A DNA stretch of 64,000 nt, taken from contig NZ_JIAL01000001.1 in assembly GCF_000688455.1 (NCBI RefSeq), positions 1,519,001 through 1,583,000 on the forward strand, read 5' to 3'. The notes beneath the pieces are model-generated. The model was not told the origin of the DNA, did not search any database, and was given only the letters and a program-made list of their open reading frames with translations. Of the stretch, positions 1 through 64,000 are shown piece after piece. How positions within the stretch are numbered: the first letter of the stretch is position 1; each line of letters begins with the position of its first letter. The translations under genes were made by a program, and so were the position numbers. The stretch is from Pseudacidobacterium ailaaui. Lineage in GTDB: Bacteria; Acidobacteriota; Terriglobia; Terriglobales; Acidobacteriaceae.

Positions 1-1251
1 TTTGGGGCGGATGGAAATCAGGTCTTCATCGGAGGTCAGCCAGTTGACTGCGTTCAAGGCGAGGTCTCCGTTGCCATTAAAGCCAAGAAAACGGTTTGCG
101 GCCCAGCTGGAGCTTCCGGTAACAACAAACCTGCCCTGCAAATTCTCTTTGCCTGTGTTGTAGGTCCCGGCTGCGGCCAGCGGGAAGGGGCCCTTTTTGT
201 TTTTCGGGTCATCCACGTTCACGGCCGCAGAGGAGAGGTTTGTGGTGGCAAGGCTCGTGCTGGAGGAACCGAACAGTTCTTCGACGCTGGTCTTGCTGGT
301 GTCTTTGATTTGCAGAGAGCGGGCAAGAGGAAGGCCGACGGCCGTGCCCTTCAGGTCATTCACAATGGGATGAAAGCTGTAGCTGGTCACCAGGGCCACC
401 TGCGGGCCGAGTCCCGCCAACTGGCCAATGGGGTTCAGGTCGAGGACCAGGTCCTGATCCAGGGTGATGCCCCAGGAGCTGAGGAGGTCAGCCAGAGCAG
501 TGTTGGGGTCAATTTGTGAGCGGCCCAACTGGAAGGGCGGATCCAGCATGAAGAAGGCGCGTCCGCCATTTTCCACATATTTCCGGATGGCATCCACAGC
601 AGACGGCTGATAGTCATGCGTTGGTCCGGCGATGACGATGGCGGTGCAATTGCCGGGGACCTCGGCCTTTTGCAGAAGGTTGATGGTCTGTGACTGATAG
701 CCGTCCTTAGAGAGCAGGTCCCGGAAGCGGGAAAAGCCGTCGCGCTCGGTGTCATCGATCTGGTGTTCGCCGCTTCCGGTGGCGAAGCATACCGTGCGGG
801 CCTCGCCCTTGATGGCAAGAATCAAGGCCCCGGTAATGCCTTCTTCCGTCATGCTTTTGGCGGTCTCTTTTCTGTCACCCATCTGCACGACGGCCGTGCC
901 AAAGTCACGGACACCATCCTGCCGCGCCAACTGAGGGTCCTTGTCCGGGTCCACATACTTGATGTGCACGCGCGGCGACAGATCGGCGTATTCGTCAAGA
1001 AGGTCTTTTCCATCGCGGAAACGCGAACTCTGGTTGAAGTAGGTAATGGTGACGTCTTGTTTCAGTCCGCTGATGATCTTGCGGGTCTGGGCGGACAGGC
1101 TGTAGCGTTTGTTTGCAGTCGTATCCAGAGACTTGTTGTAGCGGTTGGCCAGAACGTTGAGGGCAACAACAATGGCCAAGACCAGCAGCACGTAGATGGA
1201 CACGTAGGCAGCGTATTTTGTCTGTCTTGCTTTGAGCCACTGTTTCTCCAT
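1..1251 (-). CDS. GldG-like ABC exporter-associated protein, partial (3' end outside window)
   Basis: The frame is open from the ATG at 1251 to the first base of the window, 417 codons with no stop, so the C-terminus is missing. The protein starts MEKQWLKARQTKYAAYVSIY and has one N-terminal membrane segment (about residues 14-32). A long periplasmic part follows, resembling the GldG/DUF4350-like component encoded beside ABC-2 permeases in many bacteria; it includes the stretch VENGGRAFFMLDPPF and ends in a region (VNWLTSDEDLISIRPK) typical of this family. Its start codon directly follows the TAG stop of the permease gene with no gap, so the two are probably translationally coupled. The substrate is unknown. 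In gliding Bacteroidetes the homologues serve gliding; elsewhere the role is unclear. Confidence 0.75.
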   Translation of the reverse strand, partial: MEKQWLKARQTKYAAYVSIYVLLVLAIVVALNVLANRYNKSLDTTANKRYSLSAQTRKIISGLKQDVTITYFNQSSRFRDGKDLLDEYADLSPRVHIKYVDPDKDPQLARQDGVRDFGTAVVQMGDRKETAKSMTEEGITGALILAIKGEARTVCFATGSGEHQIDDTERDGFSRFRDLLSKDGYQSQTINLLQKAEVPGNCTAIVIAGPTHDYQPSAVDAIRKYVENGGRAFFMLDPPFQLGRSQIDPNTALADLLSSWGITLDQDLVLDLNPIGQLAGLGPQVALVTSYSFHPIVNDLKGTAVGLPLARSLQIKDTSKTSVEELFGSSSTSLATTNLSSAAVNVDDPKNKKGPFPLAAAGTYNTGKENLQGRFVVTGSSSWAANRFLGFNGNGDLALNAVNWLTSDEDLISIRPK

Positions 1252-2019
1252 CTACGACCTCCAGCGCAGGGACTCAAGAGAACGCGCGGTCAGGAAGAGT
1301 CCCAGAAAGATTCCGGTGAGATAGAAAACGACGTCTCTGGAGGCGAGGACGCCTTTGGCAAAAGAATCAAAGTGCGTCAGTACGGAAAGATAGGACAGGA
1401 CCGAAGCCCAGGTGGCGGACTCGTATCCGCTGACCCAGTCGCTCACCCAGAGAAGAAGACAGATGCCAAAGGTAAGGGCGCCGGCAATGATCTGGTTTTT
1501 GGTCAGGGTGGAAAGAAAGGTGCCAAGCGCCAGCAGCAGGCCGGCCTGTAAGAGAAGGCCCAGATAGCCGGCGGCGAGCGGCTTCCAGTCTGGATTGCCG
1601 TAAACAAAGAGGAAGGCGAAGTCGGCTGCGGTGAACAGCAGCAGGCAGGTGTAGAGGACCAGGGCCGCGAGCCATTTACCAAGGATGATTTCCATGTCCC
1701 GGACCGGAGATGTGGCCAGCAGCTCAAAGGTGCCAGACCGCTTTTCTTCCGCGAAGAGCCGCATGGTAATCATGGGGATGAAAAAGAGGCCCACGACACT
1801 GACGTTGGAGAGCAGGGGCCGCACAATCTGCTCATTGACATTCATGGGGAAGCTGGATCCGCGCAGCTGCATTTCGATGCCTTCAATGACAAAGAAACCA
1901 AGCGCATTCCAGAAGAAGAAACCAAAGATCAAACCGAACATCGTCAGCAGAAGATAAGCGATGGGAGAGGCAAAGTAGCTTCTCAGCTCCTTCTGGCAGA
2001 TGGTCCAGATATTTCTCAT
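1252..2019 (-). CDS. ABC-2 type transporter permease, GldF-like
   Basis: The protein has 255 residues and about six hydrophobic segments. It starts MRNIWTICQKELRSYFASPI, the usual opening of ABC-2/GldF permeases in which an amphipathic helix with KEL precedes the first membrane segment. The stretch MITMRLFAEEKRSGTFELL matches the conserved cytoplasmic motif of this family (roughly residues 85-105), where the E-E-K-R-x-G-T run is diagnostic. The gene overlaps the upstream ATPase gene by 4 bp (ATGA at 2016-2019) and abuts the GldG-like gene, so ATPase, permease and accessory protein form one operon. The membrane-embedded exporter half is clear; the substrate cannot be read from sequence. Confidence 0.85.
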   Translation of the reverse strand: MRNIWTICQKELRSYFASPIAYLLLTMFGLIFGFFFWNALGFFVIEGIEMQLRGSSFPMNVNEQIVRPLLSNVSVVGLFFIPMITMRLFAEEKRSGTFELLATSPVRDMEIILGKWLAALVLYTCLLLFTAADFAFLFVYGNPDWKPLAAGYLGLLLQAGLLLALGTFLSTLTKNQIIAGALTFGICLLLWVSDWVSGYESATWASVLSYLSVLTHFDSFAKGVLASRDVVFYLTGIFLGLFLTARSLESLRWRS

Positions 2020-3005
2020 GCGTTTGACTCTTTCGTAGTGTCTTCGGGAAGGAAAGAATTCTCCTTTCCGGTCAGTTCGAGGAAGATTTCCTCCAGAGAG
2101 AGTGCAGACCCGCGCAGCTCATTGAGGTCCCAGCCGGATTCGACGACGGCGCGGGCCAGGTCGCCGCGGACCAGTTTTCCGCGCTGGCCCTCGATTTCCA
2201 CCTGCAGACCATGGTCTTTGTGGGGCCGGCAGATGGCCTTGTGGACCCCGGGGACCTGCTCAAGCTTCTGCTGCACGGCCGCGGCATCCAGTGTGCCGTT
2301 GCGCCCTCTGATTTCAAGAAGAAGCAACTCAGCACCACGGGCCCTGGCCTGCAGGTCATGGACCGAGTCAATGGCGATCAATTTGCCTTTGTTGATGATG
2401 ATGACCTGCTCGCAGGTCTGCTCAACCTCGGGCAGGATGTGGGTGCTGAGAATAATGGTGTGGTCGCCGGCGAGGCTTTTGATGAGGTCCCGCGTCTCAT
2501 TGATCTGCTTGGGGTCCAGGCCGGCGGTGGGCTCATCGAGAATGAGCACGTCAGGGTCATGAAGAATGGCCTGGGCCAGACCCACCCGTTGCCGGTAGCC
2601 TTTGGAAAGTTTTCCGAGCAGTTTGCTGCGAACATCACCGATAAAGCAGCGTCCGCAAACAAAGTCCACGCGCTTTTCCAGCTCTGCGCCCGAGAGGCCC
2701 TTGAGCTTTCCTGCAAAGCGCAGATATTCAGCGGTCTCCATTTCCGGGTAGATCGGCGGAGTCTCAGGAAGATAGCCGATGCGCCGTTTGACTTCCATCG
2801 GATTCTTGAGGACATCGAAGCCGGCCACATTCGCCGTGCCTGCCGTGGGAGGCAGAAAGCAGGTGAGAATGCGCATGGTTGTGGTTTTTCCAGCGCCATT
2901 GGGACCGAGGAAACCGACCACCTGTCCTTTGGAGACAGAAAACGTGATGTTATCAATGGCTGTGGTGTGAGCGTATCTTTTTGTAAGACCTTGGACCGCA
3001 ATCAT
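2016..3005 (-). CDS. ABC transporter ATP-binding protein, ABC-2/GldA type
   Basis: This 329-residue ATPase energises the permease encoded directly downstream. All nucleotide-binding motifs are present: Walker A GPNGAGKTT (about residue 35-43), the signature LSKGYRQRVGLAQAI, Walker B VLILDEPTAGLDP and a switch histidine in STHILPEVEQ. A C-terminal extension of about 100 residues after the catalytic core is common in ABC-2 exporters of drug, polysaccharide or GldA type. The ATG at 3005 is the first gene of the three-gene operon and lies 60 bp downstream of a sigma-70-like promoter. The first half is conserved enough for a firm family call; the transported molecule is unknown. Confidence 0.9.
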   Translation of the reverse strand: MIAVQGLTKRYAHTTAIDNITFSVSKGQVVGFLGPNGAGKTTTMRILTCFLPPTAGTANVAGFDVLKNPMEVKRRIGYLPETPPIYPEMETAEYLRFAGKLKGLSGAELEKRVDFVCGRCFIGDVRSKLLGKLSKGYRQRVGLAQAILHDPDVLILDEPTAGLDPKQINETRDLIKSLAGDHTIILSTHILPEVEQTCEQVIIINKGKLIAIDSVHDLQARARGAELLLLEIRGRNGTLDAAAVQQKLEQVPGVHKAICRPHKDHGLQVEIEGQRGKLVRGDLARAVVESGWDLNELRGSALSLEEIFLELTGKENSFLPEDTTKESNA

Positions 3006-3064
3006 CGTTCACAATTTATGGACGTTTCGCGCAGGATGATTGGTATCAGACCCGATACAGGAAC

Positions 3065-3094
3065 ATCCTAAAAACAGCCTTTTTCTCATGTCAA
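3065..3094 (-). promoter_or_regulatory. Candidate sigma-70 promoter of the ABC exporter operon
   Basis: On the minus strand a perfect TTGACA (3094-3089) is followed after 18 bp by TAGGAT (3070-3065), which matches TATAAT at four of six positions. Between it and the ATG at 3005 is a short inverted repeat, GTATC (3043-3047) and GATAC (3054-3058), which could bind a repressor. No regulator gene for it is visible nearby. Confidence 0.5.
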
Positions 3095-3128
3095 TGGAAG
3101 GGGTGCGATGCGCGAAAGCGGGGCGACC

Positions 3129-3154
3129 CACGGCACGCGCCGTCACGTGCCGTG
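3129..3154 (-). terminator. Hairpin downstream of the kbl-like gene
   Basis: A perfect 9-bp stem, CACGGCACG (3129-3137) and CGTGCCGTG (3146-3154), encloses an 8-nt loop and begins 10 bp after the stop of the oxoamine synthase gene. There is no T run, so it is a terminator-like or RNA-stabilising hairpin rather than a canonical intrinsic terminator. Confidence 0.45.
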
Positions 3155-3163
3155 TGCGAGGAG

Positions 3164-4381
3164 CTAACTGAGGATGCCCAGTCGGCGGGCGGTCTTTTCC
3201 AGCGTTTCCAGCGCCTGGTCAAGATGCTGGCGCGTGTGCTCGCTGGTCATGATGGTGCGAATGCGCGCCTTGCCCTCGGGCACGGTGGGAAAGGCGATTC
3301 CCGTGGCCATGACGCCTGCATCAAAGAGGGCGCGTGAGAACTCCATTGTCTTCTTGCCATCGCCAATGATGATGGGGGTAATTGGGGTTTCGCTTGCCGG
3401 TGTTGTTTTACCGCCGATGTCAAATCCGATGCGGCCCAGCTCTGCTTTAAAGTAGCGGGTGTTGTCCCACAGGCGCTCCATGCGCTCCGGCTCGCTTTCC
3501 AGCAGGTCAAAGGCGGCAATGCAGGTGGCCGCCACCGCGGGGGGATGCGAGGTCGAGAACAGAAACGGACGGGCGCGATGGTAAAGATAATCAATCAGGT
3601 CGCGGCTCCCGCATACGTAGCCGCCTAGTGCGCCGATGGCTTTGGAGAGCGTGCCGACCTGCACGTCCACACGGCCGTGGCAATGGAAGTGGTCTACAGA
3701 CCCGCGTCCGTTGCGGCCTAGAACGCCGGAGGCGTGCGCGTCGTCCACCATCATAATGGCGCCGTATTTCTCGGCCAGGTCGCAGAGTTTGTCCACAGGT
3801 CCGATGTCGCCGTCCATGGAAAAGACGCCATCCGTAATGATGAGCTTGCGCCCAGGCTCATGGGCCACTTCCTGCAGAAGCTCTTCAGCATGGTCCACGT
3901 CTCTGTGGCGGAAGACTTTGATTTTCGCGCGTGAGAGCCGGGCGCCATCAATAATGCTGGCGTGGTTCAGCTCATCGGAGATGATGAAGTCCTCTTTGCC
4001 CAGGATGGAGGAGACGGTGCCGGCATTGGCGGTGAATCCACTCTGGAAGACGACACAGGCCTCGACGTTTTTGAAGCGGGCAATTTTTTCTTCCAGCTCC
4101 ATGTGGACCTTCATGGTGCCTGCAATCGTGCGCACTGCGCCGGAGCCGACGCCATATTTCCTGGTTGCCTCAATGGCGGCCTCGCGCAGCTTCGGATGGT
4201 CACAGAGGCCCAGATAATTATTGGAGGCAAGGTTGATGACCTTTCTGCCGTCATAGGTGCAGACGGGGGCCTGCACATCTTCCAGCACGCGGAGTCTGAA
4301 GTAGGTGCCTTTTTGTCTGAGTTCATCAAGAGCGGCGGTCAGGTGCTTCAATTGCGGACGCTGGGAGAGTGCTGTGGACAT
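3164..4381 (-). CDS. kbl: Alpha-oxoamine synthase, probably glycine C-acetyltransferase (2-amino-3-ketobutyrate CoA ligase)
   Basis: This PLP enzyme of about 405 residues belongs to the alpha-oxoamine synthase family. Kbl cleaves 2-amino-3-ketobutyrate with CoA to glycine and acetyl-CoA in the cytoplasm. Visible marks are LASNNYLGL (51-59), the His-containing SDELNHASIIDGARLSR around residue 140, the PLP aspartate in VDDAHASG (about 213) and the Schiff-base lysine K247 in GTLSKAIGALGG. Length equals the family norm when the ATG at 4381 is used; it has a GTGAGG ribosome binding site 7-8 bases upstream, whereas the longer open frame up to 4648 runs through the divergent promoter. No threonine dehydrogenase (tdh) gene is adjacent, so a related synthase such as BioF cannot be excluded. 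Confidence 0.75.
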   Translation of the reverse strand: MSTALSQRPQLKHLTAALDELRQKGTYFRLRVLEDVQAPVCTYDGRKVINLASNNYLGLCDHPKLREAAIEATRKYGVGSGAVRTIAGTMKVHMELEEKIARFKNVEACVVFQSGFTANAGTVSSILGKEDFIISDELNHASIIDGARLSRAKIKVFRHRDVDHAEELLQEVAHEPGRKLIITDGVFSMDGDIGPVDKLCDLAEKYGAIMMVDDAHASGVLGRNGRGSVDHFHCHGRVDVQVGTLSKAIGALGGYVCGSRDLIDYLYHRARPFLFSTSHPPAVAATCIAAFDLLESEPERMERLWDNTRYFKAELGRIGFDIGGKTTPASETPITPIIIGDGKKTMEFSRALFDAGVMATGIAFPTVPEGKARIRTIMTSEHTRQHLDQALETLEKTARRLGILS

Positions 4382-4474
4382 AAAAATTTGCCTCACTTTA
4401 CGAAAAATAGGCCAACCTAGCATCCTATCGTGGAGGGGTGTGGAGGGCGCAAGCGGGCCCCATAAGGAGAAAAG

Positions 4475-5284
4475 ATGATCCGCAGAAAACAGAGTCCATT
4501 CATCGCACTTCTGCTCGCGGTTGTTCTGGGCACAGGATGCCACAAGAACGACAAGCCGAATCCGGAAACGCCACCAGCCAACACACCGGCGGCGGCACAG
4601 CCTGCCGCACCCGAACAGAGTGCGCCGAATGCAGCGCAGGCACCACAAACGCAGCCTGCTCCATCGCCGCAGGGGGCGCAGCTTTCTCCTGCGCAGTCGC
4701 AGGCGACGACCTCAGTTCCGGGACAGGCGGCCCCTGCTGGGGCCCCGGTGCAGGCGCAGTCACCAGCAGCGGCGCCTCTGCCAGTGGTCCCGGCAGGAAC
4801 AGTGCTGCGCGTGCGCATGAACCAGACTATCAATGTGAAACACGCGTCCTCGGGCGAACCTTTCTCGGGTACCGTGGTTGACCCGATTCTGGTGGATGGC
4901 AACACGGTGGTCCCGGCGGGATCGACGGCCGAAGGCATTGTGGTGCGCGCGCACAAACGGGGCCGCTTTAAGGGAGCATCGGTGCTCCAGCTCACCCTGA
5001 CTGGCCTGAATGTCAACGGGCAGCACTATCGCATTGAGACCAGCAGCCTGACGCGCACCAAGAAAGGAAAAGGCAAGCGCACCGCGGCCTTTATCGGCGG
5101 AGGCAGCGGCCTCGGCATGTTAATTGGCGGCGTGGCCACGGGCGGCGTCGGCCTCGTAGTCGGCGGCCTGGCCGGAGCTGGCGCAGGCACCGGGGTCGCA
5201 GCCTTTACCGGCAACAAAGACATCACCATTCCGGCCGAATCGGTGGTGAGCTTCCGCCTGGCCAATTCTGTCCACCTGCGCTGA
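4475..5284 (+). CDS. Putative lipoprotein with Pro/Ala-rich linker and C-terminal beta plus glycine-zipper region
   Basis: A 269-residue protein with a lipoprotein signal (LLAVVLGTGC, lipid-modified Cys at about residue 22), so it is probably anchored in an envelope membrane. Residues 25-105 are very rich in Pro, Ala and Gln, a flexible spacer. The C-terminal half begins VVPAGTVLRVRMNQ and reads as a beta-rich domain with the repeated phrase VVPAG; it ends in a Gly-rich zipper (about 207-245) like those of membrane-inserting or oligomerising proteins. The start has an excellent AAGGAG site 5 bases upstream. It is divergent from kbl and convergent with the next operon. I do not recognise a named family; similar proteins are common in acidobacteria. 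Confidence 0.7.
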   Translation: MIRRKQSPFIALLLAVVLGTGCHKNDKPNPETPPANTPAAAQPAAPEQSAPNAAQAPQTQPAPSPQGAQLSPAQSQATTSVPGQAAPAGAPVQAQSPAAAPLPVVPAGTVLRVRMNQTINVKHASSGEPFSGTVVDPILVDGNTVVPAGSTAEGIVVRAHKRGRFKGASVLQLTLTGLNVNGQHYRIETSSLTRTKKGKGKRTAAFIGGGSGLGMLIGGVATGGVGLVVGGLAGAGAGTGVAAFTGNKDITIPAESVVSFRLANSVHLR

Positions 5285-5302
5285 AAGCTGTCTACGGGCG
5301 CG

Positions 5303-5335
5303 CCCATTCAGGCCCTTCTCCGGGGCTTGAATGGG
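5303..5335. terminator. Intrinsic-terminator-like hairpin after the lipoprotein gene
   Basis: CCCATTCA (5303-5310) pairs perfectly with TGAATGGG (5328-5335), and the inner GGCCC and GGGGC extend the stem with one bulge. TTCTT follows on the plus strand. It lies 19 bp after the lipoprotein stop, between convergent genes. Confidence 0.6.
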
Positions 5336-5374
5336 TTCTTGCGACAACGTCTGTGAAGTGTGTGCGGTTGTCTC

Positions 5375-5419
5375 CATGCGCTGGCCCTCCGGTGGGCAGC
5401 GCATGGGGCCGATGGCCCC
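5375..5419. terminator. Two further hairpins in the convergent intergenic region
   Basis: CATGCGCTGGCCC (5375-5387) pairs with GGGCAGCGCATG (5394-5405) with one bulged base, and GGGGCC-GAT-GGCCCC (5405-5419) follows at once. They lie downstream of the minus-strand gene ending at 5455 and could end transcription from that side. No T run is present. Confidence 0.45.
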
Positions 5420-5454
5420 GATTCAGGCCTGGTGCGGGTTTTCCGCGCCAGGAG

Positions 5455-6021
5455 CTATGGGGCAGAGCTGCGGTGTTCGCCGGTCCTCAGGTCCAGGGCA
5501 AAGGGAAGGTCTTTGTCTGTCATCAGGTCCCAGCCCAGGCCGTGGAGTGTGTCTCCTGCAATCTCTGTAATCTGCACGCCTTCCCAGGAGAGGCGCTGAG
5601 ATTCCCAGGCCCTTCCTTCGCGTCCCCAGGCGAAGATGGCGTGATGGCCGACGAAGAGCAGGAGCTGGTGGTCCGGTAAGGAGCGGACTTCCAGCACCGG
5701 GCGCCAGGGGACCATCTGCCACTCTTCGGGCTGCAGCGTATGGATGAGGTAAACGTAGCCTCCGGAGGCAGCGCAGAGCCAGTCTGGATGAGGGCAGCTC
5801 CACAGGCCATGTGGCACTGACGGATCGGCAAAGCCTCGGGCGCAGGTGGCCAGAAAGGGCGCTCCGGTGGCGGGCCGGACCAACAGCTGCAGGGCACCGC
5901 GTTCGACCTCCTCCACCTGTTGCGGGTAGACGAACTGTCGCGCGGGAGCAATCAGCGGAGGCCGGTCGAGGACCTCGGCCGACCAGCGGTGCGGAAACTC
6001 GGGATGAAGGAGGGCGCTCAT
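5455..6021 (-). CDS. Hypothetical protein cotranscribed with gltX
   Basis: A 188-residue soluble protein without signal peptide or membrane segment. It starts [20 protein letters not shown]. The ATG at 6021 overlaps the TGA of gltX in an ATGA junction, which decides this start over an in-frame ATG at 6081. The protein is rich in Trp, His and Pro and has alternating short hydrophobic strands ([40 protein letters not shown]), suggesting a beta-rich, propeller-like or sandwich fold. I recognise no family. Coupling to gltX suggests a housekeeping expression level but says nothing certain about function. Confidence 0.6.
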
Positions 6022-7523
6022 TGCGAGAGAAACCGCTCCACTCGCTCCCGTACGCTGGCCACATGGGTGGGAAGCGCGCACTGGCTGCCTTCTTCCATGA
6101 GGGGAATGAGCTTGTCGAACTCAGGGCCGGAGTGTGCTCCGGTGAGCGCGATGCGCACGGGATGAAAGAGGTCCTTCCCTTTGGCTCCGGTTTCTGCCTT
6201 GATGCTGTTCATCCAGCTTTTAAAGACCTCCGGAGTGAGCGGTGCGGCATTTTCGCGGAGGCGCTGGGCAAAGGCGGCCAGGACCCTCTGTGCGGATTCC
6301 GTCTGAAGAATGGCCGTATTCTCCGGGTCAGTGCGGGCGGCCTCCACATCCAGATGAAAGAGAAAACGCGCTTTGTCTGGCAGCTGTTCCAGGCAGTCGA
6401 CCGAAGGCAGAAAGAGCGCTACGAGTTTCGCGAACCAGGCCCCGATCTGCTGCTCAGCGTGGTCCTGGGCCGGCAACCAGCCAGATTTTTCAAAATACGG
6501 CCATGCCAGATGGAGAAGGCGCGCCGGGTCGGCCAGCTTGAGGTAATGCCGGTTCAGCCAGTGGAGCTTGTCGAAATCAAAGACCGCCGGGGAGGCCGTG
6601 ACGCGCTCCAGCCGGAACTCGTGGACCAGTTCCTCAGCGGTAAAGGTCTCGCGTGTGCCACCCTCGGGGCCCCATCCGAGGAGGGCAAGATAATTGACCA
6701 GCGCTTCGGGCAGGATGCCCATCTCCCGGAAGCTGGCAATCGAGGTAGCGCCATGCCGCTTGGAGAGGCGTTCGCGGTCGCTGCCCAGGATGGTGGAAAG
6801 GTGCGCGAACTCCGGTACCGGCCATCCGAAGGCCTCATAGATGGCCACCTGTTTGGGCGTGTTGGAGATGTGGTCGTCGCCGCGAATGACGTGCGTGATC
6901 TGCATCAGGGCATCATCGATGGTGACAACATAGTTATAGACCGGCACGCCGCTGGAGCGGACCAGGATGGGGTCAGAGACGGTCTCATGGGGAAACGCGA
7001 CCTCGCCGCGCACGATGTCATGGAAGCGCAGGGGTTTTTCCGGAATGCGCAGGCGCACGGCGAAAGGGGCGCCTGCTGCGGCGCGGGCCTCGGAGTCCTG
7101 CGGGGAGAGGGCGCGGCACTTGCCGGAATAGACCTGTGGGCGGTGTTCAGCAATCGCCTTCTGGCGCTCGGCCTCCAGCTCTTCCGGAGTGCAGAAGCAG
7201 CGGTAGGCCTTGCCTTCGCGCAGGAGCTGTTCTGTGTGGCTGCGATAAATCTCAAGACGCTCCGATTGACGGTAGGGCCCATGCGGACCACCGACCTCTG
7301 GGCCTTCATCCCAGGAAAGGCCGAGCCAGCGCAGGTCCTCGATGAGCTGGGTTTCGTGCTCTTCCCTGCTACGCTCCACATCCGTATCTTCAATGCGGAG
7401 GATGAATTTGCCCCCGGTATGACGGGCCACCAGCCAGTTATAAAGCGCCGTGCGCGCATTGCCTACATGCAGCAGTCCGGTGGGCGAAGGCGCAAACCGG
7501 ACGCGCGTCTCCTTCTTTTCCAT
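6018..7523 (-). CDS. gltX: Glutamyl-tRNA synthetase
   Basis: This class I aminoacyl-tRNA synthetase charges tRNA-Glu in the cytoplasm. It has 501 residues, close to the bacterial norm. The N-terminus [19 protein letters not shown] contains the HIGH motif as HVGN, and the KMSKS loop appears as RLSKRHG near residue 260. The C-x-C plus later Cys of the zinc-knuckle region lies near residues 110-135 ([10 protein letters not shown] ... SGKCR). The C-terminal third is the helical anticodon-binding domain. It is followed by an unknown gene overlapping by ATGA. Whether it is discriminating or also charges tRNA-Gln cannot be told from motifs alone. Confidence 0.97.
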
Positions 7524-7620
7524 AGCTGATTTGAGGGTATCAGGACGGGCCCACCGGCAGCCACGCAGGTCTCCCCATTCGGTGGGGACGACACTTGGCG
7601 GATTGTGCCCAACTTCCGTC

Positions 7621-7767
7621 TTACAGATGGGGCAAGGAGGGAGTCTCCGTTTCGGCGCCTTCAGTCATCTCCGGAACAGAGGTCTGGGTGCGCGGGGAGG
7701 CAGCCACCAGGCCGAAGATAATCAGCAGTGAGACGGCCAGCAGGACGAATTCGATGAACTTCAGCAT
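7621..7767 (-). CDS. Small single-pass membrane protein, 48 residues
   Basis: This short frame starts [20 protein letters not shown] and ends ETPSLPHL before TAA. Residues 4-23 form one hydrophobic helix; the remaining half is acidic and polar. It starts 6 bp after the stop of the M20 peptidase gene and has a TGAGGT ribosome binding site at correct spacing, which overlaps the end of the peptidase frame, so the pair looks like an operon. The coding nature rests on the binding site, the clean helix and gene spacing; no family is recognised. Confidence 0.6.
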
Positions 7768-7773
7768 GAGACC

Positions 7774-8931
7774 TCATTCCAGCATGGCGGCCAGCAGAGC
7801 CGTACGCGGCGCCAGGTGTTCGAGCAGAATAGATTCGTGCGCGGCATGTGCGCCTTCTCCCACCGCTCCCATTCCATCGAGAGTGGGGACACCGAGCGCG
7901 GAGGTGAAGTTGCCATCGGAGCCGCCTCCGGTGGCTGCTTCCTGCAAATCGAATCCAAGCGCGCGGGCATGGGCAGCGGCCCGACGGAACAGTGCGACTG
8001 TACCGGGAGTACGCTCCATCGGAGGACGGTTCAGTCCGCCTTCCACGTGCAGCGTACACTTGTTATCAAAGACGCGCAGGGAACGAAAATGTTTCTCCAA
8101 GCGTGCGGCATCTCTGGCCCTCGCGATGCGGACATCCACTTCAGCATGGGCCTCGGCTGCTACAACATTGGATCGCGTGCCGCCCTGAATGGTTCCAATA
8201 TTTACGGTAGTGCCGCGTTTTAAATCAGTAAAACCGGTGATACGCAAGGCCTGCCGCGCCAGTTCAGTGATGGCGCTGTGTCCACGCTCGAAATCCACAC
8301 CGCTGTGTGCGGCCACGCCCTTTACGCTCACGCGATAATTGCCAATTCCCTTCCGCGCCGTCTTGTATGCGCCTTCGAGTCCCTGTGCAGGCTCAAGGAC
8401 ATAGACGGCTTCTGCTTTTGCGGCCAGCCTTTCGGTGACCGGACGTGATGTTGTGCTACCCACTTCCTCGTCGCTGTTGAGCAACAGGATGACCGGACGG
8501 CGGAGCCGCTTCTGTTCGTCCAGGATGGAGAGGGCCGTCAGCGCCATTGCCACTCCGGCCTTCATGTCCAGAACACCCGGTCCCCAGGCGCGCCCTTTGG
8601 CGATGCGGAAGGGCATACTCTTTAGTGTCCCCAGGGGCCAGACCGTATCGAGATGTCCGAGCAAAAGAATGGGCTTGCGTGTGCTTTTTTCCGGGCCGAA
8701 GCGGGCCTCAAGCAGGTCGCCAAAACGCTTCTGCCGATGAAGGCGGACACGGCCACCCCGATGCCTGCATTGCTCTGCGACAAAGGCAACACAGCGGTCC
8801 ACGGCAGGCTTGTGGTCGCTGGGCGACTCGATTTCAACGAAAGCGCAGACCAGGCCGAGCAGTTCTTTCTGTCGGGCGCGGGCGGCCTTCAGAAGGGTAT
8901 CCGTAGAGTAACTAGCTTTTGGTTCAATCAT
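7774..8931 (-). CDS. M20-family metallopeptidase, glutamate carboxypeptidase-like
   Basis: A 385-residue zinc peptidase of the M20 family, closest in layout to carboxypeptidase G2-type enzymes that remove a C-terminal glutamate or hydrolyse related amides. The dimetal site is complete: H93 and D95 in LLGHLDTVWPLGT, bridging D122 in GPGVLDMKAGVAM, the catalytic and metal glutamates in NSDEEVGS (about 155-156) and a late His in GAVGEGAHAAHES. The middle segment AHSGVDFERGHSAI is the usual dimerisation-domain marker. No signal peptide is visible, so it is probably cytoplasmic. The downstream 48-residue membrane protein may tether or accompany it. The natural substrate is not predictable. Confidence 0.85.
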   Translation of the reverse strand: MIEPKASYSTDTLLKAARARQKELLGLVCAFVEIESPSDHKPAVDRCVAFVAEQCRHRGGRVRLHRQKRFGDLLEARFGPEKSTRKPILLLGHLDTVWPLGTLKSMPFRIAKGRAWGPGVLDMKAGVAMALTALSILDEQKRLRRPVILLLNSDEEVGSTTSRPVTERLAAKAEAVYVLEPAQGLEGAYKTARKGIGNYRVSVKGVAAHSGVDFERGHSAITELARQALRITGFTDLKRGTTVNIGTIQGGTRSNVVAAEAHAEVDVRIARARDAARLEKHFRSLRVFDNKCTLHVEGGLNRPPMERTPGTVALFRRAAAHARALGFDLQEAATGGGSDGNFTSALGVPTLDGMGAVGEGAHAAHESILLEHLAPRTALLAAMLE

Positions 8932-9074
8932 TTACTGCCTATATACATTTTTGGATGCGATGCGGTTCCGCCACGATGGTGTGGCAAAAATACAACAGCG
9001 AAACTTTCGGGTCCCAAAGTAGTCTATGTCGTTGTTGAGAAAAAACAGCAGAAAAAATTGTCCGGGAGTTCTTT

Positions 9075-9995
9075 TTGCCAGACCCATTGTTGCATTATGA
9101 GCAGACGATTGCTGCTCCGGTTGCATTTTCCGGTATCGGGCTGCACAGCGGGGCGGCGGTACGGATGCGTCTGCTGCCTGCTCCTGCGGGTTCCGGAATC
9201 GTTTTTCGACGGACGGACCTGGACAATTTTGAAATTCCGGCGACCTGCCGTAACGTTGCCAAGGTCAGCTATGCCACGAGCCTGATGCGCCAGAGTGTGC
9301 TGATCTCGACGACGGAGCATCTGCTTTCCGCGCTGATTGGCAGAGGCATCGACAACGTCATTGTGGAGCTGGACAATCTGGAGCTTCCCATCCTGGACGG
9401 CAGCGCCCTGCCGTACATTGAGGCTTTCGAGCAGGTAGGCGTCAAGACGCAGCGCAGAAAACGCGAGTATCTGCGGATCCTGAAAAAAGTAGAGGTGCGC
9501 GAGGGGGACAAGTTCATTGGGGTGTATCCGGGCGAGGGCTACAGTGTTTCGTATCATATCGATTTCCCCACCCCGATTGGACAACAGGCCTTTACTGTAG
9601 ACCTGGCGGCGGGCTGCTACGGAACACAGATTGCACCGGCGCGCACCTTTGGCTTCAAGGAAGACGAGCAGATGCTGCGCAATATGGGGCTGATCCGCGG
9701 CGTTTCCGAATCGAGCGCCGTCATTCTGACGCGGCAGGGCGTTGTGAACGGGCCGCTGCGTTTTGCAGACGAATTTGTCCGCCACAAGGTGCTGGACCTG
9801 ATCGGCGATCTGGCGCTGGCCGGACACCAGATTCTGGGCCGCGTCGTGGCCGAGCGTGCCGGGCACGCGATGCACACGGCCCTGGTGGCAAAGCTGCTGA
9901 AAGACCGCTCGGCGTGGAGACTGGTGACCCTGGCCCCGGAAAAGGCAAAAGAAAAACCGCTGCCGGTGCGGCCTGCTTCTTTGGTCACGGCCTGA
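9075..9995 (+). CDS. lpxC: UDP-3-O-acyl-N-acetylglucosamine deacetylase
   Basis: LpxC removes acetate from UDP-3-O-acyl-GlcNAc, the committed step of lipid A synthesis, so the cell has a Gram-negative outer membrane. The 306-residue protein shows E81-H82 in STTEHLLSAL, H237 and D241 in RHKVLDLIGDLALAG and H264 in RAGHAMHTAL, which equal the zinc and catalytic residues of the E. coli enzyme. Other family marks are FSGIGLHSG at residues 18-26 and LPILDGSALPY. No ATG fits the N-terminus; the start is a TTG at 9075 with CGGGAG about 7 bases upstream. It is divergent from the peptidase gene. Confidence 0.95.
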   Translation: MPDPLLHYEQTIAAPVAFSGIGLHSGAAVRMRLLPAPAGSGIVFRRTDLDNFEIPATCRNVAKVSYATSLMRQSVLISTTEHLLSALIGRGIDNVIVELDNLELPILDGSALPYIEAFEQVGVKTQRRKREYLRILKKVEVREGDKFIGVYPGEGYSVSYHIDFPTPIGQQAFTVDLAAGCYGTQIAPARTFGFKEDEQMLRNMGLIRGVSESSAVILTRQGVVNGPLRFADEFVRHKVLDLIGDLALAGHQILGRVVAERAGHAMHTALVAKLLKDRSAWRLVTLAPEKAKEKPLPVRPASLVTA

Positions 9996-10215
9996 GAGTT
10001 CCCGTCACTTTCTATCCTCCTTCCGTCTGCTTTTCCTGCATTTCCGCCTGTAGGGGATAAATGCGGCGAATTGTCCGTACAAATTTTCTCCATAGTCGCA
10101 AAAAAGGGTTGATTCCGCAGCTGGTCTCCACAAATAAATGAGTCAGCAGCGGGACAATTTCTTCCACACCTTCCTGCATCTTTCCCGCGCTGATGATTCG
10201 TTTTCAAGGGGGCAC

Positions 10216-12225
10216 ATGCTGGTCAAAACACGCAGGATTTTTGTCTTTTTCGCGGTCATGTTTGTATCGGTGGGGACTTGCTTTTCTCTACCTCCGGCCG
10301 TCCATCATCCGCTGGACGCGCTCACGCCGGGCGAATACTGGGCGGTGTACAAGATCCTGCGTGCGGACGGGCACGTGGAAGAGAAGACCATTTTTGCCAG
10401 CATCCTGCTGCATGAGCCTGACAAAAAATATGTGCTTGGCTGGAAGCCGGGCGATGCGATCGAGCGAAAGGCCGATGTGGTGCTCTTTGACAAAGGCAAG
10501 TCGTATGAGGCGCTGGTGGACATCTCCGGTAACAAGGTCGAGTCCTTCCGGGAGCTTAAAGATGCGCAGGCGCCGTTTACAGACGATGAGATGCATGAGG
10601 TGGAAGAGGCCATCAAGCATGATCCGCGCATCGTGGAGGCACTCAAGAAGCGCGGCATCACGGACCTGAAGCTGGTGCACTGTTATGCGGTGCCGGCGGG
10701 GCACGTAGGGCTGCCGGAGCAAGACGGACGGCGGATCGGATGGGGCGGCTGCGCTTATATTGAAGGCGCTACGGGAATGTGGGACCGAGAAGTGGGCGGC
10801 ATTTTTTTCACCGTAGACATGAATGCAAAGAAGATCGTCCGCTTCAGCGATTACGGGGCCGTGCCGATGCCCGCACCTTCCAATGACTACGATGCCGATG
10901 GAGGGCCGGCGCTTCCCAACACGCAGCCGATCCTGGTGTTGCAGCCTTCGGGCCCGAGCTTTGTGGTGCATGATGGCGAGGTGTCCTGGCAGAACTGGCA
11001 CTTCCGCTTCCGGCTGGATCCGCGCGTGGGCACGGTGCTGAATCTGGTATCGCTGGAGGACCAGGGCCGGCGGCGCTCTGTGATGTACGAGGGCTCACTT
11101 TCTGAGTTGTATGTGCCATACCAAGACCCAGAGGAGACATGGAACTCCCACGTATTTATTGATGCTGGTGAGTACTTCATGTATGACGGCGTTGGCACGA
11201 TCAAGCCCTTGCAGGCGGGGATCGATTGTCCAGCCTACGCGACGTTTTTCAGCGCCACGTTTTACGACGCAAGCGGGAAACCGATTGTGCGTCCACAGAT
11301 GGCCTGTCTGTTTGAGCGCACAGCGGGAGATCCGGCGTGGCGGCACCACGATGACACAGGAGTGTTTGGCCGTCCCAGCCGGGAGCTGGTGCTGCGGACG
11401 GTGGCCACTGTCGGCAATTATGACTACATTCTGGACTGGCGCTTTGAGCAGGACGGATCGATCAAGGTCGCCGTGGGAGCGACAGGGATCCTGGAAGTAA
11501 AACCGGTCAAAGACCAGAGTGCCGAAGGGCCGCTCTCCGATGGGATTGCCGCAAAGGATGAACAGGGTAAGGAGGTGGAGTTTGGGCAGTTAGTGGCGCC
11601 GGGGGTCGACGGCGTGGACCATGACCACTTCTTCAGCTATCGGCTGGACCTGGATGTGGATGGCACAGAAAACTCCTTCATGGCCGACCGACTGGTCCCT
11701 TATCCTCTGCCCGCGAACAATCCCAGTCCGCGGCGGGTGATCTGGGCGATGCAGCCGACGATGGTGCGGACAGAAGGCGAGGCGATGATGGACGTGGACC
11801 TGAAGCATCCGGCGATGTGGCGCTTTGTGAACCACCATGTGCATGATCCCTACGGTTATCCGACAGGCTTTGAGATCATGGCGGGGGAAACGGCGGCATC
11901 CCTGCTGCCTGACACGGAATGGCCGCAGAAGCGGGCCGGATTTTCTTCCCACCAGCTATGGGTCACACCTTATGACCGCAATGAGTTTTATGCAGGCGGC
12001 ACGTATGTGGTGAACAGCAAGGGGAGCGATGGTCTTCAGGCCTGGGTAAAGAAAAACCGCAGCATCGAAGACAGAGACATTGTTGCCTGGTATACGGTGG
12101 GCTTCCACCATGTGCCGCGTCCGGAGGACTGGCCACAGATGCCAGTGATGTGGCATGACTTCATCCTCCGGCCATTTCACTTTTTCCCGAAGAACCCGGG
12201 AATGGACCTCCCGATGACTCCATAG
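10216..12225 (+). CDS. Periplasmic copper-containing primary-amine oxidase (TPQ enzyme)
   Basis: This enzyme oxidises primary amines to aldehyde, ammonia and hydrogen peroxide using copper and a self-made topaquinone. With the ATG at 10216 (AAGGGGG just upstream) the 669-residue protein opens with a classic signal peptide, MLVKTRRIFVFFAVMFVSVG; an upstream ATG at 10138 would bury that signal. The TPQ precursor is Y402 in VGNYDYILDW, the catalytic base is D316 in FIDAGEYFMYD, and copper ligands are H469 and H471 in DHDHFFSYRLD and H632 in HHVPRPEDWP. All are intact and length matches the bacterial enzymes. The next gene, in the same direction, is a TonB-dependent receptor, which suggests uptake and breakdown of an amine-bearing compound. 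Confidence 0.93.
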   Translation: MLVKTRRIFVFFAVMFVSVGTCFSLPPAVHHPLDALTPGEYWAVYKILRADGHVEEKTIFASILLHEPDKKYVLGWKPGDAIERKADVVLFDKGKSYEALVDISGNKVESFRELKDAQAPFTDDEMHEVEEAIKHDPRIVEALKKRGITDLKLVHCYAVPAGHVGLPEQDGRRIGWGGCAYIEGATGMWDREVGGIFFTVDMNAKKIVRFSDYGAVPMPAPSNDYDADGGPALPNTQPILVLQPSGPSFVVHDGEVSWQNWHFRFRLDPRVGTVLNLVSLEDQGRRRSVMYEGSLSELYVPYQDPEETWNSHVFIDAGEYFMYDGVGTIKPLQAGIDCPAYATFFSATFYDASGKPIVRPQMACLFERTAGDPAWRHHDDTGVFGRPSRELVLRTVATVGNYDYILDWRFEQDGSIKVAVGATGILEVKPVKDQSAEGPLSDGIAAKDEQGKEVEFGQLVAPGVDGVDHDHFFSYRLDLDVDGTENSFMADRLVPYPLPANNPSPRRVIWAMQPTMVRTEGEAMMDVDLKHPAMWRFVNHHVHDPYGYPTGFEIMAGETAASLLPDTEWPQKRAGFSSHQLWVTPYDRNEFYAGGTYVVNSKGSDGLQAWVKKNRSIEDRDIVAWYTVGFHHVPRPEDWPQMPVMWHDFILRPFHFFPKNPGMDLPMTP

Positions 12226-12354
12226 ATCGAGCCGGGAGAAAGAAAAAAGGACAGGGCAGAAACAGGGGCGCGACGGAAAGTCCGCCGGCATCGCGGGGTC
12301 CGCCATGCGCGGGCCACAGGAGAGTTCTACCCAAATTCCGATGGAGGTGCGGTC

Positions 12355-15300
12355 ATGACGAACTTCAAGCTGTCCCAGCGCTTGCTGAGTGTTTTCGTGC
12401 TGAGCAGCATCGCCATTCTCTCGAACGCGCGAGGGCAGTCCACGTATGGATCGATTGTAGGTACGGTGAAGGATGCGACAGGCGCTTTGGTGAGTGGAGC
12501 ACAGGTGCTTCTTACCAACACAGGGACGGGGGCCGTGTATAACGCCTCGACAGACGAGGAAGGAAGCTATGCAATTGTCAATCTGAATGCCGGTAGATAC
12601 GAAATTGTGCTGATGGCGACCGGCTTTGAACAGGTGAAATTTTCCGACGTGGATTTGCAGGCGCGGGAGACCAAGCGTGTGGACGCTACGCTGCATCCCG
12701 GGGCATCGAGCGAAACGGTGGTGGTGCAGGGGGCCAGCACGGGAGTGATTACGACGGACGTTTCGAACATTGCAGCGACAAAAACGGGCCGAGAACTGGT
12801 AGACCTTCCGGTGGCGATCTATTCGCGATCGGCCGGCTCGACCAGTCCGATCTCAACGCTGACGACGGAGCCGGGCGTGCAGACTGACAGCAGCGGAGGG
12901 CTGGCCATTGCCGGGACCACTCCAGCGCTGATGTCTTACACCATTGATGGAATCAGCAGCGTGAATGTGGAGACCAGCGGGCCGATCAATGAGCTGTTCC
13001 CCTCCTTCAACTCCATCTCGGAAATCCGCGTAAGCGAAAACAACAACAATGCGGAATTCAGCGGCGTGGCGGACGTGACGACGACTTCAAGAAGCGGCAC
13101 GAATGATTATCACGGAGGGATTTTTGAAAACCATGAGAACACGATCCTGGAGGCGGGCAATCCTTTTGTGGCTACGAAACCGAAATTGATCATGAACGAT
13201 TTCGGAGGGTTCGCGGGCGGGCCGTTGAGCTTTCCCAAGCTGTACGATGGCCATAACAGGACCTTCTTTTTCGCCAGCTACGAAGGACTGCGGCTGCCCA
13301 AGGAAGACCCGATTGTGACCAGTGTGCCTTCCAATGAAATGCGCGCTGGGAACCTGTGCGACTATCTATCGAGCCAGGGCATAGCACAGGTGTATGAGCC
13401 GGACGGTGTGACGCCGATTCCCTGTAGCACGGTGCCCGTCTCTACAGTGGCTGCTCAGGCGATGAAACTGCTGATGCCGGTGGCAAACACCGGAGATGCG
13501 GCAGCATACCAGAAGAACTACCGCACCAATTTTCCTACCCCTGTTTCCAGCAACCAGGGGGACCTACGTCTGGACCAGACGATCTCCTCCAAGCAATCCA
13601 TCTTTGCCCGGTTTACCTTCAAAAACCGGCAGGTGACGACAGCGCCCGTGGTCGATTGCCAGGGATTTTGCGCCACGGCCGGATCGCTGGCAACCGGGGC
13701 CTTCAGCCAGCCGGAGACAGACCAGGGAGTGACCGCAGCCTACAACTATACGTTCACCCCTGCCCTGCTCAACGAATTGCGCGCCGGCTTCAATGGAATG
13801 CATACGCGTACCAGCATGAATACTGCGCTGACTTCCGCGGAGTATCTGAAGAGCGTAGGGATCACAGGTATTCCGCAACCGGATGAGATCCCGGAGGTAC
13901 CAAATCTCACCATTACCGGATTCATGCCTACAGGAGGGGGAAACCCGTCCCTGCAGCGGAGCAACATCGTGCAGGTCCTGGACAATCTGACATGGACAAA
14001 GCACGGGCACACCTTCAAGTTTGGCGAAGAGTTCCGGCGACTGACCGACCATGATGACAATGTTTTCGGAAGCTGGCGTTCGGGGCAGTATGTCTTTGAC
14101 GGGTCCTCAAATGTGGGCCAGGCGATCGGTGATCCCTTTACGTCTTTTCTGCTGGGATATCCGGACTACACGATCCTGGCACAGGTGAACAATCCGGCGA
14201 TGAACGGGCTGGGCCACTCGTATGCGTTTTTTGCGCAGGACGACTGGAAGATCACACCCAGCCTGACGATCAATTATGGTCTTCGCTGGGAGTTGCATCC
14301 TCCTTTGAAGGACACCTCCTACAATACGGCGGCGTTTCTGCCGGACTATTTCCAGAATGGGGTCCACGGGGCCGTGGTGGTGCCGAATGAAAAGGCGCTG
14401 AGTTATACGCAGCCCGGCTTTGCGGCGTCCATTGCACCGACGCCGATTTTGACGGCAAAGCAGGCGGGGATTCCAGAGACCCTGCGCTATACGGACAAAA
14501 CTGACTTTGGGCCGCGCATAGGATTCGCCTGGCGTCCGCATGGAAATGACCGGATGGTGGTGCGCGGCGGGTGGGGAAGGTTTATTGAGCAGCCACTGGG
14601 CTTCTCGCTTGTTTCCGGATGGGCGGTGAGCGCAAGCTATGTTGCTTACTATGGGCAGGATTATGATGGAAGCGGTCATCCGTCCCTGGCCTTCCCCTCG
14701 CCTTTTCCGACGAACCTGAACCAGCCGGGCGGGGCCTCTTTCCAGTATGCTTTCCCAATCCATTACAAAGACCCTACCGTGGAGCAATGGAACCTTACCG
14801 TCGAACAGGACCTGGGGCACAGCATTGGTTTGCGTCTTTCCTATACGGGAAGCCACGGGTCGAACCTGGAAACGATGGTGGACCTGAACCAGGTGCCGGC
14901 CAACACCGTAGGGTATGCGGTGGCCGGAGCGCAGAGGCCGTATCCATTGTGGGGTTTTATTCAGAGCGTGATCAATGGCGCGGAGAGCAATTACAACGCT
15001 GCTACGGTGTCCGTGGAACGGCATTTTTCCAACGGTCTTCAGTTCCAGAGCAGCTATGTGTGGACGCGCGACCTTTCCAATGCTGCTGGGGCAAACCCCA
15101 CGGCCTTTGCTGGTGCTGGAGGCAATATGGCGTCGGACCGTTTTCATCTTGGACTGGACTACGGCAATGTGGCCTATGACCGCCGCCATCGCTTTCTGAC
15201 GACGTACCTCTATGAGCTTCCATTTGGGAAAAACAAGCCGTTTCTTCATCAAAGCGGCATCGTGCGCGGCCTTGCCGGAGGGTGGCAATGGGGAGGCGTG

Positions 15301-15771
15301 GTGATCTTGCAGTCCGGCCCCTTTCTGACGCCCTATCAGGTGACGACGGACCCGGCGGGTACAAATATGCTGACCAACGTGGGCTACACGCGGGCCAATC
15401 TTGTGCCGAATGTTCCGATGTATCTGCATCACGTGACAACGGCCGAAGGCGATCCGGCCTATCTGAACCCAGATGCCTTTGCGGACCCGCCGAACAACAG
15501 CGGCACATTCGGGAACGCGGCTGTGGGCAGTGTGATTGGCCTGGGGACGGAAGCGGTGGCGATGTCCCTGATGAAGTCAGTGTCTGTGCGGGAGAAGACC
15601 ACGGTACAGTTTGGGGCCGAGGTGTCAAACCTGTTCAATCACCGCAATTACGATGTGCCGGACATGAATGTGGATGATGGTCCGGGCGCATTTGGCGTGA
15701 TCACTTCCCTGCAGACGGCAGAGGGTGCAGGACCGCGCATTGTGCAGCTTTCAGCAAGGGTAAATTTTTAG
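12355..15771 (+). CDS. TonB-dependent receptor, Oar-like, with N-terminal carboxypeptidase-regulatory domain
   Basis: An outer-membrane protein of 1138 residues. A signal peptide (to about residue 27, ending NARGQS) precedes a carboxypeptidase-regulatory-like Ig fold (about 30-115: GSIVGTVKDATGALVSGAQV ... GSYAIVNLNAGRYEIVL), then a plug domain and a long beta-barrel ending in ARVNF, the C-terminal aromatic signature of barrel proteins. The barrel contains many aromatic girdle strands and FGPRIGFAWRP, frequent in this family. The start has GGAGGT 7 bases upstream. It lies 129 bp after the amine oxidase gene and a hairpin ends transcription right after it. I infer import or binding of a substrate for, or product of, the oxidase; the ligand is unknown. 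Confidence 0.85.
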   Translation: MTNFKLSQRLLSVFVLSSIAILSNARGQSTYGSIVGTVKDATGALVSGAQVLLTNTGTGAVYNASTDEEGSYAIVNLNAGRYEIVLMATGFEQVKFSDVDLQARETKRVDATLHPGASSETVVVQGASTGVITTDVSNIAATKTGRELVDLPVAIYSRSAGSTSPISTLTTEPGVQTDSSGGLAIAGTTPALMSYTIDGISSVNVETSGPINELFPSFNSISEIRVSENNNNAEFSGVADVTTTSRSGTNDYHGGIFENHENTILEAGNPFVATKPKLIMNDFGGFAGGPLSFPKLYDGHNRTFFFASYEGLRLPKEDPIVTSVPSNEMRAGNLCDYLSSQGIAQVYEPDGVTPIPCSTVPVSTVAAQAMKLLMPVANTGDAAAYQKNYRTNFPTPVSSNQGDLRLDQTISSKQSIFARFTFKNRQVTTAPVVDCQGFCATAGSLATGAFSQPETDQGVTAAYNYTFTPALLNELRAGFNGMHTRTSMNTALTSAEYLKSVGITGIPQPDEIPEVPNLTITGFMPTGGGNPSLQRSNIVQVLDNLTWTKHGHTFKFGEEFRRLTDHDDNVFGSWRSGQYVFDGSSNVGQAIGDPFTSFLLGYPDYTILAQVNNPAMNGLGHSYAFFAQDDWKITPSLTINYGLRWELHPPLKDTSYNTAAFLPDYFQNGVHGAVVVPNEKALSYTQPGFAASIAPTPILTAKQAGIPETLRYTDKTDFGPRIGFAWRPHGNDRMVVRGGWGRFIEQPLGFSLVSGWAVSASYVAYYGQDYDGSGHPSLAFPSPFPTNLNQPGGASFQYAFPIHYKDPTVEQWNLTVEQDLGHSIGLRLSYTGSHGSNLETMVDLNQVPANTVGYAVAGAQRPYPLWGFIQSVINGAESNYNAATVSVERHFSNGLQFQSSYVWTRDLSNAAGANPTAFAGAGGNMASDRFHLGLDYGNVAYDRRHRFLTTYLYELPFGKNKPFLHQSGIVRGLAGGWQWGGVVILQSGPFLTPYQVTTDPAGTNMLTNVGYTRANLVPNVPMYLHHVTTAEGDPAYLNPDAFADPPNNSGTFGNAAVGSVIGLGTEAVAMSLMKSVSVREKTTVQFGAEVSNLFNHRNYDVPDMNVDDGPGAFGVITSLQTAEGAGPRIVQLSARVNF

Positions 15772-15795
15772 TCCGCAGCAGGGTGCGCTTCGGAC
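15771..15795. terminator. Hairpin between convergent genes
   Basis: GTCCG (15771-15775), overlapping the receptor stop codon, pairs with CGGAC (15791-15795); GGGACTATTTTTT follows on the plus strand, giving a usable T run. The minus-strand gene ends at 15800. Confidence 0.45.
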
Positions 15796-15799
15796 GGGA

Positions 15800-15952
15800 C
15801 TATTTTTTGTGCCCGGAGAAGGCCTGCATCAGCACCAGAGCGAAGGTCCAGAGCAGAAAGGTCATCACAAGACCGGCGCCAATCCAGTAGATGGCGTTGG
15901 CAAATTGTCTTGCGAGACCTTTCCGGCTGGGCAGAGAGGGTCGTCTGGCCAT
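15800..15952 (-). CDS. Small single-pass membrane protein downstream of cusA, 50 residues
   Basis: The protein starts MARRPSLPSRKGLARQFANA, a basic N-terminus, followed by one membrane helix (about residues 21-44, IYWIGAGLVMTFLLWTFALV) and ends SGHKK. The ATG at 15952 has GTGAGGA 8 bases upstream and lies 31 bp after the cusA stop, so it is probably the last gene of the efflux operon. No family is recognised; short membrane proteins at the ends of RND operons can be stabilising subunits, but that is only an analogy. Confidence 0.55.
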   Translation of the reverse strand: MARRPSLPSRKGLARQFANAIYWIGAGLVMTFLLWTFALVLMQAFSGHKK

Positions 15953-15983
15953 CGTTGTTTTCCTCACTCCCGGGGCATTCCGG

Positions 15984-18900
15984 CTAGTTTTCAAATTCAT
16001 CCAGACGCGGCGGCAGAACGTCCTTTTCACGCGCAATCCAGACGTAGAGCGTAGGCAGCATGAAGATGCTCATGACGAGGTCCGCAATCAGGCCACCGAC
16101 GATGACGATGGCAAACGGGCGCTGGGAGTCTGATCCGATGCCGTGCGACATGGCGGCAGGCAGCAGTCCAAGCGTGGCCACAAGCATGGTCATGAGAATC
16201 GGACGCAGGCGCAGGACGGCGCCTTCAATGGCCGATTCTTCAATGGAATGGCCGCGGGCGCGCAGTTGGTTGATGTATTCGAGCATGATGACGCCGGTCT
16301 GCACGGAGACGCCAAAAAGGGCCAGGAAACCAACTCCGGAGGAAACACTGAAGTTCGTGCCTGTGATGAGAAGGGCAAGCAGTCCGCCGATACGGGCCAG
16401 CGCGACATTGGCCAGGATCAGCATGGCCCACTTGAAGGACTGATACATGGTGTACAGGATGATGAAGATCAACAGCACCGTAAGCGGCACGATGATAAGC
16501 AGCCGGGCCTCGGCGCGTTTTTCGCTCTGGTATTCGCCTTCCCAGCCGATGTGGTATCCGCGAGGGAGCCTGACCTGCTGGTTGACTTTGGCGATGGCTT
16601 CTTCCACGGCGCCGCCCAGGTCCCGCCCGCGCACACTGTACTTGATGGCGACATAACGCTGGTTGTTTTCACGATAGATTTCTGAGCCTTCATCGGCCTC
16701 GTGGACGGTGCAGAGCTGCGCCAGCGAAACCCGCTCGCCTGAGGGTGAGAGGAGGCGGATGTTGTTGATGGCATCCTGCGTATCACGGTACTGTGGCAGA
16801 TAGCGCAGCACCAGGTCATAGCGGGCTTCTCCGCGCAGGACCTGGGTGAGCGCGTTGCCTCCCACGGCGGTCTGGATGGCGTCCTGCACATCGGCCACGT
16901 TGATGCCCCAGCGCGCGGCGGCCTTGCGGTCTACGGTGTAATCGAGGTCGGGCTGGCCGGTCACCTGGAAGACGCCGAGGTCGGTGATTCCCCTGACATG
17001 GCCCATGATTGCGGCCACTTCTTCGGCCTTCTGTTCGAGCAGGTGAAGGTCGTCGCCATAGATCTTGGTGGCAAGCTGGCCTTTGACGCCGCTGACCGCC
17101 TCTTCCATGTTGTCTTCAATCGGCTGGGAAAAGCCCCAGATGACACCGGGAAACTGTTTCTCCAACTGGTAGCTCATGGCGGCAATCAGTTCGTCCTTGT
17201 TCTTGTGGAAGAGGGGACGCCACTGCTCTTTTGGCTTCAGGTCGACAAAGTATTCGGTATTGAAGAAGCCGGTATGGTCTGTTCCGTCATCGGGGCGGCC
17301 GGTCTGGCTGGTGCACTGGGTCACCTCCGGGAAGGAGCAGAGCAGACGCCGCGCTTCATTGGCGACGCGTACACCCTCACTTGGCCCTGCGCTTTGCAGC
17401 AAAGTGCCGCGCACCCACAATGCGCCTTCATCCAGATGGGGCAGAAACTCTGAGCCGATGACGCCGCCAAAGGCAAGATAGATGGCCAGGAAGAGGCCAA
17501 CGACGCCGGCGCCAATGGTGAAGCTGCGATGATGGATGGCCCAGTGGACGCTCCTGCGGTAGCGCACGGTAAGGAAGTCCATGACCGGGTTGTGCCACTC
17601 TTTTGCCCCCTTACGAAAAAGAAAGCTGGCCAGCACGGGAGCGATCACCATGGAGAACAACAGCGCGCCGAGCAGGGCGAAGGCGACGGTCCATGCCATG
17701 GGTTTGAAGAGGCGGCCTTCAACGGCCTGGAGCGTAAAGATGGGAAGGTAGGCGGAGATGATGATGCCGATGGCGTAGAAGACGGGCCTCTGCACCTCAT
17801 GCGCGGCCTCGGCAATTTTTTCGATGGGCCGCCTTCCGTTTTCATTCTTGTGGCCAAGGTGGCGGACGATGTTTTCCACCATCACGACCGCGCCGTCCAC
17901 AACCATGCCGAAGTCCAGTGCGCCCAAGGAAAGCAGGTTGGCGGGGATGTGCTTCAGGTCCAGGCAAATGGCGGCAAACAGGAGTGAAAAAGGAATGGTG
18001 AGCGCCACAATGAAGGCGCCACGCACATTCCCTAAAAAGAGAAACAGGATGATGACAACAAGAATGATGCCTTCGGTGAGGTTGTGCAGCACGGTGTGGG
18101 TGGTGAAGTGCATCAGGTCGCTGCGATCAATAAAGGGGACGAGCTTCACGCCCTGGGGAAGAATATGGTCGTTCAGCTCCTGGACTTTCTTATGGATGCC
18201 TTCGAGCACGGGGTCGGCATCGGCACCCTTCTGGAGCAGGGCGATGCCGGAGACGACATCGTCGTTGTCAATGATTTTTCCGTCTTCGCGGTGATAGGCA
18301 CGGCCAAACTGGCCGAGGCGGATCTTCGGCCCCTGGGTCACGACGGCGATGTCTTTTACGCGGATGGCGGTGCCGTTTTTGGTGGTGATGACGGTGTTCT
18401 CAATGTCCTGAATGTCACGCACCAGGCCGACTTCGCGGATGTTGATCTGCTGCAGGCCGGATTCAATAAAGCTGCCGCCGCCGTTGGCATTATTATTGGT
18501 CAGCTGCTGCTCTACCTGGGCGATGCTCAGACCGTAGGAGACAAGCTTGTCCGGGTCCAGGCGCACCTGATACTCGCGGGTAGGGCCACCGAAATCATTT
18601 GTGTCCACCACGCCGGGGACTGATTTCAGGTTCTTGTCTACGACCCAGTCTTCGAGAGACTTTAGCTCCATCACGTCGTACTGGGGATTGGTGCTTTCGA
18701 GCGTATAGAAATAGATCTGGCCTACGGGGCTCCAGTCGGTGCCCATCTGGGGGACAACGCCGGCCGGCAGGGTGACCTGGGAAAGCCGTTCCAGGACGCG
18801 CTCGCGGTTTTCAAAGTCGGTGGTCTCTTCGCCGAAGACCAGTTCCACAGTGGAGAGGCCGAAGAGGGACCAGGAGCGGACATGGGCCACACCGGGGATG

Positions 18901-19124
18901 CCATTCATGGCAATCTCAATCGGAATGGTGACCTGCTGCTCAATCTGTTCCGCGGAGATGCCGGGCCACTGGGCAATGATGTCCACATAGTTGTTGGCCA
19001 CGTCGGGATAGGCCTCGACAGGCAGGCGTTTGAAGGAGACAATCCCCCAGGCGAAGAGCAGGACCCCAATGGCCAGCACGAGAAAACGGTTCTGGAGCGC
19101 GAAATCAACCACCTTGCGGATCAT
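15984..19124 (-). CDS. Heavy-metal efflux RND transporter, CusA/CzcA type
   Basis: The inner-membrane proton-driven pump of a tripartite metal exporter. The 1046-residue length and the layout of 12 membrane helices with two large periplasmic loops fit the HME-RND family. The helix-4 motif LDFGMVVDGAVVMVENIVRH near residue 400 is the metal-RND version (D-F-G-x-x-V-D-G), with acidic residues used for proton relay. The N-terminal RLPVEAYPDV and second-half LLALFGVSVQTGVIMLEYI are also diagnostic. It overlaps the adaptor gene by ATGA at 19121-19124. Copper/silver versus cobalt/zinc/cadmium cannot be decided here; a check of the three-methionine relay of CusA would be needed. Confidence 0.92.
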   Translation of the reverse strand: MIRKVVDFALQNRFLVLAIGVLLFAWGIVSFKRLPVEAYPDVANNYVDIIAQWPGISAEQIEQQVTIPIEIAMNGIPGVAHVRSWSLFGLSTVELVFGEETTDFENRERVLERLSQVTLPAGVVPQMGTDWSPVGQIYFYTLESTNPQYDVMELKSLEDWVVDKNLKSVPGVVDTNDFGGPTREYQVRLDPDKLVSYGLSIAQVEQQLTNNNANGGGSFIESGLQQINIREVGLVRDIQDIENTVITTKNGTAIRVKDIAVVTQGPKIRLGQFGRAYHREDGKIIDNDDVVSGIALLQKGADADPVLEGIHKKVQELNDHILPQGVKLVPFIDRSDLMHFTTHTVLHNLTEGIILVVIILFLFLGNVRGAFIVALTIPFSLLFAAICLDLKHIPANLLSLGALDFGMVVDGAVVMVENIVRHLGHKNENGRRPIEKIAEAAHEVQRPVFYAIGIIISAYLPIFTLQAVEGRLFKPMAWTVAFALLGALLFSMVIAPVLASFLFRKGAKEWHNPVMDFLTVRYRRSVHWAIHHRSFTIGAGVVGLFLAIYLAFGGVIGSEFLPHLDEGALWVRGTLLQSAGPSEGVRVANEARRLLCSFPEVTQCTSQTGRPDDGTDHTGFFNTEYFVDLKPKEQWRPLFHKNKDELIAAMSYQLEKQFPGVIWGFSQPIEDNMEEAVSGVKGQLATKIYGDDLHLLEQKAEEVAAIMGHVRGITDLGVFQVTGQPDLDYTVDRKAAARWGINVADVQDAIQTAVGGNALTQVLRGEARYDLVLRYLPQYRDTQDAINNIRLLSPSGERVSLAQLCTVHEADEGSEIYRENNQRYVAIKYSVRGRDLGGAVEEAIAKVNQQVRLPRGYHIGWEGEYQSEKRAEARLLIIVPLTVLLIFIILYTMYQSFKWAMLILANVALARIGGLLALLITGTNFSVSSGVGFLALFGVSVQTGVIMLEYINQLRARGHSIEESAIEGAVLRLRPILMTMLVATLGLLPAAMSHGIGSDSQRPFAIVIVGGLIADLVMSIFMLPTLYVWIAREKDVLPPRLDEFEN

Positions 19125-20263
19125 TGCGCCTCCACGGTCTCTTCCAATTGCAGTGCGCTGTTTACGATCTGCTGGCCGGGTTGGATTCCGGAGAGGACCT
19201 CAAGCTGGCCGCCGGGCAGTGTTTTGCCGATATTGACTTCGACCCTCTGGAACTGGCCATTGCCGGCCGGAACAAAGACCCACTCGCGGTCGTGCAGGTG
19301 GAGGATGGCAGTCGAAGGCACAACGGCGTGGAGCTCTTTTTGCCTGCTTTCCAACGTTGCGGTCACGAACATGCCCAGGCGGAGAAGGTTGCCCGGATTG
19401 GGGACTTCGATGCGCACCTTGGCCGTGCGGATGGTGGGATCCAGGACCGGTCCGATGTCGCTGATATGGCCAGTCAGCACCTTATCGGGATATGCGTTGA
19501 GGTGGACCTGCGCCCTCTGCCCTAACTGTATTTTGGGCAGGTCATTTTCGTAGACATCACAGAGGATCCAGACAGTAGAGAGGTCAGCAATGGTGAAGAC
19601 GTTCGGGGTCCCGGAGTAGGTGACACCCGCCGCAGCGGCATTGGTGACATTTTGGGCAACGATGACGCCCGAGATGGGCGCATAAACGTTGACGATGCTG
19701 GAGGGGTGGTCCTTCTTGACGCCAAGCGTTTCCAGCTGCTGCTCGGCCGCATTCAGATCGGCCTTGGCGTCATTCTCTGTGTCTTCGGCCTGTTCCAGCA
19801 TTCCGAGAGAAATGGCCCCGTGGGCATAGAGGTCCTTGGCGCGGACATAGGCCTTGTTGGCCAGCAGCTCGTCGTTTGCGGCCTTGAGGTATGTATCGTA
19901 GGCATTGGTGATGTCCGGGCTTTGGACGCGCAGCAGCAGGTCGCCCTTTTTGACGTAGTCATCGAGGCGCGCGCGAATGTCCACGACGCGGCCGCTGGCA
20001 AGGGAAATGACGGGGACTTCGCGGGAGATGTCGGGATTGACGGTACCGGTGACGTTCAGCGTATTGACGTCTTCGATCTGCCCGGCGGCGGTGAGCGGGT
20101 ACTGCTCGGGATGGTCGACCCGGACCAGACCGCGATTGCTGGTTTCAATCACCTGCGCATGCGGAGGCGCCCCATCGGCAGGGTTGAACTTCTTTTCACA
20201 TGCGGTCAGAGCAAGGCAGATGGCGAGGCCGCCACCGAGTTGCAAGGCCCGGGTTTTCATCAC
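19121..20263 (-). CDS. Periplasmic adaptor of metal RND efflux system, CusB/CzcB-like lipoprotein
   Basis: A 380-residue membrane fusion protein linking the RND pump to the outer-membrane channel. The signal ends in a lipobox (AICLALTACEKK, Cys at about residue 22). The barrel-sandwich half-motifs are visible at VISLASGRVVDIRARLDDYVKKGDLLLRV-type sequence near residues 85-112 and INVYAPISGVIVAQNV-type sequence near 210, with an alpha-helical hairpin between them. It overlaps both neighbours by 4 bp (ATGA at 19121-19124 and 20260-20263), so pump, adaptor and channel are made in one translationally coupled operon. Confidence 0.88.
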   Translation of the reverse strand: MMKTRALQLGGGLAICLALTACEKKFNPADGAPPHAQVIETSNRGLVRVDHPEQYPLTAAGQIEDVNTLNVTGTVNPDISREVPVISLASGRVVDIRARLDDYVKKGDLLLRVQSPDITNAYDTYLKAANDELLANKAYVRAKDLYAHGAISLGMLEQAEDTENDAKADLNAAEQQLETLGVKKDHPSSIVNVYAPISGVIVAQNVTNAAAAGVTYSGTPNVFTIADLSTVWILCDVYENDLPKIQLGQRAQVHLNAYPDKVLTGHISDIGPVLDPTIRTAKVRIEVPNPGNLLRLGMFVTATLESRQKELHAVVPSTAILHLHDREWVFVPAGNGQFQRVEVNIGKTLPGGQLEVLSGIQPGQQIVNSALQLEETVEAQ

Positions 20264-21570
20264 TGGAGCACCTCACGTCCTACGGCAAGATTCAATTGGC
20301 CCGCCGCCGCAAGATACGAGCCGACGAGCTGCAGATAAGCCATCTGCACATTGCGGTAATCGCTTTGCGCATTCAGGAAGTCCATCAGGGAGGCCCCGCC
20401 GTGCTGCCAGGCATACGTGACCGTGTCGCGGACGCGCACAGCCTGCGCCAGATATTTTTCCCGGTAAGGCCGCAGCAGAAGGAGACTGCTGTTGACCTGG
20501 GTGTAGGCCGAGTCCACATCGCTGAAGACCTGCGCGCGGGTGGCGTCTGCCAGCTGCTGGTTGCGGTCAATGTCCAGCAGCGTGCGTTGTTTTTCGCCCT
20601 GGTTGCGGTCAAAGATGCGCAGCGGAATGCTGACGCTCAGTCCCAGTGTCTGGTTGGCATTGGGATTGTTGGTGGAGGCGTTCCAGGTGTACCAGCCGCT
20701 GAAGGTAGGGTCAGTGGAACCATTGGCCACAGCCAGCTTATGATTGGTTTCGGCCTGCTGCACAGACTGGAGGGCAGCGCGGAGGTCGGGGCGATTGTCG
20801 AGAGCCATCTGGTGGAAGGCCTGAAGGGGCTGCAACTGGTCAGAGAAATCGAAATTGCCCTGGACATCGAACTGGTCTACAGGGGTCCGGTCGTCCAGCA
20901 ATTGAAGCAGCTGGATCTTCGCCGTGCGCAGGTTGACCTCTGCGGTCTGGAGGTCAGATTCATACTGCACACGCTGTAGCTCGATACGGTCGAGGTCAAT
21001 CTGCGCCAGGTCTCCGCTTTGGAAGCGGGCACGGCTGATGTCGATGATTTTGTCGTAGTAGGCCAGCTCCTGACGGGCGAGGTCCACGATGGCCTTTGCC
21101 TGGAGCGTCTGGACGAAGGCGAGCCGGAGGTTGAAGAGCAGATTGCGTTCCAGGTCCTCATGCTGCGAGGAAGCGATCTGGGTCCCTTCCTGTGCGCTTT
21201 GAAGGCGCAGCTCACGCTTGTGGTCGCGCTCATGCAGGTAGCTGAGGGTGGGCACAATGAAGGTGCCATTCAGAGGCTGCCAGATTCCTTTGTTGGGAGC
21301 AATCTGGGTGCCATCGGCGGTGAGGCTGAAGGTGGGGTTGGGCCGCAGGTAGGCCGTGGTCTCTTCGGCCTTCATCTCCTGCACGTTCAGGGCGTCAGCC
21401 TTCAGTGTGGGGTTGGCGGCCTCGAACTTGTCTCGTACCTGCTCCCAGGTGTAGCGGGTCTGGGCGCAGGATGGACGTCCGCAGAGCAGCATACCGGCAA
21501 GCACAGCGAAACAGAGGAACAGATGGGCTGGTGTGGACTTTGTGTGGTTCATGATGCTGCTCAAAAACAT
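20260..21570 (-). CDS. TolC/CusC-family outer-membrane efflux channel
   Basis: A 436-residue outer-membrane factor with a cleavable signal (ending about residue 37, RPSCAQTRY) and two repeated helical hairpin (OEP) domains; each repeat has long Gln/Asp-rich coiled-coil stretches such as QARIDLARQELAYYDKI-like sequence in the first half and QTLGLSVSIPLRIFDRNQGE in the second. It is the first gene of the metal efflux operon. The start is uncertain: ATG at 21570 has no good ribosome site, and ATG at 21552 has only a weak GAGC. The family call is secure from operon position and architecture. Confidence 0.88.
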   Translation of the reverse strand: MFLSSIMNHTKSTPAHLFLCFAVLAGMLLCGRPSCAQTRYTWEQVRDKFEAANPTLKADALNVQEMKAEETTAYLRPNPTFSLTADGTQIAPNKGIWQPLNGTFIVPTLSYLHERDHKRELRLQSAQEGTQIASSQHEDLERNLLFNLRLAFVQTLQAKAIVDLARQELAYYDKIIDISRARFQSGDLAQIDLDRIELQRVQYESDLQTAEVNLRTAKIQLLQLLDDRTPVDQFDVQGNFDFSDQLQPLQAFHQMALDNRPDLRAALQSVQQAETNHKLAVANGSTDPTFSGWYTWNASTNNPNANQTLGLSVSIPLRIFDRNQGEKQRTLLDIDRNQQLADATRAQVFSDVDSAYTQVNSSLLLLRPYREKYLAQAVRVRDTVTYAWQHGGASLMDFLNAQSDYRNVQMAYLQLVGSYLAAAGQLNLAVGREVLQ

Positions 21571-21746
21571 TTGTCAACGGGGCGGAGCAAAGCCGCCATT
21601 CCGAAACCGGGCAGAGAAGAAAGATGTCTCTTGTAGGGTAGGGTCAGGAAAAATCCTTGAACATCCTATCTTTCAGGTGCCGCAGGCTATCTTTTGGTCT
21701 GGCTGCTGTTCCCGCTGGTGCGGTGTGGAGTGAAATAACAGAAGAG

Positions 21747-23141
21747 ATGCTTTCCTTCCTGTTTCAAGGCAACCGGAAATCTGTCCTGGCGAGGGCCGTG
21801 TTCCTCATCGCGGCCATTGCGTTTGTGGATTGGCGCTCCACCAACGAGTTGCCCCTGGGGTTCCTGTATCTGCTGCCGATGCTGCTGGTCGGCCGTGTGC
21901 TGGCGCCCTGGCAGATTGCTGTGTTTGCGGGCCTCTGCACCTATCTGACAGAGGCGTTTGACGCATTTGTGTGGAGCTTTGCTACGGGCATGCCCCGCGA
22001 CGTGCTGTATTTTGCTGCCTTTTTCAGCGTGGGGCTGTTTGTCTGCGAGAGCAACCGCAACCGGCAGATCGTGATGCGGCACCTTCACGCCATAGAGCAG
22101 GAGCGAGATTCGCGGCGTGATGCAGAAGAACAATTGAAGATACTGGTGGAAAGCAGTCCGGCGGCAATTCTCACCGCCGACTCAGAGGGGCGAGTATTGA
22201 TGGCCAATGAAGCGGCACACCGGATGCTGGGACGAATGCCGGGGTCACTGGCGGGACGGTCGTTGCATCAGTACTTCCCTGCTCTGTCGAACATCTGCCG
22301 ACGCGAACCGGACCGGCCCCTGTTCCGCGCCGTAATGCGGACGCGCGGACAGCGTGACGATGGCGAAGTGTTCCTGGCCGACATCTGTTTTTCCACGTAT
22401 CACACAAACGCCGGCCCAAGACTGGCGGCGATGGTGCTGGACACATCGGAAGAACTGCGCAGTCAGGAGGAGTCCAGCCTGCAGCAGCTACTGGCCGGGT
22501 CGCGTATTGCTGTGGGTGCGGTTTCCCATGAGATACGAAATGTATGCGGTGCGATCGCGCTGGTGCACCAGAACCTTCTGCGCAGTGGGTTGTTGACGGA
22601 CAACCAGGACTTTGAGGCCTTGGGAAGCCTGGTGCTGGCGCTGGAGCGCATTGCGGACGTGGACCTGAGGCAATCCTCGGCGCGGACGGCAGAGGTGGAC
22701 CTGGCTGCTGTGCTCGATGATTTCCGGATTGTCATCGGGCCATCGCTGCGGGAAGAAGAGATTGAAGGTAGCTGGGAGATTGCGCCGGAGCTCCCTCTGG
22801 TATGGGCCGACCGACCTTGCCTGATGCAGGTGCTGCTGAACCTGGCAACGAACAGCATCCGCGCCCTGGACGGAAGAGAAAACAAGGCGGTGCGGGTGGC
22901 AGCGCGGGCCGAGGGACATCGCGTGGTGGTTGAATTTACAGACAATGCAGGCGGAGTGCCGCATCCTGAGCAACTGTTCCGGCCCTTCCAGCAGAGCGCC
23001 GAATCTACGGGCCTTGGGCTGTATCTTTCCCGCGCCTTTATGCGTTCCTTTGGAGGAGAACTGCGTTACCAGCCAGTAGCGGATGGGGCCTGCTTTGTGC
23101 TGGAGTTGACGGCAGTTCCGGCACCGGAGAAGAGCCTGTGA
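21747..23141 (+). CDS. Membrane-bound sensor histidine kinase with PAS domain
   Basis: With ATG at 21747 the protein has 464 residues: about three N-terminal membrane helices (residues 14-100), a short coiled linker, a PAS domain (about 130-235, from ILVESSPAAILTADSEGRV), a dimerisation/phosphoacceptor helix with H261 in GAVSHEIRN and a C-terminal ATPase with the G boxes DNAGG and STGLGLYLSR; the N box is LNLATNSIRAL. A TTG at 21657 would add 30 residues. It is coupled to the response regulator by a GTGA overlap and transcribed away from the cusCBA-like operon, so it may regulate that operon. The sensed signal is unknown; no periplasmic metal-binding loop is evident. Confidence 0.88.
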   Translation: MLSFLFQGNRKSVLARAVFLIAAIAFVDWRSTNELPLGFLYLLPMLLVGRVLAPWQIAVFAGLCTYLTEAFDAFVWSFATGMPRDVLYFAAFFSVGLFVCESNRNRQIVMRHLHAIEQERDSRRDAEEQLKILVESSPAAILTADSEGRVLMANEAAHRMLGRMPGSLAGRSLHQYFPALSNICRREPDRPLFRAVMRTRGQRDDGEVFLADICFSTYHTNAGPRLAAMVLDTSEELRSQEESSLQQLLAGSRIAVGAVSHEIRNVCGAIALVHQNLLRSGLLTDNQDFEALGSLVLALERIADVDLRQSSARTAEVDLAAVLDDFRIVIGPSLREEEIEGSWEIAPELPLVWADRPCLMQVLLNLATNSIRALDGRENKAVRVAARAEGHRVVVEFTDNAGGVPHPEQLFRPFQQSAESTGLGLYLSRAFMRSFGGELRYQPVADGACFVLELTAVPAPEKSL

Positions 23142-23797
23142 AAACAGCCATCTCCATTTTGCTGGTGGACGATCATGCGCTGTTCCGGGAGAGCCTGGTG
23201 CGGCTGCTCAAAAGCGAGGCCGGTTTTGAGGTCGTGGGGCATTGCGCGACGATCGGTGAATCCCTGCGGTATCTGGACAAGGAAAAGGTGGACGTAGTTC
23301 TGCTGGACTATGACCTGGGAGAAGAGGCGGGGACAGACCTGCTCAAAGACCTTGCTTCGCGCAGAGAGACGGCCCGAGTGCTGATGGTAACGGCGGGCAT
23401 GACGCCAGGAACCACACGCAGCGCGCTGGAGGCGGGTGTGGCGGGGATCCTGTGGAAACACAGCGCTCCGGAACAGTTGATCGAGGCCATTCGTCGGGTG
23501 GCCAAAGGCGAGGTGTGGCTGGACCGCGACACCATGCAAGTCTTACTGGCAACAGAGGAGACGACCGCCGGGCCACGGCCCTCCTCGCCACATCTGACGC
23601 CGCGGCAGCGCGAGGTGCTGCGGGGAATTCTGGACGGATTGACCAACAAGGAAATCGCAGTGAAAACGCAGAGTTCCGAGAGCGCAGTCAAGGCGGTCAT
23701 CCAGGAGCTCTTCCACAAGGCAGGAGTGCGCACCCGCAGTCAACTGGTACGCGTTGCCTTTGAAAAACATGCCCGGGACTGGCTGGAAGAGAAATGA
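23138..23797 (+). CDS. NarL/FixJ-family response regulator
   Basis: A 219-residue regulator. The receiver has the acidic pair D11-D12 (LLVDDHALFRESL), phosphoacceptor D57 (VVLLDYDLG) and Lys in ILWKHSAPEQL near residue 106. The C-terminal LuxR-type helix-turn-helix is TPRQREVLRGILDGLTNKEI to AVKAVIQELFHKAGVRTRSQ (about 150-205). The GTG start at 23138 overlaps the kinase TGA stop. NarL-type regulators partner HisKA_3 or PAS kinases rather than the OmpR-type CusR that usually controls cus operons, so its target is uncertain. It is convergent with cydB. Confidence 0.9.
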   Translation: MKTAISILLVDDHALFRESLVRLLKSEAGFEVVGHCATIGESLRYLDKEKVDVVLLDYDLGEEAGTDLLKDLASRRETARVLMVTAGMTPGTTRSALEAGVAGILWKHSAPEQLIEAIRRVAKGEVWLDRDTMQVLLATEETTAGPRPSSPHLTPRQREVLRGILDGLTNKEIAVKTQSSESAVKAVIQELFHKAGVRTRSQLVRVAFEKHARDWLEEK

Positions 23798-23855
23798 GGG
23801 CCGACCTGGTTTCTGTATTTCAGGACGCGTGACCCGGACAACGCCGGCGCAGGAG

Positions 23856-24899
23856 TCAGTGTCCATAGCCGCCTTCACTGGAGGAGACCTTGCCGCGGAA
23901 CATCCAGTAGACGACAGCAAAGTAGGTGAGGGCGAGGAGCATCCCGAAACTCCACCAGGCCAGGCCCACCCGGATGGCGTGTGCTCCGGAAAGTGCTTCG
24001 GAAAGGGTAATGCTGCGTGCGGGGTCTGCTGAAGATGGCAGAAGCACAGGGTACAATCCTGCCGCAGCCCCCACCAGCATCAAGATCAAATAAGCGCAGG
24101 AAGAAAGGAATGCGGCAAGGGGTCTGCCTTTACTGGACCAGAGGCGCATGCCCAGAAGGGAAAACAGGACCATGAGCGGCACAGCAAATAGCAAGGGATG
24201 GGCCTTGTAGTTTGCCAGAGTGCCGGGCCGGACCCAGATGGTGGCAGGCAGGCCCAGCAGCGTGAGAAAAAGCAGGCCCACCCAGGCGTGCCTGGCCCAT
24301 TTGTTCGCGCGCTCTTCCAGAAGCCCCGTGGCCTTGAGGGCCAGATAGAGACTGCCATGCATGGTGAGGGCGATGAGGGCCAACGCTCCGCCCATGACGG
24401 TATACCAGTCGAGAATTCCCGGTTGCGGTCCGATACGCCAATTGGTCCAGAGCGGAAGAAAGAAATATCTGTCTGCCCCGAGAGGCACCCCGCGGACAAC
24501 GTTGGCCAGGGCCACACCGAAAAAGAAGGCAAGCAATGCGCTGGAAGCAAAAAACAGACCATCAAAGAAGCTGCGCCAGACGGTGCTGTCTACGTGCGCG
24601 CGCAGCTCGATGCCGAGTCCCCGTAGAATCAGCAGCCAGAGAACGATCATCAGGGGCAGATAGAAGCCGCTGAAAGCAGATGCGTAAAGAAGCGGGAATG
24701 CGAAATACAGAGTTCCGCCAGCAGCAAGAAGCCAAACCTCATTTCCGTCCCAGACTGGACCGATGGAACGAAGCATGACGCGGCGGTCCTCTTCGCTATG
24801 CGCCAGCGGAGAGAGGATGCCGATTCCAATGTCAAAGCCATCGAGGACAACATACGCTGCAAGCATGATGGCCACAAGCCAGAACCAGAGGGTCCCCAT
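23856..24899 (-). CDS. cydB: Cytochrome bd ubiquinol oxidase subunit II
   Basis: CydB is the second membrane subunit of the bd quinol oxidase, which reduces oxygen without proton pumping and with high oxygen affinity. The 347-residue protein has about nine hydrophobic segments and the conserved VLDGFDIGIG at residues 18-27 and GNEVWLLAAGG near residue 52. It follows cydA with a 17-bp gap. No small cydX-like frame is evident after its stop at 23856; the next 58 bases separate it from the convergent regulator gene. Confidence 0.93.
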   Translation of the reverse strand: MGTLWFWLVAIMLAAYVVLDGFDIGIGILSPLAHSEEDRRVMLRSIGPVWDGNEVWLLAAGGTLYFAFPLLYASAFSGFYLPLMIVLWLLILRGLGIELRAHVDSTVWRSFFDGLFFASSALLAFFFGVALANVVRGVPLGADRYFFLPLWTNWRIGPQPGILDWYTVMGGALALIALTMHGSLYLALKATGLLEERANKWARHAWVGLLFLTLLGLPATIWVRPGTLANYKAHPLLFAVPLMVLFSLLGMRLWSSKGRPLAAFLSSCAYLILMLVGAAAGLYPVLLPSSADPARSITLSEALSGAHAIRVGLAWWSFGMLLALTYFAVVYWMFRGKVSSSEGGYGH

Positions 24900-24916
24900 C
24901 CTGTTTCTCCTTTCTT

Positions 24917-26263
24917 TTAAGCGGTGAGGCTGCTGGCCACCGGAGTGGCGATGCCGGGACCGGTGCGGATAAAACGATAGACCAGTACGATCCAGAGGAT
25001 CGAGAGCACACTATACATGCCGAGAAAGCCAAGCAGAGTAAACAGGGCGTTGCCGGAAGAAACATGGAGGGAATATCCCTGTGAGGTGCGGAGCAGCCCG
25101 TAAACCAGCCATGGCTGGCGGCCGATTTCGGCAGTCATCCATCCGGCCGTATTGGCGATGTAGGGCAGAGGAAAGCTTAACAAAAGCGGCCACAGCACCC
25201 AGCGCGTCTGGTAGAGGCGGCCGCGCCATAACAGGAAGGCAGCGATGCTCATCAGCAGCGCAAAGTAGGTCCCGAGGCCGGCCATGATGTGATAGCTGTA
25301 AAAGAGCAGAGGCAGCGTGGTTGGCCACTGATCGGGTGGGAACTCGTCCAGACCTTTGACTTCGGCCGATGTTGTTCCATAGATGAGGAAGCTGAGCACA
25401 TCATTGGCGACCAACGGATTATCAATGCGTTTTTGCTCATAGTCGGGCTGCCCCAGAATCACAATCGGTGCTCCCTTTTCTGTGTGAAACAGACCTTCCA
25501 TGCCAGCAACGGCAGCTGGCTGGTGCCTCGCCATGTAGCGCCCATGCAGGTCACCGGTGGGAAAGATCTGTGCGATGCAGGAGATGACTCCGGCCGTGAC
25601 CCCGATGCGGAGAAAGGTCCTGCCGAAAGCAAGGTCGCGACCTTCGAGCAGATAAAAAGCCCCGACTGCGGACATGACAAACGCCGCAGTAACCACAGCG
25701 CCGCACATATTGTGCGCATACTGCAGCCAGGCCCAGGGATTCAGAAGAAGTTTCCAGAAGCTTGTGAGTTCAAAAGTGCCGTCCGGCAGCAGGCGGTACG
25801 CGACAGGGTGCTGCATCCAGGCATCGGTAACAATAATGAAGAAACCTGAGATCCAGGAGCCAAGCCATACCATGCAGGCCGAGGCCCAGTGGGCCCAGCG
25901 AGGCAGGCGTTTTTCTCCGAAGAGAAAGAGGCCGAGAAAGGTGGATTCCAGAAAGAAGGAAAAGACGCCTTCCATGGCCAGAGGCTGGCCAATGATGCTG
26001 CCGGTCCGGCGTGAAAACTCCGACCAGTTGGTGCCGAACTGGAACTCCATCGGGATACCGGTGACCACGCCCAGCAGAAAGTTGACGGCAAAGATCTTTG
26101 CCCAGAAGCGTGCTGCCTGCGCAGCATGCTCATCGTGGCTGCGCAAGGCGAGTGTCTTTAAAACCACAATGAGCAGGGCCAGTCCCATGGTCAACTGCGG
26201 GAAGAGATAGTGATACGTGATGGTGAAGGCAAAGTGGATCCGGTGCAGGAGCAGTGCGTTCAT
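24917..26263 (-). CDS. cydA: Cytochrome bd ubiquinol oxidase subunit I
   Basis: CydA carries the three hemes of cytochrome bd. With the ATG at 26263 (GTGAGG 7 bases upstream) it has 448 residues and begins MNALLLHRIHFAFTITYHYL; longer readings run into an upstream spacer. Heme ligands are visible: a His in the first helix (ITYHYLFPQ), a His in LQYAHNMCGA and a Met in LFYSYHIMAGLG. At 448 residues it is of the short Q-loop kind rather than the 520-residue E. coli form. It lies in line with the RND pump genes, separated by 76 bp that contain a perfect hairpin. Confidence 0.93.
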   Translation of the reverse strand: MNALLLHRIHFAFTITYHYLFPQLTMGLALLIVVLKTLALRSHDEHAAQAARFWAKIFAVNFLLGVVTGIPMEFQFGTNWSEFSRRTGSIIGQPLAMEGVFSFFLESTFLGLFLFGEKRLPRWAHWASACMVWLGSWISGFFIIVTDAWMQHPVAYRLLPDGTFELTSFWKLLLNPWAWLQYAHNMCGAVVTAAFVMSAVGAFYLLEGRDLAFGRTFLRIGVTAGVISCIAQIFPTGDLHGRYMARHQPAAVAGMEGLFHTEKGAPIVILGQPDYEQKRIDNPLVANDVLSFLIYGTTSAEVKGLDEFPPDQWPTTLPLLFYSYHIMAGLGTYFALLMSIAAFLLWRGRLYQTRWVLWPLLLSFPLPYIANTAGWMTAEIGRQPWLVYGLLRTSQGYSLHVSSGNALFTLLGFLGMYSVLSILWIVLVYRFIRTGPGIATPVASSLTA

Positions 26264-26291
26264 TTTTACCTCACGCTTGCGGTTCCTGTTG

Positions 26292-26316
26292 CTGCCTGGG
26301 CGCGCTGCCCAGGCAG
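26292..26316 (-). other. Perfect 10-bp hairpin between the RND operon and cydA
   Basis: CTGCCTGGGC (26292-26301) and GCCCAGGCAG (26307-26316) enclose a 5-nt loop. No T run follows on either strand, so it may be an RNA-processing or partial-termination element that sets different levels for the pump and cydAB. Confidence 0.5.
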
Positions 26317-26339
26317 GGTCCTGTGAACGAGCGAAAGAC

Positions 26340-26564
26340 CTAAGGGAGAAGCCTCTTTTTTTCCGGTGCCGGGCACGCATCCTTAAGGCCCAGGGAGCGC
26401 AAGATGGACATGGCCGGGCACCAGTTGGTGAAGGCCGATTGCAGCAGATTGAGGCCGACAAATGCGGTCAGCCATAACCAGCGCTGCGATACCCAGTGGG
26501 CCAGCGCCAGGGAGAACAAGATCATCATACCTGCAAGAAGACGAAGGCTGCGTTCCAGATTCAT
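26340..26564 (-). CDS. DUF2892-type inner-membrane protein (YgaP membrane-domain-like)
   Basis: A 74-residue protein opening [20 protein letters not shown] with two membrane helices and the stretch [20 protein letters not shown], which matches the two-helix DUF2892 domain seen alone or attached to the rhodanese YgaP. In that family the Cys in the F-x-x-x-C-P segment is conserved (here TNWCP). It overlaps the RND pump gene by ATGA (26561-26564) and precedes cydAB. The domain often accompanies rhodanese or sulfide-handling genes; no rhodanese is present here, so the role is open. Confidence 0.75.
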
Positions 26565-29500
26565 GCAGTAGCTCCTTTTGTGAACGGTTGAGAAGAATGT
26601 GGGTTTCGTGCGTGCAACATGAAATAAAGCACCGGCACGGCCAGACGAGAGAGCAGGGTGGAGGCCACCTCGCCTGCAATCAGGGAGAGTGCGAGGCCCT
26701 GAAAGATGGGGTCAGTGAGAATCACTCCGGCCCCGACAACCACGGCGGCGGCCGTCAGAAGCATGGGGCGGAAGCGGACGGCCCCGGCATCCACCACGGC
26801 CTCAGCCAGAGGCAGGCCCTGGCGTCGACGTAATTCAATGAAGTCAACAAGGATAATGGAGTTGCGGACAATGATTCCGGCCCCGGCGATGAACCCGATC
26901 ATGGAGGTGGCGGTAAAAAATGCGCCCGTCATAGCATGTGCCGGCAGGATACCGACCAGCGTCAGCGGGATGGGGGCCATGATGATCAGCGGAACCGCGA
27001 AAGAACGGAACCAGCCCACAAGGAGCACATAAAGAAGCACGAGCACGACGGCGAAGGCCAGGCCCAGATCGCGGAAGACCTCGATGGTGATATGCCATTC
27101 CCCGTCCCACTTCATGGCGTAGTGGTCGGTGGATTCCGGCTGGTTGGCATTGTAGCGGGCCAGCGTATATCCGGCCGGGAGTTTCAGCGCATCGAGCTGC
27201 TTGTTCATCTTCAGGATGGCGTAGACGGGACTCTCCTCATCCCCGGAGACGTCGCCGGTCACATACACCACACGGCGCAGGTTCTTGTGGTAGATGGAGG
27301 GCCCAAGGGTGGTCTGCCGTACATTCACGAGTTCGCGCAGAGAGACCAGAGTGCCGTCCGAGCTGCGCAGTTGGATACTTTCCAGGGCCTGCTCCGAGGA
27401 GCGTTCTGGACGGGAGAATTCCACTACGAGCGGGACCATTTCTCTTGTGTTCTGCGTGTGCAGCAGACCGGCCGGGGCGCCGGAAACGGCCAGAGACAGG
27501 GCCTGAGTGACATCTGAGACAGAGATGCCATGTAAGGCGGCCTTGGCCGCATCGACCTGCATGATGAGTTTGGGCTGTGGATCTTCCACATACCAGTCGG
27601 TGTCCACGACTCCGGGCGTGCTCGCAAAGATGGCTTTCACTTTACGGGCCAGCTGGATCTGGCCGCTGAGGTCCGGGCCATAGATTTCAGCAACCAGGGT
27701 CTGGATGACGGGAGGTCCGGGCGGGACCTCGCTGACCTGAACGCGGCCGCCATAGGCGGCGGCAATCTTTACCAGTTCCGGACGCAGGCGTTTGGCAAGC
27801 TGGTGGCTTTGCAGTCGGCGCTGGTTGGCGGGCAGCAGGTTGACCTGGATGTCGGCATGGTTGGCGTCCTGCCGCATGTAGTAGTGGCGCACCAGTCCAT
27901 TGAAGTTGTAGGGGCCGGACGTTCCGGCATAGATCTGGTAGTCCAAAACTTCAGGCTGCTGGCCAAGATAGCTGCCGAGGGCCTGCGCCACGCGCGTAGT
28001 TTGCTCAAGGGGAGTGCCGTCGGGCATGTTCAGGACAACCTGAAATTCACTCTTGTTGTCGAAAGGCAGCATTTTGACCAGGACCAGATGGAGCGGTACC
28101 AGGGCCATGGCCAACAGCAGCAGGGAGACGACCCCAGCCAGAAAAATCCAGCGGGTGCGCCTGTTGTAAATCAAAGGGGACATGATGCGGCGGTAGAGCC
28201 GTGTGGTCCAGCCTTCCTGCTGCCCTGCTCTTTTGTCAGAGGATTGCAGATGGCTGCCCAGCAGCCGGAGCGCCGCCCAGGGAGACACCACAAATGCCAC
28301 CAGAAGAGAAAAGAGCATGGCGGCCGAGGCCCCTACGGGAATGGGGCGCATATACGGCCCCATGAGGCCATGCACAAAGGCCATCGGCAGAATCGCCGCG
28401 ATGACGGCGAACGTCGCCAGGATGGTGGGATTTCCTACTTCTGCGACGGACTCAATGGCCACCTCCTTCAGCGGCCGGCCTGCATTCTGCGGCAGGCGGA
28501 AGTGGCGCACCATGTTTTCCACGATCACGATGGCATCATCCACAAGAATGCCGATGCTGAAGATGAGGGCGAAGAGGGTGACGCGGTTCAGCGTGTAGCC
28601 AAGGAAATAGAAGACGGCCAGGGTGAGCGCAAGCGTGACAGGGATGGCCAGCAATACAACCCCGGATTCCCTCCATCCCAGGGCAAGCGCCATCAGCAGG
28701 GTGACGGAAAAGGTGGCCAGCAGAAGATGTTCGAGCAGAGTGTCCGACTTTTGTTTGGCCGTAACCCCGTAGTCCCGTGTGGTTGTGATGTGCAGGTCAG
28801 CGGGGAGCGAGCTGCCCTGCATCTCCTGTACTCGCCGGAGCACGGCATTGGCAATGACGGTGGCGTTTGTGCCTTTACGTTTGGCCACGGTGATGGTCAC
28901 TGCAGGCCATTGCTGCGGTCCTCCGCCGGCCTTGGCCGTGCCAAAAAGTACGTAGTTGGAAGGCTCTGCCGGGCCGTCAAGGATTTGACTGGCAACGTCG
29001 CGCAGTGAAACGGGACGGCCGTGGTCTACGGCCAGCACCGTATCACCCACCTCCTGGCTGCTGGAGAAGAAATTTCCTGCATCAACACGAATGAGCCGGT
29101 TGTCCTGCGCAAACTGTCCAGCATCCACCCGGGCATTGGCGGCCTGCAAGTGTGCGAGTACTGAGGCTGGAGAGATGCCGTAAGCGGCCAGTTTTCCACT
29201 GTCAAGAAGAACGCGTACTTCCCGCGGCTGCCCCCCAATGACGTCGGTCTCGGCGACATCCGGAATCTGGCGGACCTGGAACTGCACCTCATCGGCAAAT
29301 TGGCGAAGCTGGCCAGCATCGTAATGCTCTCCCCAAAGGGTCAGCGACAGGATGGGTACATCGTCGATCGAGCGGGCGCGGACCAGCGGCCGGGAGGCTT
29401 CCGGCGGAAGGTGCTCCTGGCCGGAGTTGAGCTTCTCATCAACCCGGACGAGGGCCTCCTGCTGGGGAGTGCCGACGAGAAAGCGGACCACCACCAGGCT

Positions 29501-29785
29501 CTTCCCTGCGCTTGAGGTCGAGTACACATACTCAACGCCGGGGACCTCGTGCATGAGGCCCTCAATTGGGACCGTGACCCGCTGCTCGATTTCAGCCGGA
29601 GAGGCCCCGGGCATGGTCGTGATGATGTCGAGCATCGGGACGACGATCTGCGGCTCTTCTTCTCGCGGAATGGCGAGAATGGCCCATAGGCCCAGCATCA
29701 ACGATGCGAGGACAAGGAGTGGTGTCAGCGGGGACGGAAGAAATGTGCGGGCCAGACGACCGGCCACGCCCAGCTTCTGGGTCAT
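26561..29785 (-). CDS. RND efflux pump permease, AcrB/HAE-like
   Basis: A 1074-residue inner-membrane proton-driven exporter with the usual duplicated six-helix halves and large periplasmic loops. It begins with [20 protein letters not shown] and [16 protein letters not shown], the N-terminal marks of this AcrB-like branch. Helix 4 has [19 protein letters not shown] with the Asp pair, the multidrug-type motif rather than the DFG-VDG of metal pumps. It overlaps the adaptor gene upstream and the DUF2892 gene downstream by 4 bp each. The substrate is unknown; the surrounding sigma factor and bd oxidase hint at a stress-inducible role. Confidence 0.9.
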
Positions 29786-30885
29786 TGCAGCACCTCAATC
29801 TTCTTCCCAGAGAGGTCTTGGTCGCCGGGGGCATCCACGAGGGTTTCGCCAGAATTGAGCCCGGAGAGGACGGAGACGGACCCATCCGAGGTATTCCCTG
29901 TGGTGACATAGCGCAATTGTGCAGTTCCCTGCGCGTCCACCACGTAGACGTAAGACAGGGACCCTCGGGTCACCAGCGCCGTCTCCGGGATCGTGATGAC
30001 GGTGTGCGTTCCATTCGCAATCCATGCGGAGGCGAACATGCCCGGCTTCAGTCCTGGGGAGGGAGGCAGATTGAGCTTGACAACAAAACTCCGGGTGGAG
30101 GGGTCGGCAGCCGGAACGGTGCGGTCGACCGTGGCTGTGATTTTGTTTGCGCCCGCTCCTGGGACCTCTACCGGGACACTCTGGCCCGGATGCACAGCAG
30201 CGATCAGCGACTCATCCACGTGAATGTCGAGTTGCAACGGCCCTGCTTTGTCCAGTTGCAGCAGGGGTGCTCCGGGCAGGGCGAGCGTGCCCGGGTCTGC
30301 GAGCCGGAGGGTGATCACACCGGCAAAAGGAGCACGCAGATGAGCATGGTCCTGCTCGGTTCTTGCGGCCTGCAGCACGGCCTGGGCGGCCTGGACCTGC
30401 GCCTTCAAGGCGGAGAGGCGCTGCTGCGCTGCCTGCGCGTGTTTTTCCACCTCATCGAACTCCTGCGGGCTGACGCTTTTCTCCTGTTGCAGAAGCTTGT
30501 AACGCGCCAGAGTGCCCACGGCCAGGTCGGCCTCTGATTGCGCGGCCTGTTGCTGGTCCCGGGCAGCAGCCAGGGCGGCCTGCGCCTGGGCCGTGCCGGC
30601 GCGGAGGGTCTGGTCATCAAGAACCAGCAGCAGTTGTCCGGCATGTACAGTGTCTCCTTCGCGCACCAGAACATTCAGGATGCGGGCGGAGATTTGGGCC
30701 GAGATGACGGCCGTGTCTCGGGCATGAATGGTTCCCGTCACACGCACCCACTGCGGCGCTTCGACTGCGCGGCTCTGGACTTCATGAGCGCGGACGACAG
30801 AAGACGCAGACGAGGAGGCCGGGGAAGGTCCATGACAACCCAGGCCGGACAGCAAGGCAAGGGAGGAAAAGAGAACGGCTTTCAT
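29782..30885 (-). CDS. RND pump periplasmic adaptor (HlyD family) lipoprotein
   Basis: With the ATG at 30885 the protein has 367 residues and a lipobox in the signal ([11 protein letters not shown], Cys at about residue 17). This ATG forms an ATGA overlap with the stop of the TolC gene, which decides the start against an upstream ATG at 30975. The lipoyl-like halves are [19 protein letters not shown]-like near residue 60 and [20 protein letters not shown]-like near 190, flanking an Ala/Gln-rich coiled coil of about 100 residues. It bridges the pump and the outer-membrane channel encoded on either side. Confidence 0.9.
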
Positions 30886-32237
30886 TGCAGGTCCTCCGTG
30901 GATCCAGGCGTGAGAGATCCGGTCGCATAAAGCAACCGGGCATGCGCCATCGCGTTGTTGTACACAGCAAACCAATATTGGTTCTGGTTCTGCCGCTGCG
31001 CATCTTCGGCGCGCAACAGATCGGTGATGGTGGCCAGTCCGGCCTCATAGCGGTTGCGCGTGATGCGCAGTGCCTCAGCGGCCTGTTCCAGGGCGGCCTG
31101 CGCGGTCTCCAGTGAACGGGCCGCGGTCTGCTGCTGGGAGTGGGCGCGGCTGATGGCCAGGCGGAGCTGTTGTTCCGCAGCCTGCAGGTTGGCCTGCGCT
31201 TTGCGCTGCAGCGCGACCTGTTCTGCCAGGTCCGCACGTTTTGCCAGAGGCAGAATGTCCAGGTCCATGCGGACACCCACCACCCAGTTGTTTCCGCCGG
31301 GTCCGGCAAAAGAGGGGCGGTCCATTTCCCAGGTCCCATAAGTTTTGATCTCCGGGGCAAAGCTGGCTTTCGCAGCTTTCACCGCAGCGTGCTGGGCGGA
31401 AAGCCCTTCGTCCAGGGCGCGAAGATCGGGACGTGCCTTGAGCCCGGAAGCGATTTCATCGGCGAGTACGCCAGCGGGGAAATGGCGGGGCACAATCGGT
31501 TGCAGGGCAGGGCGTGGAACAAGAGGATGACCGATGGCGGTTTCCAGTTCCGACCAGGCCGTGTCCAGATCGCCCTCAGCGGCAATCCGATCCTGGCGCC
31601 TCTGGGCCAGATTGACCTGCGCAGCCATAAGGTCAGATTCGACGGCCAGGCCAGCCCTGACCCGAGTTTGTACCGTATCCAGCAGGGCCTGTGCCGTGTC
31701 ACACTCATGGTCCGCCAGCTCGGATTGCTTCTGCGCATAAAGCACTGACTGATACGCCTGCACGACGTCGAGGACGACCCGCTGTTGGACGGCACCATCC
31801 TGAGCGGCAGCACCCTTTCGGGCAAAATCGGAAGAGCGGACCTGGTCTTCCGTCTTCAGCCAGTCAAAAACAGTCCAGGTGCCGGTGAATCGGGTGGCGA
31901 AGTTTCCCAGGGGAGAGGGGCGGTTGAGCGCGTCCAGTGCGAAGTCAGATTGGGTAAAGCGCTGCTGCCGCAGTCTGGTGCCGAAAGCATAGACCGGGTC
32001 ATTGCCGCGCGTCGCGTCCTCGGTGAAGTCCAGACGGGGAAAGAGCGCGGTGCGGGCGAGTGCAGCGCGCGCCTCGGCCAGACTGACGTCGGCGCGGGAG
32101 GCAGCGGTCAGCGGACTTTGTTCCAGTGCAAGGCGGACGGCCTGTGGCAGGGTCAAAGTCTCCTGCTGGCCCTTGGCCGCGGCCACCCCCAGCAGGAAGC
32201 TCCAAGCAAGTAGACCTGTCAATCTTTGGATGTTCAC
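30882..32237 (-). CDS. TolC-family outer-membrane efflux protein
   Basis: A 451-residue outer-membrane channel with signal peptide (about residues 1-23) and two OEP repeats; the mature part starts with TLTLPQAVRLALEQSPLTAA, the usual first helix of the family. The start is a GTG at 32237 with AGGTG 6 bases upstream. It is the first gene of a tripartite pump operon and stands 126 bp downstream of the ECF sigma factor gene in the same direction. Confidence 0.88.
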   Translation of the reverse strand: MNIQRLTGLLAWSFLLGVAAAKGQQETLTLPQAVRLALEQSPLTAASRADVSLAEARAALARTALFPRLDFTEDATRGNDPVYAFGTRLRQQRFTQSDFALDALNRPSPLGNFATRFTGTWTVFDWLKTEDQVRSSDFARKGAAAQDGAVQQRVVLDVVQAYQSVLYAQKQSELADHECDTAQALLDTVQTRVRAGLAVESDLMAAQVNLAQRRQDRIAAEGDLDTAWSELETAIGHPLVPRPALQPIVPRHFPAGVLADEIASGLKARPDLRALDEGLSAQHAAVKAAKASFAPEIKTYGTWEMDRPSFAGPGGNNWVVGVRMDLDILPLAKRADLAEQVALQRKAQANLQAAEQQLRLAISRAHSQQQTAARSLETAQAALEQAAEALRITRNRYEAGLATITDLLRAEDAQRQNQNQYWFAVYNNAMAHARLLYATGSLTPGSTEDLQ

Positions 32238-32328
32238 TCTACACCTGTCCTCTGCAGTGCGGGCACCCGGAGCGGTGATCTGCTCACGGAGGGCCGCACT
32301 TCTGCTGAAAAGTGTTGTTCACCCGAAC

Positions 32329-32355
32329 AAAGACAAAAGCGGGAAAAACGTTACA
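32329..32355 (-). promoter_or_regulatory. Possible ECF-type promoter before the pump operon
   Basis: On the minus strand TGTAAC (32355-32350) followed after 15 bp by GTCTTT (32334-32329) resembles ECF sigma promoters, whose -35 element usually has an AAC core. It sits in the 126-bp gap between the sigma factor gene and the first pump gene. The match is by eye and weak on the -10 side. Confidence 0.3.
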
Positions 32356-32363
32356 GAAAAATT

Positions 32364-33374
32364 TCAAAGCGGGTGCGGCGAAGACGGGTGCTGAAGCAGG
32401 CGCAGATACTCTTCCGTAAGCTGACGCCGGAGCGCGGCGCCCAGGTGGTCTTTTGTCGGCAGGTCCAGCGAACGGCAGCGGTCTATGGCCCTCTTCAGGT
32501 CCTGAATAAACAGCACACACTGTGGACAGGCCTCAATGTGGTCCTGGAGCTCGGTGCAATCTTTTTGAGGCAGCCGGCCGTCGAGATAGTCCGAGAGATT
32601 GGCAAAGATTTCGTGGCAGGCCGGTACACGTCCGGAACGCTGGCTCCTGGATTTTGCACTGCGTTTGCGGGCCGTCTTTCCGGACGTGGACCGATGACGG
32701 GAGAGTTGCTGGCGCACAAGCAGCCGTGCCCGATGCAGACGTACGCGGACGGTCCCGGGCTTCAGAGAGAGCACTTGCGCAATCTGCTCCGTATCGAGGT
32801 CCTCCATATCATGGAGCACAAGCACGATACGGTAGGGCAGTGGAAGGCCGAGGACCGCTTCCTGTACCGTCTTCAGGTCCTGCCTCCGAATCGACTCCGA
32901 CTCCGGGTCTGAGGAGGCCCCAGTGCGCAAGGCCTCCAGTTCATCTTTGTCGGGCATCAGCTCTTCGAGGGTGAGAAGGCGCAATGGATGCGGGGACTTG
33001 CGCCGCTTCCGCCAGCAGCGGCGTTTGGCCGCTGTATAGAGCCAGACAGAAAGGGCACGGGGCTCCCGTATCTTTGCCAGATGTGGAAGTGAGCTGACCA
33101 GCACGTCCTGCATGGTGTCTTCTGCGTCCTGATGGTGCCCGCAGATTTTCATGCTGAAAGAGAAAAGGGTCTGCTGCAGGAGCCGGATGGCCTCCTGAAC
33201 ATTCTGAGGGCCGGGTTTCTGTAAATAGGTGACTGCCTGCTCCAGCTCCGGACGCATAAACCTCAAAGTTGCTTCAGGTTTTTGAGAAGCAATTGCCTCT
33301 TCTATTGTGTCAGGCACTCTCTTGTGAGGCAAAAGAGCATCTCGGAGAGGTGGTAAGCACCACTTATAAGACAT
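32364..33374 (-). CDS. ECF-family sigma factor fused to a C-terminal zinc-binding anti-sigma-like domain
   Basis: With the ATG at 33374 the protein has 336 residues. Sigma region 2 is about residues 66-130 (GHHQDAEDTMQDVLVSSL, then SVWLYTAAKRRCWRKRRK), region 4 is about 165-230 (VLGLPLPYRIVLVLHDMEDL ... KPGTVRVRLHRAR). After a basic linker comes a zf-HC2/ZAS-like segment (HEIFANLSDYLDGRLP, then HIEACPQCVLF), the zinc motif of anti-sigma factors. Sensor and sigma factor therefore sit in one chain. The frame is open further upstream to 33671 but would overlap the divergent gene at 33442. Its position ahead of the pump-bd operon suggests it controls it. The start is not supported by a strong ribosome site. 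Confidence 0.8.
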   Translation of the reverse strand: MSYKWCLPPLRDALLPHKRVPDTIEEAIASQKPEATLRFMRPELEQAVTYLQKPGPQNVQEAIRLLQQTLFSFSMKICGHHQDAEDTMQDVLVSSLPHLAKIREPRALSVWLYTAAKRRCWRKRRKSPHPLRLLTLEELMPDKDELEALRTGASSDPESESIRRQDLKTVQEAVLGLPLPYRIVLVLHDMEDLDTEQIAQVLSLKPGTVRVRLHRARLLVRQQLSRHRSTSGKTARKRSAKSRSQRSGRVPACHEIFANLSDYLDGRLPQKDCTELQDHIEACPQCVLFIQDLKRAIDRCRSLDLPTKDHLGAALRRQLTEEYLRLLQHPSSPHPL

Positions 33375-33392
33375 CCAGAATCGCGATTGGAC
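33363..33392 (+). promoter_or_regulatory. Shared motif, copy 1, upstream of the secreted-protein gene
   Basis: The palindrome CTTATAAG (33363-33370) is followed 12 bp later by GCGATTGGAC (33383-33392), 49 bp before the ATG at 33442. The same two elements recur at 34177-34199 before the oxidase operon. This copy also overlaps the 5' end of the divergent sigma factor gene. Confidence 0.35.
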
Positions 33393-33441
33393 GGCCGGAC
33401 CGAAGGGGGCGAAACTGGGTCCAGAAAAGAGAGGTAGAGCC

Positions 33442-34137
33442 ATGAAAACGATGAAGACTTCCATCCTGTCCCTCCTGGTGCTTGCACCTTTTGCTGCGCA
33501 GGCAGCTGTACAACCGCGCACAGCGCATATCGTGATCGAGTCGCCAGACACCCGGCCAGTGCTGGCGGAGGCGCATCCGGAAGCAATGTACTTATATGAC
33601 ACGAGCGACGGGAAGACTGTCTTGTATGTCGAGGCAGAAAATGGCCATGTGCTGGATGCCCTGGATGTCACAGACCCGGGACATATCCGGAGGCTTGCGC
33701 AAACAGAAGTCGCCGCAGCAGGTGCTTATGACTTTGTCGCGCCCGCCGGGTCCCAGGCTGTACTGGTCCGCTATCGGGATGGATCGGGGACAGCCCTGCT
33801 CCAGCTGAAGCGGTATACAAACCCCACATTGGAGCCGCTCCCTGATGCAGGAAGCTACACAAAGGCGGAGCCTTTCGGAGAAAGCGGCCTGCTGCTCTTT
33901 TCCCCGGACCGGTCCACCGGAGATGCCGGCAGGCGTTTTTCCCAGGCCCATACCTGCAAAGTCGTGGACACTCGCGGACCTCTCCAGTCCGTGCTGCTGG
34001 CGACAGTACCCGATGTGCGCCAGAGAGTATTGAAGAGCGATACAGGCACATTGTTTCTGCTCACCGGGGAGGGCGTAACGGTCATCCGCAGGCCGCGTGT
34101 CGAAGAGGAGCACCAGATTGCGGCCGAGGCGCAATAA
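33442..34137 (+). CDS. Hypothetical secreted protein, beta-propeller-like
   Basis: A 231-residue protein with a clear signal peptide (MKTMKTSILSLLVLAPFAAQ, cleavage near AQA-A). The mature part has regularly spaced short beta strands, such as KTVLYVEAENGHVLDALDVT and GTLFLLTGEGVTVIRRP, with the phrase DVTDPGHIRRLAQ reminiscent of LVIVD-type propeller repeats. A GAGAGG site stands 7 bases before the ATG. It is divergent from the ECF sigma factor gene and may be under its control; otherwise no function can be given. Confidence 0.6.
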   Translation: MKTMKTSILSLLVLAPFAAQAAVQPRTAHIVIESPDTRPVLAEAHPEAMYLYDTSDGKTVLYVEAENGHVLDALDVTDPGHIRRLAQTEVAAAGAYDFVAPAGSQAVLVRYRDGSGTALLQLKRYTNPTLEPLPDAGSYTKAEPFGESGLLLFSPDRSTGDAGRRFSQAHTCKVVDTRGPLQSVLLATVPDVRQRVLKSDTGTLFLLTGEGVTVIRRPRVEEEHQIAAEAQ

Positions 34138-34176
34138 GCCATGACCTGCCGTCGAACCGGCACCCGATCCTTATCC

Positions 34177-34199
34177 CTTATAAGGAATTGCGATTGGAC
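34177..34199 (+). promoter_or_regulatory. Shared motif, copy 2, upstream of the oxidase operon
   Basis: CTTATAAG (34177-34184, within the palindrome CCTTATAAGG) is followed 5 bp later by GCGATTGGAC (34190-34199), 61 bp before the ATG at 34261. The spacing between elements differs by 7 bp from copy 1, so only the GCGATTGGAC element may be functional. Confidence 0.35.
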
Positions 34200-34201
34200 A
34201 G

Positions 34202-34219
34202 GTGTTCCACGTGGAACAC
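34202..34219. promoter_or_regulatory. parS-like 18-bp perfect palindrome
   Basis: The sequence GTGTTCCACGTGGAACAC is a perfect palindrome. Its core TGTTCCACGTGGAACA differs from the widely conserved ParB-binding parS consensus TGTTTCACGTGAAACA only by one symmetric base pair, and that variant is known from Pseudomonas-type parS sites. It lies in the intergenic region before the oxidase operon, so a transcription-factor operator is the alternative. No parB gene is in the window. Confidence 0.6.
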
Positions 34220-34260
34220 ATCTTGAAATCAAAAGATGCGATGGGAATGAAGGAAGAGAG

Positions 34261-34443
34261 ATGAATGATCCAGCTGCACTCCATGAGCAACCAGTGCATC
34301 GCCTGAGTTTGCGTCAGAGGCTATTTGTTGGCCTGCTTCTTCTGCTGGGGGTAGTGCTCTCCTGGCTGATTGTCCGCTATGTAGACCCGACGACGGCCCA
34401 GTCGTCTCGGGTCTTTAACCAATCGCTTGAGGTCCGGGGATGA
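34261..34443 (+). CDS. Small membrane protein heading the cbb3 oxidase operon, 60 residues
   Basis: The protein begins MNDPAALHEQPVHRLSLRQR and has one membrane helix (about residues 21-39, LFVGLLLLLGVVLSWLIVRY) with a short outer tail. The ATG at 34261 follows AAGGAAGAG by 2-4 bases; a frame open from 34141 lacks such a site and would cross the palindrome. It overlaps the oxidase gene by ATGA (34440-34443). It could be an assembly or accessory subunit like the small Cco proteins; no family is recognised. Confidence 0.6.
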   Translation: MNDPAALHEQPVHRLSLRQRLFVGLLLLLGVVLSWLIVRYVDPTTAQSSRVFNQSLEVRG

Positions 34444-37079
34444 GCAGCAGCCAGAGCAGTCAACTGATTGCCGTCAGGCTGGTCCGGGCCCATGCAATCG
34501 CGGCTTTTTTCGGGCTCGTGGTCTCGGCCCTGTTTGGCCTGGCAGTATCGGTCAAATTCCACGTACCTGGGTTCCTGGGTGGTCATGGCTGGGACACCTG
34601 GGGGCGGCTCCGCTATGACCACACGCAGGGGATCCTTTACGCCTGGCTGGGGAACGCTTTTCTCGCATTTCTTTACTATGCGGCCCCGTTGTTGACCCGA
34701 AGGCCGATCACCAGCGTACGGCTGGGGTGGACGATTTTCTGGCTGTGGAACCTGGCCGCTGTATGTGGAGGATGGAGTCTGGTGTTGGCCGGACAGGGCC
34801 AGCCACTGGAATGGGCCGAATTTCCACTGGCGGTCGCGGCCGTGATCGAGCTGTGTCTGTTACTGCTGGTGGTCCAGTTCGGGCTGCCGTTCTGGAAGTG
34901 CGATGCCTCGGAACTCTATGTTTCCGGATGGTATTTCCTGGGCGGGCTGACTTTTACTGCGCTGGCGTATCCGGTAGGCAATATCCTGCCGCATCTGTTG
35001 CCTGGCGCGATGGGCGCAGCGTTCAGCGGACTCTGGATCCACGATGCCGTGGGGGTCTTTGTGACTCCTCTGGCGACAGCCATTGCATACTTTGTAATTC
35101 CAGCGGTGACCCGCAAGCCCATCTACAGCCATTTCTACTCGATGATTGGTTTCTGGCTGCTGTTTCTGGTTTATCCGCTGAACGGCATCCATCATTATGT
35201 TTACTCCTCGCTGCCGATGGGGGCACAACATGCTTCAGAAGTGGCATCCATCTATCAGGGCATTGATGTCATTCTGGTGGTCACCAACCTTCTGCTTTCC
35301 CTTGTGATTGCGAAGGACGGGGCGGTGGCGCGGGACATCCCTCTGCGTTTTGTGTGGACCAGCGTGGTGCTTTATCTGGTGGTGAGCATCCAGGGGTCCA
35401 TCCAGGCGGTGATGGCGTTCAACAGCTATATTCATTTCACCGACTGGGTCATTGGTCATTCACATCTGGCCATGATTGGCTTTGCCTCCTTTGCTGCGAT
35501 GGGCGGGCTGGCCCATGTATGGCAGAGGGTCCCCGGGGTGCGTCTCAACCAGCGCGCGCTGGCATGGTCATACTGGCTGCTGGTGATTGGGTTGGGACTA
35601 ATGGTGCTGGACCTGACCGCAGCCGGTCTGGTCCAGGCCGATCTATGGCGCCAGCATCTGCCCTGGATGGAGTCGGTGCGCACCTCCCGGAGCTACTGGG
35701 TCTTCCGAAGCTTTGATGGGGGCCTGTTGCTTGCTGGCTTCGTCCTGTTTGGTGCAAGCTTCTTCAGCGGAGAGCGCAGCAAAGAGGCTGCTCCAGGCTG
35801 GACCGCGCCTGAGTACGGAAGTCCGGGCACGCAGAGGGCCGACATCTGGATCCGCCTGGCGAATGGGGCGACCTTTGGTGCTGGTCTGGTCTTCTTCGTC
35901 CTTTCCTTTCTTGCGCTCGGGGTCTTTCCGGCCATACGGTTACACCGAAAAATCGTCGAGACAACACCCTCCGGAGTGCGCGTTGGCCTGTCGGCCGAGG
36001 AAAAGCACGGCGAGGTCCTTTATGGCGAGAATGGTTGCGCCTATTGTCATACCGAGCAGGTGCGCTTTACGCCCGCCGACCGCTGGCGCTTTGGCCGACC
36101 GACGGAAGCATGGGAGACGCAAGAGGAGTATCCGCAGATGTGGGGCACGCGACGGATCGGGCCGGACCTCGCGCGTGAATCCGGAAAGCGTACAAAGGAC
36201 TGGCAACTGGTCCATCTTTATGATCCGCGCTACGTAGTCCCCGATTCTGTGATGCCAGGGTATCCGTGGCTCTTCCAGGGTGGTCCGGACCGGCCTACCA
36301 AGGATGCTCTTGACCTGATTGCTTATGTGGAGTCGCTCGGGCGAGCAGCAGCACAAGCCGCAAAGGACGAGAGGGCCGCTCCTGCTGCCGGCAACGCAAG
36401 TGTTGCATGGATGCCGATGCAAGTGCATGACGATACCCGGAATTTTCCCGCAGAAGAACTGGAGGAGGGCCGGGCCGTGTATCTGGCAAACTGCTCAGGC
36501 TGTCATGGAGCGGATGGACGTGCCGATTCTCCCGGCGGGCGCGCCTTGCGTCCTGTGGCATTCAATTTGAGGGGTTTTCTGTTAAAGCCAGAAACCGTCT
36601 GGAGCGCTCTGCAGAATGGCGTGCCAGGTACGGCCATGCCGGCATGGAACGATCTGCCCCCGGCGCAGTTCAAGGCTGTTGGCGAATATGTGCAGACACT
36701 GGCCCGTGTTTCGGATTTGCCTGCGGACGAGCTCTGGGCCTCAACCGAGGTCCTGATGGAAGCAGGCAAGCGCATTTTTGAGACCCACTGTGTACGTTGT
36801 CACGGTGAGTCCGGAGGAGGGGACGGCCCGGATGCAGCCCAATTTCTTCCCCGGCCTGCAAACTTTCACGAGATGTTGCCTTCCTATGACGGAGGAGCGC
36901 GGGCGATCCATGAAGGAGTGCCGGGCAGCGGGATGCCGGCGTGGCCGCTGCTGACCCCGGCCGAGATCCAGGCGGTGACCTACTACATTCGCTCGCTGTA
37001 TCAGGGACCCAGTCCGTCTGCGCCGGCAACTGTGAAAGGCGTCACGCACGCTCAGATGGGAATGGAGATGGAGCCATGA
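34440..37079 (+). CDS. Fused cbb3-type cytochrome c oxidase: CcoN, CcoO and diheme CcoP-like parts in one chain
   Basis: An 879-residue heme-copper oxidase. Residues 1-500 are subunit I with about 12 or more membrane helices: H61 and H342 as low-spin heme ligands, H201, H251 and H252 as CuB ligands, H340 for the high-spin heme and Y245 placed six residues before H251 as is the cross-linked Tyr of CcoN. Residues 515-640 are a CcoO-like cytochrome c (C533-x-x-C536-H537 in CAYCHTEQVRF, axial Met in SVMPGYPWLF at 605). Two more cytochrome c domains have C685-C688-H689 and C784-C787-H788, equal to the diheme CcoP. These parts normally come from three genes. It takes electrons from c-type cytochromes and reduces oxygen at high affinity. 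Both ends overlap neighbours by 4 bp. Confidence 0.9.
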   Translation: MSSSQSSQLIAVRLVRAHAIAAFFGLVVSALFGLAVSVKFHVPGFLGGHGWDTWGRLRYDHTQGILYAWLGNAFLAFLYYAAPLLTRRPITSVRLGWTIFWLWNLAAVCGGWSLVLAGQGQPLEWAEFPLAVAAVIELCLLLLVVQFGLPFWKCDASELYVSGWYFLGGLTFTALAYPVGNILPHLLPGAMGAAFSGLWIHDAVGVFVTPLATAIAYFVIPAVTRKPIYSHFYSMIGFWLLFLVYPLNGIHHYVYSSLPMGAQHASEVASIYQGIDVILVVTNLLLSLVIAKDGAVARDIPLRFVWTSVVLYLVVSIQGSIQAVMAFNSYIHFTDWVIGHSHLAMIGFASFAAMGGLAHVWQRVPGVRLNQRALAWSYWLLVIGLGLMVLDLTAAGLVQADLWRQHLPWMESVRTSRSYWVFRSFDGGLLLAGFVLFGASFFSGERSKEAAPGWTAPEYGSPGTQRADIWIRLANGATFGAGLVFFVLSFLALGVFPAIRLHRKIVETTPSGVRVGLSAEEKHGEVLYGENGCAYCHTEQVRFTPADRWRFGRPTEAWETQEEYPQMWGTRRIGPDLARESGKRTKDWQLVHLYDPRYVVPDSVMPGYPWLFQGGPDRPTKDALDLIAYVESLGRAAAQAAKDERAAPAAGNASVAWMPMQVHDDTRNFPAEELEEGRAVYLANCSGCHGADGRADSPGGRALRPVAFNLRGFLLKPETVWSALQNGVPGTAMPAWNDLPPAQFKAVGEYVQTLARVSDLPADELWASTEVLMEAGKRIFETHCVRCHGESGGGDGPDAAQFLPRPANFHEMLPSYDGGARAIHEGVPGSGMPAWPLLTPAEIQAVTYYIRSLYQGPSPSAPATVKGVTHAQMGMEMEP

Positions 37080-37276
37080 TTGCCGGTCTGATCGGGGCCA
37101 TTACGGCCCTTCTCCTGCTGTTTATTTTCTGGCGCGGCCGGTCTTCCAATCTGAAGGAGCGCTTTGAACGTCCCAAATTTCAATTCCTGAAGAACCTTGG
37201 GGTCGCCAGGTCTGGTCAGGAAGCACAACAACACAAAACCGAACAGGAGAAAACACATGCAAAACATGAGCCGTAG
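37076..37276 (+). CDS. Small CcoQ-like membrane protein, 66 residues
   Basis: It starts MIAGLIGAITALLLLFIFWR with one membrane helix followed by a basic and then very polar tail (QQHKTEQEKTHAKHEP). The ATG at 37076 overlaps the oxidase TGA as ATGA. Size, topology and place right after the oxidase match the CcoQ/FixQ kind of small subunit, though sequence similarity is too short to prove it. Its last 20 bases overlap the next gene. Confidence 0.6.
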   Translation: MIAGLIGAITALLLLFIFWRGRSSNLKERFERPKFQFLKNLGVARSGQEAQQHKTEQEKTHAKHEP

Positions 37277-37967
37277 GACATTTGTGTCCTCAGCAACAGC
37301 AGGACTTGCGGCGCTGGGCGCTCTTTCTTCCGCAGCGGAGGGCCATGCTCAATTGGTCTGGACGTCAAAGAACTGGAAGCTGGCTGAGTTTGAAACCTTG
37401 CTCCGCGAGCCAGCGCGCATCCGGCAGGTCTATGACGTGACCCAGATCGGCGAGGGAAAGTTCCTCAACAATATCAAGAACTCATTGAATGGATTGCGCT
37501 TTGGCTTCAATGTTCCGGCTACGCAGATCAAGGTCGTGGGTGCGCTTCATGGTCCGGCGAACCTGCTGAACTACGACGATTTTATCTGGGAAAAATATGA
37601 GATCGGCGCATGGCTGAAGGTAAATGATCCTGCCACCGGCAAGCCTGCCGTCAGGAACCCGTTTTTCAAGAGCACAGTAAGCAACAAGAGTGAGGACCTG
37701 AGCAGGCTGAATGACAAGAACTCGTTTTATCAGGACACCAGTATGGAGACGCTGCAAGCGCGCGGGGTGACGTTTCTCAGCTGCCACACAGCGACGGAGG
37801 AGCAGGCACGTGTGCTGATCCAGAGGAACAACTGGGCAAAGGACCCGGAAGAGATTGTCCGCGAAATGCTGTCTCACATCCTTCCGGGAGTCCTGGTTGT
37901 GGCTTCCATGGTGGCCGCGATTGCATTGCTTCAGGCGGAAGGACACTACACGTACATCACAGTTTAA
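37257..37967 (+). CDS. Tat-exported DsrE-like protein
   Basis: A 236-residue protein. The N-terminus MQNMSRRTFVSSATAGLAAL is a twin-arginine signal (SRRTFV), so it is exported folded. The mature part resembles secreted DsrE/F-like sulfur-carrier-fold proteins: GLRFGFNVPATQIKVVGALH near residue 85, ARGVTFLSCHTATEEQARVL near 175 and a C-terminal HILPGVLVVASMVAAIALLQ. A Cys (SCHTA) sits where such proteins may carry sulfur, which is inference. An AGGAGAAAACAC site precedes the ATG at 37257. It is followed by a binding protein and a thiosulfate-dehydrogenase-like cytochrome, which supports a sulfur-compound role. Confidence 0.6.
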   Translation: MQNMSRRTFVSSATAGLAALGALSSAAEGHAQLVWTSKNWKLAEFETLLREPARIRQVYDVTQIGEGKFLNNIKNSLNGLRFGFNVPATQIKVVGALHGPANLLNYDDFIWEKYEIGAWLKVNDPATGKPAVRNPFFKSTVSNKSEDLSRLNDKNSFYQDTSMETLQARGVTFLSCHTATEEQARVLIQRNNWAKDPEEIVREMLSHILPGVLVVASMVAAIALLQAEGHYTYITV

Positions 37968-37991
37968 GGACCAGCAAAGGACGCAAAGACA

Positions 37992-38951
37992 ATGATGAAT
38001 CTGTTTCGAGCTTCTCTGGCATTGGCTTCTGTATTTTCCAGTGCCGTATATGGGTTTTCACAGGTTGCGCCTCCCTGGAGCCAGGGGGCCAATAATCCCG
38101 CCATCCAGAAAGGATATGAATTTCATGTGGCGGACATCGACAATGTGCCGGACCTTCATGGCAATCCTGCCGATGCGCAATTGGTGCTCTTTATCGGCGG
38201 AAACCAGTTTTTTGTCTTGCCCAGGCTCATTGCGGCCTTTGAGCAGAGACACCCCGAACTGCGCGGACATATTTTCTATGAGACGCTGCCGCCGGGCATC
38301 CTGCGGAAACAGATGGCCGCAGACGGCATCCTGACGCTGGGCAACCTCACCTTGCAGGTGAAGCCTGACGTGTATGAAGCAGGAGCGCGGGTGCTGCAGG
38401 AAATGCAGAAAGACGGCCAGGTGCAGGACGTTGTGGAATACGCGACGAACGATCTGGAAATTATGGTGCGTGCGGGCAATCCCAAAGGCATCCATTCATT
38501 GAATGACCTGGGACGCCCTGATGTACGCCTGTCCATGCCCAATCCCGAATGGGAAGGCGTGGCAAAGCAGATTGCCGCATCGCTGCGCAAAGCTGGCGGC
38601 GAGCCTCTGTACAAGAGTGTGTATGAGGACAAAGTAAAGAGCGGAGACACCAGGCTGACCGAGATCCACCACCGCCAGACACCGATGAGGATCCTGAGCG
38701 GGCAACTGGATGCAGGCGTGACCTGGAGCTCGGAGGTCCGCTTTCAGGAAAGCATCCACAATCCTATCGAGGGAGTCGCGATTCCGGCAGAACAGAACAC
38801 GACGGCCATCTACGCTGCCGGAAAGGTCCGGAATGCTCCGCATCCGGAAAATGCGGCGTTGTGGCTTGAGTTCCTGAAGAGCGATGAGGCGCAGGCCATC
38901 TATCACGAATACGGCTTCCGCCCGGCAGCAGCCCATTCGGAGGGCAAGTGA
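37992..38951 (+). CDS. Periplasmic ModA-like (type II) substrate-binding protein
   Basis: A 319-residue protein with signal peptide (about residues 1-25, ending YGFSQV). The fold resembles molybdate/sulfate-type binding proteins: FVLPRLIAAFEQRHPELRGH in the first lobe, NDLEIMVRAGNPKGIHSLND and RILSGQLDAGVTWSSEVRFQ in the second, then a C-terminal ALWLEFLKSDEAQAIYHEYG, the standard end of this superfamily. No permease or ATPase gene is adjacent, so it may deliver or sense a small anion for the redox proteins rather than feed an ABC importer. The ligand is unknown. Confidence 0.75.
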   Translation: MMNLFRASLALASVFSSAVYGFSQVAPPWSQGANNPAIQKGYEFHVADIDNVPDLHGNPADAQLVLFIGGNQFFVLPRLIAAFEQRHPELRGHIFYETLPPGILRKQMAADGILTLGNLTLQVKPDVYEAGARVLQEMQKDGQVQDVVEYATNDLEIMVRAGNPKGIHSLNDLGRPDVRLSMPNPEWEGVAKQIAASLRKAGGEPLYKSVYEDKVKSGDTRLTEIHHRQTPMRILSGQLDAGVTWSSEVRFQESIHNPIEGVAIPAEQNTTAIYAAGKVRNAPHPENAALWLEFLKSDEAQAIYHEYGFRPAAAHSEGK

Positions 38952-38952
38952 G

Positions 38953-39738
38953 ATGGTCGGAGTGAACCGCACCGTCGCCATGCTGGTTGTGTGGTTGGGG
39001 ATTTCTCTTCTGTGCCTGTCCGGTGTCGGATGTTCGCGGAGTAGAACGCAAAGGTCCGCCGGACAGGCGTCCCCGGCAGAAAACAGGGCAGGGGAAATGC
39101 AAATTGTGCAGCAAGGCAAGAAGATTTTTGATGAGACCCCGAAGTATGCGGGCCAGTATGTGGGCAACAAGCTGTCCTGCAATGATTGCCACATTCAGAG
39201 TGGGACGGCGGCTTATGCTGCACCCATGATTGACCTGGCGGGACTCTTCCCGATGTATAACAAGCGCGCCGGGCATGTGATTTCGCTGCAAAACCGCATC
39301 CAGGAGTGTTTTGCGCGCAGCGAGGCAGGCAGGCCGCCCGCCGAAGACAGTCCAGAGATGCAGGCACTGGTGGCTTACGTCCGGTGGCTGTCGCGGGACC
39401 AGGTGAAGGGAAGGCCTTATCCGGGACGTGGGCTGGTAAAACTGCCGCCGCTGGAAGGGGACCCGGTGCGAGGCAAGGCCGTCTATGCCCGGGAGTGTGC
39501 CGGATGTCATGGAAGCGACGGTGCCGGCGTGCCCCCGGTACTGCCGGCAGTGTGGGGGCCGGACTCCTTCAACGACGGCGCGGGGATGAATGATCCCAAC
39601 AAGATGGCAGCATTTGTGATCCATAACATGCCGCAGAACCACCCGGGGACGCTGACCCCGCAGGAGGCCTATGATGTCTCGGCATTCATTCACACCATGC
39701 CGCGGCCGAAGTTCAATCCAGCCTATAAAAACTATTAA
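38953..39738 (+). CDS. Diheme c-type cytochrome lipoprotein, thiosulfate dehydrogenase (TsdA)-like
   Basis: A 261-residue protein with lipobox C27 (LSGVGC) and two heme sites, C76-C79-H80 (CNDCH) and C182-C185-H186 (CAGCH). Between them lies HVISLQNRIQECFARSEAGR and EMQALVAYVRWLS, and after the second heme GPDSFNDGAGMND; these match the layout of TsdA, which oxidises two thiosulfates to tetrathionate or works in reverse. The start at 38953 lies 1 bp after the stop of the binding-protein gene and gives a good signal; the upstream ATG at 38884 would not. It could pass electrons to the cbb3 oxidase encoded upstream. The axial Cys typical of TsdA was not verified. Confidence 0.75.
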   Translation: MVGVNRTVAMLVVWLGISLLCLSGVGCSRSRTQRSAGQASPAENRAGEMQIVQQGKKIFDETPKYAGQYVGNKLSCNDCHIQSGTAAYAAPMIDLAGLFPMYNKRAGHVISLQNRIQECFARSEAGRPPAEDSPEMQALVAYVRWLSRDQVKGRPYPGRGLVKLPPLEGDPVRGKAVYARECAGCHGSDGAGVPPVLPAVWGPDSFNDGAGMNDPNKMAAFVIHNMPQNHPGTLTPQEAYDVSAFIHTMPRPKFNPAYKNY

Positions 39739-39754
39739 ATCGGGGACAGGAGCG

Positions 39755-39771
39755 GCCCATTTTTGATGGGC
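39755..39771 (+). terminator. Hairpin after the sulfur/oxidase operon
   Basis: GCCCAT (39755-39760), loop TTTTG, ATGGGC (39766-39771), 17 bp after the cytochrome stop. It has no T run beyond the stem, so termination would be weak. Confidence 0.4.
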
Positions 39772-39794
39772 TGCGGGCCGGTCCAAGAAAACAG

Positions 39795-39824
39795 TTGACA
39801 ATCGCAGAGGCGGTCTTCTAAAGT
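39795..39824 (+). promoter_or_regulatory. Sigma-70-like promoter of the second TonB-dependent receptor
   Basis: A perfect TTGACA (39795-39800) is followed after 18 bp by TAAAGT (39819-39824), which matches TATAAT at four of six positions. The double LacI-type operator begins 9 bp downstream of it, a position suited to repression. Confidence 0.6.
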
Positions 39825-39832
39825 TGCGTTCG

Positions 39833-39871
39833 TCTGGAAACGATACCAAAAGGATTGGTATCGTTTCCAGA
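39833..39871. promoter_or_regulatory. Double LacI-family operator in a perfect inverted repeat
   Basis: Two 17-bp arms (39833-39849 and 39855-39871) are perfect inverted repeats around a 5-bp spacer. Each arm is itself a LacI-type half-symmetric site with central CG: TGGAAACGATACCA (39835-39848) and TGGTATCGTTTCCA (39856-39869), 21 bp centre to centre, two helical turns. Such sites are bound by LacI-family sugar regulators. It lies between the promoter and the receptor gene; no lacI-type gene is in the window. Confidence 0.7.
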
Positions 39872-39961
39872 TGCGAGAGACGAAAGGGGACGGCAAAAGA
39901 TCGAATTTATCCGCTCATGCCGCCCTGAGACAGCGGACTCAAGACCTCTGGAGGTTGTGGG

Positions 39962-42900
39962 ATGCAACGCCTTATCCATCAAGGTGCGCGCCTGTGTATG
40001 GCGCATACCGCGCTTCTTCTGTGTGTGCTGTTCCTGCAGTTCTGCACCGTACGGACCCTTCACGCACAGGCAAACGCCGGAATTACCGGCACCGTCACGG
40101 ATTCGACCGGCGCCGTGATTGCGGGTGCCCAGATCACGATTACCAACCAATCCACTGGAGTGCAAAACCACGCTGTGACCAGTAGCTCGGGGACCTATAC
40201 GGTCACGGGCCTGATCCCGGGCGCATATTCGGTTGAGGTGAATGCAGGGGGGTTTAAAACCTTCAGGATCAACAATATCAACGTGGAAGTCAGCACTACG
40301 GCCACCATCAACGCGACGCTGGCCACCGGAGAAACGTCAGAAACGGTGGAAGTCACGGCGAATCCGATTGCCCTGAACACGACCTCGCCCCAGCTTGGAT
40401 CCACGATTGAGCCGACTGTGGTCAAGGCCCTGCCGGTCGAGGTCTCAGGCCGCGGACGTCAGGTAGACCAGCTGCAGTTTCTTGCCCCTGGTGTTACCGG
40501 CAACACCTTCTCGCACCGTGTGAATGGCGGCGTGGATTTCGAGCAGGAGATTGTCTACAACGGTGTTCCTGCGCCCCAGCCGGAGACCGAAGGATATACA
40601 ACCAACTTCAATCCACCGTACGAAATGGTGCAGGAGTTCCGGGTCGAACGGTCCACTTTTTCCGCACAGTTCGGTTTAGGGCAAGGGGCGCTGACCTATC
40701 AGATGGCCTCGGGAACGAACCGGTATCATGGTGATCTGTTTGAGATCAACCGCAACAGCTTGTTTGACTCAGTCGGTTTCTTTAACGAAAAGGCGCAGGG
40801 CGGCAATGGCCAGGTCCCGGTGGACCATGAAAATAACTATGGTTTCACCGTAGGCGGTCCCATCTGGATCCCGAAGGTCTACGACGGCCATAACCGCACG
40901 TTTGGGCATTACAGCCAGGAATGGTACAAGCAGAACAACGAAAACACGGGAATCTCCACCGTTCCCAGCGCGCTTGAAAAGACCGGCGATTTCACGGATT
41001 TTGTAGACGGCGGCACGGGCCAGCAGATTCCGATTTTTGATCCGACGACGGGCAAGCAGTTTATGGGGCTGAAGAACGGAGTTCCAACGCCCAACGTGAT
41101 TCCTTCCAACAGGATCAGCGGCAATTCGCAGTCCTTGCTGCAATACCTGCCTAACCCAGACCGTCCGGGTACGGGAATTGGCGGCCTGGACAGCAACAAA
41201 AGCTATGCCCCGTTCATCAACCCACATATTCAGCATGTTTGGGGATTCACAATCGACCAGGTCCTGACTCCGACGCAGGGACTGCACTACAGTCAATGGC
41301 GGAACAGCTTCAGCAATTACAGCTTTGATTACAGCCCGTTTGTGATTGCTCCGAATCCGCTGAACAGCATGAAGTTTGAGCCAGCACTAGGCAGCGGATT
41401 CCTGCTGACCTACAACAACACGGTCACACCCAATCTCGTCATGACGGCGGGCTTTGGGTGGATTGGCGAGATCAACAACCAGTTCAACATCACCAAGTAC
41501 AGCTTTCCTGCGATTGCCGAGGGGGTGATTCCGCCCAATATCACCTTTGACGGACAGCATGCACCAACGAGCTGGGGTACCAGCGGCGCATGGCTGCAGT
41601 CGATTAACCGCAAGCTGGGACTGGCCCTGGTCAACAACTGGTTGTGGACCAAAGGCCGCAACACATTTAACATCGGCGGCGAATGGCGGCGTTCCTACCA
41701 GGACGACAACGAAGAGCAAACAGCAGGCGGACACTTTGCCTTCAGCCATCTGGAGACGGCCGATCCGAACAACCTGGACACGACGGGCAGCTCGTTTGCC
41801 AGCTACCTGCTGGGTCTGCCGGACTCGGCCAATCGCAGCAACTCGCAAGAGCTGCGTCTGCGCAACATGGACCTGTCGCCCTACATTCAGGACGACATCA
41901 AACTGACTCCAAAGCTGACGTTGAACCTCGGACTGCGTTGGGACATTCAGGTGCCGTTCACCGAAATGCATAACAATGTGGTCTTCTTTGATCCGAACAA
42001 TCCGCGCACCAATCCGGCAGCAGGCGGACTTCCGGGTGCTTTGACAAAATTTGGGAACTGCACCGGGTGCGCCGGCTATGACCGTGCCTATATTCACTGG
42101 GGACATTTCGGGCCGCGGCTAGGCATGGCTTACCAGATCAACGACAAAACCGTGCTGCAGGCAGGCTACAGCGTTGCCTTCCTGAACGGCGGCGCGTATG
42201 AATACGGGACCAGCAAGGTGGCGGTGAACTATGGGAACCTCCTGGTAGGGTCCTTCGCCCAGAGTTCGACCGGGACCAATGTTTCCGCATACGGCAGCTG
42301 GGACACCCGCACGATGCCGAATCCCGGGCCGACGCCTTTCAGCCCCACGCTCGGCATTGGAGGTGTGCAGATTGATGCCTTCAGCTCGACAGACGGCTTT
42401 GCTCCCTACAGCCAGCAGTGGAACGTCAATGTGCAGCGCGAACTGCCTTATGACATCTTTCTGACCGCGGCCTGGGTAGGCAACCGGGAAATCCATTTGC
42501 CCAGCCAGTTGAATTCCATCAACCAGCTGGATCCGAAATACTTTGCTCTGGGTAATGATCTAAACCTGAGTTTCGCCGATGGTTCAGCACAGGCCAAGGG
42601 CTATCAGATGCCTTATCCGAATTTTGCCAATGATTTTGGCTCGGCGGCGACGGTAGCGCAGGCCCTGGTGCCGTATCCACAATATGGATTCATCTTCAAC
42701 AACTTTGAAGGCTATGGCACAGCGTATTACCAGAGCGCGCAGCTCCAGGTGGAAAAGCGGTTCACGCATGGGCTTGCATTCCTGGCTGGATATACGATTG
42801 CGCGTGAATACAACAACACGAGCAGCGGGTTCACCAGCTTTATTTCGAATGCGCTGAACAAATACAACCAGAAACTGGAGTGGGCGCCCACCAGTGGTGC

Positions 42901-43486
42901 GCCTCCGCAGACCCTGAAAGTCAGCGGTACCTATGAGCTGCCGATTGGTCCCGGCAAGCGTTTCTTCAACAACAAGGGAGTGACCGGACAGATCCTGGGT
43001 GGCTGGCAGGTGGGCTGGATCACGGATTATGAGTCAGGCACTCCGTTTGGTGTATACCAGAACCTGTCCTTCCCCTATCCAAACGGGGGTGGGGAACGCC
43101 CGAACAGGAACCCTGCCGTAAAGCTCAGCACGGCTTCCTACAACCGCGAGAGAGACTACTTCCTGGGCAAGATCAGTTCCGCCCAGATCTTCAACCCGAG
43201 CGCCTTTACTGCCGCTCCGCTGTTTACGCTGGGCAACTCCATACGGAACTATAACGAACTCCGCAACCCCGCCTACTATAACGAAGATGCCAACGTCCGG
43301 AAGCACTTTTACTTTGGCGAGCGCTTCCAGGGCATCCTGCAGGTGGACTACTTCAACCTGTTCAACCGCGTGCAATTTAATGGGCCAGACAACAACATCA
43401 GTGATGGCACATTCGGGCTGGCGCAAAATGCGGGCCAGAACAATAGCAACCGGCAAGGACAGGTGATGTTCCGGCTGGAGTTTTAA
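39962..43486 (+). CDS. TonB-dependent receptor, Oar-like, with carboxypeptidase-regulatory domain
   Basis: A 1174-residue outer-membrane protein. A long signal region (about 1-38, ending VRTLHAQANA) is followed by the Ig-like regulatory domain (about 40-120: GITGTVTDSTGAVIAGAQIT ... GTYTVTGLIPGAYSVEV), a plug and a beta-barrel ending in MFRLEF with the terminal Phe. A GGAGGT site lies 6 bases before the ATG. The gene is monocistronic: promoter and double LacI-type operator upstream, and two terminators downstream. LacI-type control of such receptors usually goes with uptake of a sugar or oligosaccharide, so a carbohydrate ligand is inferred. Confidence 0.87.
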   Translation: MQRLIHQGARLCMAHTALLLCVLFLQFCTVRTLHAQANAGITGTVTDSTGAVIAGAQITITNQSTGVQNHAVTSSSGTYTVTGLIPGAYSVEVNAGGFKTFRINNINVEVSTTATINATLATGETSETVEVTANPIALNTTSPQLGSTIEPTVVKALPVEVSGRGRQVDQLQFLAPGVTGNTFSHRVNGGVDFEQEIVYNGVPAPQPETEGYTTNFNPPYEMVQEFRVERSTFSAQFGLGQGALTYQMASGTNRYHGDLFEINRNSLFDSVGFFNEKAQGGNGQVPVDHENNYGFTVGGPIWIPKVYDGHNRTFGHYSQEWYKQNNENTGISTVPSALEKTGDFTDFVDGGTGQQIPIFDPTTGKQFMGLKNGVPTPNVIPSNRISGNSQSLLQYLPNPDRPGTGIGGLDSNKSYAPFINPHIQHVWGFTIDQVLTPTQGLHYSQWRNSFSNYSFDYSPFVIAPNPLNSMKFEPALGSGFLLTYNNTVTPNLVMTAGFGWIGEINNQFNITKYSFPAIAEGVIPPNITFDGQHAPTSWGTSGAWLQSINRKLGLALVNNWLWTKGRNTFNIGGEWRRSYQDDNEEQTAGGHFAFSHLETADPNNLDTTGSSFASYLLGLPDSANRSNSQELRLRNMDLSPYIQDDIKLTPKLTLNLGLRWDIQVPFTEMHNNVVFFDPNNPRTNPAAGGLPGALTKFGNCTGCAGYDRAYIHWGHFGPRLGMAYQINDKTVLQAGYSVAFLNGGAYEYGTSKVAVNYGNLLVGSFAQSSTGTNVSAYGSWDTRTMPNPGPTPFSPTLGIGGVQIDAFSSTDGFAPYSQQWNVNVQRELPYDIFLTAAWVGNREIHLPSQLNSINQLDPKYFALGNDLNLSFADGSAQAKGYQMPYPNFANDFGSAATVAQALVPYPQYGFIFNNFEGYGTAYYQSAQLQVEKRFTHGLAFLAGYTIAREYNNTSSGFTSFISNALNKYNQKLEWAPTSGAPPQTLKVSGTYELPIGPGKRFFNNKGVTGQILGGWQVGWITDYESGTPFGVYQNLSFPYPNGGGERPNRNPAVKLSTASYNRERDYFLGKISSAQIFNPSAFTAAPLFTLGNSIRNYNELRNPAYYNEDANVRKHFYFGERFQGILQVDYFNLFNRVQFNGPDNNISDGTFGLAQNAGQNNSNRQGQVMFRLEF

Positions 43487-43495
43487 CGGGCAACG

Positions 43496-43526
43496 GACGC
43501 TGGCCGGGGCCTTTGTGGTCAGCGTC
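43496..43526 (+). terminator. First hairpin after the receptor gene
   Basis: GACGCTG (43496-43502) pairs with CAGCGTC (43520-43526), extended inward by CC and GG around one mismatch, and TTTCC follows. It stands 9 bp after the receptor stop. Confidence 0.6.
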
Positions 43527-43553
43527 TTTCCACCATGAAACACTTGCCTCCAT

Positions 43554-43590
43554 GCCGGACCGTCCACCACGGTCCGGCCCTTTCTTTCTT
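43554..43590 (+). terminator. Strong intrinsic terminator
   Basis: A perfect 10-bp GC-rich stem, GCCGGACCGT (43554-43563) and ACGGTCCGGC (43569-43578), with loop CCACC, then CCTTTCTTTCTT. It separates the receptor from the next operon and argues against starting the TPR gene at 43535. Confidence 0.85.
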
Positions 43591-43627
43591 GCACATGCTG
43601 AGTTGGGTCAGAAATAATGGCACAGCG

Positions 43628-44797
43628 ATGAATCCCCGGAAATCTGTGGTGCTTCTATTTTTCTGCTGTCTGCTTCTGGCGGCCCGCTTCTGCTGCGCGC
43701 AAACTGCGGAAGAGGAAGTGACGCCGCAGGTGCAATCGCTTTATGAACAGGCCAAAGCAGCGCAGCAGCGTGGAGACAATAGCACGGCGATCCAGAAATA
43801 CCGCGCGATGGTGAAGCTGGCACCACATCTTGCGCCGGCCTACAACAATCTGGGGATGCTGTATTTCAATGAGGGCGATTATCCTCATGCGGTGCAGGCG
43901 CTGGAACAAGGGCTGAGACTCAACCCTGCGATGCCGACGGCCTCGGCGCTGCTGGGGCTGAGCTATGCACAGATGGGTGAAGACTCCAAGGCCGAGCCGC
44001 TGCTGGAAGCGGCAGTCCGCGCCAATCCAAACGACGATACGGCAACCATGGCGCTGGCGCACACGCTGGTCAATCTGAAGCGCCTGGATGATGCTATACC
44101 GTATTTAAGAAGCTATCTTGACCGCCATCCAAAAGACCAGCAGGCTTGGTATCTGCTGGGTAAGACCTATCTTCAGCTTTCAGAAGACGCTCTGGGACGC
44201 ATCAACCAGATTGATCCCGACTCGGCCATGGCCCATATGGTTGCGGGTGAAATTGATGAGAGCATGAAGAACTACGATGGTGCACTTGTGGAATACAAGA
44301 AGGCCATCGACCTTGCTCCAAAACAGCCGGGGATGCATGAGCACATGGGGAATGTCTTTTGGGTGACGGGAAAGTGGGAGTCAGCACAGGCGGAGTTCCG
44401 GGCCGAACTGGCGAACAATCCAGGCAACTGCACCGTGCGCTGGAAGCTGGCCAATGCCATGCTGGAAGCGAATGCTTCCCCGCAGGAGGCCCTGACGGAA
44501 GTCAATCAGGCGATTGAGCGGTGCCCTGGCCTGATGCAGGCGCATGTGGACCGCGCGCGTGCGCTCATCAAGCTGGGCAAGCCAGACGAAGCACTTGCGG
44601 ACCTGCTTCTGGCAGAAAAAGATTCTCCTGACGAGCCTTCCATCCACTTCCTTCTCTCTTCGGTATACAAGGCCGAGGGCAAGACTGCCGAGGCCCTGCA
44701 GGAGATACGTACCTACGGCCGCTTGCAGAGGCAGGCCAGCGAGGCCGTAGCGCAACAGGCAAGCGATGCAATTTCCATCAAAAACAGTGCACATTAG
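43628..44797 (+). CDS. Secreted TPR protein
   Basis: A 389-residue protein with signal peptide (MNPRKSVVLLFFCCLLLAAR, cleavage near CCAQ) and TPR-type helical repeats through nearly the whole chain, for example NSTAIQKYRAMVKLAPHLAP, YPHAVQALEQGLRLNPAMPT and KNYDGALVEYKKAIDLAPKQ. TPRs mediate protein contacts. The ATG at 43628 lies after the terminator; its ribosome site is weak. It is the first gene of a four-gene operon and overlaps the FG-GAP gene by 32 bp, so its partner is probably among the cytochrome and FG-GAP proteins of the same operon. Confidence 0.8.
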   Translation: MNPRKSVVLLFFCCLLLAARFCCAQTAEEEVTPQVQSLYEQAKAAQQRGDNSTAIQKYRAMVKLAPHLAPAYNNLGMLYFNEGDYPHAVQALEQGLRLNPAMPTASALLGLSYAQMGEDSKAEPLLEAAVRANPNDDTATMALAHTLVNLKRLDDAIPYLRSYLDRHPKDQQAWYLLGKTYLQLSEDALGRINQIDPDSAMAHMVAGEIDESMKNYDGALVEYKKAIDLAPKQPGMHEHMGNVFWVTGKWESAQAEFRAELANNPGNCTVRWKLANAMLEANASPQEALTEVNQAIERCPGLMQAHVDRARALIKLGKPDEALADLLLAEKDSPDEPSIHFLLSSVYKAEGKTAEALQEIRTYGRLQRQASEAVAQQASDAISIKNSAH

Positions 44798-46577
44798 GGC
44801 CTTCGCAGCCGTGGCGGGTCTTGGATGCGTCCTGAGTGCTGCTGCACAGATGGGAGGCGTAAGCACAGGAGCTGCTGCTGCTCCGGTTTATGATGCCGAG
44901 CACCGGCCCATTACCGCAGGCGGGTTTGTAGACCACGGTCCGATTGTCTTTAGAGACATCACGAAAGAATCAGGGCTGGCGTCATGGCAGCATGTGGTTG
45001 GCACTCCGGAAAAGAAGTATATTGTCGAGTCGCTCGGCAGTGGTGTGGCGCTGCTCGATTATGACAACGATGGTTGGCTGGACATTTATCTGGTAAACGG
45101 CTCAACTTACGATGCAATGAGCGGAAAGGCGCCCCCGCCCCATGCTGCGCTCTTTCACAACAACCACGACGGAACGTTTACCAACGTTGCTGAGAGGGCC
45201 GGAGTCACGAATGATCGCTGGGGCGTCGGCGTAGCTGTGGGCGACTATGACAATGACGGCTGGCCGGACCTTTACGTCACCAACGTGGGCAAAAACCGTC
45301 TTTACCACAACAACCACGACGGCACATTTACCGACGTTGCAGAAAAGGCCGGAGTGGCCCTCGGTACATGGTCCACCAGCCCTACGTTTGGTGATTATGA
45401 TGGCGACGGGCGGCTCGACCTCTTTGTTCCCGGATATACCAAATACGACTTCAGCAATCCACCCGCACCGGGTGCAACCTCCGTGGTCTCAAACACGTGT
45501 CAGTATCGCGGAGTACCAGTCTTCTGCGGTCCGCGCGGATTGAAGGGCGAGCAAGACCATCTGTTTCATAACAACGGAGATGGTACGTTCACCGACGTGA
45601 GTGTAAAGGCAGGTGTAGCCGATGCACCGGGATATTACGGTCTGGTCTCGCTCTTTGTCGATCTGAATGATGACGGCAGGCCCGATCTCTTAGTGGCCAA
45701 CGACTCTACTCCGAACTATCTGTATCGCAACAAAGGCGACGGCACATTTGAGGACATCAGTTTTGAATCAGGCTACGCTGTGAACAATGATGGCCGGGAA
45801 ACTGCCAGCATGGGCATTGCAGTCGGCGATTCTCTGAATCGCGGACGACTCGACATTCTGAACACGACCTTTTCCGATGACTACAAGGTGCTGTATCGAA
45901 ACAATGGTGATTTTGATTTTACGGATGTCAGCAGTGAGGCGGGCATCGCAAAGGCCACCATACCGTTTCTAAGCTGGGGCGATGGCTTGATTGACTATGA
46001 TAACGACGGATGGAAGGACATCTTTATCGCCAGTGGCCATGTTTATCCGCAGGCCGACCAGAACGACTGGGGTACCAGCGTGGCCGAGCGGCCGTTGCTC
46101 TTCAGGAACCTGGGCAATGGAAAGTTCGAGCTTGTTCCGCCTGTCAAAGGTACAGGACTCGCCGATGTCATTCGCGCCCGGGGCGCCGCTTTCGGGGACC
46201 TCTTCAATGATGGCAAGGTGGATGTTGTCATCAATAATGTAGATGGTCCGCCGACGCTGCTGCGCAATGTAAGCGACGACCACCATCACTGGATAGAATG
46301 CAGGCTTATTGGAGGGCCGAAGGGTCCGCGCGATGCGGTGGGAGCTGTGGTTTACCTTACAGCAGGAAAGATCAGGCAGCGAGGAGATGTTCTGAGCGGA
46401 GGCAGCTTCGCCTCATCGAATGATCCGCGTGTCCACTTTGGGCTTGGCGATGCCGACAAGATTGAGGACTTCGAAGTCCGCTGGCCGGATGGTGTACGGG
46501 AGAAGCTTTCTCCACCGGAGGTAGACCACATTTCTATCATTGAAGAAGGCAAGGGCATTCTGAAGGTGCAGAAGTGA
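44766..46577 (+). CDS. FG-GAP/ASPIC-UnbV (CRTAC1-like) secreted protein, copy 1
   Basis: A 603-residue exported protein. After a signal peptide (ending SAAAQMGG) come repeated FG-GAP/VCBS calcium-binding segments of the form DYDNDGWLDIYLVNG, DYDNDGWPDLYVTN, DYDGDGRLDLFVPG, DLNDDGRPDLLVAND and DYDNDGWKDIFIASGH, which build a seven-bladed integrin-alpha-like propeller. The C-terminal 90 residues, with GGPKGPRDAVGAVVYL and VRWPDGVREKLSP, are the ASPIC/UnbV domain. The D-x-D-x-D loops bind calcium. It overlaps the TPR gene by 32 bp and the multiheme gene by 4 bp. A binding or scaffold role in the periplasm or on the surface is likely; no enzyme motif is visible. Confidence 0.85.
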   Translation: MQFPSKTVHIRAFAAVAGLGCVLSAAAQMGGVSTGAAAAPVYDAEHRPITAGGFVDHGPIVFRDITKESGLASWQHVVGTPEKKYIVESLGSGVALLDYDNDGWLDIYLVNGSTYDAMSGKAPPPHAALFHNNHDGTFTNVAERAGVTNDRWGVGVAVGDYDNDGWPDLYVTNVGKNRLYHNNHDGTFTDVAEKAGVALGTWSTSPTFGDYDGDGRLDLFVPGYTKYDFSNPPAPGATSVVSNTCQYRGVPVFCGPRGLKGEQDHLFHNNGDGTFTDVSVKAGVADAPGYYGLVSLFVDLNDDGRPDLLVANDSTPNYLYRNKGDGTFEDISFESGYAVNNDGRETASMGIAVGDSLNRGRLDILNTTFSDDYKVLYRNNGDFDFTDVSSEAGIAKATIPFLSWGDGLIDYDNDGWKDIFIASGHVYPQADQNDWGTSVAERPLLFRNLGNGKFELVPPVKGTGLADVIRARGAAFGDLFNDGKVDVVINNVDGPPTLLRNVSDDHHHWIECRLIGGPKGPRDAVGAVVYLTAGKIRQRGDVLSGGSFASSNDPRVHFGLGDADKIEDFEVRWPDGVREKLSPPEVDHISIIEEGKGILKVQK

Positions 46578-48202
46578 GGCAGGACCGAATAGCACTCTGG
46601 CTTCTTCTCGTTCTTGCCGCAGGGGCATTCGCGCAGGAAACAGCCACGCCCGTCCGCGAAGCTGATGCAGTTTGCGCGCGGTGTCATCGGGACATTTTCA
46701 ATGCATACCTGCAAACACCCATGGCCAATGCAAGCGGCGTTGCGATGGACAAGGCCATTCCCGGCGTGCTTGACCATAAGGCCTCGGGCACCGTTTACCG
46801 AGTGTTTGTTCAGGACGGAAACCTCATCCTGCAAATCCCGAAGACCGACAGTGAGTTCCGGCTGGAGTATTTCCTCGGCTCCGGACATTTGGGAACCACG
46901 TATCTTTACTCCATCCACGGCCACTTATTTGAATCACCGATCGCCTGGTACGCTGCTTCGCATTCGTATGACATGAAACCTGGTTTGGAAGGCGTAACTG
47001 CAATGCCACCCGCACTTCCCATGCAGGCAAGCTGCCTGCGTTGCCACATGAGCGCCGTGCAGAAGAGCGATGCAGGGACGATCAACTACTATGCCGGGCC
47101 GGCATTTGAGCATACGGGCATCACCTGTGAGGGGTGCCATGGAGACACCCAACAGCATGTGAGCAGCAACGGCAAGGGCCCGGTCGTCAATCCGGCAAAG
47201 CTGGATGCGGCGCGGCGCGATTCAGTCTGCATCAGTTGTCATCTGGAAGGGGACGTTTCTGTCGAAAAAGCAGGGCGTTCTTCCCTCGACTATAAACCTG
47301 GAGACAACATCGCTGATTTTCTGACTTACTTTGTCTATCAGGGGAAGAACCTGACCGAGCGCGGCGTCAGCGAGGTGGAGCAACTCGGCATGAGCCGTTG
47401 CAAGCGCGCCAGCGGAGACAGGATGTCCTGCACCAGTTGCCACGATCCGCATGTTTCGCCTGCGCCTGAGGAAAAAGCAGCCTTTTACCGGAAGAAATGT
47501 CTGGCTTGCCATACGGATGCGGCCTTCGCATCTTCCCATCACCCTGAGGAGCCTGACTGCACCCAATGTCATATGCCGCGCAGCAGCGCAGAAAACATTC
47601 CCCATGTTGCATGGACGGACCATCGCATCCGGAAAATTCCGGACAAAGTGGTCATGGCTGACCTGGACAATGGGGAGGAGCTTGTTCCCGTCTTCTCTCC
47701 GGAGGCAAACCAGCGCGACCTTGCGATGGCGTATTTTCAGGCTGCCATGGAGGGCAATGCAGCGCTGCATACGACTGCCCTGAATCTGCTTGAAAAGATC
47801 AGAGCTGGACTTTCAGACGACCTCGAAGCGCTTGCCGCCCTTGCGCTCGAAAGCGAGCGTCAGGGTGACTACAAACAGGCCGCGGATCTTTTCCGGGAGA
47901 TACTCAAACGCGACCCGCAAAATCTTACCGCGCTTTCGAACCTCGGTACGCTTGAGGCCAGAGACGGCCATCTGCCAAGCGCCCTTATCTTCCTGAAACA
48001 GGCCTTCAGCCGGAACGAGAACATTGTGGGGCTGGCAAAAAATCTGGCGCAGGTGCAATGCATGAAGGGAGACGCAGCCTCTGCCAAGGCCACTCTGCAG
48101 GCGACCCTGCAATACAATCCAGGCCTTCCGGATGTGCAGCAGATGATCAAGCATCTTCAGTCCTGCGGCGACGCAAGGTCTGAAAAGAAACAGACGCAAT
48201 GA
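46574..48202 (+). CDS. Seven-heme c-type cytochrome with C-terminal TPR region
   Basis: A 542-residue exported protein with a GTG start overlapping the FG-GAP stop (GTGA) and a signal peptide (about 1-20). Seven C-x-x-C-H heme sites occur at C34, C154, C185, C219, C286, C309 and C329. The doubled-CxxCH spacing in the second half resembles c554/nitrite-reductase-like multiheme folds. From about residue 380 the chain turns into TPR helices (DYKQAADLFREILKRDPQNL and similar). Periplasmic electron storage or transfer is expected; the TPR part should dock it to partners such as the other TPR proteins of the operon. Confidence 0.85.
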   Translation: MRQDRIALWLLLVLAAGAFAQETATPVREADAVCARCHRDIFNAYLQTPMANASGVAMDKAIPGVLDHKASGTVYRVFVQDGNLILQIPKTDSEFRLEYFLGSGHLGTTYLYSIHGHLFESPIAWYAASHSYDMKPGLEGVTAMPPALPMQASCLRCHMSAVQKSDAGTINYYAGPAFEHTGITCEGCHGDTQQHVSSNGKGPVVNPAKLDAARRDSVCISCHLEGDVSVEKAGRSSLDYKPGDNIADFLTYFVYQGKNLTERGVSEVEQLGMSRCKRASGDRMSCTSCHDPHVSPAPEEKAAFYRKKCLACHTDAAFASSHHPEEPDCTQCHMPRSSAENIPHVAWTDHRIRKIPDKVVMADLDNGEELVPVFSPEANQRDLAMAYFQAAMEGNAALHTTALNLLEKIRAGLSDDLEALAALALESERQGDYKQAADLFREILKRDPQNLTALSNLGTLEARDGHLPSALIFLKQAFSRNENIVGLAKNLAQVQCMKGDAASAKATLQATLQYNPGLPDVQQMIKHLQSCGDARSEKKQTQ

Positions 48203-49125
48203 TAAGGCTGCTCCAATGCGGTGCTGTTCTGCTCTTCTGTGCACGGCTGGCGGCTGCCCAGTCTGACCCCCTGGCGAGCGCACACTCGCTTTTGGACCAG
48301 AAACAATTCATGCAGGCAGAAGCGCTCCTGCGCGGCTATCTCGCGGCACATCCCGCATCGGCGGATGCGCACTTTCTTCTTGGATACACCCTCTTCCGTG
48401 AAGGGCACCCCAGGGAATCCTTGGCTGAATTTACAGAAGGGGCAAAATACGAGCGCCCGAAAGCGGCGGACCTGAAGGTTGTGGCGGCCGACTATGTTCT
48501 TCTTGGCAGCTTTACCGATGCTGACAAGTGGCTGACGCTCGTCACAAAAGAAACACCAGAGGACGCAGATGCCTGGTATCTGCTGGGCCGCACCAAATAT
48601 AACGAGAACCGCTTTGAGGAAGCCATTGAGAGCTTTCAGAGGACGCTGGCGCTTCGTCCGCATGACATCAAAGCAGAGAACAATATGGGACTCTCCTATC
48701 AGGGGCTGGACCAGACAGATGCGGCGAGAAAAGCATACGAAACGGCCATTGCCTGGCAGAAGGATGCATCCGCGAAAGATGCGCAGCCCTTTCTGAACCT
48801 GGGCAGCCTGTTGATGGAGCAAGACCAGCCTTCGCAGGCGTTGCCTTATCTGGAAGAGGCCGCTGTGCTGGCCCCGCACAACCCAAAGGTGCTGGAACAG
48901 CTTGGCCGGGCCTATGAACTGCTGGCCATGCATGGAAAGGCGGCAGAGGTCCTGGAACGGGCGGTGAGTCTTGCGCCCAATGCTTCTGCTCTGCATTACA
49001 GGCTGGGCCAGGTTTATCGCCATATGGGCAAGACGCAGCAGGCAGAGCAGCAGTTTGCCATCTGTGCCAAGCTGAACAGCACTCACTCTTCCGTGGAAAC
49101 GCCCAATCCGGCGGAGCAGAAGTAG
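48199..49125 (+). CDS. Secreted TPR protein, last gene of module 1
   Basis: A 308-residue protein with a short signal (MIRLLQCGAVLLFCARLAAA, cleavage near AQS) and about seven TPR units, such as HPRESLAEFTEGAKYERPKA, NRFEEAIESFQRTLALRPHD and GKAAEVLERAVSLAPNASAL. Its ATG overlaps the cytochrome stop as ATGA, and a strong terminator follows 49 bp after its own stop. It is therefore made together with the cytochrome and FG-GAP protein. Confidence 0.8.
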   Translation: MIRLLQCGAVLLFCARLAAAQSDPLASAHSLLDQKQFMQAEALLRGYLAAHPASADAHFLLGYTLFREGHPRESLAEFTEGAKYERPKAADLKVVAADYVLLGSFTDADKWLTLVTKETPEDADAWYLLGRTKYNENRFEEAIESFQRTLALRPHDIKAENNMGLSYQGLDQTDAARKAYETAIAWQKDASAKDAQPFLNLGSLLMEQDQPSQALPYLEEAAVLAPHNPKVLEQLGRAYELLAMHGKAAEVLERAVSLAPNASALHYRLGQVYRHMGKTQQAEQQFAICAKLNSTHSSVETPNPAEQK

Positions 49126-49174
49126 GGCTGCGGCGCTGCGGGAAGTTTTGGCCTGGGGACGACGAAGGACTGCG

Positions 49175-49199
49175 AAAGCCGCAGGGCGGAGCTTTTTTT
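49175..49199 (+). terminator. Intrinsic terminator between module 1 and module 2
   Basis: AAAGCCGC (49175-49182) pairs with GCGG-A-GCTTT with one bulged A, loop AGG, and the T run reaches 49199. It divides the two FG-GAP/cytochrome modules into separate transcription units. Confidence 0.75.
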
Positions 49200-49241
49200 C
49201 AACCATCCGGTGGAAGACAACGATCTGCGGCCGTAGCGATA

Positions 49242-51218
49242 ATGAGCACCCGTAGCCAGTTCCTTTTTGCAGGTCATTCATTCATGTTTTCTTGTCCGTC
49301 TTTACGTCATCGGTGGAGGAGGTTCTATCTTGCAGTCTGCACGCTCGGTGTTTTTCTGCCTGTATTGTGGGCCTATGCCCAGCAGGCGGCATCACCTCCC
49401 ATGTATGGTGGCAGTAAGGCGGCAGCCCCTATGGGCGGTTCCTCCACGGCCGGTGTATTTGCACCGGTCCTTGATTCTGAAAAGCGGCCCATCACCGCTG
49501 GTGGATTCGTAAAGAATGGGCCGGTCATTTTCGAGGACATCTCAGATAAGGCCGGGCTGACGGTGTGGCGCCATAAAATGGGCACCCCGCAGAAGACCTT
49601 CATTCTTGAGACCACCGGCTCCGGGGCCTGCCTGCTGGATTACGACCATGATGGATGGATCGACATTTATCTGGTAAACGGGTCCACCTATGAGGCTCTG
49701 GATGGCAATACGGAGCCGCCTCATGCAGCGCTCTTTCACAACAATCATGACGGGACGTTCACCGATGTTTCTGCAAAGGCAGGCGTGACCAACGACCGCT
49801 GGGGGTACGGTTGCGCCGTAGGCGATTATGACAACGATGGCTGGCCAGATCTTTATGTGACCAACTTTGGAAAGAACCGCCTCTTTCACAACAACCACGA
49901 CGGCACCTTTACTGACGTTGCCGAAAAGGCAGGCGTCACACTCGGTAACTGGTCCACGGGAGCAAGTTTTGGCGATTTTGACGGCGATGGACGGCTGGAC
50001 CTCTTTGTGCCTGGATATATCCATTACGACATCCAGCATCCACCGGTCCCAGGTTCGGCCGTGGTCGGTTTTGGATATTGCCAGTATCGGGGTGTGCCTG
50101 TGATGTGCGGACCGCGAGGCCTTGAAGGAGAGCCAGACCATTTATTTCATAACAACGGGGATGGCACATTTACGGATGTAAGTGAGAAGGCTGGTGTGGG
50201 CGATAAGAACCGCTACTACGGTTTCTCTTCGACTTTTGTGGATGTGAACAACGACGGCAAGGTAGACCTAGTGGTTGCCAACGATTCCACGCCGAACTAC
50301 CTCTACATCAACCGGGGCGATGGCACATTTGAAGATGCGAGTTTTTATTCCGGTTTTGCGCTAAACCAGGATGCTCGTGAGACCGCATCCATGGGACTTG
50401 GAGTCGGAGACTATCTCAACAACGGGCGAGTGGACCTATACACCACGACCTTTTCTGACGATTACAAGACACTGTTCCGCAATGAAGGCGATGGGAACTT
50501 TTCCGAAATTACTCCGCAGATGGGGATCGCAGAAATCACGTTCCCTTTTCTGAGCTGGGCCACCGAGTTCATTGACTATGACAACGACGGTTGGAAAGAC
50601 ATTATGACGATCAGCGGCCATGTCTATCCACAGGCCGATGAAAACAACTGGGGCACAACCTTTGCCGAGCGTCCGCTGCTGTTCCACAACGTTGACCATG
50701 GCAGGAAGTTTGATGTGGTACCGGCAGTAGAAGGGACCGGGCTGGCGGATGTGATTCCGGGGCGCGGGGCCGCCTTCGGGGACCTCTTTAACGACGGGCG
50801 GATAGATGTGGTTGTGAATTGCATCGACCACACGCCCGTGCTGCTGCGCAATGTGAACGCCGATACGAACCACTGGGTCGCTCTGGTCCTCGAAGGTGGG
50901 CCGAAGGGGCCTCGCGACGCAATTGGCGCCACGGTATATCTGCGTGCGGGAGGCATCCGGCAGCGCGGGGACGTGATGAGCGGCGGCAGCTACGAGTCCT
51001 CCAATGATCAGAGGCTGCATTTCGGACTGGGACAGGCGACGACGGTCGAAGACGTGGAAATCCACTGGCCGGACGGGACTGTGGAACACCTTTCTGTGCC
51101 GAGTGTGGATCGTTTTTTCATGGTCGAAGAAGGAAAAGGGATCGTGCCCAGCGTTTATGACAGCGTTGTGGGGAAAGGCGTCTCCGGCACTGCTCCGGAG
51201 CGGGCGGCGAAACGGTGA
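49242..51218 (+). CDS. FG-GAP/ASPIC-UnbV (CRTAC1-like) secreted protein, copy 2
   Basis: A 658-residue paralogue of the FG-GAP protein at 44766, alike along its whole length: both carry the phrases RPITAGGF, PPHAALFHNNHDGTFT, AGVTNDRWG and DGRLDLFVPGY. Seven D-x-D-x-D-G blade motifs and a C-terminal ASPIC/UnbV domain (GGPKGPRDAIGATVYL, IHWPDGTVEHLSV) are present. It has a longer basic N-terminus before the signal helix (FYLAVCTLGVFLPVLWAYAQ); a start at the ATG of 49284 would give a more normal signal, and neither site has a strong ribosome signal. It is the first gene of module 2 and is followed 30 bp later by a five-heme cytochrome. Confidence 0.85.
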   Translation: MSTRSQFLFAGHSFMFSCPSLRHRWRRFYLAVCTLGVFLPVLWAYAQQAASPPMYGGSKAAAPMGGSSTAGVFAPVLDSEKRPITAGGFVKNGPVIFEDISDKAGLTVWRHKMGTPQKTFILETTGSGACLLDYDHDGWIDIYLVNGSTYEALDGNTEPPHAALFHNNHDGTFTDVSAKAGVTNDRWGYGCAVGDYDNDGWPDLYVTNFGKNRLFHNNHDGTFTDVAEKAGVTLGNWSTGASFGDFDGDGRLDLFVPGYIHYDIQHPPVPGSAVVGFGYCQYRGVPVMCGPRGLEGEPDHLFHNNGDGTFTDVSEKAGVGDKNRYYGFSSTFVDVNNDGKVDLVVANDSTPNYLYINRGDGTFEDASFYSGFALNQDARETASMGLGVGDYLNNGRVDLYTTTFSDDYKTLFRNEGDGNFSEITPQMGIAEITFPFLSWATEFIDYDNDGWKDIMTISGHVYPQADENNWGTTFAERPLLFHNVDHGRKFDVVPAVEGTGLADVIPGRGAAFGDLFNDGRIDVVVNCIDHTPVLLRNVNADTNHWVALVLEGGPKGPRDAIGATVYLRAGGIRQRGDVMSGGSYESSNDQRLHFGLGQATTVEDVEIHWPDGTVEHLSVPSVDRFFMVEEGKGIVPSVYDSVVGKGVSGTAPERAAKR

Positions 51219-51248
51219 GGCGTGGAAGGAGCAGAAACAGATACTGCC

Positions 51249-53645
51249 ATGAAAAAGATCAGAGGCGTGTTTTCCATCACCGCAGCCTTTTTGCTGGCTG
51301 GTCATCTCGTTTCATCGCCGGCCGCCAGCCCGCAACAAGACCAGGCCAGCATCCAGAAAGCATATTCCAATCGTATCAGTAAAAGTTACAATTTTCGCTT
51401 TGGCAAAGACAAGCCCTTCGTGCCCGGGAACGCCGAAAGCCAACGCGGAGGATTTATCCAGCCAGGGGCCTTTCCTACGGCGGAGTATTGTGCGCATTGC
51501 CACCAGGAAGCGTACCAGCAATGGCGTCAGGCGCTGCACTCCAATTCCTTCCGCACTCCGTTTTATCGCACCAGCGTCAATCTTCTGATCCGCACGAAGG
51601 GCATTGAATTTTCCCGCCATTGCGACAGCTGCCATAATCCCATTGCGGTACTGTCTGGCGCGCTAACCGAAGATTCGCATGTGGACCGCAAGTTTGATGC
51701 GGATGGACTGACCTGCATGACGTGCCATTCGATCCAGGGGTTGCAATCCACCAATGGCAATGGAGGCTTTGTCATGGGCATTCCCGCAGTCATGGTGGAT
51801 GAGAAGGGAAACCGTGTTCCCGGCGAGGTGCCTTATGAGGAAATTTTGAAGCATACTGACCGACATGCCGAAGCAGTGATGAAAGACTTCTACCGCACGC
51901 CGGAGTTCTGTGCAGCGTGCCACAAGGCGAACCTGCCGGAAACGCTCAACGACTACAAGTTTGTGCGTGCATTTACAACCTATGACGAATGGCAGAACTC
52001 AAAGTTTTCGCAAAGGAATCCGCTGACTTTTTATCCAGGCGATTTTACGACCTGTCAGGGATGCCACATGAAACGCGAGCCCAATAAGCTTCCGGACTAC
52101 GGTGCGAAGCACGGAACGTTTGCCTCGCACCGATGGCTGGCAGGGAATACTGCGGTGCCTTTCTATTACGGCTTTGATGAGCAGCTGGAAAAAACGATCG
52201 AATTTCTGCGCTCGGGGAACTATCTTAACGTAGATATTTTTGGTATCCGGGTGTCAGGCAAGGAGAAACTGATTGCTCCGCTGGGCTCGGTTCCCTTCCA
52301 CATAAACCCCGGCGATGTTCTGGAGACCTTTGTTGTGATCCAGAACCGGGGAATCGGCCACTCACTGCTTCCTGAAGTACGCGATCTCTATGAAGCCTGG
52401 GTGGAATTTACGGTGAGGGACGCCAGAGGAAAAGACGTCTACCACAGCGGCTTTCTGAAGCCGGATGGCTCCCTGGATGAGCATGCCCATAGCTTTACCA
52501 ACCGGCCCGTGACGGCAAAGGGTGAGTTTGTGGACAACCACAAGGTATGGCTCATCCGTTCGGTGGCGTTTGATAATACCGTGCCTGCCGGAGGGGCTTC
52601 TCTGGTACGCTACCAATTTCGCCTTCCCGCTGACATACGAGGAAGCATCACCTTAACAGCCAGAGTGAACTACCGCCACCTTCGTCAGAGTTACCTGAAC
52701 AACGTTTTCGGCAAAGAGCATCCGGCATATCCGGTGATCGAGCTGGCCAGCCGAACACGGACATTGCGGATTGGCAGCAACCTGCCGGAAAAGCCGGACC
52801 CCAGGGACAATCCGGACTGGATGCGCTGGAACAATCTAGGGATTTCCTATCTGGACCAGCTACCGGGAGTGGGTTTTCCGCCAGTCCGCACCGGCCATTA
52901 TGCCGACGCCATCCAGGCCTTTGCTGAGGTAGTGAAGCTACGTCCTGACTATGCTGACGGATACACGAATATTGCGCTGACCGATATTGAGTGGGAGAAA
53001 TACGACTCGGCGAGGAATGCGCTGGACCGGGCACTCTCGCTGAATCCGGACAGTGCCCGCGCACTGTACTACATGGCACTGGTGGAGCGGCGCACCGGCC
53101 ATCCGGATGCAGAGATGGCTGACTTGAAGAAGGTGGTAGAACAGTATCCACAGTCGCGCGATGCCCGGCGTGAGCTGGGAATCACTTATTATCAGCAGCA
53201 CAACTATACTGCCACCATAGAGCAGTTTGAAAAGCTGCAGGAGATTGACCCCGACGATCTTGCTGCCCATTACAACTTGTCCATTTTGTATCGGCGAATG
53301 GGCTGGAAGGACAAGGCGGCGCAGCAGCAGGCGATGTTTGTGACCAGGAAGTTTGATCCGAACTCGCCTACGTATTCTCTTACCTTCCTCCGCAATCACC
53401 CTGAGATCTCCAGCGAGAGCATTCCGTGGCACATGCACACAAGCCAGCCTCATGAAGGGGGGATATGTCCCCCCTGGCACCGATGGGGGGACAGGGTTAC
53501 GGGAATCCAGGGGGCGGGAGTTATCAATGAGAAGTCCCCTGTTGCTGGTGCTCTTCTTTGCATGGTTCCCCGGTCTGTGCCGCGCGACAAGTGGGTGCCC
53601 ATGGATCAACCAGGCGACGGCCCTGGGCGCATTGGGGACCCGTGA
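51249..53645 (+). CDS. Five-heme c-type cytochrome (c554-like) with C-terminal TPR region
   Basis: With the ATG at 51249 the protein has 798 residues and a signal peptide (MKKIRGVFSITAAFLLAGHL); a GTG at 51222 is possible. Five C-x-x-C-H sites are at C81, C125, C156, C221 and C269, spaced as in c554-type cytochromes. A beta-rich middle part (about 300-530) is followed by TPR repeats (about 550-740). The last 60 residues after HPEISSESIPWHMHT look unlike the rest, contain runs of Pro/Gly/Arg and overlap the next gene by 119 bp. A G6/C6 hairpin lies exactly where the odd tail begins, so the true end may be earlier or a frameshift may be present. Confidence 0.82.
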   Translation: MKKIRGVFSITAAFLLAGHLVSSPAASPQQDQASIQKAYSNRISKSYNFRFGKDKPFVPGNAESQRGGFIQPGAFPTAEYCAHCHQEAYQQWRQALHSNSFRTPFYRTSVNLLIRTKGIEFSRHCDSCHNPIAVLSGALTEDSHVDRKFDADGLTCMTCHSIQGLQSTNGNGGFVMGIPAVMVDEKGNRVPGEVPYEEILKHTDRHAEAVMKDFYRTPEFCAACHKANLPETLNDYKFVRAFTTYDEWQNSKFSQRNPLTFYPGDFTTCQGCHMKREPNKLPDYGAKHGTFASHRWLAGNTAVPFYYGFDEQLEKTIEFLRSGNYLNVDIFGIRVSGKEKLIAPLGSVPFHINPGDVLETFVVIQNRGIGHSLLPEVRDLYEAWVEFTVRDARGKDVYHSGFLKPDGSLDEHAHSFTNRPVTAKGEFVDNHKVWLIRSVAFDNTVPAGGASLVRYQFRLPADIRGSITLTARVNYRHLRQSYLNNVFGKEHPAYPVIELASRTRTLRIGSNLPEKPDPRDNPDWMRWNNLGISYLDQLPGVGFPPVRTGHYADAIQAFAEVVKLRPDYADGYTNIALTDIEWEKYDSARNALDRALSLNPDSARALYYMALVERRTGHPDAEMADLKKVVEQYPQSRDARRELGITYYQQHNYTATIEQFEKLQEIDPDDLAAHYNLSILYRRMGWKDKAAQQQAMFVTRKFDPNSPTYSLTFLRNHPEISSESIPWHMHTSQPHEGGICPPWHRWGDRVTGIQGAGVINEKSPVAGALLCMVPRSVPRDKWVPMDQPGDGPGRIGDP
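53457..53474 (+). repeat. Perfect G6/C6 hairpin inside the cytochrome 3' end
   Basis: GGGGGGA (53457-53463), loop TATG, TCCCCCC (53468-53474). A second GGGGGG at 53491 could pair with the C run instead. Such homopolymer runs are prone to slippage or sequencing error. Confidence 0.7.
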
Positions 53646-54012
53646 GGATTTGCCTGGGGCAAGCGCAGAGACGGGTCCTGCATCCTGCTATTTCGCTTAT
53701 CACGATGGGAAGACTACCCGCGAGCTTCGTATCACGGTAGAAGATGCCGCAGTCCCGGAGCGGGCCTGGATGGCGGCCATGAAAACCCAGTGTGGCGCTC
53801 GAAGGATGGTTCTGCGCGCCATTGGCAATGAAGCGATCATGTGCTGGACCGGGCGATACGGGACAGGAGCGAGGGTTCTGGGGCGTGTTCGGGACAAGAT
53901 CTTCACGATTGATATCAAGACCAGTGAAGAGAAGGCCTCGGAGATGAGCGAAGAAATCCTCGCTGAGAAGGCACGGCTTGTTGCCGAACAGGTATCCGGG
54001 AACCTGTTTTGA
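53527..54012 (+). CDS. Hypothetical secreted protein
   Basis: A 161-residue protein with a signal peptide (MRSPLLLVLFFAWFPGLCRA). The mature part has four Cys, two at C24 and C54 (SGCPWINQATALGALG, ASCYFAYHDG) and two later (KTQCGARR, AIMCWTG), suited to disulfides in the periplasm, and a C-terminal helix rich in Glu and Lys. The ATG at 53527 has GGGAG 6 bases upstream and lies inside the 3' end of the cytochrome frame. Codon use and the signal make it a real gene. I recognise no family; it is probably cotranscribed with the cytochrome. Confidence 0.65.
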   Translation: MRSPLLLVLFFAWFPGLCRATSGCPWINQATALGALGTREDLPGASAETGPASCYFAYHDGKTTRELRITVEDAAVPERAWMAAMKTQCGARRMVLRAIGNEAIMCWTGRYGTGARVLGRVRDKIFTIDIKTSEEKASEMSEEILAEKARLVAEQVSGNLF

Positions 54013-54053
54013 TTCCTTCCAACGCGGGGAATGCGCCCTATCTGGGACTTTAC

Positions 54054-54143
54054 TGGCGGAGGGAGAGGGATTCGAACCCCCGTTACCCTTTCGGGTAAAG
54101 CGGTTTTCAAGACCGCCTGTTTCAACCACTCACACATCCCTCC
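54054..54143 (-). tRNA. tRNA-Ser(UGA)
   Basis: The 90-nt minus-strand sequence folds as a class II tRNA: acceptor GGAGGGA pairs with TCCCTCC before G and encoded CCA, the anticodon loop is CTTGAAA with anticodon TGA, the long variable arm is TACCC-GAAA-GGGTA, and the T arm has GGTTCGAATCC. All point to serine, codon UCA. Confidence 0.95.
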
Positions 54144-54401
54144 GCGAAAGGGAAAGTTTTCAGGCCATGGAAACGGGCAAGCGGACCCTTGCGGACCCTT
54201 CCGGATCCTAACTCTCATTGTACGATGCTCGGGCGCTCTTCTGGCGACCACAGGTTCGATAAAGGCCGCCAGGGCAGACAGAGGTCTGGCGCATCCTCCC
54301 GGTCTGGGAAAGTTGGAAGCCAGGTCCCTATTTAGGAAATAGCCCACGTTTCTTCCTGAGAAAAAAGACTTAAATTTTCCCCCCAAAAAAGGCTCTCTAG
54401 G
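54144..54401. other. Intergenic spacer between tRNA-Ser and the cellulose leader
   Basis: This 258-bp stretch contains no convincing gene. It holds an A-rich block and a CCCCCC-AAAAAA run near 54379-54390. A promoter for the bcs leader should lie at its 3' end, but I see no clear -35/-10 pair. No attachment-site repeat of the tRNA end was found here. Confidence 0.5.
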
Positions 54402-54421
54402 ATAGAGTGAAAGGACTCTAT
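54402..54421 (+). promoter_or_regulatory. Inverted repeat before the bcs leader
   Basis: ATAGAGT (54402-54408), six bases, ACTCTAT (54415-54421). It is a perfect 7-bp inverted repeat, either an operator or the first stem of the leader RNA. Confidence 0.4.
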
Positions 54422-54424
54422 TGT

Positions 54425-54500
54425 GGAAATTCTGGCAAACCGGAGGCAGGGGACGCCAGGCCGGGAGGTTTCTGCTTTTTCGAGAAAGCGGGGACCGGCC
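54425..54500 (+). ncRNA. Candidate c-di-GMP-I (GEMM) riboswitch-like leader of the cellulose operon
   Basis: The leader has, in order, GGCAAACC (54434-54441), GGGGACGC (54449-54456), a 3-nt joint and GCC (54460-54462), a hairpin GCTTTT-TCGA-GAAAGC (54474-54489) and AGCGGGG (54487-54493). These blocks and their order match the conserved core of the c-di-GMP-I class (GGCAAACC, GGGACGC, three A, GCC, then AGCGGGG). The joint reads CAG instead of AAA, the P1 stem is unclear and the GNRA loop is not seen, so this is tentative. Cellulose synthase with a PilZ domain, a c-di-GMP target, lies downstream. Confidence 0.45.
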
Positions 54501-54534
54501 GAAGGTCATGCCCGGCGCGTTGTGAGCTTCCAGG

Positions 54535-55677
54535 ATGCAGACTGAGATGGACAATCCACAAAATTCAATGGAAGAGGAAGACGCCATGAACGCAGACGCT
54601 GAATTGGCACGCGACATTGCACGCCTGTATTCGTGGGCGAATGTAGAAGACGCTGCATATCACAGTTTTACCCGCAGGCGAAAGCCGCACTCCAATCGCA
54701 GCGGACCGTCCGTTGAGGAGCATGCCTCGGAGAAGATGGAACCGAAGGTGAGAATGGATTCTCACCACCTTGGGGAAGAGCCGGTGGGGACGCAGACAGC
54801 AGAAAAAGCGGTCCTTACGTCCGCAGCGCCGGTGGTTGAACCGATGCCGACCCCGGCGGTCCCTCCTCCGGCCTTCACCCACCTTCCTTCCCATGAGCAG
54901 GCATCGGTACCCGTAACCATGCCCTGGCAGGAAACAGCTTCCACCCCGGTATCGGTGGCCGTGTACTCGCTGGCGGGCGGAGTGGGAAAGACCACCCTTT
55001 GCGCAAACCTGGGCAGGATCCTTTGCTCGCTCGGCGAGCAGGTGCTGCTGGTGGATGCATCCGGATGCGGCCTTTTGCCTTTTTACTTTGGCGCCAGTGA
55101 TTTCCGTCCGGGGCTGCGCACCTTCAAGGACCCGCAGCAGAGGTATGCTCCGGTCCGGGTGCTGGGGGCAGAGCAGATCACGCCGGAATGGTTTGAGTCC
55201 CAGGTGAAGCCGGCAATGCAGAATACGCAGCGGGTCATCTTTGATCTTGGACCGGCATCGGTCGAGGTCCTGCCGCAGGTCCTGGAAATGAGCTCTGTGG
55301 TGCTGATTCCGGTGCTTTCGGACTTAAATTCGATTCTGACGATTTCACGCATTGAGGCGGGGCTGAAGAAGATGCGCGCAGCGTCGCATACCATCCCTGC
55401 GCCCTATTATGTGTTCAATGAATTTGACGAGCAGAACCCGATTGACCAGAAGGCGCGCGCCCTGGTGAAGCGCCAGGTCGGCGAGCGGCTCCTGCCGTGG
55501 TCCATCCGCTACAGTACGGTCGTGGCCAACGCCATCGCCGACCGGATGACCGTCGCCGACCACGCGCCAGATTCGGCCGTGACCCACGACTTCATGGAGG
55601 TGGCCTCCTGGTTGCGGGTAACGGCCCCGGTGGCTGAACTTTCCGCCGCGGCCCACAGGCGGTGGAGTGAGCAATGA
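54535..55677 (+). CDS. bcsQ: Cellulose biosynthesis ParA/MinD-like ATPase, BcsQ
   Basis: A 380-residue protein. Residues 20-50 (ELARDIARLYSWANVEDAAY) resemble the short BcsR/BcsP protein, here fused to the N-terminus. A Pro-rich linker leads to a MinD/ParA-like ATPase from about residue 137, with the deviant Walker A AGGVGKTTL at 147-155; the usual leading Lys is Ala, so dimer-sensing chemistry may differ from MinD. VIFDLGPASVEVL supplies the switch region. BcsQ helps place or assemble the cellulose machine at the membrane. It is the first gene of the operon and overlaps bcsAB by ATGA. The exact start is uncertain because in-frame ATGs follow at 54547 and 54586. Confidence 0.78.
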   Translation: MQTEMDNPQNSMEEEDAMNADAELARDIARLYSWANVEDAAYHSFTRRRKPHSNRSGPSVEEHASEKMEPKVRMDSHHLGEEPVGTQTAEKAVLTSAAPVVEPMPTPAVPPPAFTHLPSHEQASVPVTMPWQETASTPVSVAVYSLAGGVGKTTLCANLGRILCSLGEQVLLVDASGCGLLPFYFGASDFRPGLRTFKDPQQRYAPVRVLGAEQITPEWFESQVKPAMQNTQRVIFDLGPASVEVLPQVLEMSSVVLIPVLSDLNSILTISRIEAGLKKMRAASHTIPAPYYVFNEFDEQNPIDQKARALVKRQVGERLLPWSIRYSTVVANAIADRMTVADHAPDSAVTHDFMEVASWLRVTAPVAELSAAAHRRWSEQ

Positions 55678-58600
55678 GATGGGTGCTGGGATACTGGAAC
55701 TCTCTTGGCACCCGGTCCAGCCTTTTTGCCGCCCTGGCGCGCTACACCGTCTACGCCATCCTCTTATTTCTGGCTTTTGAGTGCATTACGATCCGGTTTA
55801 ACTGGCCGGAGCAACTGGTCCTGGGCACGCTGACCATCCTGCTCACGTATGCGATCCATCGCATCTCGGATGCAGAGGTGGTCACGCTGGCCCTGATGTT
55901 TGCTTCCATGCTGGCGACCGCGCGCTATGCCTACTGGCGCGTTGCGACGGTGGTGGAAGCCGTGGCCAAGCAGGGGGGCGAGCTGGGATGGGCAAACATT
56001 TTCTTCATGCTGGTCCTGCTGTCGGCAGAGTTTTATGCCTTCAGCATCCTGTTTCTTGGTTACATCCAGACCATCCGCCCGCTGCGCCGTCGCCCGGTAC
56101 CGCTGCCCAGAGACATTGACCAGTGGCCGCATGTGGATGTTCTGATTCCCACCTATAACGAGCCTCTTGCCGTGGTGCGCAGCACGGCCTTTGCCGCATT
56201 GAATATGGATTATCCGGAAGACAAGCTGCATGTGTATGTTCTGGATGACGGGCGGCGGGAGGAGTTCCGGAAATTCTGCGAAGAGGCCGGTGTCGGCTAC
56301 ATCATCCGCAAGGACAACAAACACGCGAAGGCGGGGAACATCAACCATGCGCTGACGCTGCTCGATTCGCCGTATGTCGCGATTTTTGATTGCGACCATG
56401 TGCCGACACGCAGCTTTCTGCAGGTGACGCTGGGCTGGTTTCTGAAGGACAAGAAGCTGGGCATGTTGCAGACCCCGCACTTTTTCTATTCTCCGGACCC
56501 ATTCGAGCGGAACCTGCACCAGTTTATGTCCATCCCGAACGAGGGGGAGTTGTTTTACGGGGTGGTGCAGGATGGAAATGACCTATGGAATGCGACCTTC
56601 TTCTGTGGTTCCTGTGCCGTGCTGCGACGGGAAGCCCTTGAGCAGATTGGCGGCATCGCCACAGAAACGGTGACCGAGGATGCCCATACCTCACTGCGCA
56701 TGCAGATCCATGGATGGAACACGGCCTATATCAACATCCCGCAGGCGGCCGGTCTGGCGACGGAGAGCCTTTCCAGCCACGTCGGGCAGCGCATCCGCTG
56801 GGCGCGCGGCATGGTGCAGGTCATGCGCACGGACAATCCGTTGTTTGCCAAGGGGCTGAAGTGGCCGCAGCGTCTCTGCTATTTCAATGCCATGATCCAC
56901 TTCCTGTATGCCGGCCCGCGGCTGGTTTTTCTGACTGCGCCGCTGGTCTACATGCTGCTGGGCAGGATCAATATTCCCGGCTACTGGATTGCCATTGCTG
57001 CTTACGCTCTGCCTCATCTTTTTCTGGCCAACGTGACCAACTTTCGGGTGCAGGGCAAGTTCCGGCATTCTTTCTGGAACGAGGTGTATGAGACGGTACT
57101 GGCGCCATATATTCTGGGCCCTACCTTGCTGGCGCTGGTCAATCCGAAGCTGGGCAAGTTCAATGTGACGGCCAAGGGAGGCATTGTCCGGCGGAGCTAT
57201 TTCGACAAGAGAATCGCCTTACCTTACATCACTCTGATTCTGCTGAATGTGCTGGCGCTGCTGATTGCCCCCATCCGGTATTTCTACTGGAATGCGGGCC
57301 ATCCAGGCACGGTCATCATGAATGTTGTCTGGGTGCTTTTCAATATGGTCATTATCGGGACGGCAAATGCTGTGGCTTATGAATCAAGGCAGGTGCGCAG
57401 AGACGTGCGCATTTCGCTGAAGATGCCGGTGCAGATCAAGCTGGCCGACGGCAGGAGCTTTTTTGGCGAGACAGTGGACATCTCCCGCGGGGGGACCAAA
57501 GTAAAGCTGGAAGTGCCCTTGACGCTGCCGGCCGGGAGCCGTCTGCGCATCGTTTATCCGTTGCGCGGGCAGGAGGCGGAACTGCCTGCCAATGTCGTCA
57601 AGGGCGAGGGGCTGGACCTTCGGCTGCATCATGCTGAGCTTTCGCTCGAAGAGGAGGAGATGCTGACGCTGGTGCTTTATTCCGGCGCGGACACCTGGCT
57701 GAGCCGCAGCGAACAACGCGAGCCAGACAGACCGATGCGCAGCTTTCTGCGTCTGGTGCGGCTGTCCGTAAAAGGTGTGGCGCTGGCGCTGAAGGCGGTC
57801 GTGCCTTCAGGACGGGGAGCGCGCCTGAAAGCGGCGCGGGCCGAGGCGGCCATTTTGCTGACGGCGGTGCTGGCGGGCGGTTGCCTGTTCACCAGAGCAC
57901 AGACCACACCTGCGCCTGCGGGCCCGACGGAGGGCACCTTTCACAGCATTTTTTCCCTCAAAGACATGGGGGTCCCGGAGGCGGTCGTCTTCCGCGGCGT
58001 GGCTTCAGGGCGGAACATCCCCTTTTCGCTGCCCCAGACCGATATTCCTCAACAGGCGTCGCTCAAGCTGCAGTATGCCTTTTCGCCGGGCCTGATTCCG
58101 CAGATGAGTCATCTGAGCGTGCTGCTGAATGGGACGCTGGTGGCCACGGTGCCCGTCCCGCAGAACAAGGACATCGAAAGTAACCAGACCGTGACGATTC
58201 CGCTGCCCGCTGAGCTGCTGGTCCGCAATAATGTGCTGGCCTTTCAGTTTGTAGGGCACTATACCCAGCAATGTGAAGATCCGGCCAATACCACGCTGTG
58301 GGCGCGGGTGGAAAACAGCTCGCAGGTAGAGGTCTCCGGGACGCTGCTTCCGCTGGCCGATGATCTGAAGATCCTGCCGCTGCCGTTTTATGACGGGGCC
58401 GTCAGCAGCACCTCTTCTTCGGTTCCCTTTGCCTTTGCCTCTTCAACGGCAGACCCGGCCGTCCAGCAGGCGGCCGGTATTGTGGCCTCATGGTTCGGGG
58501 TTGCGGCAAAGTCGCGGCCGCTCTCCTTTCCGGTGAGCACTGGAGACATTTTGCCGAAGGGAAACGTGGTCCTGTTTGCGGACAGTTTTTCTGATCTGCC

Positions 58601-60062
58601 ACCGGGGCTGAACGTCAATGGCGACGGTGCTCTGGTAGCAGTGCGGGCCAATCCGAATGACCCTTATGGAAAAGTGCTGATTGTGGCAGGAAACAGTGGC
58701 GAGCAGCTGCTGGCGGCGGCAAGAGCGCTGGCGCTGGGCAACTCTCTGCTCCAGGGCAGGACGGCGAACATCTCGCAGATACAGCTGCCCCCGGCAAGGA
58801 AAGAGGACGATGCGCCTCTGTGGCTGAAGGCGGGACAGACCAACTCCTTGTGGGACTATGCCACCGATACTGAGCTGCAAAGCGACGGCTCCGGACCCAT
58901 GGCGGTCTATCTGCGCGTTCCTCCAGACCTTTACTTTGGCGACCGGCAGGACGTCCCGATGCATGTGGACTACCGCTACAACGCCATCTCGCTGGCAAAC
59001 GCCTCAACGCTGCGGATTACGGCCAACGGTGGTCTGGTAAACGAGCTGCCGCTGCCGCATGAGAACAATCCGAAGAAGACGCTCGCCTACGATGCCGCAA
59101 TCCCGGTGGTGAACCTGCGACCGTTCGCCAACACGTTTCTGTTCAATTTCTATTTCCAGATTGCGAAGATGGGGAACTGCCAGGACACGCCGCCGATCAA
59201 TCTGCAGGGGGCCATCCTGCGCAGCAGCTATGTGGACCTGCGGGGGATCCAGCATTGGGCTGCGATGCCCAACCTGGAACTGTTTGCCAATGCCGGCTTT
59301 CCTTTTACGCGCTTTGCCGACCTTTCGCAGACGCGGATCATTCTTCCCGCGCAGCCGAGCCAGCAGGAGATGGAGGCCTATCTGATGCTGCTGGCCTACT
59401 TCGGGGAGCAGACGGGGTATCCGGCGCTGCGGGTGAGCACCGGAGACGCTGCCAAAATGGGGGGAGACGAGGACTATTTGGTGTTGGGAACGGCCGGCGA
59501 CCAGCCCGCCTTTGCACGCCTGAATGAACAGCTTCCGGTGCGGGTCCAGGACGGCGGACTGACGGTCCGGGACACGGGCGGGATGTTTGCTGCCATCAAG
59601 CGGGCCTGGTGGCAGGTGGCCGAGATGCGTCCGGACTGGTGGTGGAAGCTGGGCCGCTATGATCATGATGGCCTGATTGAAAGCCTGAGTCAGGCCCCGG
59701 AGACGCTGCTGCAGGGGATTGAATCGCCCTGGAAGCCGCACCGGTCGGTGGTGACGATTACCTTCCGCGACAATGATGCGGTCGGCGCCTTTGCGGCGGC
59801 CTTCTGGAAGGCGTCCATGTCGGGGGACATCAGTGAGTCGGTGAGCGTGCTGCATGGAAAGCAGTTCAGCTCCTACCGGCTGGGCGAGCGTTACTATCAT
59901 GTGGGAGACCTGCCCCTGTGGGATCGCATCCGCTATATGCTTCGGAGCTTCCCCTGGCTGATTGTGGTCCTTACGTTTGTACTCGGACTTTTCATTGTTC
60001 CCTGGACGAAGTTGTGGCTGGACCGGCGCGCGCAGGCGCGTTTGGAGGCAAAGAACGTATGA
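55674..60062 (+). CDS. bcsAB: Cellulose synthase BcsA-BcsB fusion with PilZ domain
   Basis: A 1462-residue polypeptide. Residues 1-570 are the BcsA membrane and glycosyltransferase family 2 part: VDVLIPTYNEP (154-164), VLDDGR with D191-D192, FDCD with D239 and D241, TED with D336 and the Q372-R-I-R-W motif that holds the glucan end. Residues 571-680 are a PilZ domain with R-Q-V-R-R (572-576) and D602-I-S-R-G-G, the c-di-GMP-binding pair. From about 720 onward, after a hydrophobic segment, comes the BcsB periplasmic part (TFHSIFSLKDMGVPEAVVF) ending in one C-terminal membrane helix (about 1425-1450). It makes beta-1,4-glucan from UDP-glucose. A similar fusion is known in acetic-acid bacteria (AcsAB). 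Both ends overlap neighbours by 4 bp. Confidence 0.95.
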   Translation: MRWVLGYWNSLGTRSSLFAALARYTVYAILLFLAFECITIRFNWPEQLVLGTLTILLTYAIHRISDAEVVTLALMFASMLATARYAYWRVATVVEAVAKQGGELGWANIFFMLVLLSAEFYAFSILFLGYIQTIRPLRRRPVPLPRDIDQWPHVDVLIPTYNEPLAVVRSTAFAALNMDYPEDKLHVYVLDDGRREEFRKFCEEAGVGYIIRKDNKHAKAGNINHALTLLDSPYVAIFDCDHVPTRSFLQVTLGWFLKDKKLGMLQTPHFFYSPDPFERNLHQFMSIPNEGELFYGVVQDGNDLWNATFFCGSCAVLRREALEQIGGIATETVTEDAHTSLRMQIHGWNTAYINIPQAAGLATESLSSHVGQRIRWARGMVQVMRTDNPLFAKGLKWPQRLCYFNAMIHFLYAGPRLVFLTAPLVYMLLGRINIPGYWIAIAAYALPHLFLANVTNFRVQGKFRHSFWNEVYETVLAPYILGPTLLALVNPKLGKFNVTAKGGIVRRSYFDKRIALPYITLILLNVLALLIAPIRYFYWNAGHPGTVIMNVVWVLFNMVIIGTANAVAYESRQVRRDVRISLKMPVQIKLADGRSFFGETVDISRGGTKVKLEVPLTLPAGSRLRIVYPLRGQEAELPANVVKGEGLDLRLHHAELSLEEEEMLTLVLYSGADTWLSRSEQREPDRPMRSFLRLVRLSVKGVALALKAVVPSGRGARLKAARAEAAILLTAVLAGGCLFTRAQTTPAPAGPTEGTFHSIFSLKDMGVPEAVVFRGVASGRNIPFSLPQTDIPQQASLKLQYAFSPGLIPQMSHLSVLLNGTLVATVPVPQNKDIESNQTVTIPLPAELLVRNNVLAFQFVGHYTQQCEDPANTTLWARVENSSQVEVSGTLLPLADDLKILPLPFYDGAVSSTSSSVPFAFASSTADPAVQQAAGIVASWFGVAAKSRPLSFPVSTGDILPKGNVVLFADSFSDLPPGLNVNGDGALVAVRANPNDPYGKVLIVAGNSGEQLLAAARALALGNSLLQGRTANISQIQLPPARKEDDAPLWLKAGQTNSLWDYATDTELQSDGSGPMAVYLRVPPDLYFGDRQDVPMHVDYRYNAISLANASTLRITANGGLVNELPLPHENNPKKTLAYDAAIPVVNLRPFANTFLFNFYFQIAKMGNCQDTPPINLQGAILRSSYVDLRGIQHWAAMPNLELFANAGFPFTRFADLSQTRIILPAQPSQQEMEAYLMLLAYFGEQTGYPALRVSTGDAAKMGGDEDYLVLGTAGDQPAFARLNEQLPVRVQDGGLTVRDTGGMFAAIKRAWWQVAEMRPDWWWKLGRYDHDGLIESLSQAPETLLQGIESPWKPHRSVVTITFRDNDAVGAFAAAFWKASMSGDISESVSVLHGKQFSSYRLGERYYHVGDLPLWDRIRYMLRSFPWLIVVLTFVLGLFIVPWTKLWLDRRAQARLEAKNV

Positions 60063-61192
60063 AGCGGTGGTGGGTGCTGACGGCCCTGTTCTTTTTGCTT
60101 CGTGGGGACCTTCCGGCAGAAACGGGCTGGTCCTTGTGGGACGCATACGCTGCCAGTTTTATCAGCCCGCAGGGACGGGTGATTGATGCGGACCGCAATG
60201 CCATGACCACATCGGAGGGCCAGAGCTATGCGATGTTCTTTTCGCTGGTGGCCAACGATCGGGCAACCTTTGACCGCGTGCTGGGCTGGACGGAGAAAAA
60301 CCTGGCCAGCGGCGATCTAGGGCGGCAACTGCCGGCCTGGAGCTGGGGCACCAAGAAAGACGGGTCCATGGGCGTGCTGGACCCCAATTCGGCCTCTGAT
60401 GCGGACCTGTGGATGGCCTACACGCTGTTGGAGGCCGGACGGCTATGGAAAAATCCCTCTTATTCCCAAAAGGGAGGGGCGCTACTTTCGGTCATTTCCA
60501 GCCAGGAGGTCGACCATGTGCCGGGAATCGGACCGGTCCTGTTGCCGGGAAAGGTGGGTTTTCATCCCGCGGCGGAACAATGGTTTCTCAACCCGAGCTA
60601 TCTGCCTCTGCCGGTCCTGCTGGGGGCCGCGCATTATGCACCCCGGGGCTCCTGGAAGCAAATGGCCGCAGCGCTTCCGGTGTGGTTGAAACAGGCCAGT
60701 CCGGCCGGGTTTGCGATGGATTGGGTAGAATGCGATGGCAAAGGTGTATTTCCGGCAGCGGTCCCGGGAGACCCTGCCGCCAGCGCCAAGGGTAGCTACG
60801 ATGCGATCCGGGTCTATTTGTGGGCCGGGATGGCAGCCGATGAGATGCCGCAGAAGGCGCCACTGCTCGAAGATTTTGCCGCGATGGCGCAATATGTGAA
60901 GGCCCACGGGGCGCCCCCCGAGAGTGTTGCGCCGGATGGCCATGTTTTAAGCACGGCCGCCCCGCCGGGTTTTCTGGCGGCGATTTCCCCATTTCTGTTC
61001 AGTACAGGAGACCGCGTGACCGCGGAGACGCTGCTGCGCAATGTAAAGGCGCAGGTCTCGTCTTCGACAGGTTTGCTGGGAGAGCCGGCGCGGTATTACG
61101 ACCAGAACCTGGCGCTTTTTGCGCTGGGATGGTATGAAAAACGCTTCCGGTTTGCGCCGGATGGAACGCTGAGGCCCGTATGGAAAAAATGA
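60059..61192 (+). CDS. bcsZ: Endoglucanase of glycoside hydrolase family 8, BcsZ
   Basis: A 377-residue periplasmic cellulase that trims or edits nascent cellulose in bcs operons. The ATG at 60059 overlaps the bcsAB stop (ATGA) and gives a signal peptide (MKRWWVLTALFFLLRGDLPA). The family catalytic acid is the Glu in TTSEGQSYAMFFSLVAND near residue 50, and the second acidic site is in SDADLWMAYTLLEAG. The C-terminal YYDQNLALFALGWYEKRFRF is also characteristic. A longer reading from 59918 runs through the end of bcsAB. It is followed by bcsC with another ATGA overlap. Confidence 0.93.
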   Translation: MKRWWVLTALFFLLRGDLPAETGWSLWDAYAASFISPQGRVIDADRNAMTTSEGQSYAMFFSLVANDRATFDRVLGWTEKNLASGDLGRQLPAWSWGTKKDGSMGVLDPNSASDADLWMAYTLLEAGRLWKNPSYSQKGGALLSVISSQEVDHVPGIGPVLLPGKVGFHPAAEQWFLNPSYLPLPVLLGAAHYAPRGSWKQMAAALPVWLKQASPAGFAMDWVECDGKGVFPAAVPGDPAASAKGSYDAIRVYLWAGMAADEMPQKAPLLEDFAAMAQYVKAHGAPPESVAPDGHVLSTAAPPGFLAAISPFLFSTGDRVTAETLLRNVKAQVSSSTGLLGEPARYYDQNLALFALGWYEKRFRFAPDGTLRPVWKK

Positions 61193-64000
61193 CCCGCCAC
61201 ATCCTCCGTACGTTTACATTCACTGCCGCGCTGGCATTGCCGATGGGGATGTCCGTGCAGTTGCTGGCGCAGTCCGCTGCCGAAAAGGCGTTGCTTGAAA
61301 AGGCGCAGAAGCTGGCGGCGAGCGGGCATCCGGAGATGGCGGCGCAGACTTGGGAACAGGTGCTGCTGGCCGACCCCAACAATCGCGAGGCGCTGGCCGG
61401 CATCGCCCGGGCAGAGATGCAGCTGGGCAAGGCGGCCGAGGCCAGGCGGTATCTGGACCGTTTGCGGGCCAATGGCGGAAGCCAGCAGGAGATCAACCAG
61501 ATCCTGCAGGTCCAGCGTGTGCAGCCGCGTTCCGAGCGCCTGGAAGAGGCGGGCCGTCTGGCGCAGGAAGGCAATTATGCCGGGGCGATGCAGATTTACC
61601 GGGAGGTTTTTGGAAACAAGCCCCCGGCGGGCGATGTTGCGCTGGCCTATTACGATACGGAGGCCGCAATTCCCTCCGAGCGCGGCCATGCCATTGAGGG
61701 GCTGCGCAGTCTGATGAAGCAGTTTCCCGGAGACTCCCGGTATGCCATCACGCTGGGGCGGGTGCTGACGTATGATCCGAAGACCCGCGCCGAAGGGATG
61801 GCCATCCTTCGGCAATACCCGCAGGTACAGGCGGCGCAGGCAGCGCTGCACCAGGCCGAGGCGTGGAATGCGCAAGGGGCCAGTACGGCAAATACCTTGA
61901 CTGCGGGCCAGGAGGCGGCACCGCCGCGTCCGGCCGGAAACCCGCTGGAGGCGGCCGCCTACCGCGCGCTGAACAGCGGACAACTGGATGAGGCCCGGGA
62001 GAAATTTCAGGAGCTGCTGGCCAAGCAGCCGCGCAACGCCCAGGCCCTGGCGGGGATGGGATATCTTTCCATGCGGCAGCAGGATTTTGTCTCGGCCAGT
62101 GATTATTTTGAGCGGGCGCGCGCAGCCGGGGCTCATGGCCTGGAGAGTGCCATCAGCAATGCGCATTTCTGGCAGAAGATGACCGAGGCGGGCAATGAGC
62201 TGGGCAATGGCCACACGGAGGCGGCCATTGCTGCCTATCACGCAGCGCTGGCGCTCAAACCGAACAGCGTGGACGCGCTGGTTGGACTGGGAAGCGCCTT
62301 CCAGCAGGCCGGAGAGTATACCGATGCCGCGCAGACTCTGGACAAGGCCGTGCGGCAGGACCCACAGCGGGCCGACGCATGGCGCAACCTGTTACTGGTG
62401 GAAAGCGCAGCCAACGATCCTCAGGGGGTCGCCGATGCCAATACCCGCATTCCGCGCAATGTGCGGGCGCAGTTAAGCAGCGATCCGGACTATCTGCGCG
62501 TGCTGGCGCAGGCCTATCAGGCCCTGGGCCGCAAGGCCGATGCGGACAAGGTGATCTCCGAAGCACTGGCCCTGCCTTTCCCCAATGAAGGACGGGACAT
62601 GCCGGTGTCCAAACAGCTACAGTATGCGGGGCTGCTGCTGGCAGCCAAGCGCTATGCACCTGCCATCCGGCTTTACCGCCAGGTGGTGGCGCAGGACCCG
62701 GAGAATGCCAGCGCCTGGCGCGCTCTGATTGCGGCCGAGCATGAAAGCAACCAGGATGAAGAAGCGCTGACCACGATCGGACAGATGCCGCAAACGCTGC
62801 TTGAACAGCAGCAGAATGATCCTGATTTTCTGGTGCTGGTCGGCTCGGTCTATCAGTCGCGGCACGATTATGGACGGGCAGCGAAATATCTGGAAAAGGC
62901 ATTGACGGTGAATCCCAACGCTCCGCCGGGTGTTGCGCTGCAACTGGCGGACGTATACGCCGCGCAGGGGGCTACGCAGAAGGCGTACAACATTTACCGC
63001 AGCGAGCTGGACCAGGACCAGAGCAACCAGCAGGCGTGGCGTGGGCTGCTGAATGCCTTGCATCAGTCCGGGCGCGACCGCGAGGCGTTGCGGCAGATGG
63101 CCTCGATTCCGGAGGCCACCCGGCTGCGTCTGGAGGCCGACCCAGGTTATCTCCAGACGTTGGCTGCGATTGAGGTCTCAACCGGACAGGCCCAGGCCGC
63201 ACTCAGGCATTTTCAGCGCGTGCTGGACATCTATCACGACCAGAACCAGGACGTACCCGTCGGCACGCAGATCCAATATGGCTGGGTGCTGTTGAAGGCC
63301 GGGGACGACCGGAGGCTGTATGCACTGGTTTCCAGCCTGGCCGATACGCCAGAGATGACCGATGAGCAGCAGGCGGATTTTCACAATCTATGGGCGGCCT
63401 GGAGCATGGAACGCGCCAACGCCCTGCTGGCCGCCGGTGATCAGCGGCGCGCGCTGGCCATTCTCCAGACTGCGGCCCAGGCCTTTCCCGCAAACAAACA
63501 GGTCTCCGCAGCCCTGGCCGGGGCCTATCTGAAGGCCGGAGATGCCCGGCAGGCGGTGGCGATTTATGCCTCCATGGACATGGAACATGCCACGCTGGCC
63601 CAGTATCAGGGCGCCATTGGCGCGGCGCTGGCCGCCCGGGACATGAAGCACGCGCAGGATTGGCTGGAGGCGGCCCTCGCGCAATACAAACATGACCCAG
63701 CCATTCTGAAGATGGCCGCCCAGTACGAGCAGGCACGGGGAAATTCTGAGCGCGCAGCGGCCTATTATCGCGCCGCCCTGGACGCCATGGGACCGGGGCC
63801 GCAGCACGACCTTCTTTCCCCTTCCGGGCCTTCCGCGACACAGCAACTGATGCAATTGCTGGCCCCGGCGGGACGTGCGGCGGTTTCCGTGCCGGATGAG
63901 ACCCTTCAGCATGGTGTCGATGTTTCCTGGCAGAACGCTCCCAGCGAAACGACGCCGACCCTGGGTGATTTCGCAGAGACAGAGGCCGCCCAGACGGCCC
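61189..64000 (+). CDS. bcsC: Cellulose export outer-membrane protein BcsC, partial (3' end outside window)
   Basis: The frame is open for 937 codons from the ATG at 61189 to the window end. It overlaps the bcsZ stop as ATGA; a second ATG at 61180 is in the same frame. After a signal peptide (MTRHILRTFTFTAALALPMG) the visible part consists of TPR repeats, for example AALAYHAALALKPNSVDALV-type units near 370 and EKALTVNPNAPPGVALQLAD-type units near 570. BcsC guides the glucan chain through periplasm and outer membrane; its C-terminal beta-barrel is beyond the window. Family length (about 1100-1300 residues) fits a missing barrel of a few hundred residues. Confidence 0.9.
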   Translation, partial: MTRHILRTFTFTAALALPMGMSVQLLAQSAAEKALLEKAQKLAASGHPEMAAQTWEQVLLADPNNREALAGIARAEMQLGKAAEARRYLDRLRANGGSQQEINQILQVQRVQPRSERLEEAGRLAQEGNYAGAMQIYREVFGNKPPAGDVALAYYDTEAAIPSERGHAIEGLRSLMKQFPGDSRYAITLGRVLTYDPKTRAEGMAILRQYPQVQAAQAALHQAEAWNAQGASTANTLTAGQEAAPPRPAGNPLEAAAYRALNSGQLDEAREKFQELLAKQPRNAQALAGMGYLSMRQQDFVSASDYFERARAAGAHGLESAISNAHFWQKMTEAGNELGNGHTEAAIAAYHAALALKPNSVDALVGLGSAFQQAGEYTDAAQTLDKAVRQDPQRADAWRNLLLVESAANDPQGVADANTRIPRNVRAQLSSDPDYLRVLAQAYQALGRKADADKVISEALALPFPNEGRDMPVSKQLQYAGLLLAAKRYAPAIRLYRQVVAQDPENASAWRALIAAEHESNQDEEALTTIGQMPQTLLEQQQNDPDFLVLVGSVYQSRHDYGRAAKYLEKALTVNPNAPPGVALQLADVYAAQGATQKAYNIYRSELDQDQSNQQAWRGLLNALHQSGRDREALRQMASIPEATRLRLEADPGYLQTLAAIEVSTGQAQAALRHFQRVLDIYHDQNQDVPVGTQIQYGWVLLKAGDDRRLYALVSSLADTPEMTDEQQADFHNLWAAWSMERANALLAAGDQRRALAILQTAAQAFPANKQVSAALAGAYLKAGDARQAVAIYASMDMEHATLAQYQGAIGAALAARDMKHAQDWLEAALAQYKHDPAILKMAAQYEQARGNSERAAAYYRAALDAMGPGPQHDLLSPSGPSATQQLMQLLAPAGRAAVSVPDETLQHGVDVSWQNAPSETTPTLGDFAETEAAQTA

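What the first reader, a model, noticed from the sequence alone, without database searches (positions are those of the whole stretch)
43628..54012. Duplicated FG-GAP/ASPIC plus multiheme cytochrome-TPR module
The pair FG-GAP/ASPIC protein then multiheme cytochrome with TPR tail occurs twice in tandem (44766-48202 and 49242-53645), separated by a terminator and with extra TPR proteins in the first copy. The FG-GAP proteins are close paralogues but the cytochromes differ (7 against 5 hemes), so the copies have diverged in redox part while keeping the binding part. All products are exported. A calcium-binding propeller, TPR scaffolds and multiheme wires suggest a periplasmic or surface electron-transfer assembly of unknown purpose.
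Basis: partly seen in the sequence, partly recalled or inferred. Interest (0 to 1): 0.78.

Follow-up and report, generated by a model that had tools for sequence, protein, structure and literature searches.

The report
Pentaheme cytochrome paired with CRTAC1 propeller
Two neighbouring sets of secreted proteins in an acidobacterium each pair a propeller-shaped protein, related to an animal cartilage protein, with an unrelated multi-heme electron carrier, and one of these pairings recurs across much of the phylum, which points to a respiratory protein complex whose substrate is still unknown.

Summary
The genes are real: two FG-GAP/ASPIC (CRTAC1-type) proteins, 69% identical, each followed by a probably exported cytochrome with a TPR tail (7 and 5 CXXCH), plus two further TPR proteins. 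It is not a duplicated pair. The cytochromes are unrelated: MHC7 is nearest OcwA/MtrA, while MHC5 has the pentaheme-c552 (PHC) fold. Each CRTAC1 groups with its own module's CRTAC1s from other genera. No terminator is supported between the modules.

The strong result is conserved pairing. A CRTAC1 gene lies within 500 bp of MHC5 in 79 of the 80 closest relatives, 10 of 20 loci from a family-level search and 26 of 38 hand-picked phylum-wide loci (13 of 19 families). In 22 of 23 long relatives the cytochrome carries an N-terminal membrane domain with two conserved histidines, like a heme-b, quinone-linked domain. Some relatives without CRTAC1 lie among carbohydrate genes (no control run).

Best reading: a periplasmic, respiratory-chain-linked electron-transfer complex of unknown direction and substrate; sugar or glycan chemistry is my lead. 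A surface location is unsupported. My paper searches found no report of this pairing; the nearest is CRTAC1 genes in hydrazine-synthase-like clusters.

The parts
39962..43486 (+). Module 1: outer-membrane barrel protein (OMP_b-brl_4 with CarboxypepD_reg), TonB-receptor-like
   Evidence: Pfam; close homologue in L101, L102, L103 and L105 beside the module-1 genes found there (1639-1831 bits)
43628..44797 (+). Module 1: TPR1, TPR protein (open frame runs from 43535; start at 43628 chosen)
   Evidence: Pfam; homologue in L101, L102, L103, L105
44766..46577 (+). Module 1: CRT1, FG-GAP/ASPIC (CRTAC1-type) propeller protein
   Evidence: Pfam; groups with CRTs of MHC7 modules in three other genera, support 100
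46574..48202 (+). Module 1: MHC7, seven-heme cytochrome with TPR tail
   Evidence: 7 CXXCH; Pfam; profile match to 6i5b E 2.6e-14 and 6r2q E 6.6e-10
48199..49125 (+). Module 1: TPR2, TPR protein
   Evidence: Pfam; homologue after MHC7 in L101 and L103
49242..51218 (+). Module 2: CRT2, FG-GAP/ASPIC (CRTAC1-type) propeller protein
   Evidence: Pfam; model matches murine CRTAC1, Z 38.6; groups with CRTs upstream of MHC5, support 99
51222..53645 (+). Module 2: MHC5, pentaheme cytochrome of c552/PHC fold with beta domain and TPR tail
   Evidence: 5 CXXCH; model matches 5ze8, Z 15.2, 341 of 385 aligned
53527..54012 (+). Module 2: DUFx, small gene of unknown family that recurs with CRT and MHC5
   Evidence: homologue within 3 kb of MHC5 in 53 of 80 loci; no Pfam match; start read

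Best explanation
The stretch holds two separate modules that happen to adjoin. Module 1 is barrel-TPR1-CRT1-MHC7-TPR2. Module 2 is CRT2-MHC5-DUFx. Module 2 is the local form of an Acidobacteriota-wide pair: a TPR-tailed pentaheme cytochrome of the c552/PHC fold and a CRTAC1-type calcium-loop propeller. I propose that the propeller docks on the cytochrome, perhaps on its TPR tail, in the periplasm and holds or presents a ligand, while the heme chain carries electrons between that site and the respiratory chain. In the long relatives outside the window's class the link would be an N-terminal, heme-b-like membrane domain that meets the quinone pool. In the soluble forms, such as the window's, it would be a small cytochrome c or a CuA-type cupredoxin, as found beside some copies. 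Shown: gene content, conserved adjacency, folds, separate descent of the modules. Inferred: physical complex, heme b, quinone link, direction of electron flow, carbohydrate-related substrate.
For: CRT within 500 bp of MHC5 in 79 of 80 closest relatives and 10 of 20 family-search loci, and in 26 of 38 hand-picked phylum-wide loci, against about 1% by chance from at most 18 ASPIC domains per genome (gene number assumed). The partner lineage changed (type B CRTs 43-45% identical to CRT2) while the cytochromes stayed close (60-71% to MHC5) and adjacency was kept. Folds. Two intramembrane His columns in 22 of 23 long relatives. TPR-CRT fusions in the own genome and in L258. Monoheme c or cupredoxin beside some copies. 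Independent report of CRTAC1 genes between hydrazine-synthase-like subunit genes (PMC12758564, section 7).
Against: 12 of 38 phylum-wide and 10 of 20 family-level loci lack an adjacent CRT (two of the 20 and one of the 38 at contig ends), among them the same-genus genome's MHC5 (L089). Most CRTs in the own genome are not next to a multiheme gene. The window's MHC5 has no membrane domain. MHC7-CRT adjacency is seen in only 6 of 20 loci. No interface was modelled, and no electron donor or acceptor is known.
Confidence: 0.52

Rival explanations
1. Extracellular electron transfer: the cytochromes form a conduit to the cell surface, with the barrel as channel and the propellers as surface binders of minerals or polymers.
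For: MHC7's nearest solved relatives are EET cytochromes (6i5b, 6r2q; their names are partly recalled), and the PHC family includes ExtKL, proposed to act in EET (PMC11976967 passages). A barrel gene belongs to module 1 in four other loci.
Against: The barrel is of the TonB-receptor-like OMP_b-brl_4 kind, and no barrel is regularly beside MHC5. The long relatives carry an inner-membrane domain. A decaheme MtrA/DmsE-like gene lies elsewhere in the genome.
Confidence: 0.12
2. CRTAC1 and TPR proteins are assembly or export factors for the multiheme cytochromes and do not take part in electron transfer.
For: TPR proteins are common assembly factors (established knowledge). CRT genes recur with unrelated cytochromes (PMC12758564).
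Against: Five of 20 family-level MHC5 loci have no CRT in reach of the fetched stretch, and most CRTs of the own genome lie away from multiheme genes.
Confidence: 0.13
3. The genes are only co-regulated parts of a polymer-use locus; propeller and cytochrome act separately.
For: PHCs without CRT lie among GH, LacI, PfkB and TonB genes in several loci, and a GH5-like gene adjoins CRTs in two places.
Against: The direct CRT-cytochrome adjacency is far tighter and wider than any other neighbour seen; beyond a TPR family (52 loci) the next best are few (7-11 loci, spurious antisense frames aside).
Confidence: 0.17
4. A two-gene module was duplicated in tandem and its redox part diverged.
For: CRT1 and CRT2 are 69% identical and the two pairs adjoin.
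Against: The cytochromes align only in short pieces and have different nearest structures. Each CRT is closer to the same module's CRT in other genera, 77% and 84%. No other fetched locus L081-L200 carries both modules side by side.
Confidence: 0.03

Closest known systems
Pentaheme cytochrome (PHC) family: Thermochromatium tepidum c552 (5ze8), Geobacter ExtKL and Gsu2801, cable-bacteria sPHC/lPHC (as grouped in PMC11976967, passages)
   Same: Five hemes and the c552 fold with its beta domain
   Different: TPR tail, CRTAC1 partner gene, far below the ExtKL family cut-off; long relatives have an N-terminal membrane domain
CRTAC1 (cartilage acidic protein 1, 9etn) and the ASPIC/UnbV family
   Same: FG-GAP_3 repeats plus UnbV_ASPIC domain, same fold over 456 residues
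   Different: Bacterial, gene-linked to multiheme cytochromes; 20% identity to the animal protein
OcwA (6i5b) and MtrA (6r2q) type cytochromes (for MHC7; names partly recalled)
   Same: Sequence-profile similarity over part of the heme domain
   Different: Seven CXXCH, TPR tail, CRTAC1 neighbour
Hydrazine-synthase-like clusters with a CRTAC1 gene in non-anammox bacteria (PMC12758564, section 7 read)
   Same: A CRTAC1-family gene sits among cytochrome genes of the periplasm
   Different: Different heme proteins; no HZS-like gene was recognised in this cluster, though none was searched for by profile
CbcL-type fused cytochrome b / multiheme c proteins of Geobacter (recalled, no call)
   Same: Membrane domain with conserved His fused to a periplasmic multiheme part, as in the long relatives
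   Different: Five hemes of PHC fold, TPR tail and CRTAC1 partner; the window's own MHC5 lacks the membrane domain

Membership tests
Pentaheme cytochrome (PHC/c552) family (MHC5) | Five CXXCH heme motifs | tested here: met
Pentaheme cytochrome (PHC/c552) family (MHC5) | Fold of the c552 heme and beta domains | tested here: met
   5ze8: Z 15.2, rmsd 3.8, 341 of 385 aligned; sequence E 1.8e-5. Predicted without heme.
Pentaheme cytochrome (PHC/c552) family (MHC5) | Heme packing and ligands as in c552 | not testable with these tools
   no heme in the model; only His conservation
ExtKL (NF040886) | Score over the curated cut-off (250 bits) | tested here: not met
   25.1 bits, E 5.9e-6
CRTAC1/ASPIC family (CRT1, CRT2) | FG-GAP repeats and UnbV_ASPIC domain over Pfam cut-offs | tested here: met
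CRTAC1/ASPIC family (CRT1, CRT2) | Fold of solved CRTAC1 | tested here: met
   CRT2 only: Z 38.6, rmsd 2.4, 456 aligned
OcwA-type terminal reductase (MHC7) | Nine hemes (recalled for OcwA) | tested here: not met
   seven CXXCH
OcwA-type terminal reductase (MHC7) | Sequence relationship | tested here: inconclusive
   partial profile match E 2.6e-14; MHC7 was not folded
MtrCAB-type EET conduit (whole cluster) | Decaheme MtrA and MtrB-type porin in the cluster | tested here: not met
   no decaheme among the cluster cytochromes; the barrel is OMP_b-brl_4
Quinone-linked fused cytochrome b/c (relatives of MHC5) | Membrane domain with a His pair fit to bind heme b | tested here: inconclusive
   two intramembrane His columns in 22 of 23 long relatives; absent in the window's MHC5; no heme evidence; no Pfam family matched
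Hydrazine-synthase-like cluster | HZS alpha and beta-gamma homologues beside the CRTAC1 gene | not tested
   no HZS profile was searched; none was named in the Pfam scans of cluster genes

The most novel reading that the evidence does not exclude
Acidobacteriota possess a phylum-wide respiratory complex not described before: a TPR-tailed pentaheme cytochrome, in many lineages fused to a quinone-reactive heme-b membrane domain, that works with a lectin-like CRTAC1 propeller to oxidise or reduce a glycan-derived substrate in the periplasm. CRTAC1-type propellers would then be general partners of periplasmic multiheme cytochromes (PHC, MHC7, hydrazine-synthase-like).
Probability: 0.25. Interest if true: 0.82.

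Novelty: new variant of a known kind. Interest (0 to 1): 0.6.

Why it matters
ASPIC-domain (CRTAC1-type) genes occur in 26 of 41 related genomes searched, up to 18 domains in one, and my paper searches turned up no assigned bacterial function. A conserved partner with a readable cofactor gives a handle: the pair can be co-expressed, heme-stained and tested for complex formation. If the membrane-domain forms are quinone-linked, a widespread soil phylum would have an uncharacterised branch of its respiratory chain, possibly tied to polymer breakdown.

Tried and rejected
Tandem duplication: rejected. Terminator between the copies: not supported. Repeated partner swapping of MHC5: in the 99-row tree starred branches force at least 6 changes for type A and 3 for type B, but in a 39-row subset (19 A, 20 B) the AU test does not reject type A as one clade (p 0.287), so I claim only that the partner was replaced at least once. 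Both trees are 'quick' trees with SH-aLRT support only, and the CRT tree carries long-branch warnings. Upstream cbb3/thiosulfate-like genes as part of the module: the module-1 loci L101-L103 show none of them. Catalytic role from heme ligands: conserved His hint at one heme per cytochrome without a His partner, but in the wider set of 23 MHC7-like sequences only H195, H293, H344 and H350 stay, so this is open. Lectin role from structure: Foldseek lists fungal lectins after CRTAC1, but VIA-align puts LGI1 and WD40-type propellers next, so the likeness is that of a common fold. In the VIA rows for MHC5 most hits are TPR proteins, so other cytochromes missing there means nothing. No carbohydrate-gene control was run. 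No paper on the pairing was found in searches (open-licence PMC only). What I saw of papers: PMC12758564, passages and section 7; PMC3174227 and PMC11976967, passages; PMC13188914, one passage; PMC6703420 and all others, listing or start of abstract.
Full report
What is there. The window is G000:C1:1519001-1583000 of a one-contig genome of 3,686,523 bases; named relatives of MHC5 are mostly Acidobacteriaceae and other Acidobacteriota, with a few records titled as proteobacterial bins. On the + strand lie an outer-membrane barrel (39962-43486), TPR1 (43628-44797), CRT1 (44766-46577), MHC7 (46574-48202), TPR2 (48199-49125), CRT2 (49242-51218), MHC5 (51222-53645) and a small gene DUFx (about 53527-54012), then a tRNA-Ser on the other strand (54054-54143). 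CRT1 and CRT2 hold FG-GAP_3 repeats and the UnbV_ASPIC domain; MHC7 has seven and MHC5 five CXXCH. TPR1/CRT1, CRT1/MHC7 and MHC7/TPR2 overlap; CRT2 and MHC5 are 3 bases apart (coordinates).

Not a duplication. CRT1 and CRT2 are 69% identical, but MHC7 and MHC5 align only in short pieces, best E 0.001. A profile of MHC7's heme part finds 6i5b (E 2.6e-14), 6r2q (6.6e-10) and 6qvm (1.7e-6). That 6i5b is OcwA rests on recall and on the terms of PMC6703420 in a search listing; MtrA for 6r2q and OmhA for 6qvm are recalled. MHC5 finds the pentaheme c552 5ze8 (E 1.8e-5 alone, 5.5e-6 as a profile). A tree of 107 CRT rows puts CRT1 with the CRTs of MHC7 modules in three other genera (4 rows, support 100) and CRT2 in a set of 42 rows, 41 of them upstream partners of MHC5 (support 99) (quick tree, with long-branch warnings for other rows). 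So each CRT goes with its own module, and the two CRTs parted before these genera did. In L081-L200 no locus but the window shows MHC5 and an MHC7 over the score threshold together, though several loci are cut by contig ends. G039 and G040, for instance, hold both cytochromes on different contigs.

Module 1 elsewhere. Of 20 MHC7-like loci, L101 and L103 show barrel, TPR1, CRT1, MHC7 and TPR2 in one run. L102 has barrel, TPR1, CRT1 and a convergent MHC7. L105 has barrel, TPR1 and MHC7 without CRT. L104 has MHC7 alone. A CRT lies within 500 bp of MHC7 in 6 of 20 (L101, L102, L103, L107, L113, L116; read).

Module 2 elsewhere. A scan of one genome per species gave 361 relatives of MHC5, of which the best 80 were kept. 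A CRT lies within 500 bp on the same strand in 79 of 80 (37 upstream, 42 downstream); the exception, L159, has MHC5 near a contig end; DUFx lies within 3 kb in 53 of 80 (distances are between stop-to-stop frames, so a little short). These are the closest relatives and many are kin. In a search of 120 related genomes 17 had MHC5 at E 1e-60. Of 20 loci fetched, 10 have an adjacent CRT (9 on the same strand), two are cut at contig ends, three have a CRT 1.2-3.8 kb away and five have none, among them the same-genus genome (L089). With a profile of the heme and beta domains, 90 of 297 Acidobacteriota genomes (56 of 167 genera) match at E 1e-20. From 36 of these 90 genomes I chose 38 loci by hand: 26 of 38 have a CRT within 500 bp; L242, L243 (1.2 kb), L245, L246, L248, L249 (contig end), L254 (1.6 kb), L255, L266, L275, L278 and L279 do not. 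By the family codes, 13 of 19 families have at least one adjacent pair (my count). ASPIC domains number 240 in 41 genomes, with 15 of 41 having none and the most being 18; for an assumed 3,500 genes that gives about 1% for chance adjacency.

Partner replacement. CRTs upstream of MHC5 (type A) and downstream (type B) form two far-apart groups. The window's MHC5 is 60-71% identical to MHC5s of type B loci, whereas CRT2 is 43-45% identical to type B CRTs. The partner lineage and position thus changed while the adjacency was kept. In the MHC5 tree the types interleave, but a test on 39 rows does not reject a single type A clade (AU p 0.287).

Structures. The CRT2 model (pLDDT 82.0, pTM 0.85) matches murine CRTAC1 (Z 38.6, rmsd 2.4, 456 aligned). 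Foldseek's next rows are fungal GlcNAc lectins and rhamnogalacturonan lyases, whereas VIA-align's are LGI1 and WD40 propellers, so no function follows. The MHC5 model (pLDDT 79.8, pTM 0.80) matches 5ze8 over residues 72-506 (Z 15.2, rmsd 3.8, 341 of 385), and is Foldseek's first row (E 1.1e-10); the C-terminal part is TPR. [quoted passage not shown] In 100 MHC5-type sequences the non-motif His of the heme domain are H106 (99), H133 (95), H211 (87), H215 (100) and H303 (100); H380, H423 and H440 of the beta domain are invariant too. In 15 close MHC7s six further His are invariant for seven hemes; in 23 sequences only four stay conserved. One heme without a His partner in each is possible but not shown.

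Compartment and electron link. Of 23 long PHC relatives (over 820 residues, from the 38 loci), 22 have an N-terminal membrane domain with two conserved His columns; L250 lacks it (hydrophobic segments). Counting five segments, both His lie near the periplasmic end of helices 2 and 4 (my reading), as a bis-His heme b would need. No Pfam family names this domain. Among 14 CRTs checked in 12 of these loci, L253, L257, L268, L269, L276 and L277 have an anchor-like hydrophobic stretch behind a charged start, so both partners could sit on the periplasmic face of the inner membrane. The window's MHC5 lacks the domain. A monoheme cytochrome c abuts the PHC in L093 and L266, and a CuA-like cupredoxin gene lies near 7 loci.

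Substrate lead. I looked at neighbours of 11 PHC loci without adjacent CRT. L266: TonB-like barrel, TPR, a GH35/42-like enzyme, PHC, monoheme c, GH43, and a LacI regulator 4.5 kb off; L278 has the same order by its N-termini. L093: LacI, GH2, PfkB, PHC, monoheme c. L242: a GH13 enzyme next to PHC. L089: LacI regulator. L279: GntR/sugar-binding regulator and TonB receptor. L094 and L096 have GH20 and GH27 only 5-7 kb away. L091, L245 and L246 show no carbohydrate gene among the few neighbours scanned. A GH5-like gene adjoins CRTs in L090 and at 882577-883716 of the own genome. No control was run in these enzyme-rich genomes, so this is a lead and not a result.

Verdict. The families are known one by one. 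The TPR-tailed PHC with a CRTAC1 partner is not described in the papers my searches reached; the nearest report is of CRTAC1 genes in hydrazine-synthase-like clusters (PMC12758564, section 7).

Noticed in passing
window 34440-39738 (+): A fused cbb3 oxidase (CcoN-O-P in one 879-aa protein), a protein weakly like a thiosulfate dehydrogenase family (E 4.9e-29 but under its cut-off), a substrate-binding protein and a SoxA/TsdA-like diheme cytochrome lie just upstream.
   Followed up: partly
window 53483-53645: MHC5 runs on past the point where most aligned homologues end and overlaps the start of DUFx by about 120 bases in another frame.
   Followed up: no
L210 (own genome 381381-386795): A decaheme MtrA/DmsE-like cytochrome and a NapC/NirT-like membrane cytochrome: a more conventional electron conduit elsewhere in this genome.
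   Followed up: no
L202 and L203 (own genome 1591029-1606545): Four CRT-type genes, two of them fused behind TPR domains (1160 and 1181 aa); in L258-L260 and L270 a similar long CRT protein follows PHC and CRT.
   Followed up: partly
L209 (own genome 3452203-3462158): A second seven-heme cytochrome distantly like MHC7 (34% identity) with a TPR gene, between two outer-membrane barrel genes.
   Followed up: no
window 54535-61192 (+): A cellulose synthesis operon (BcsQ-like, a 1462-aa protein joining glycosyltransferase, PilZ and BcsB, then GH8) follows after the tRNA-Ser.
   Followed up: no
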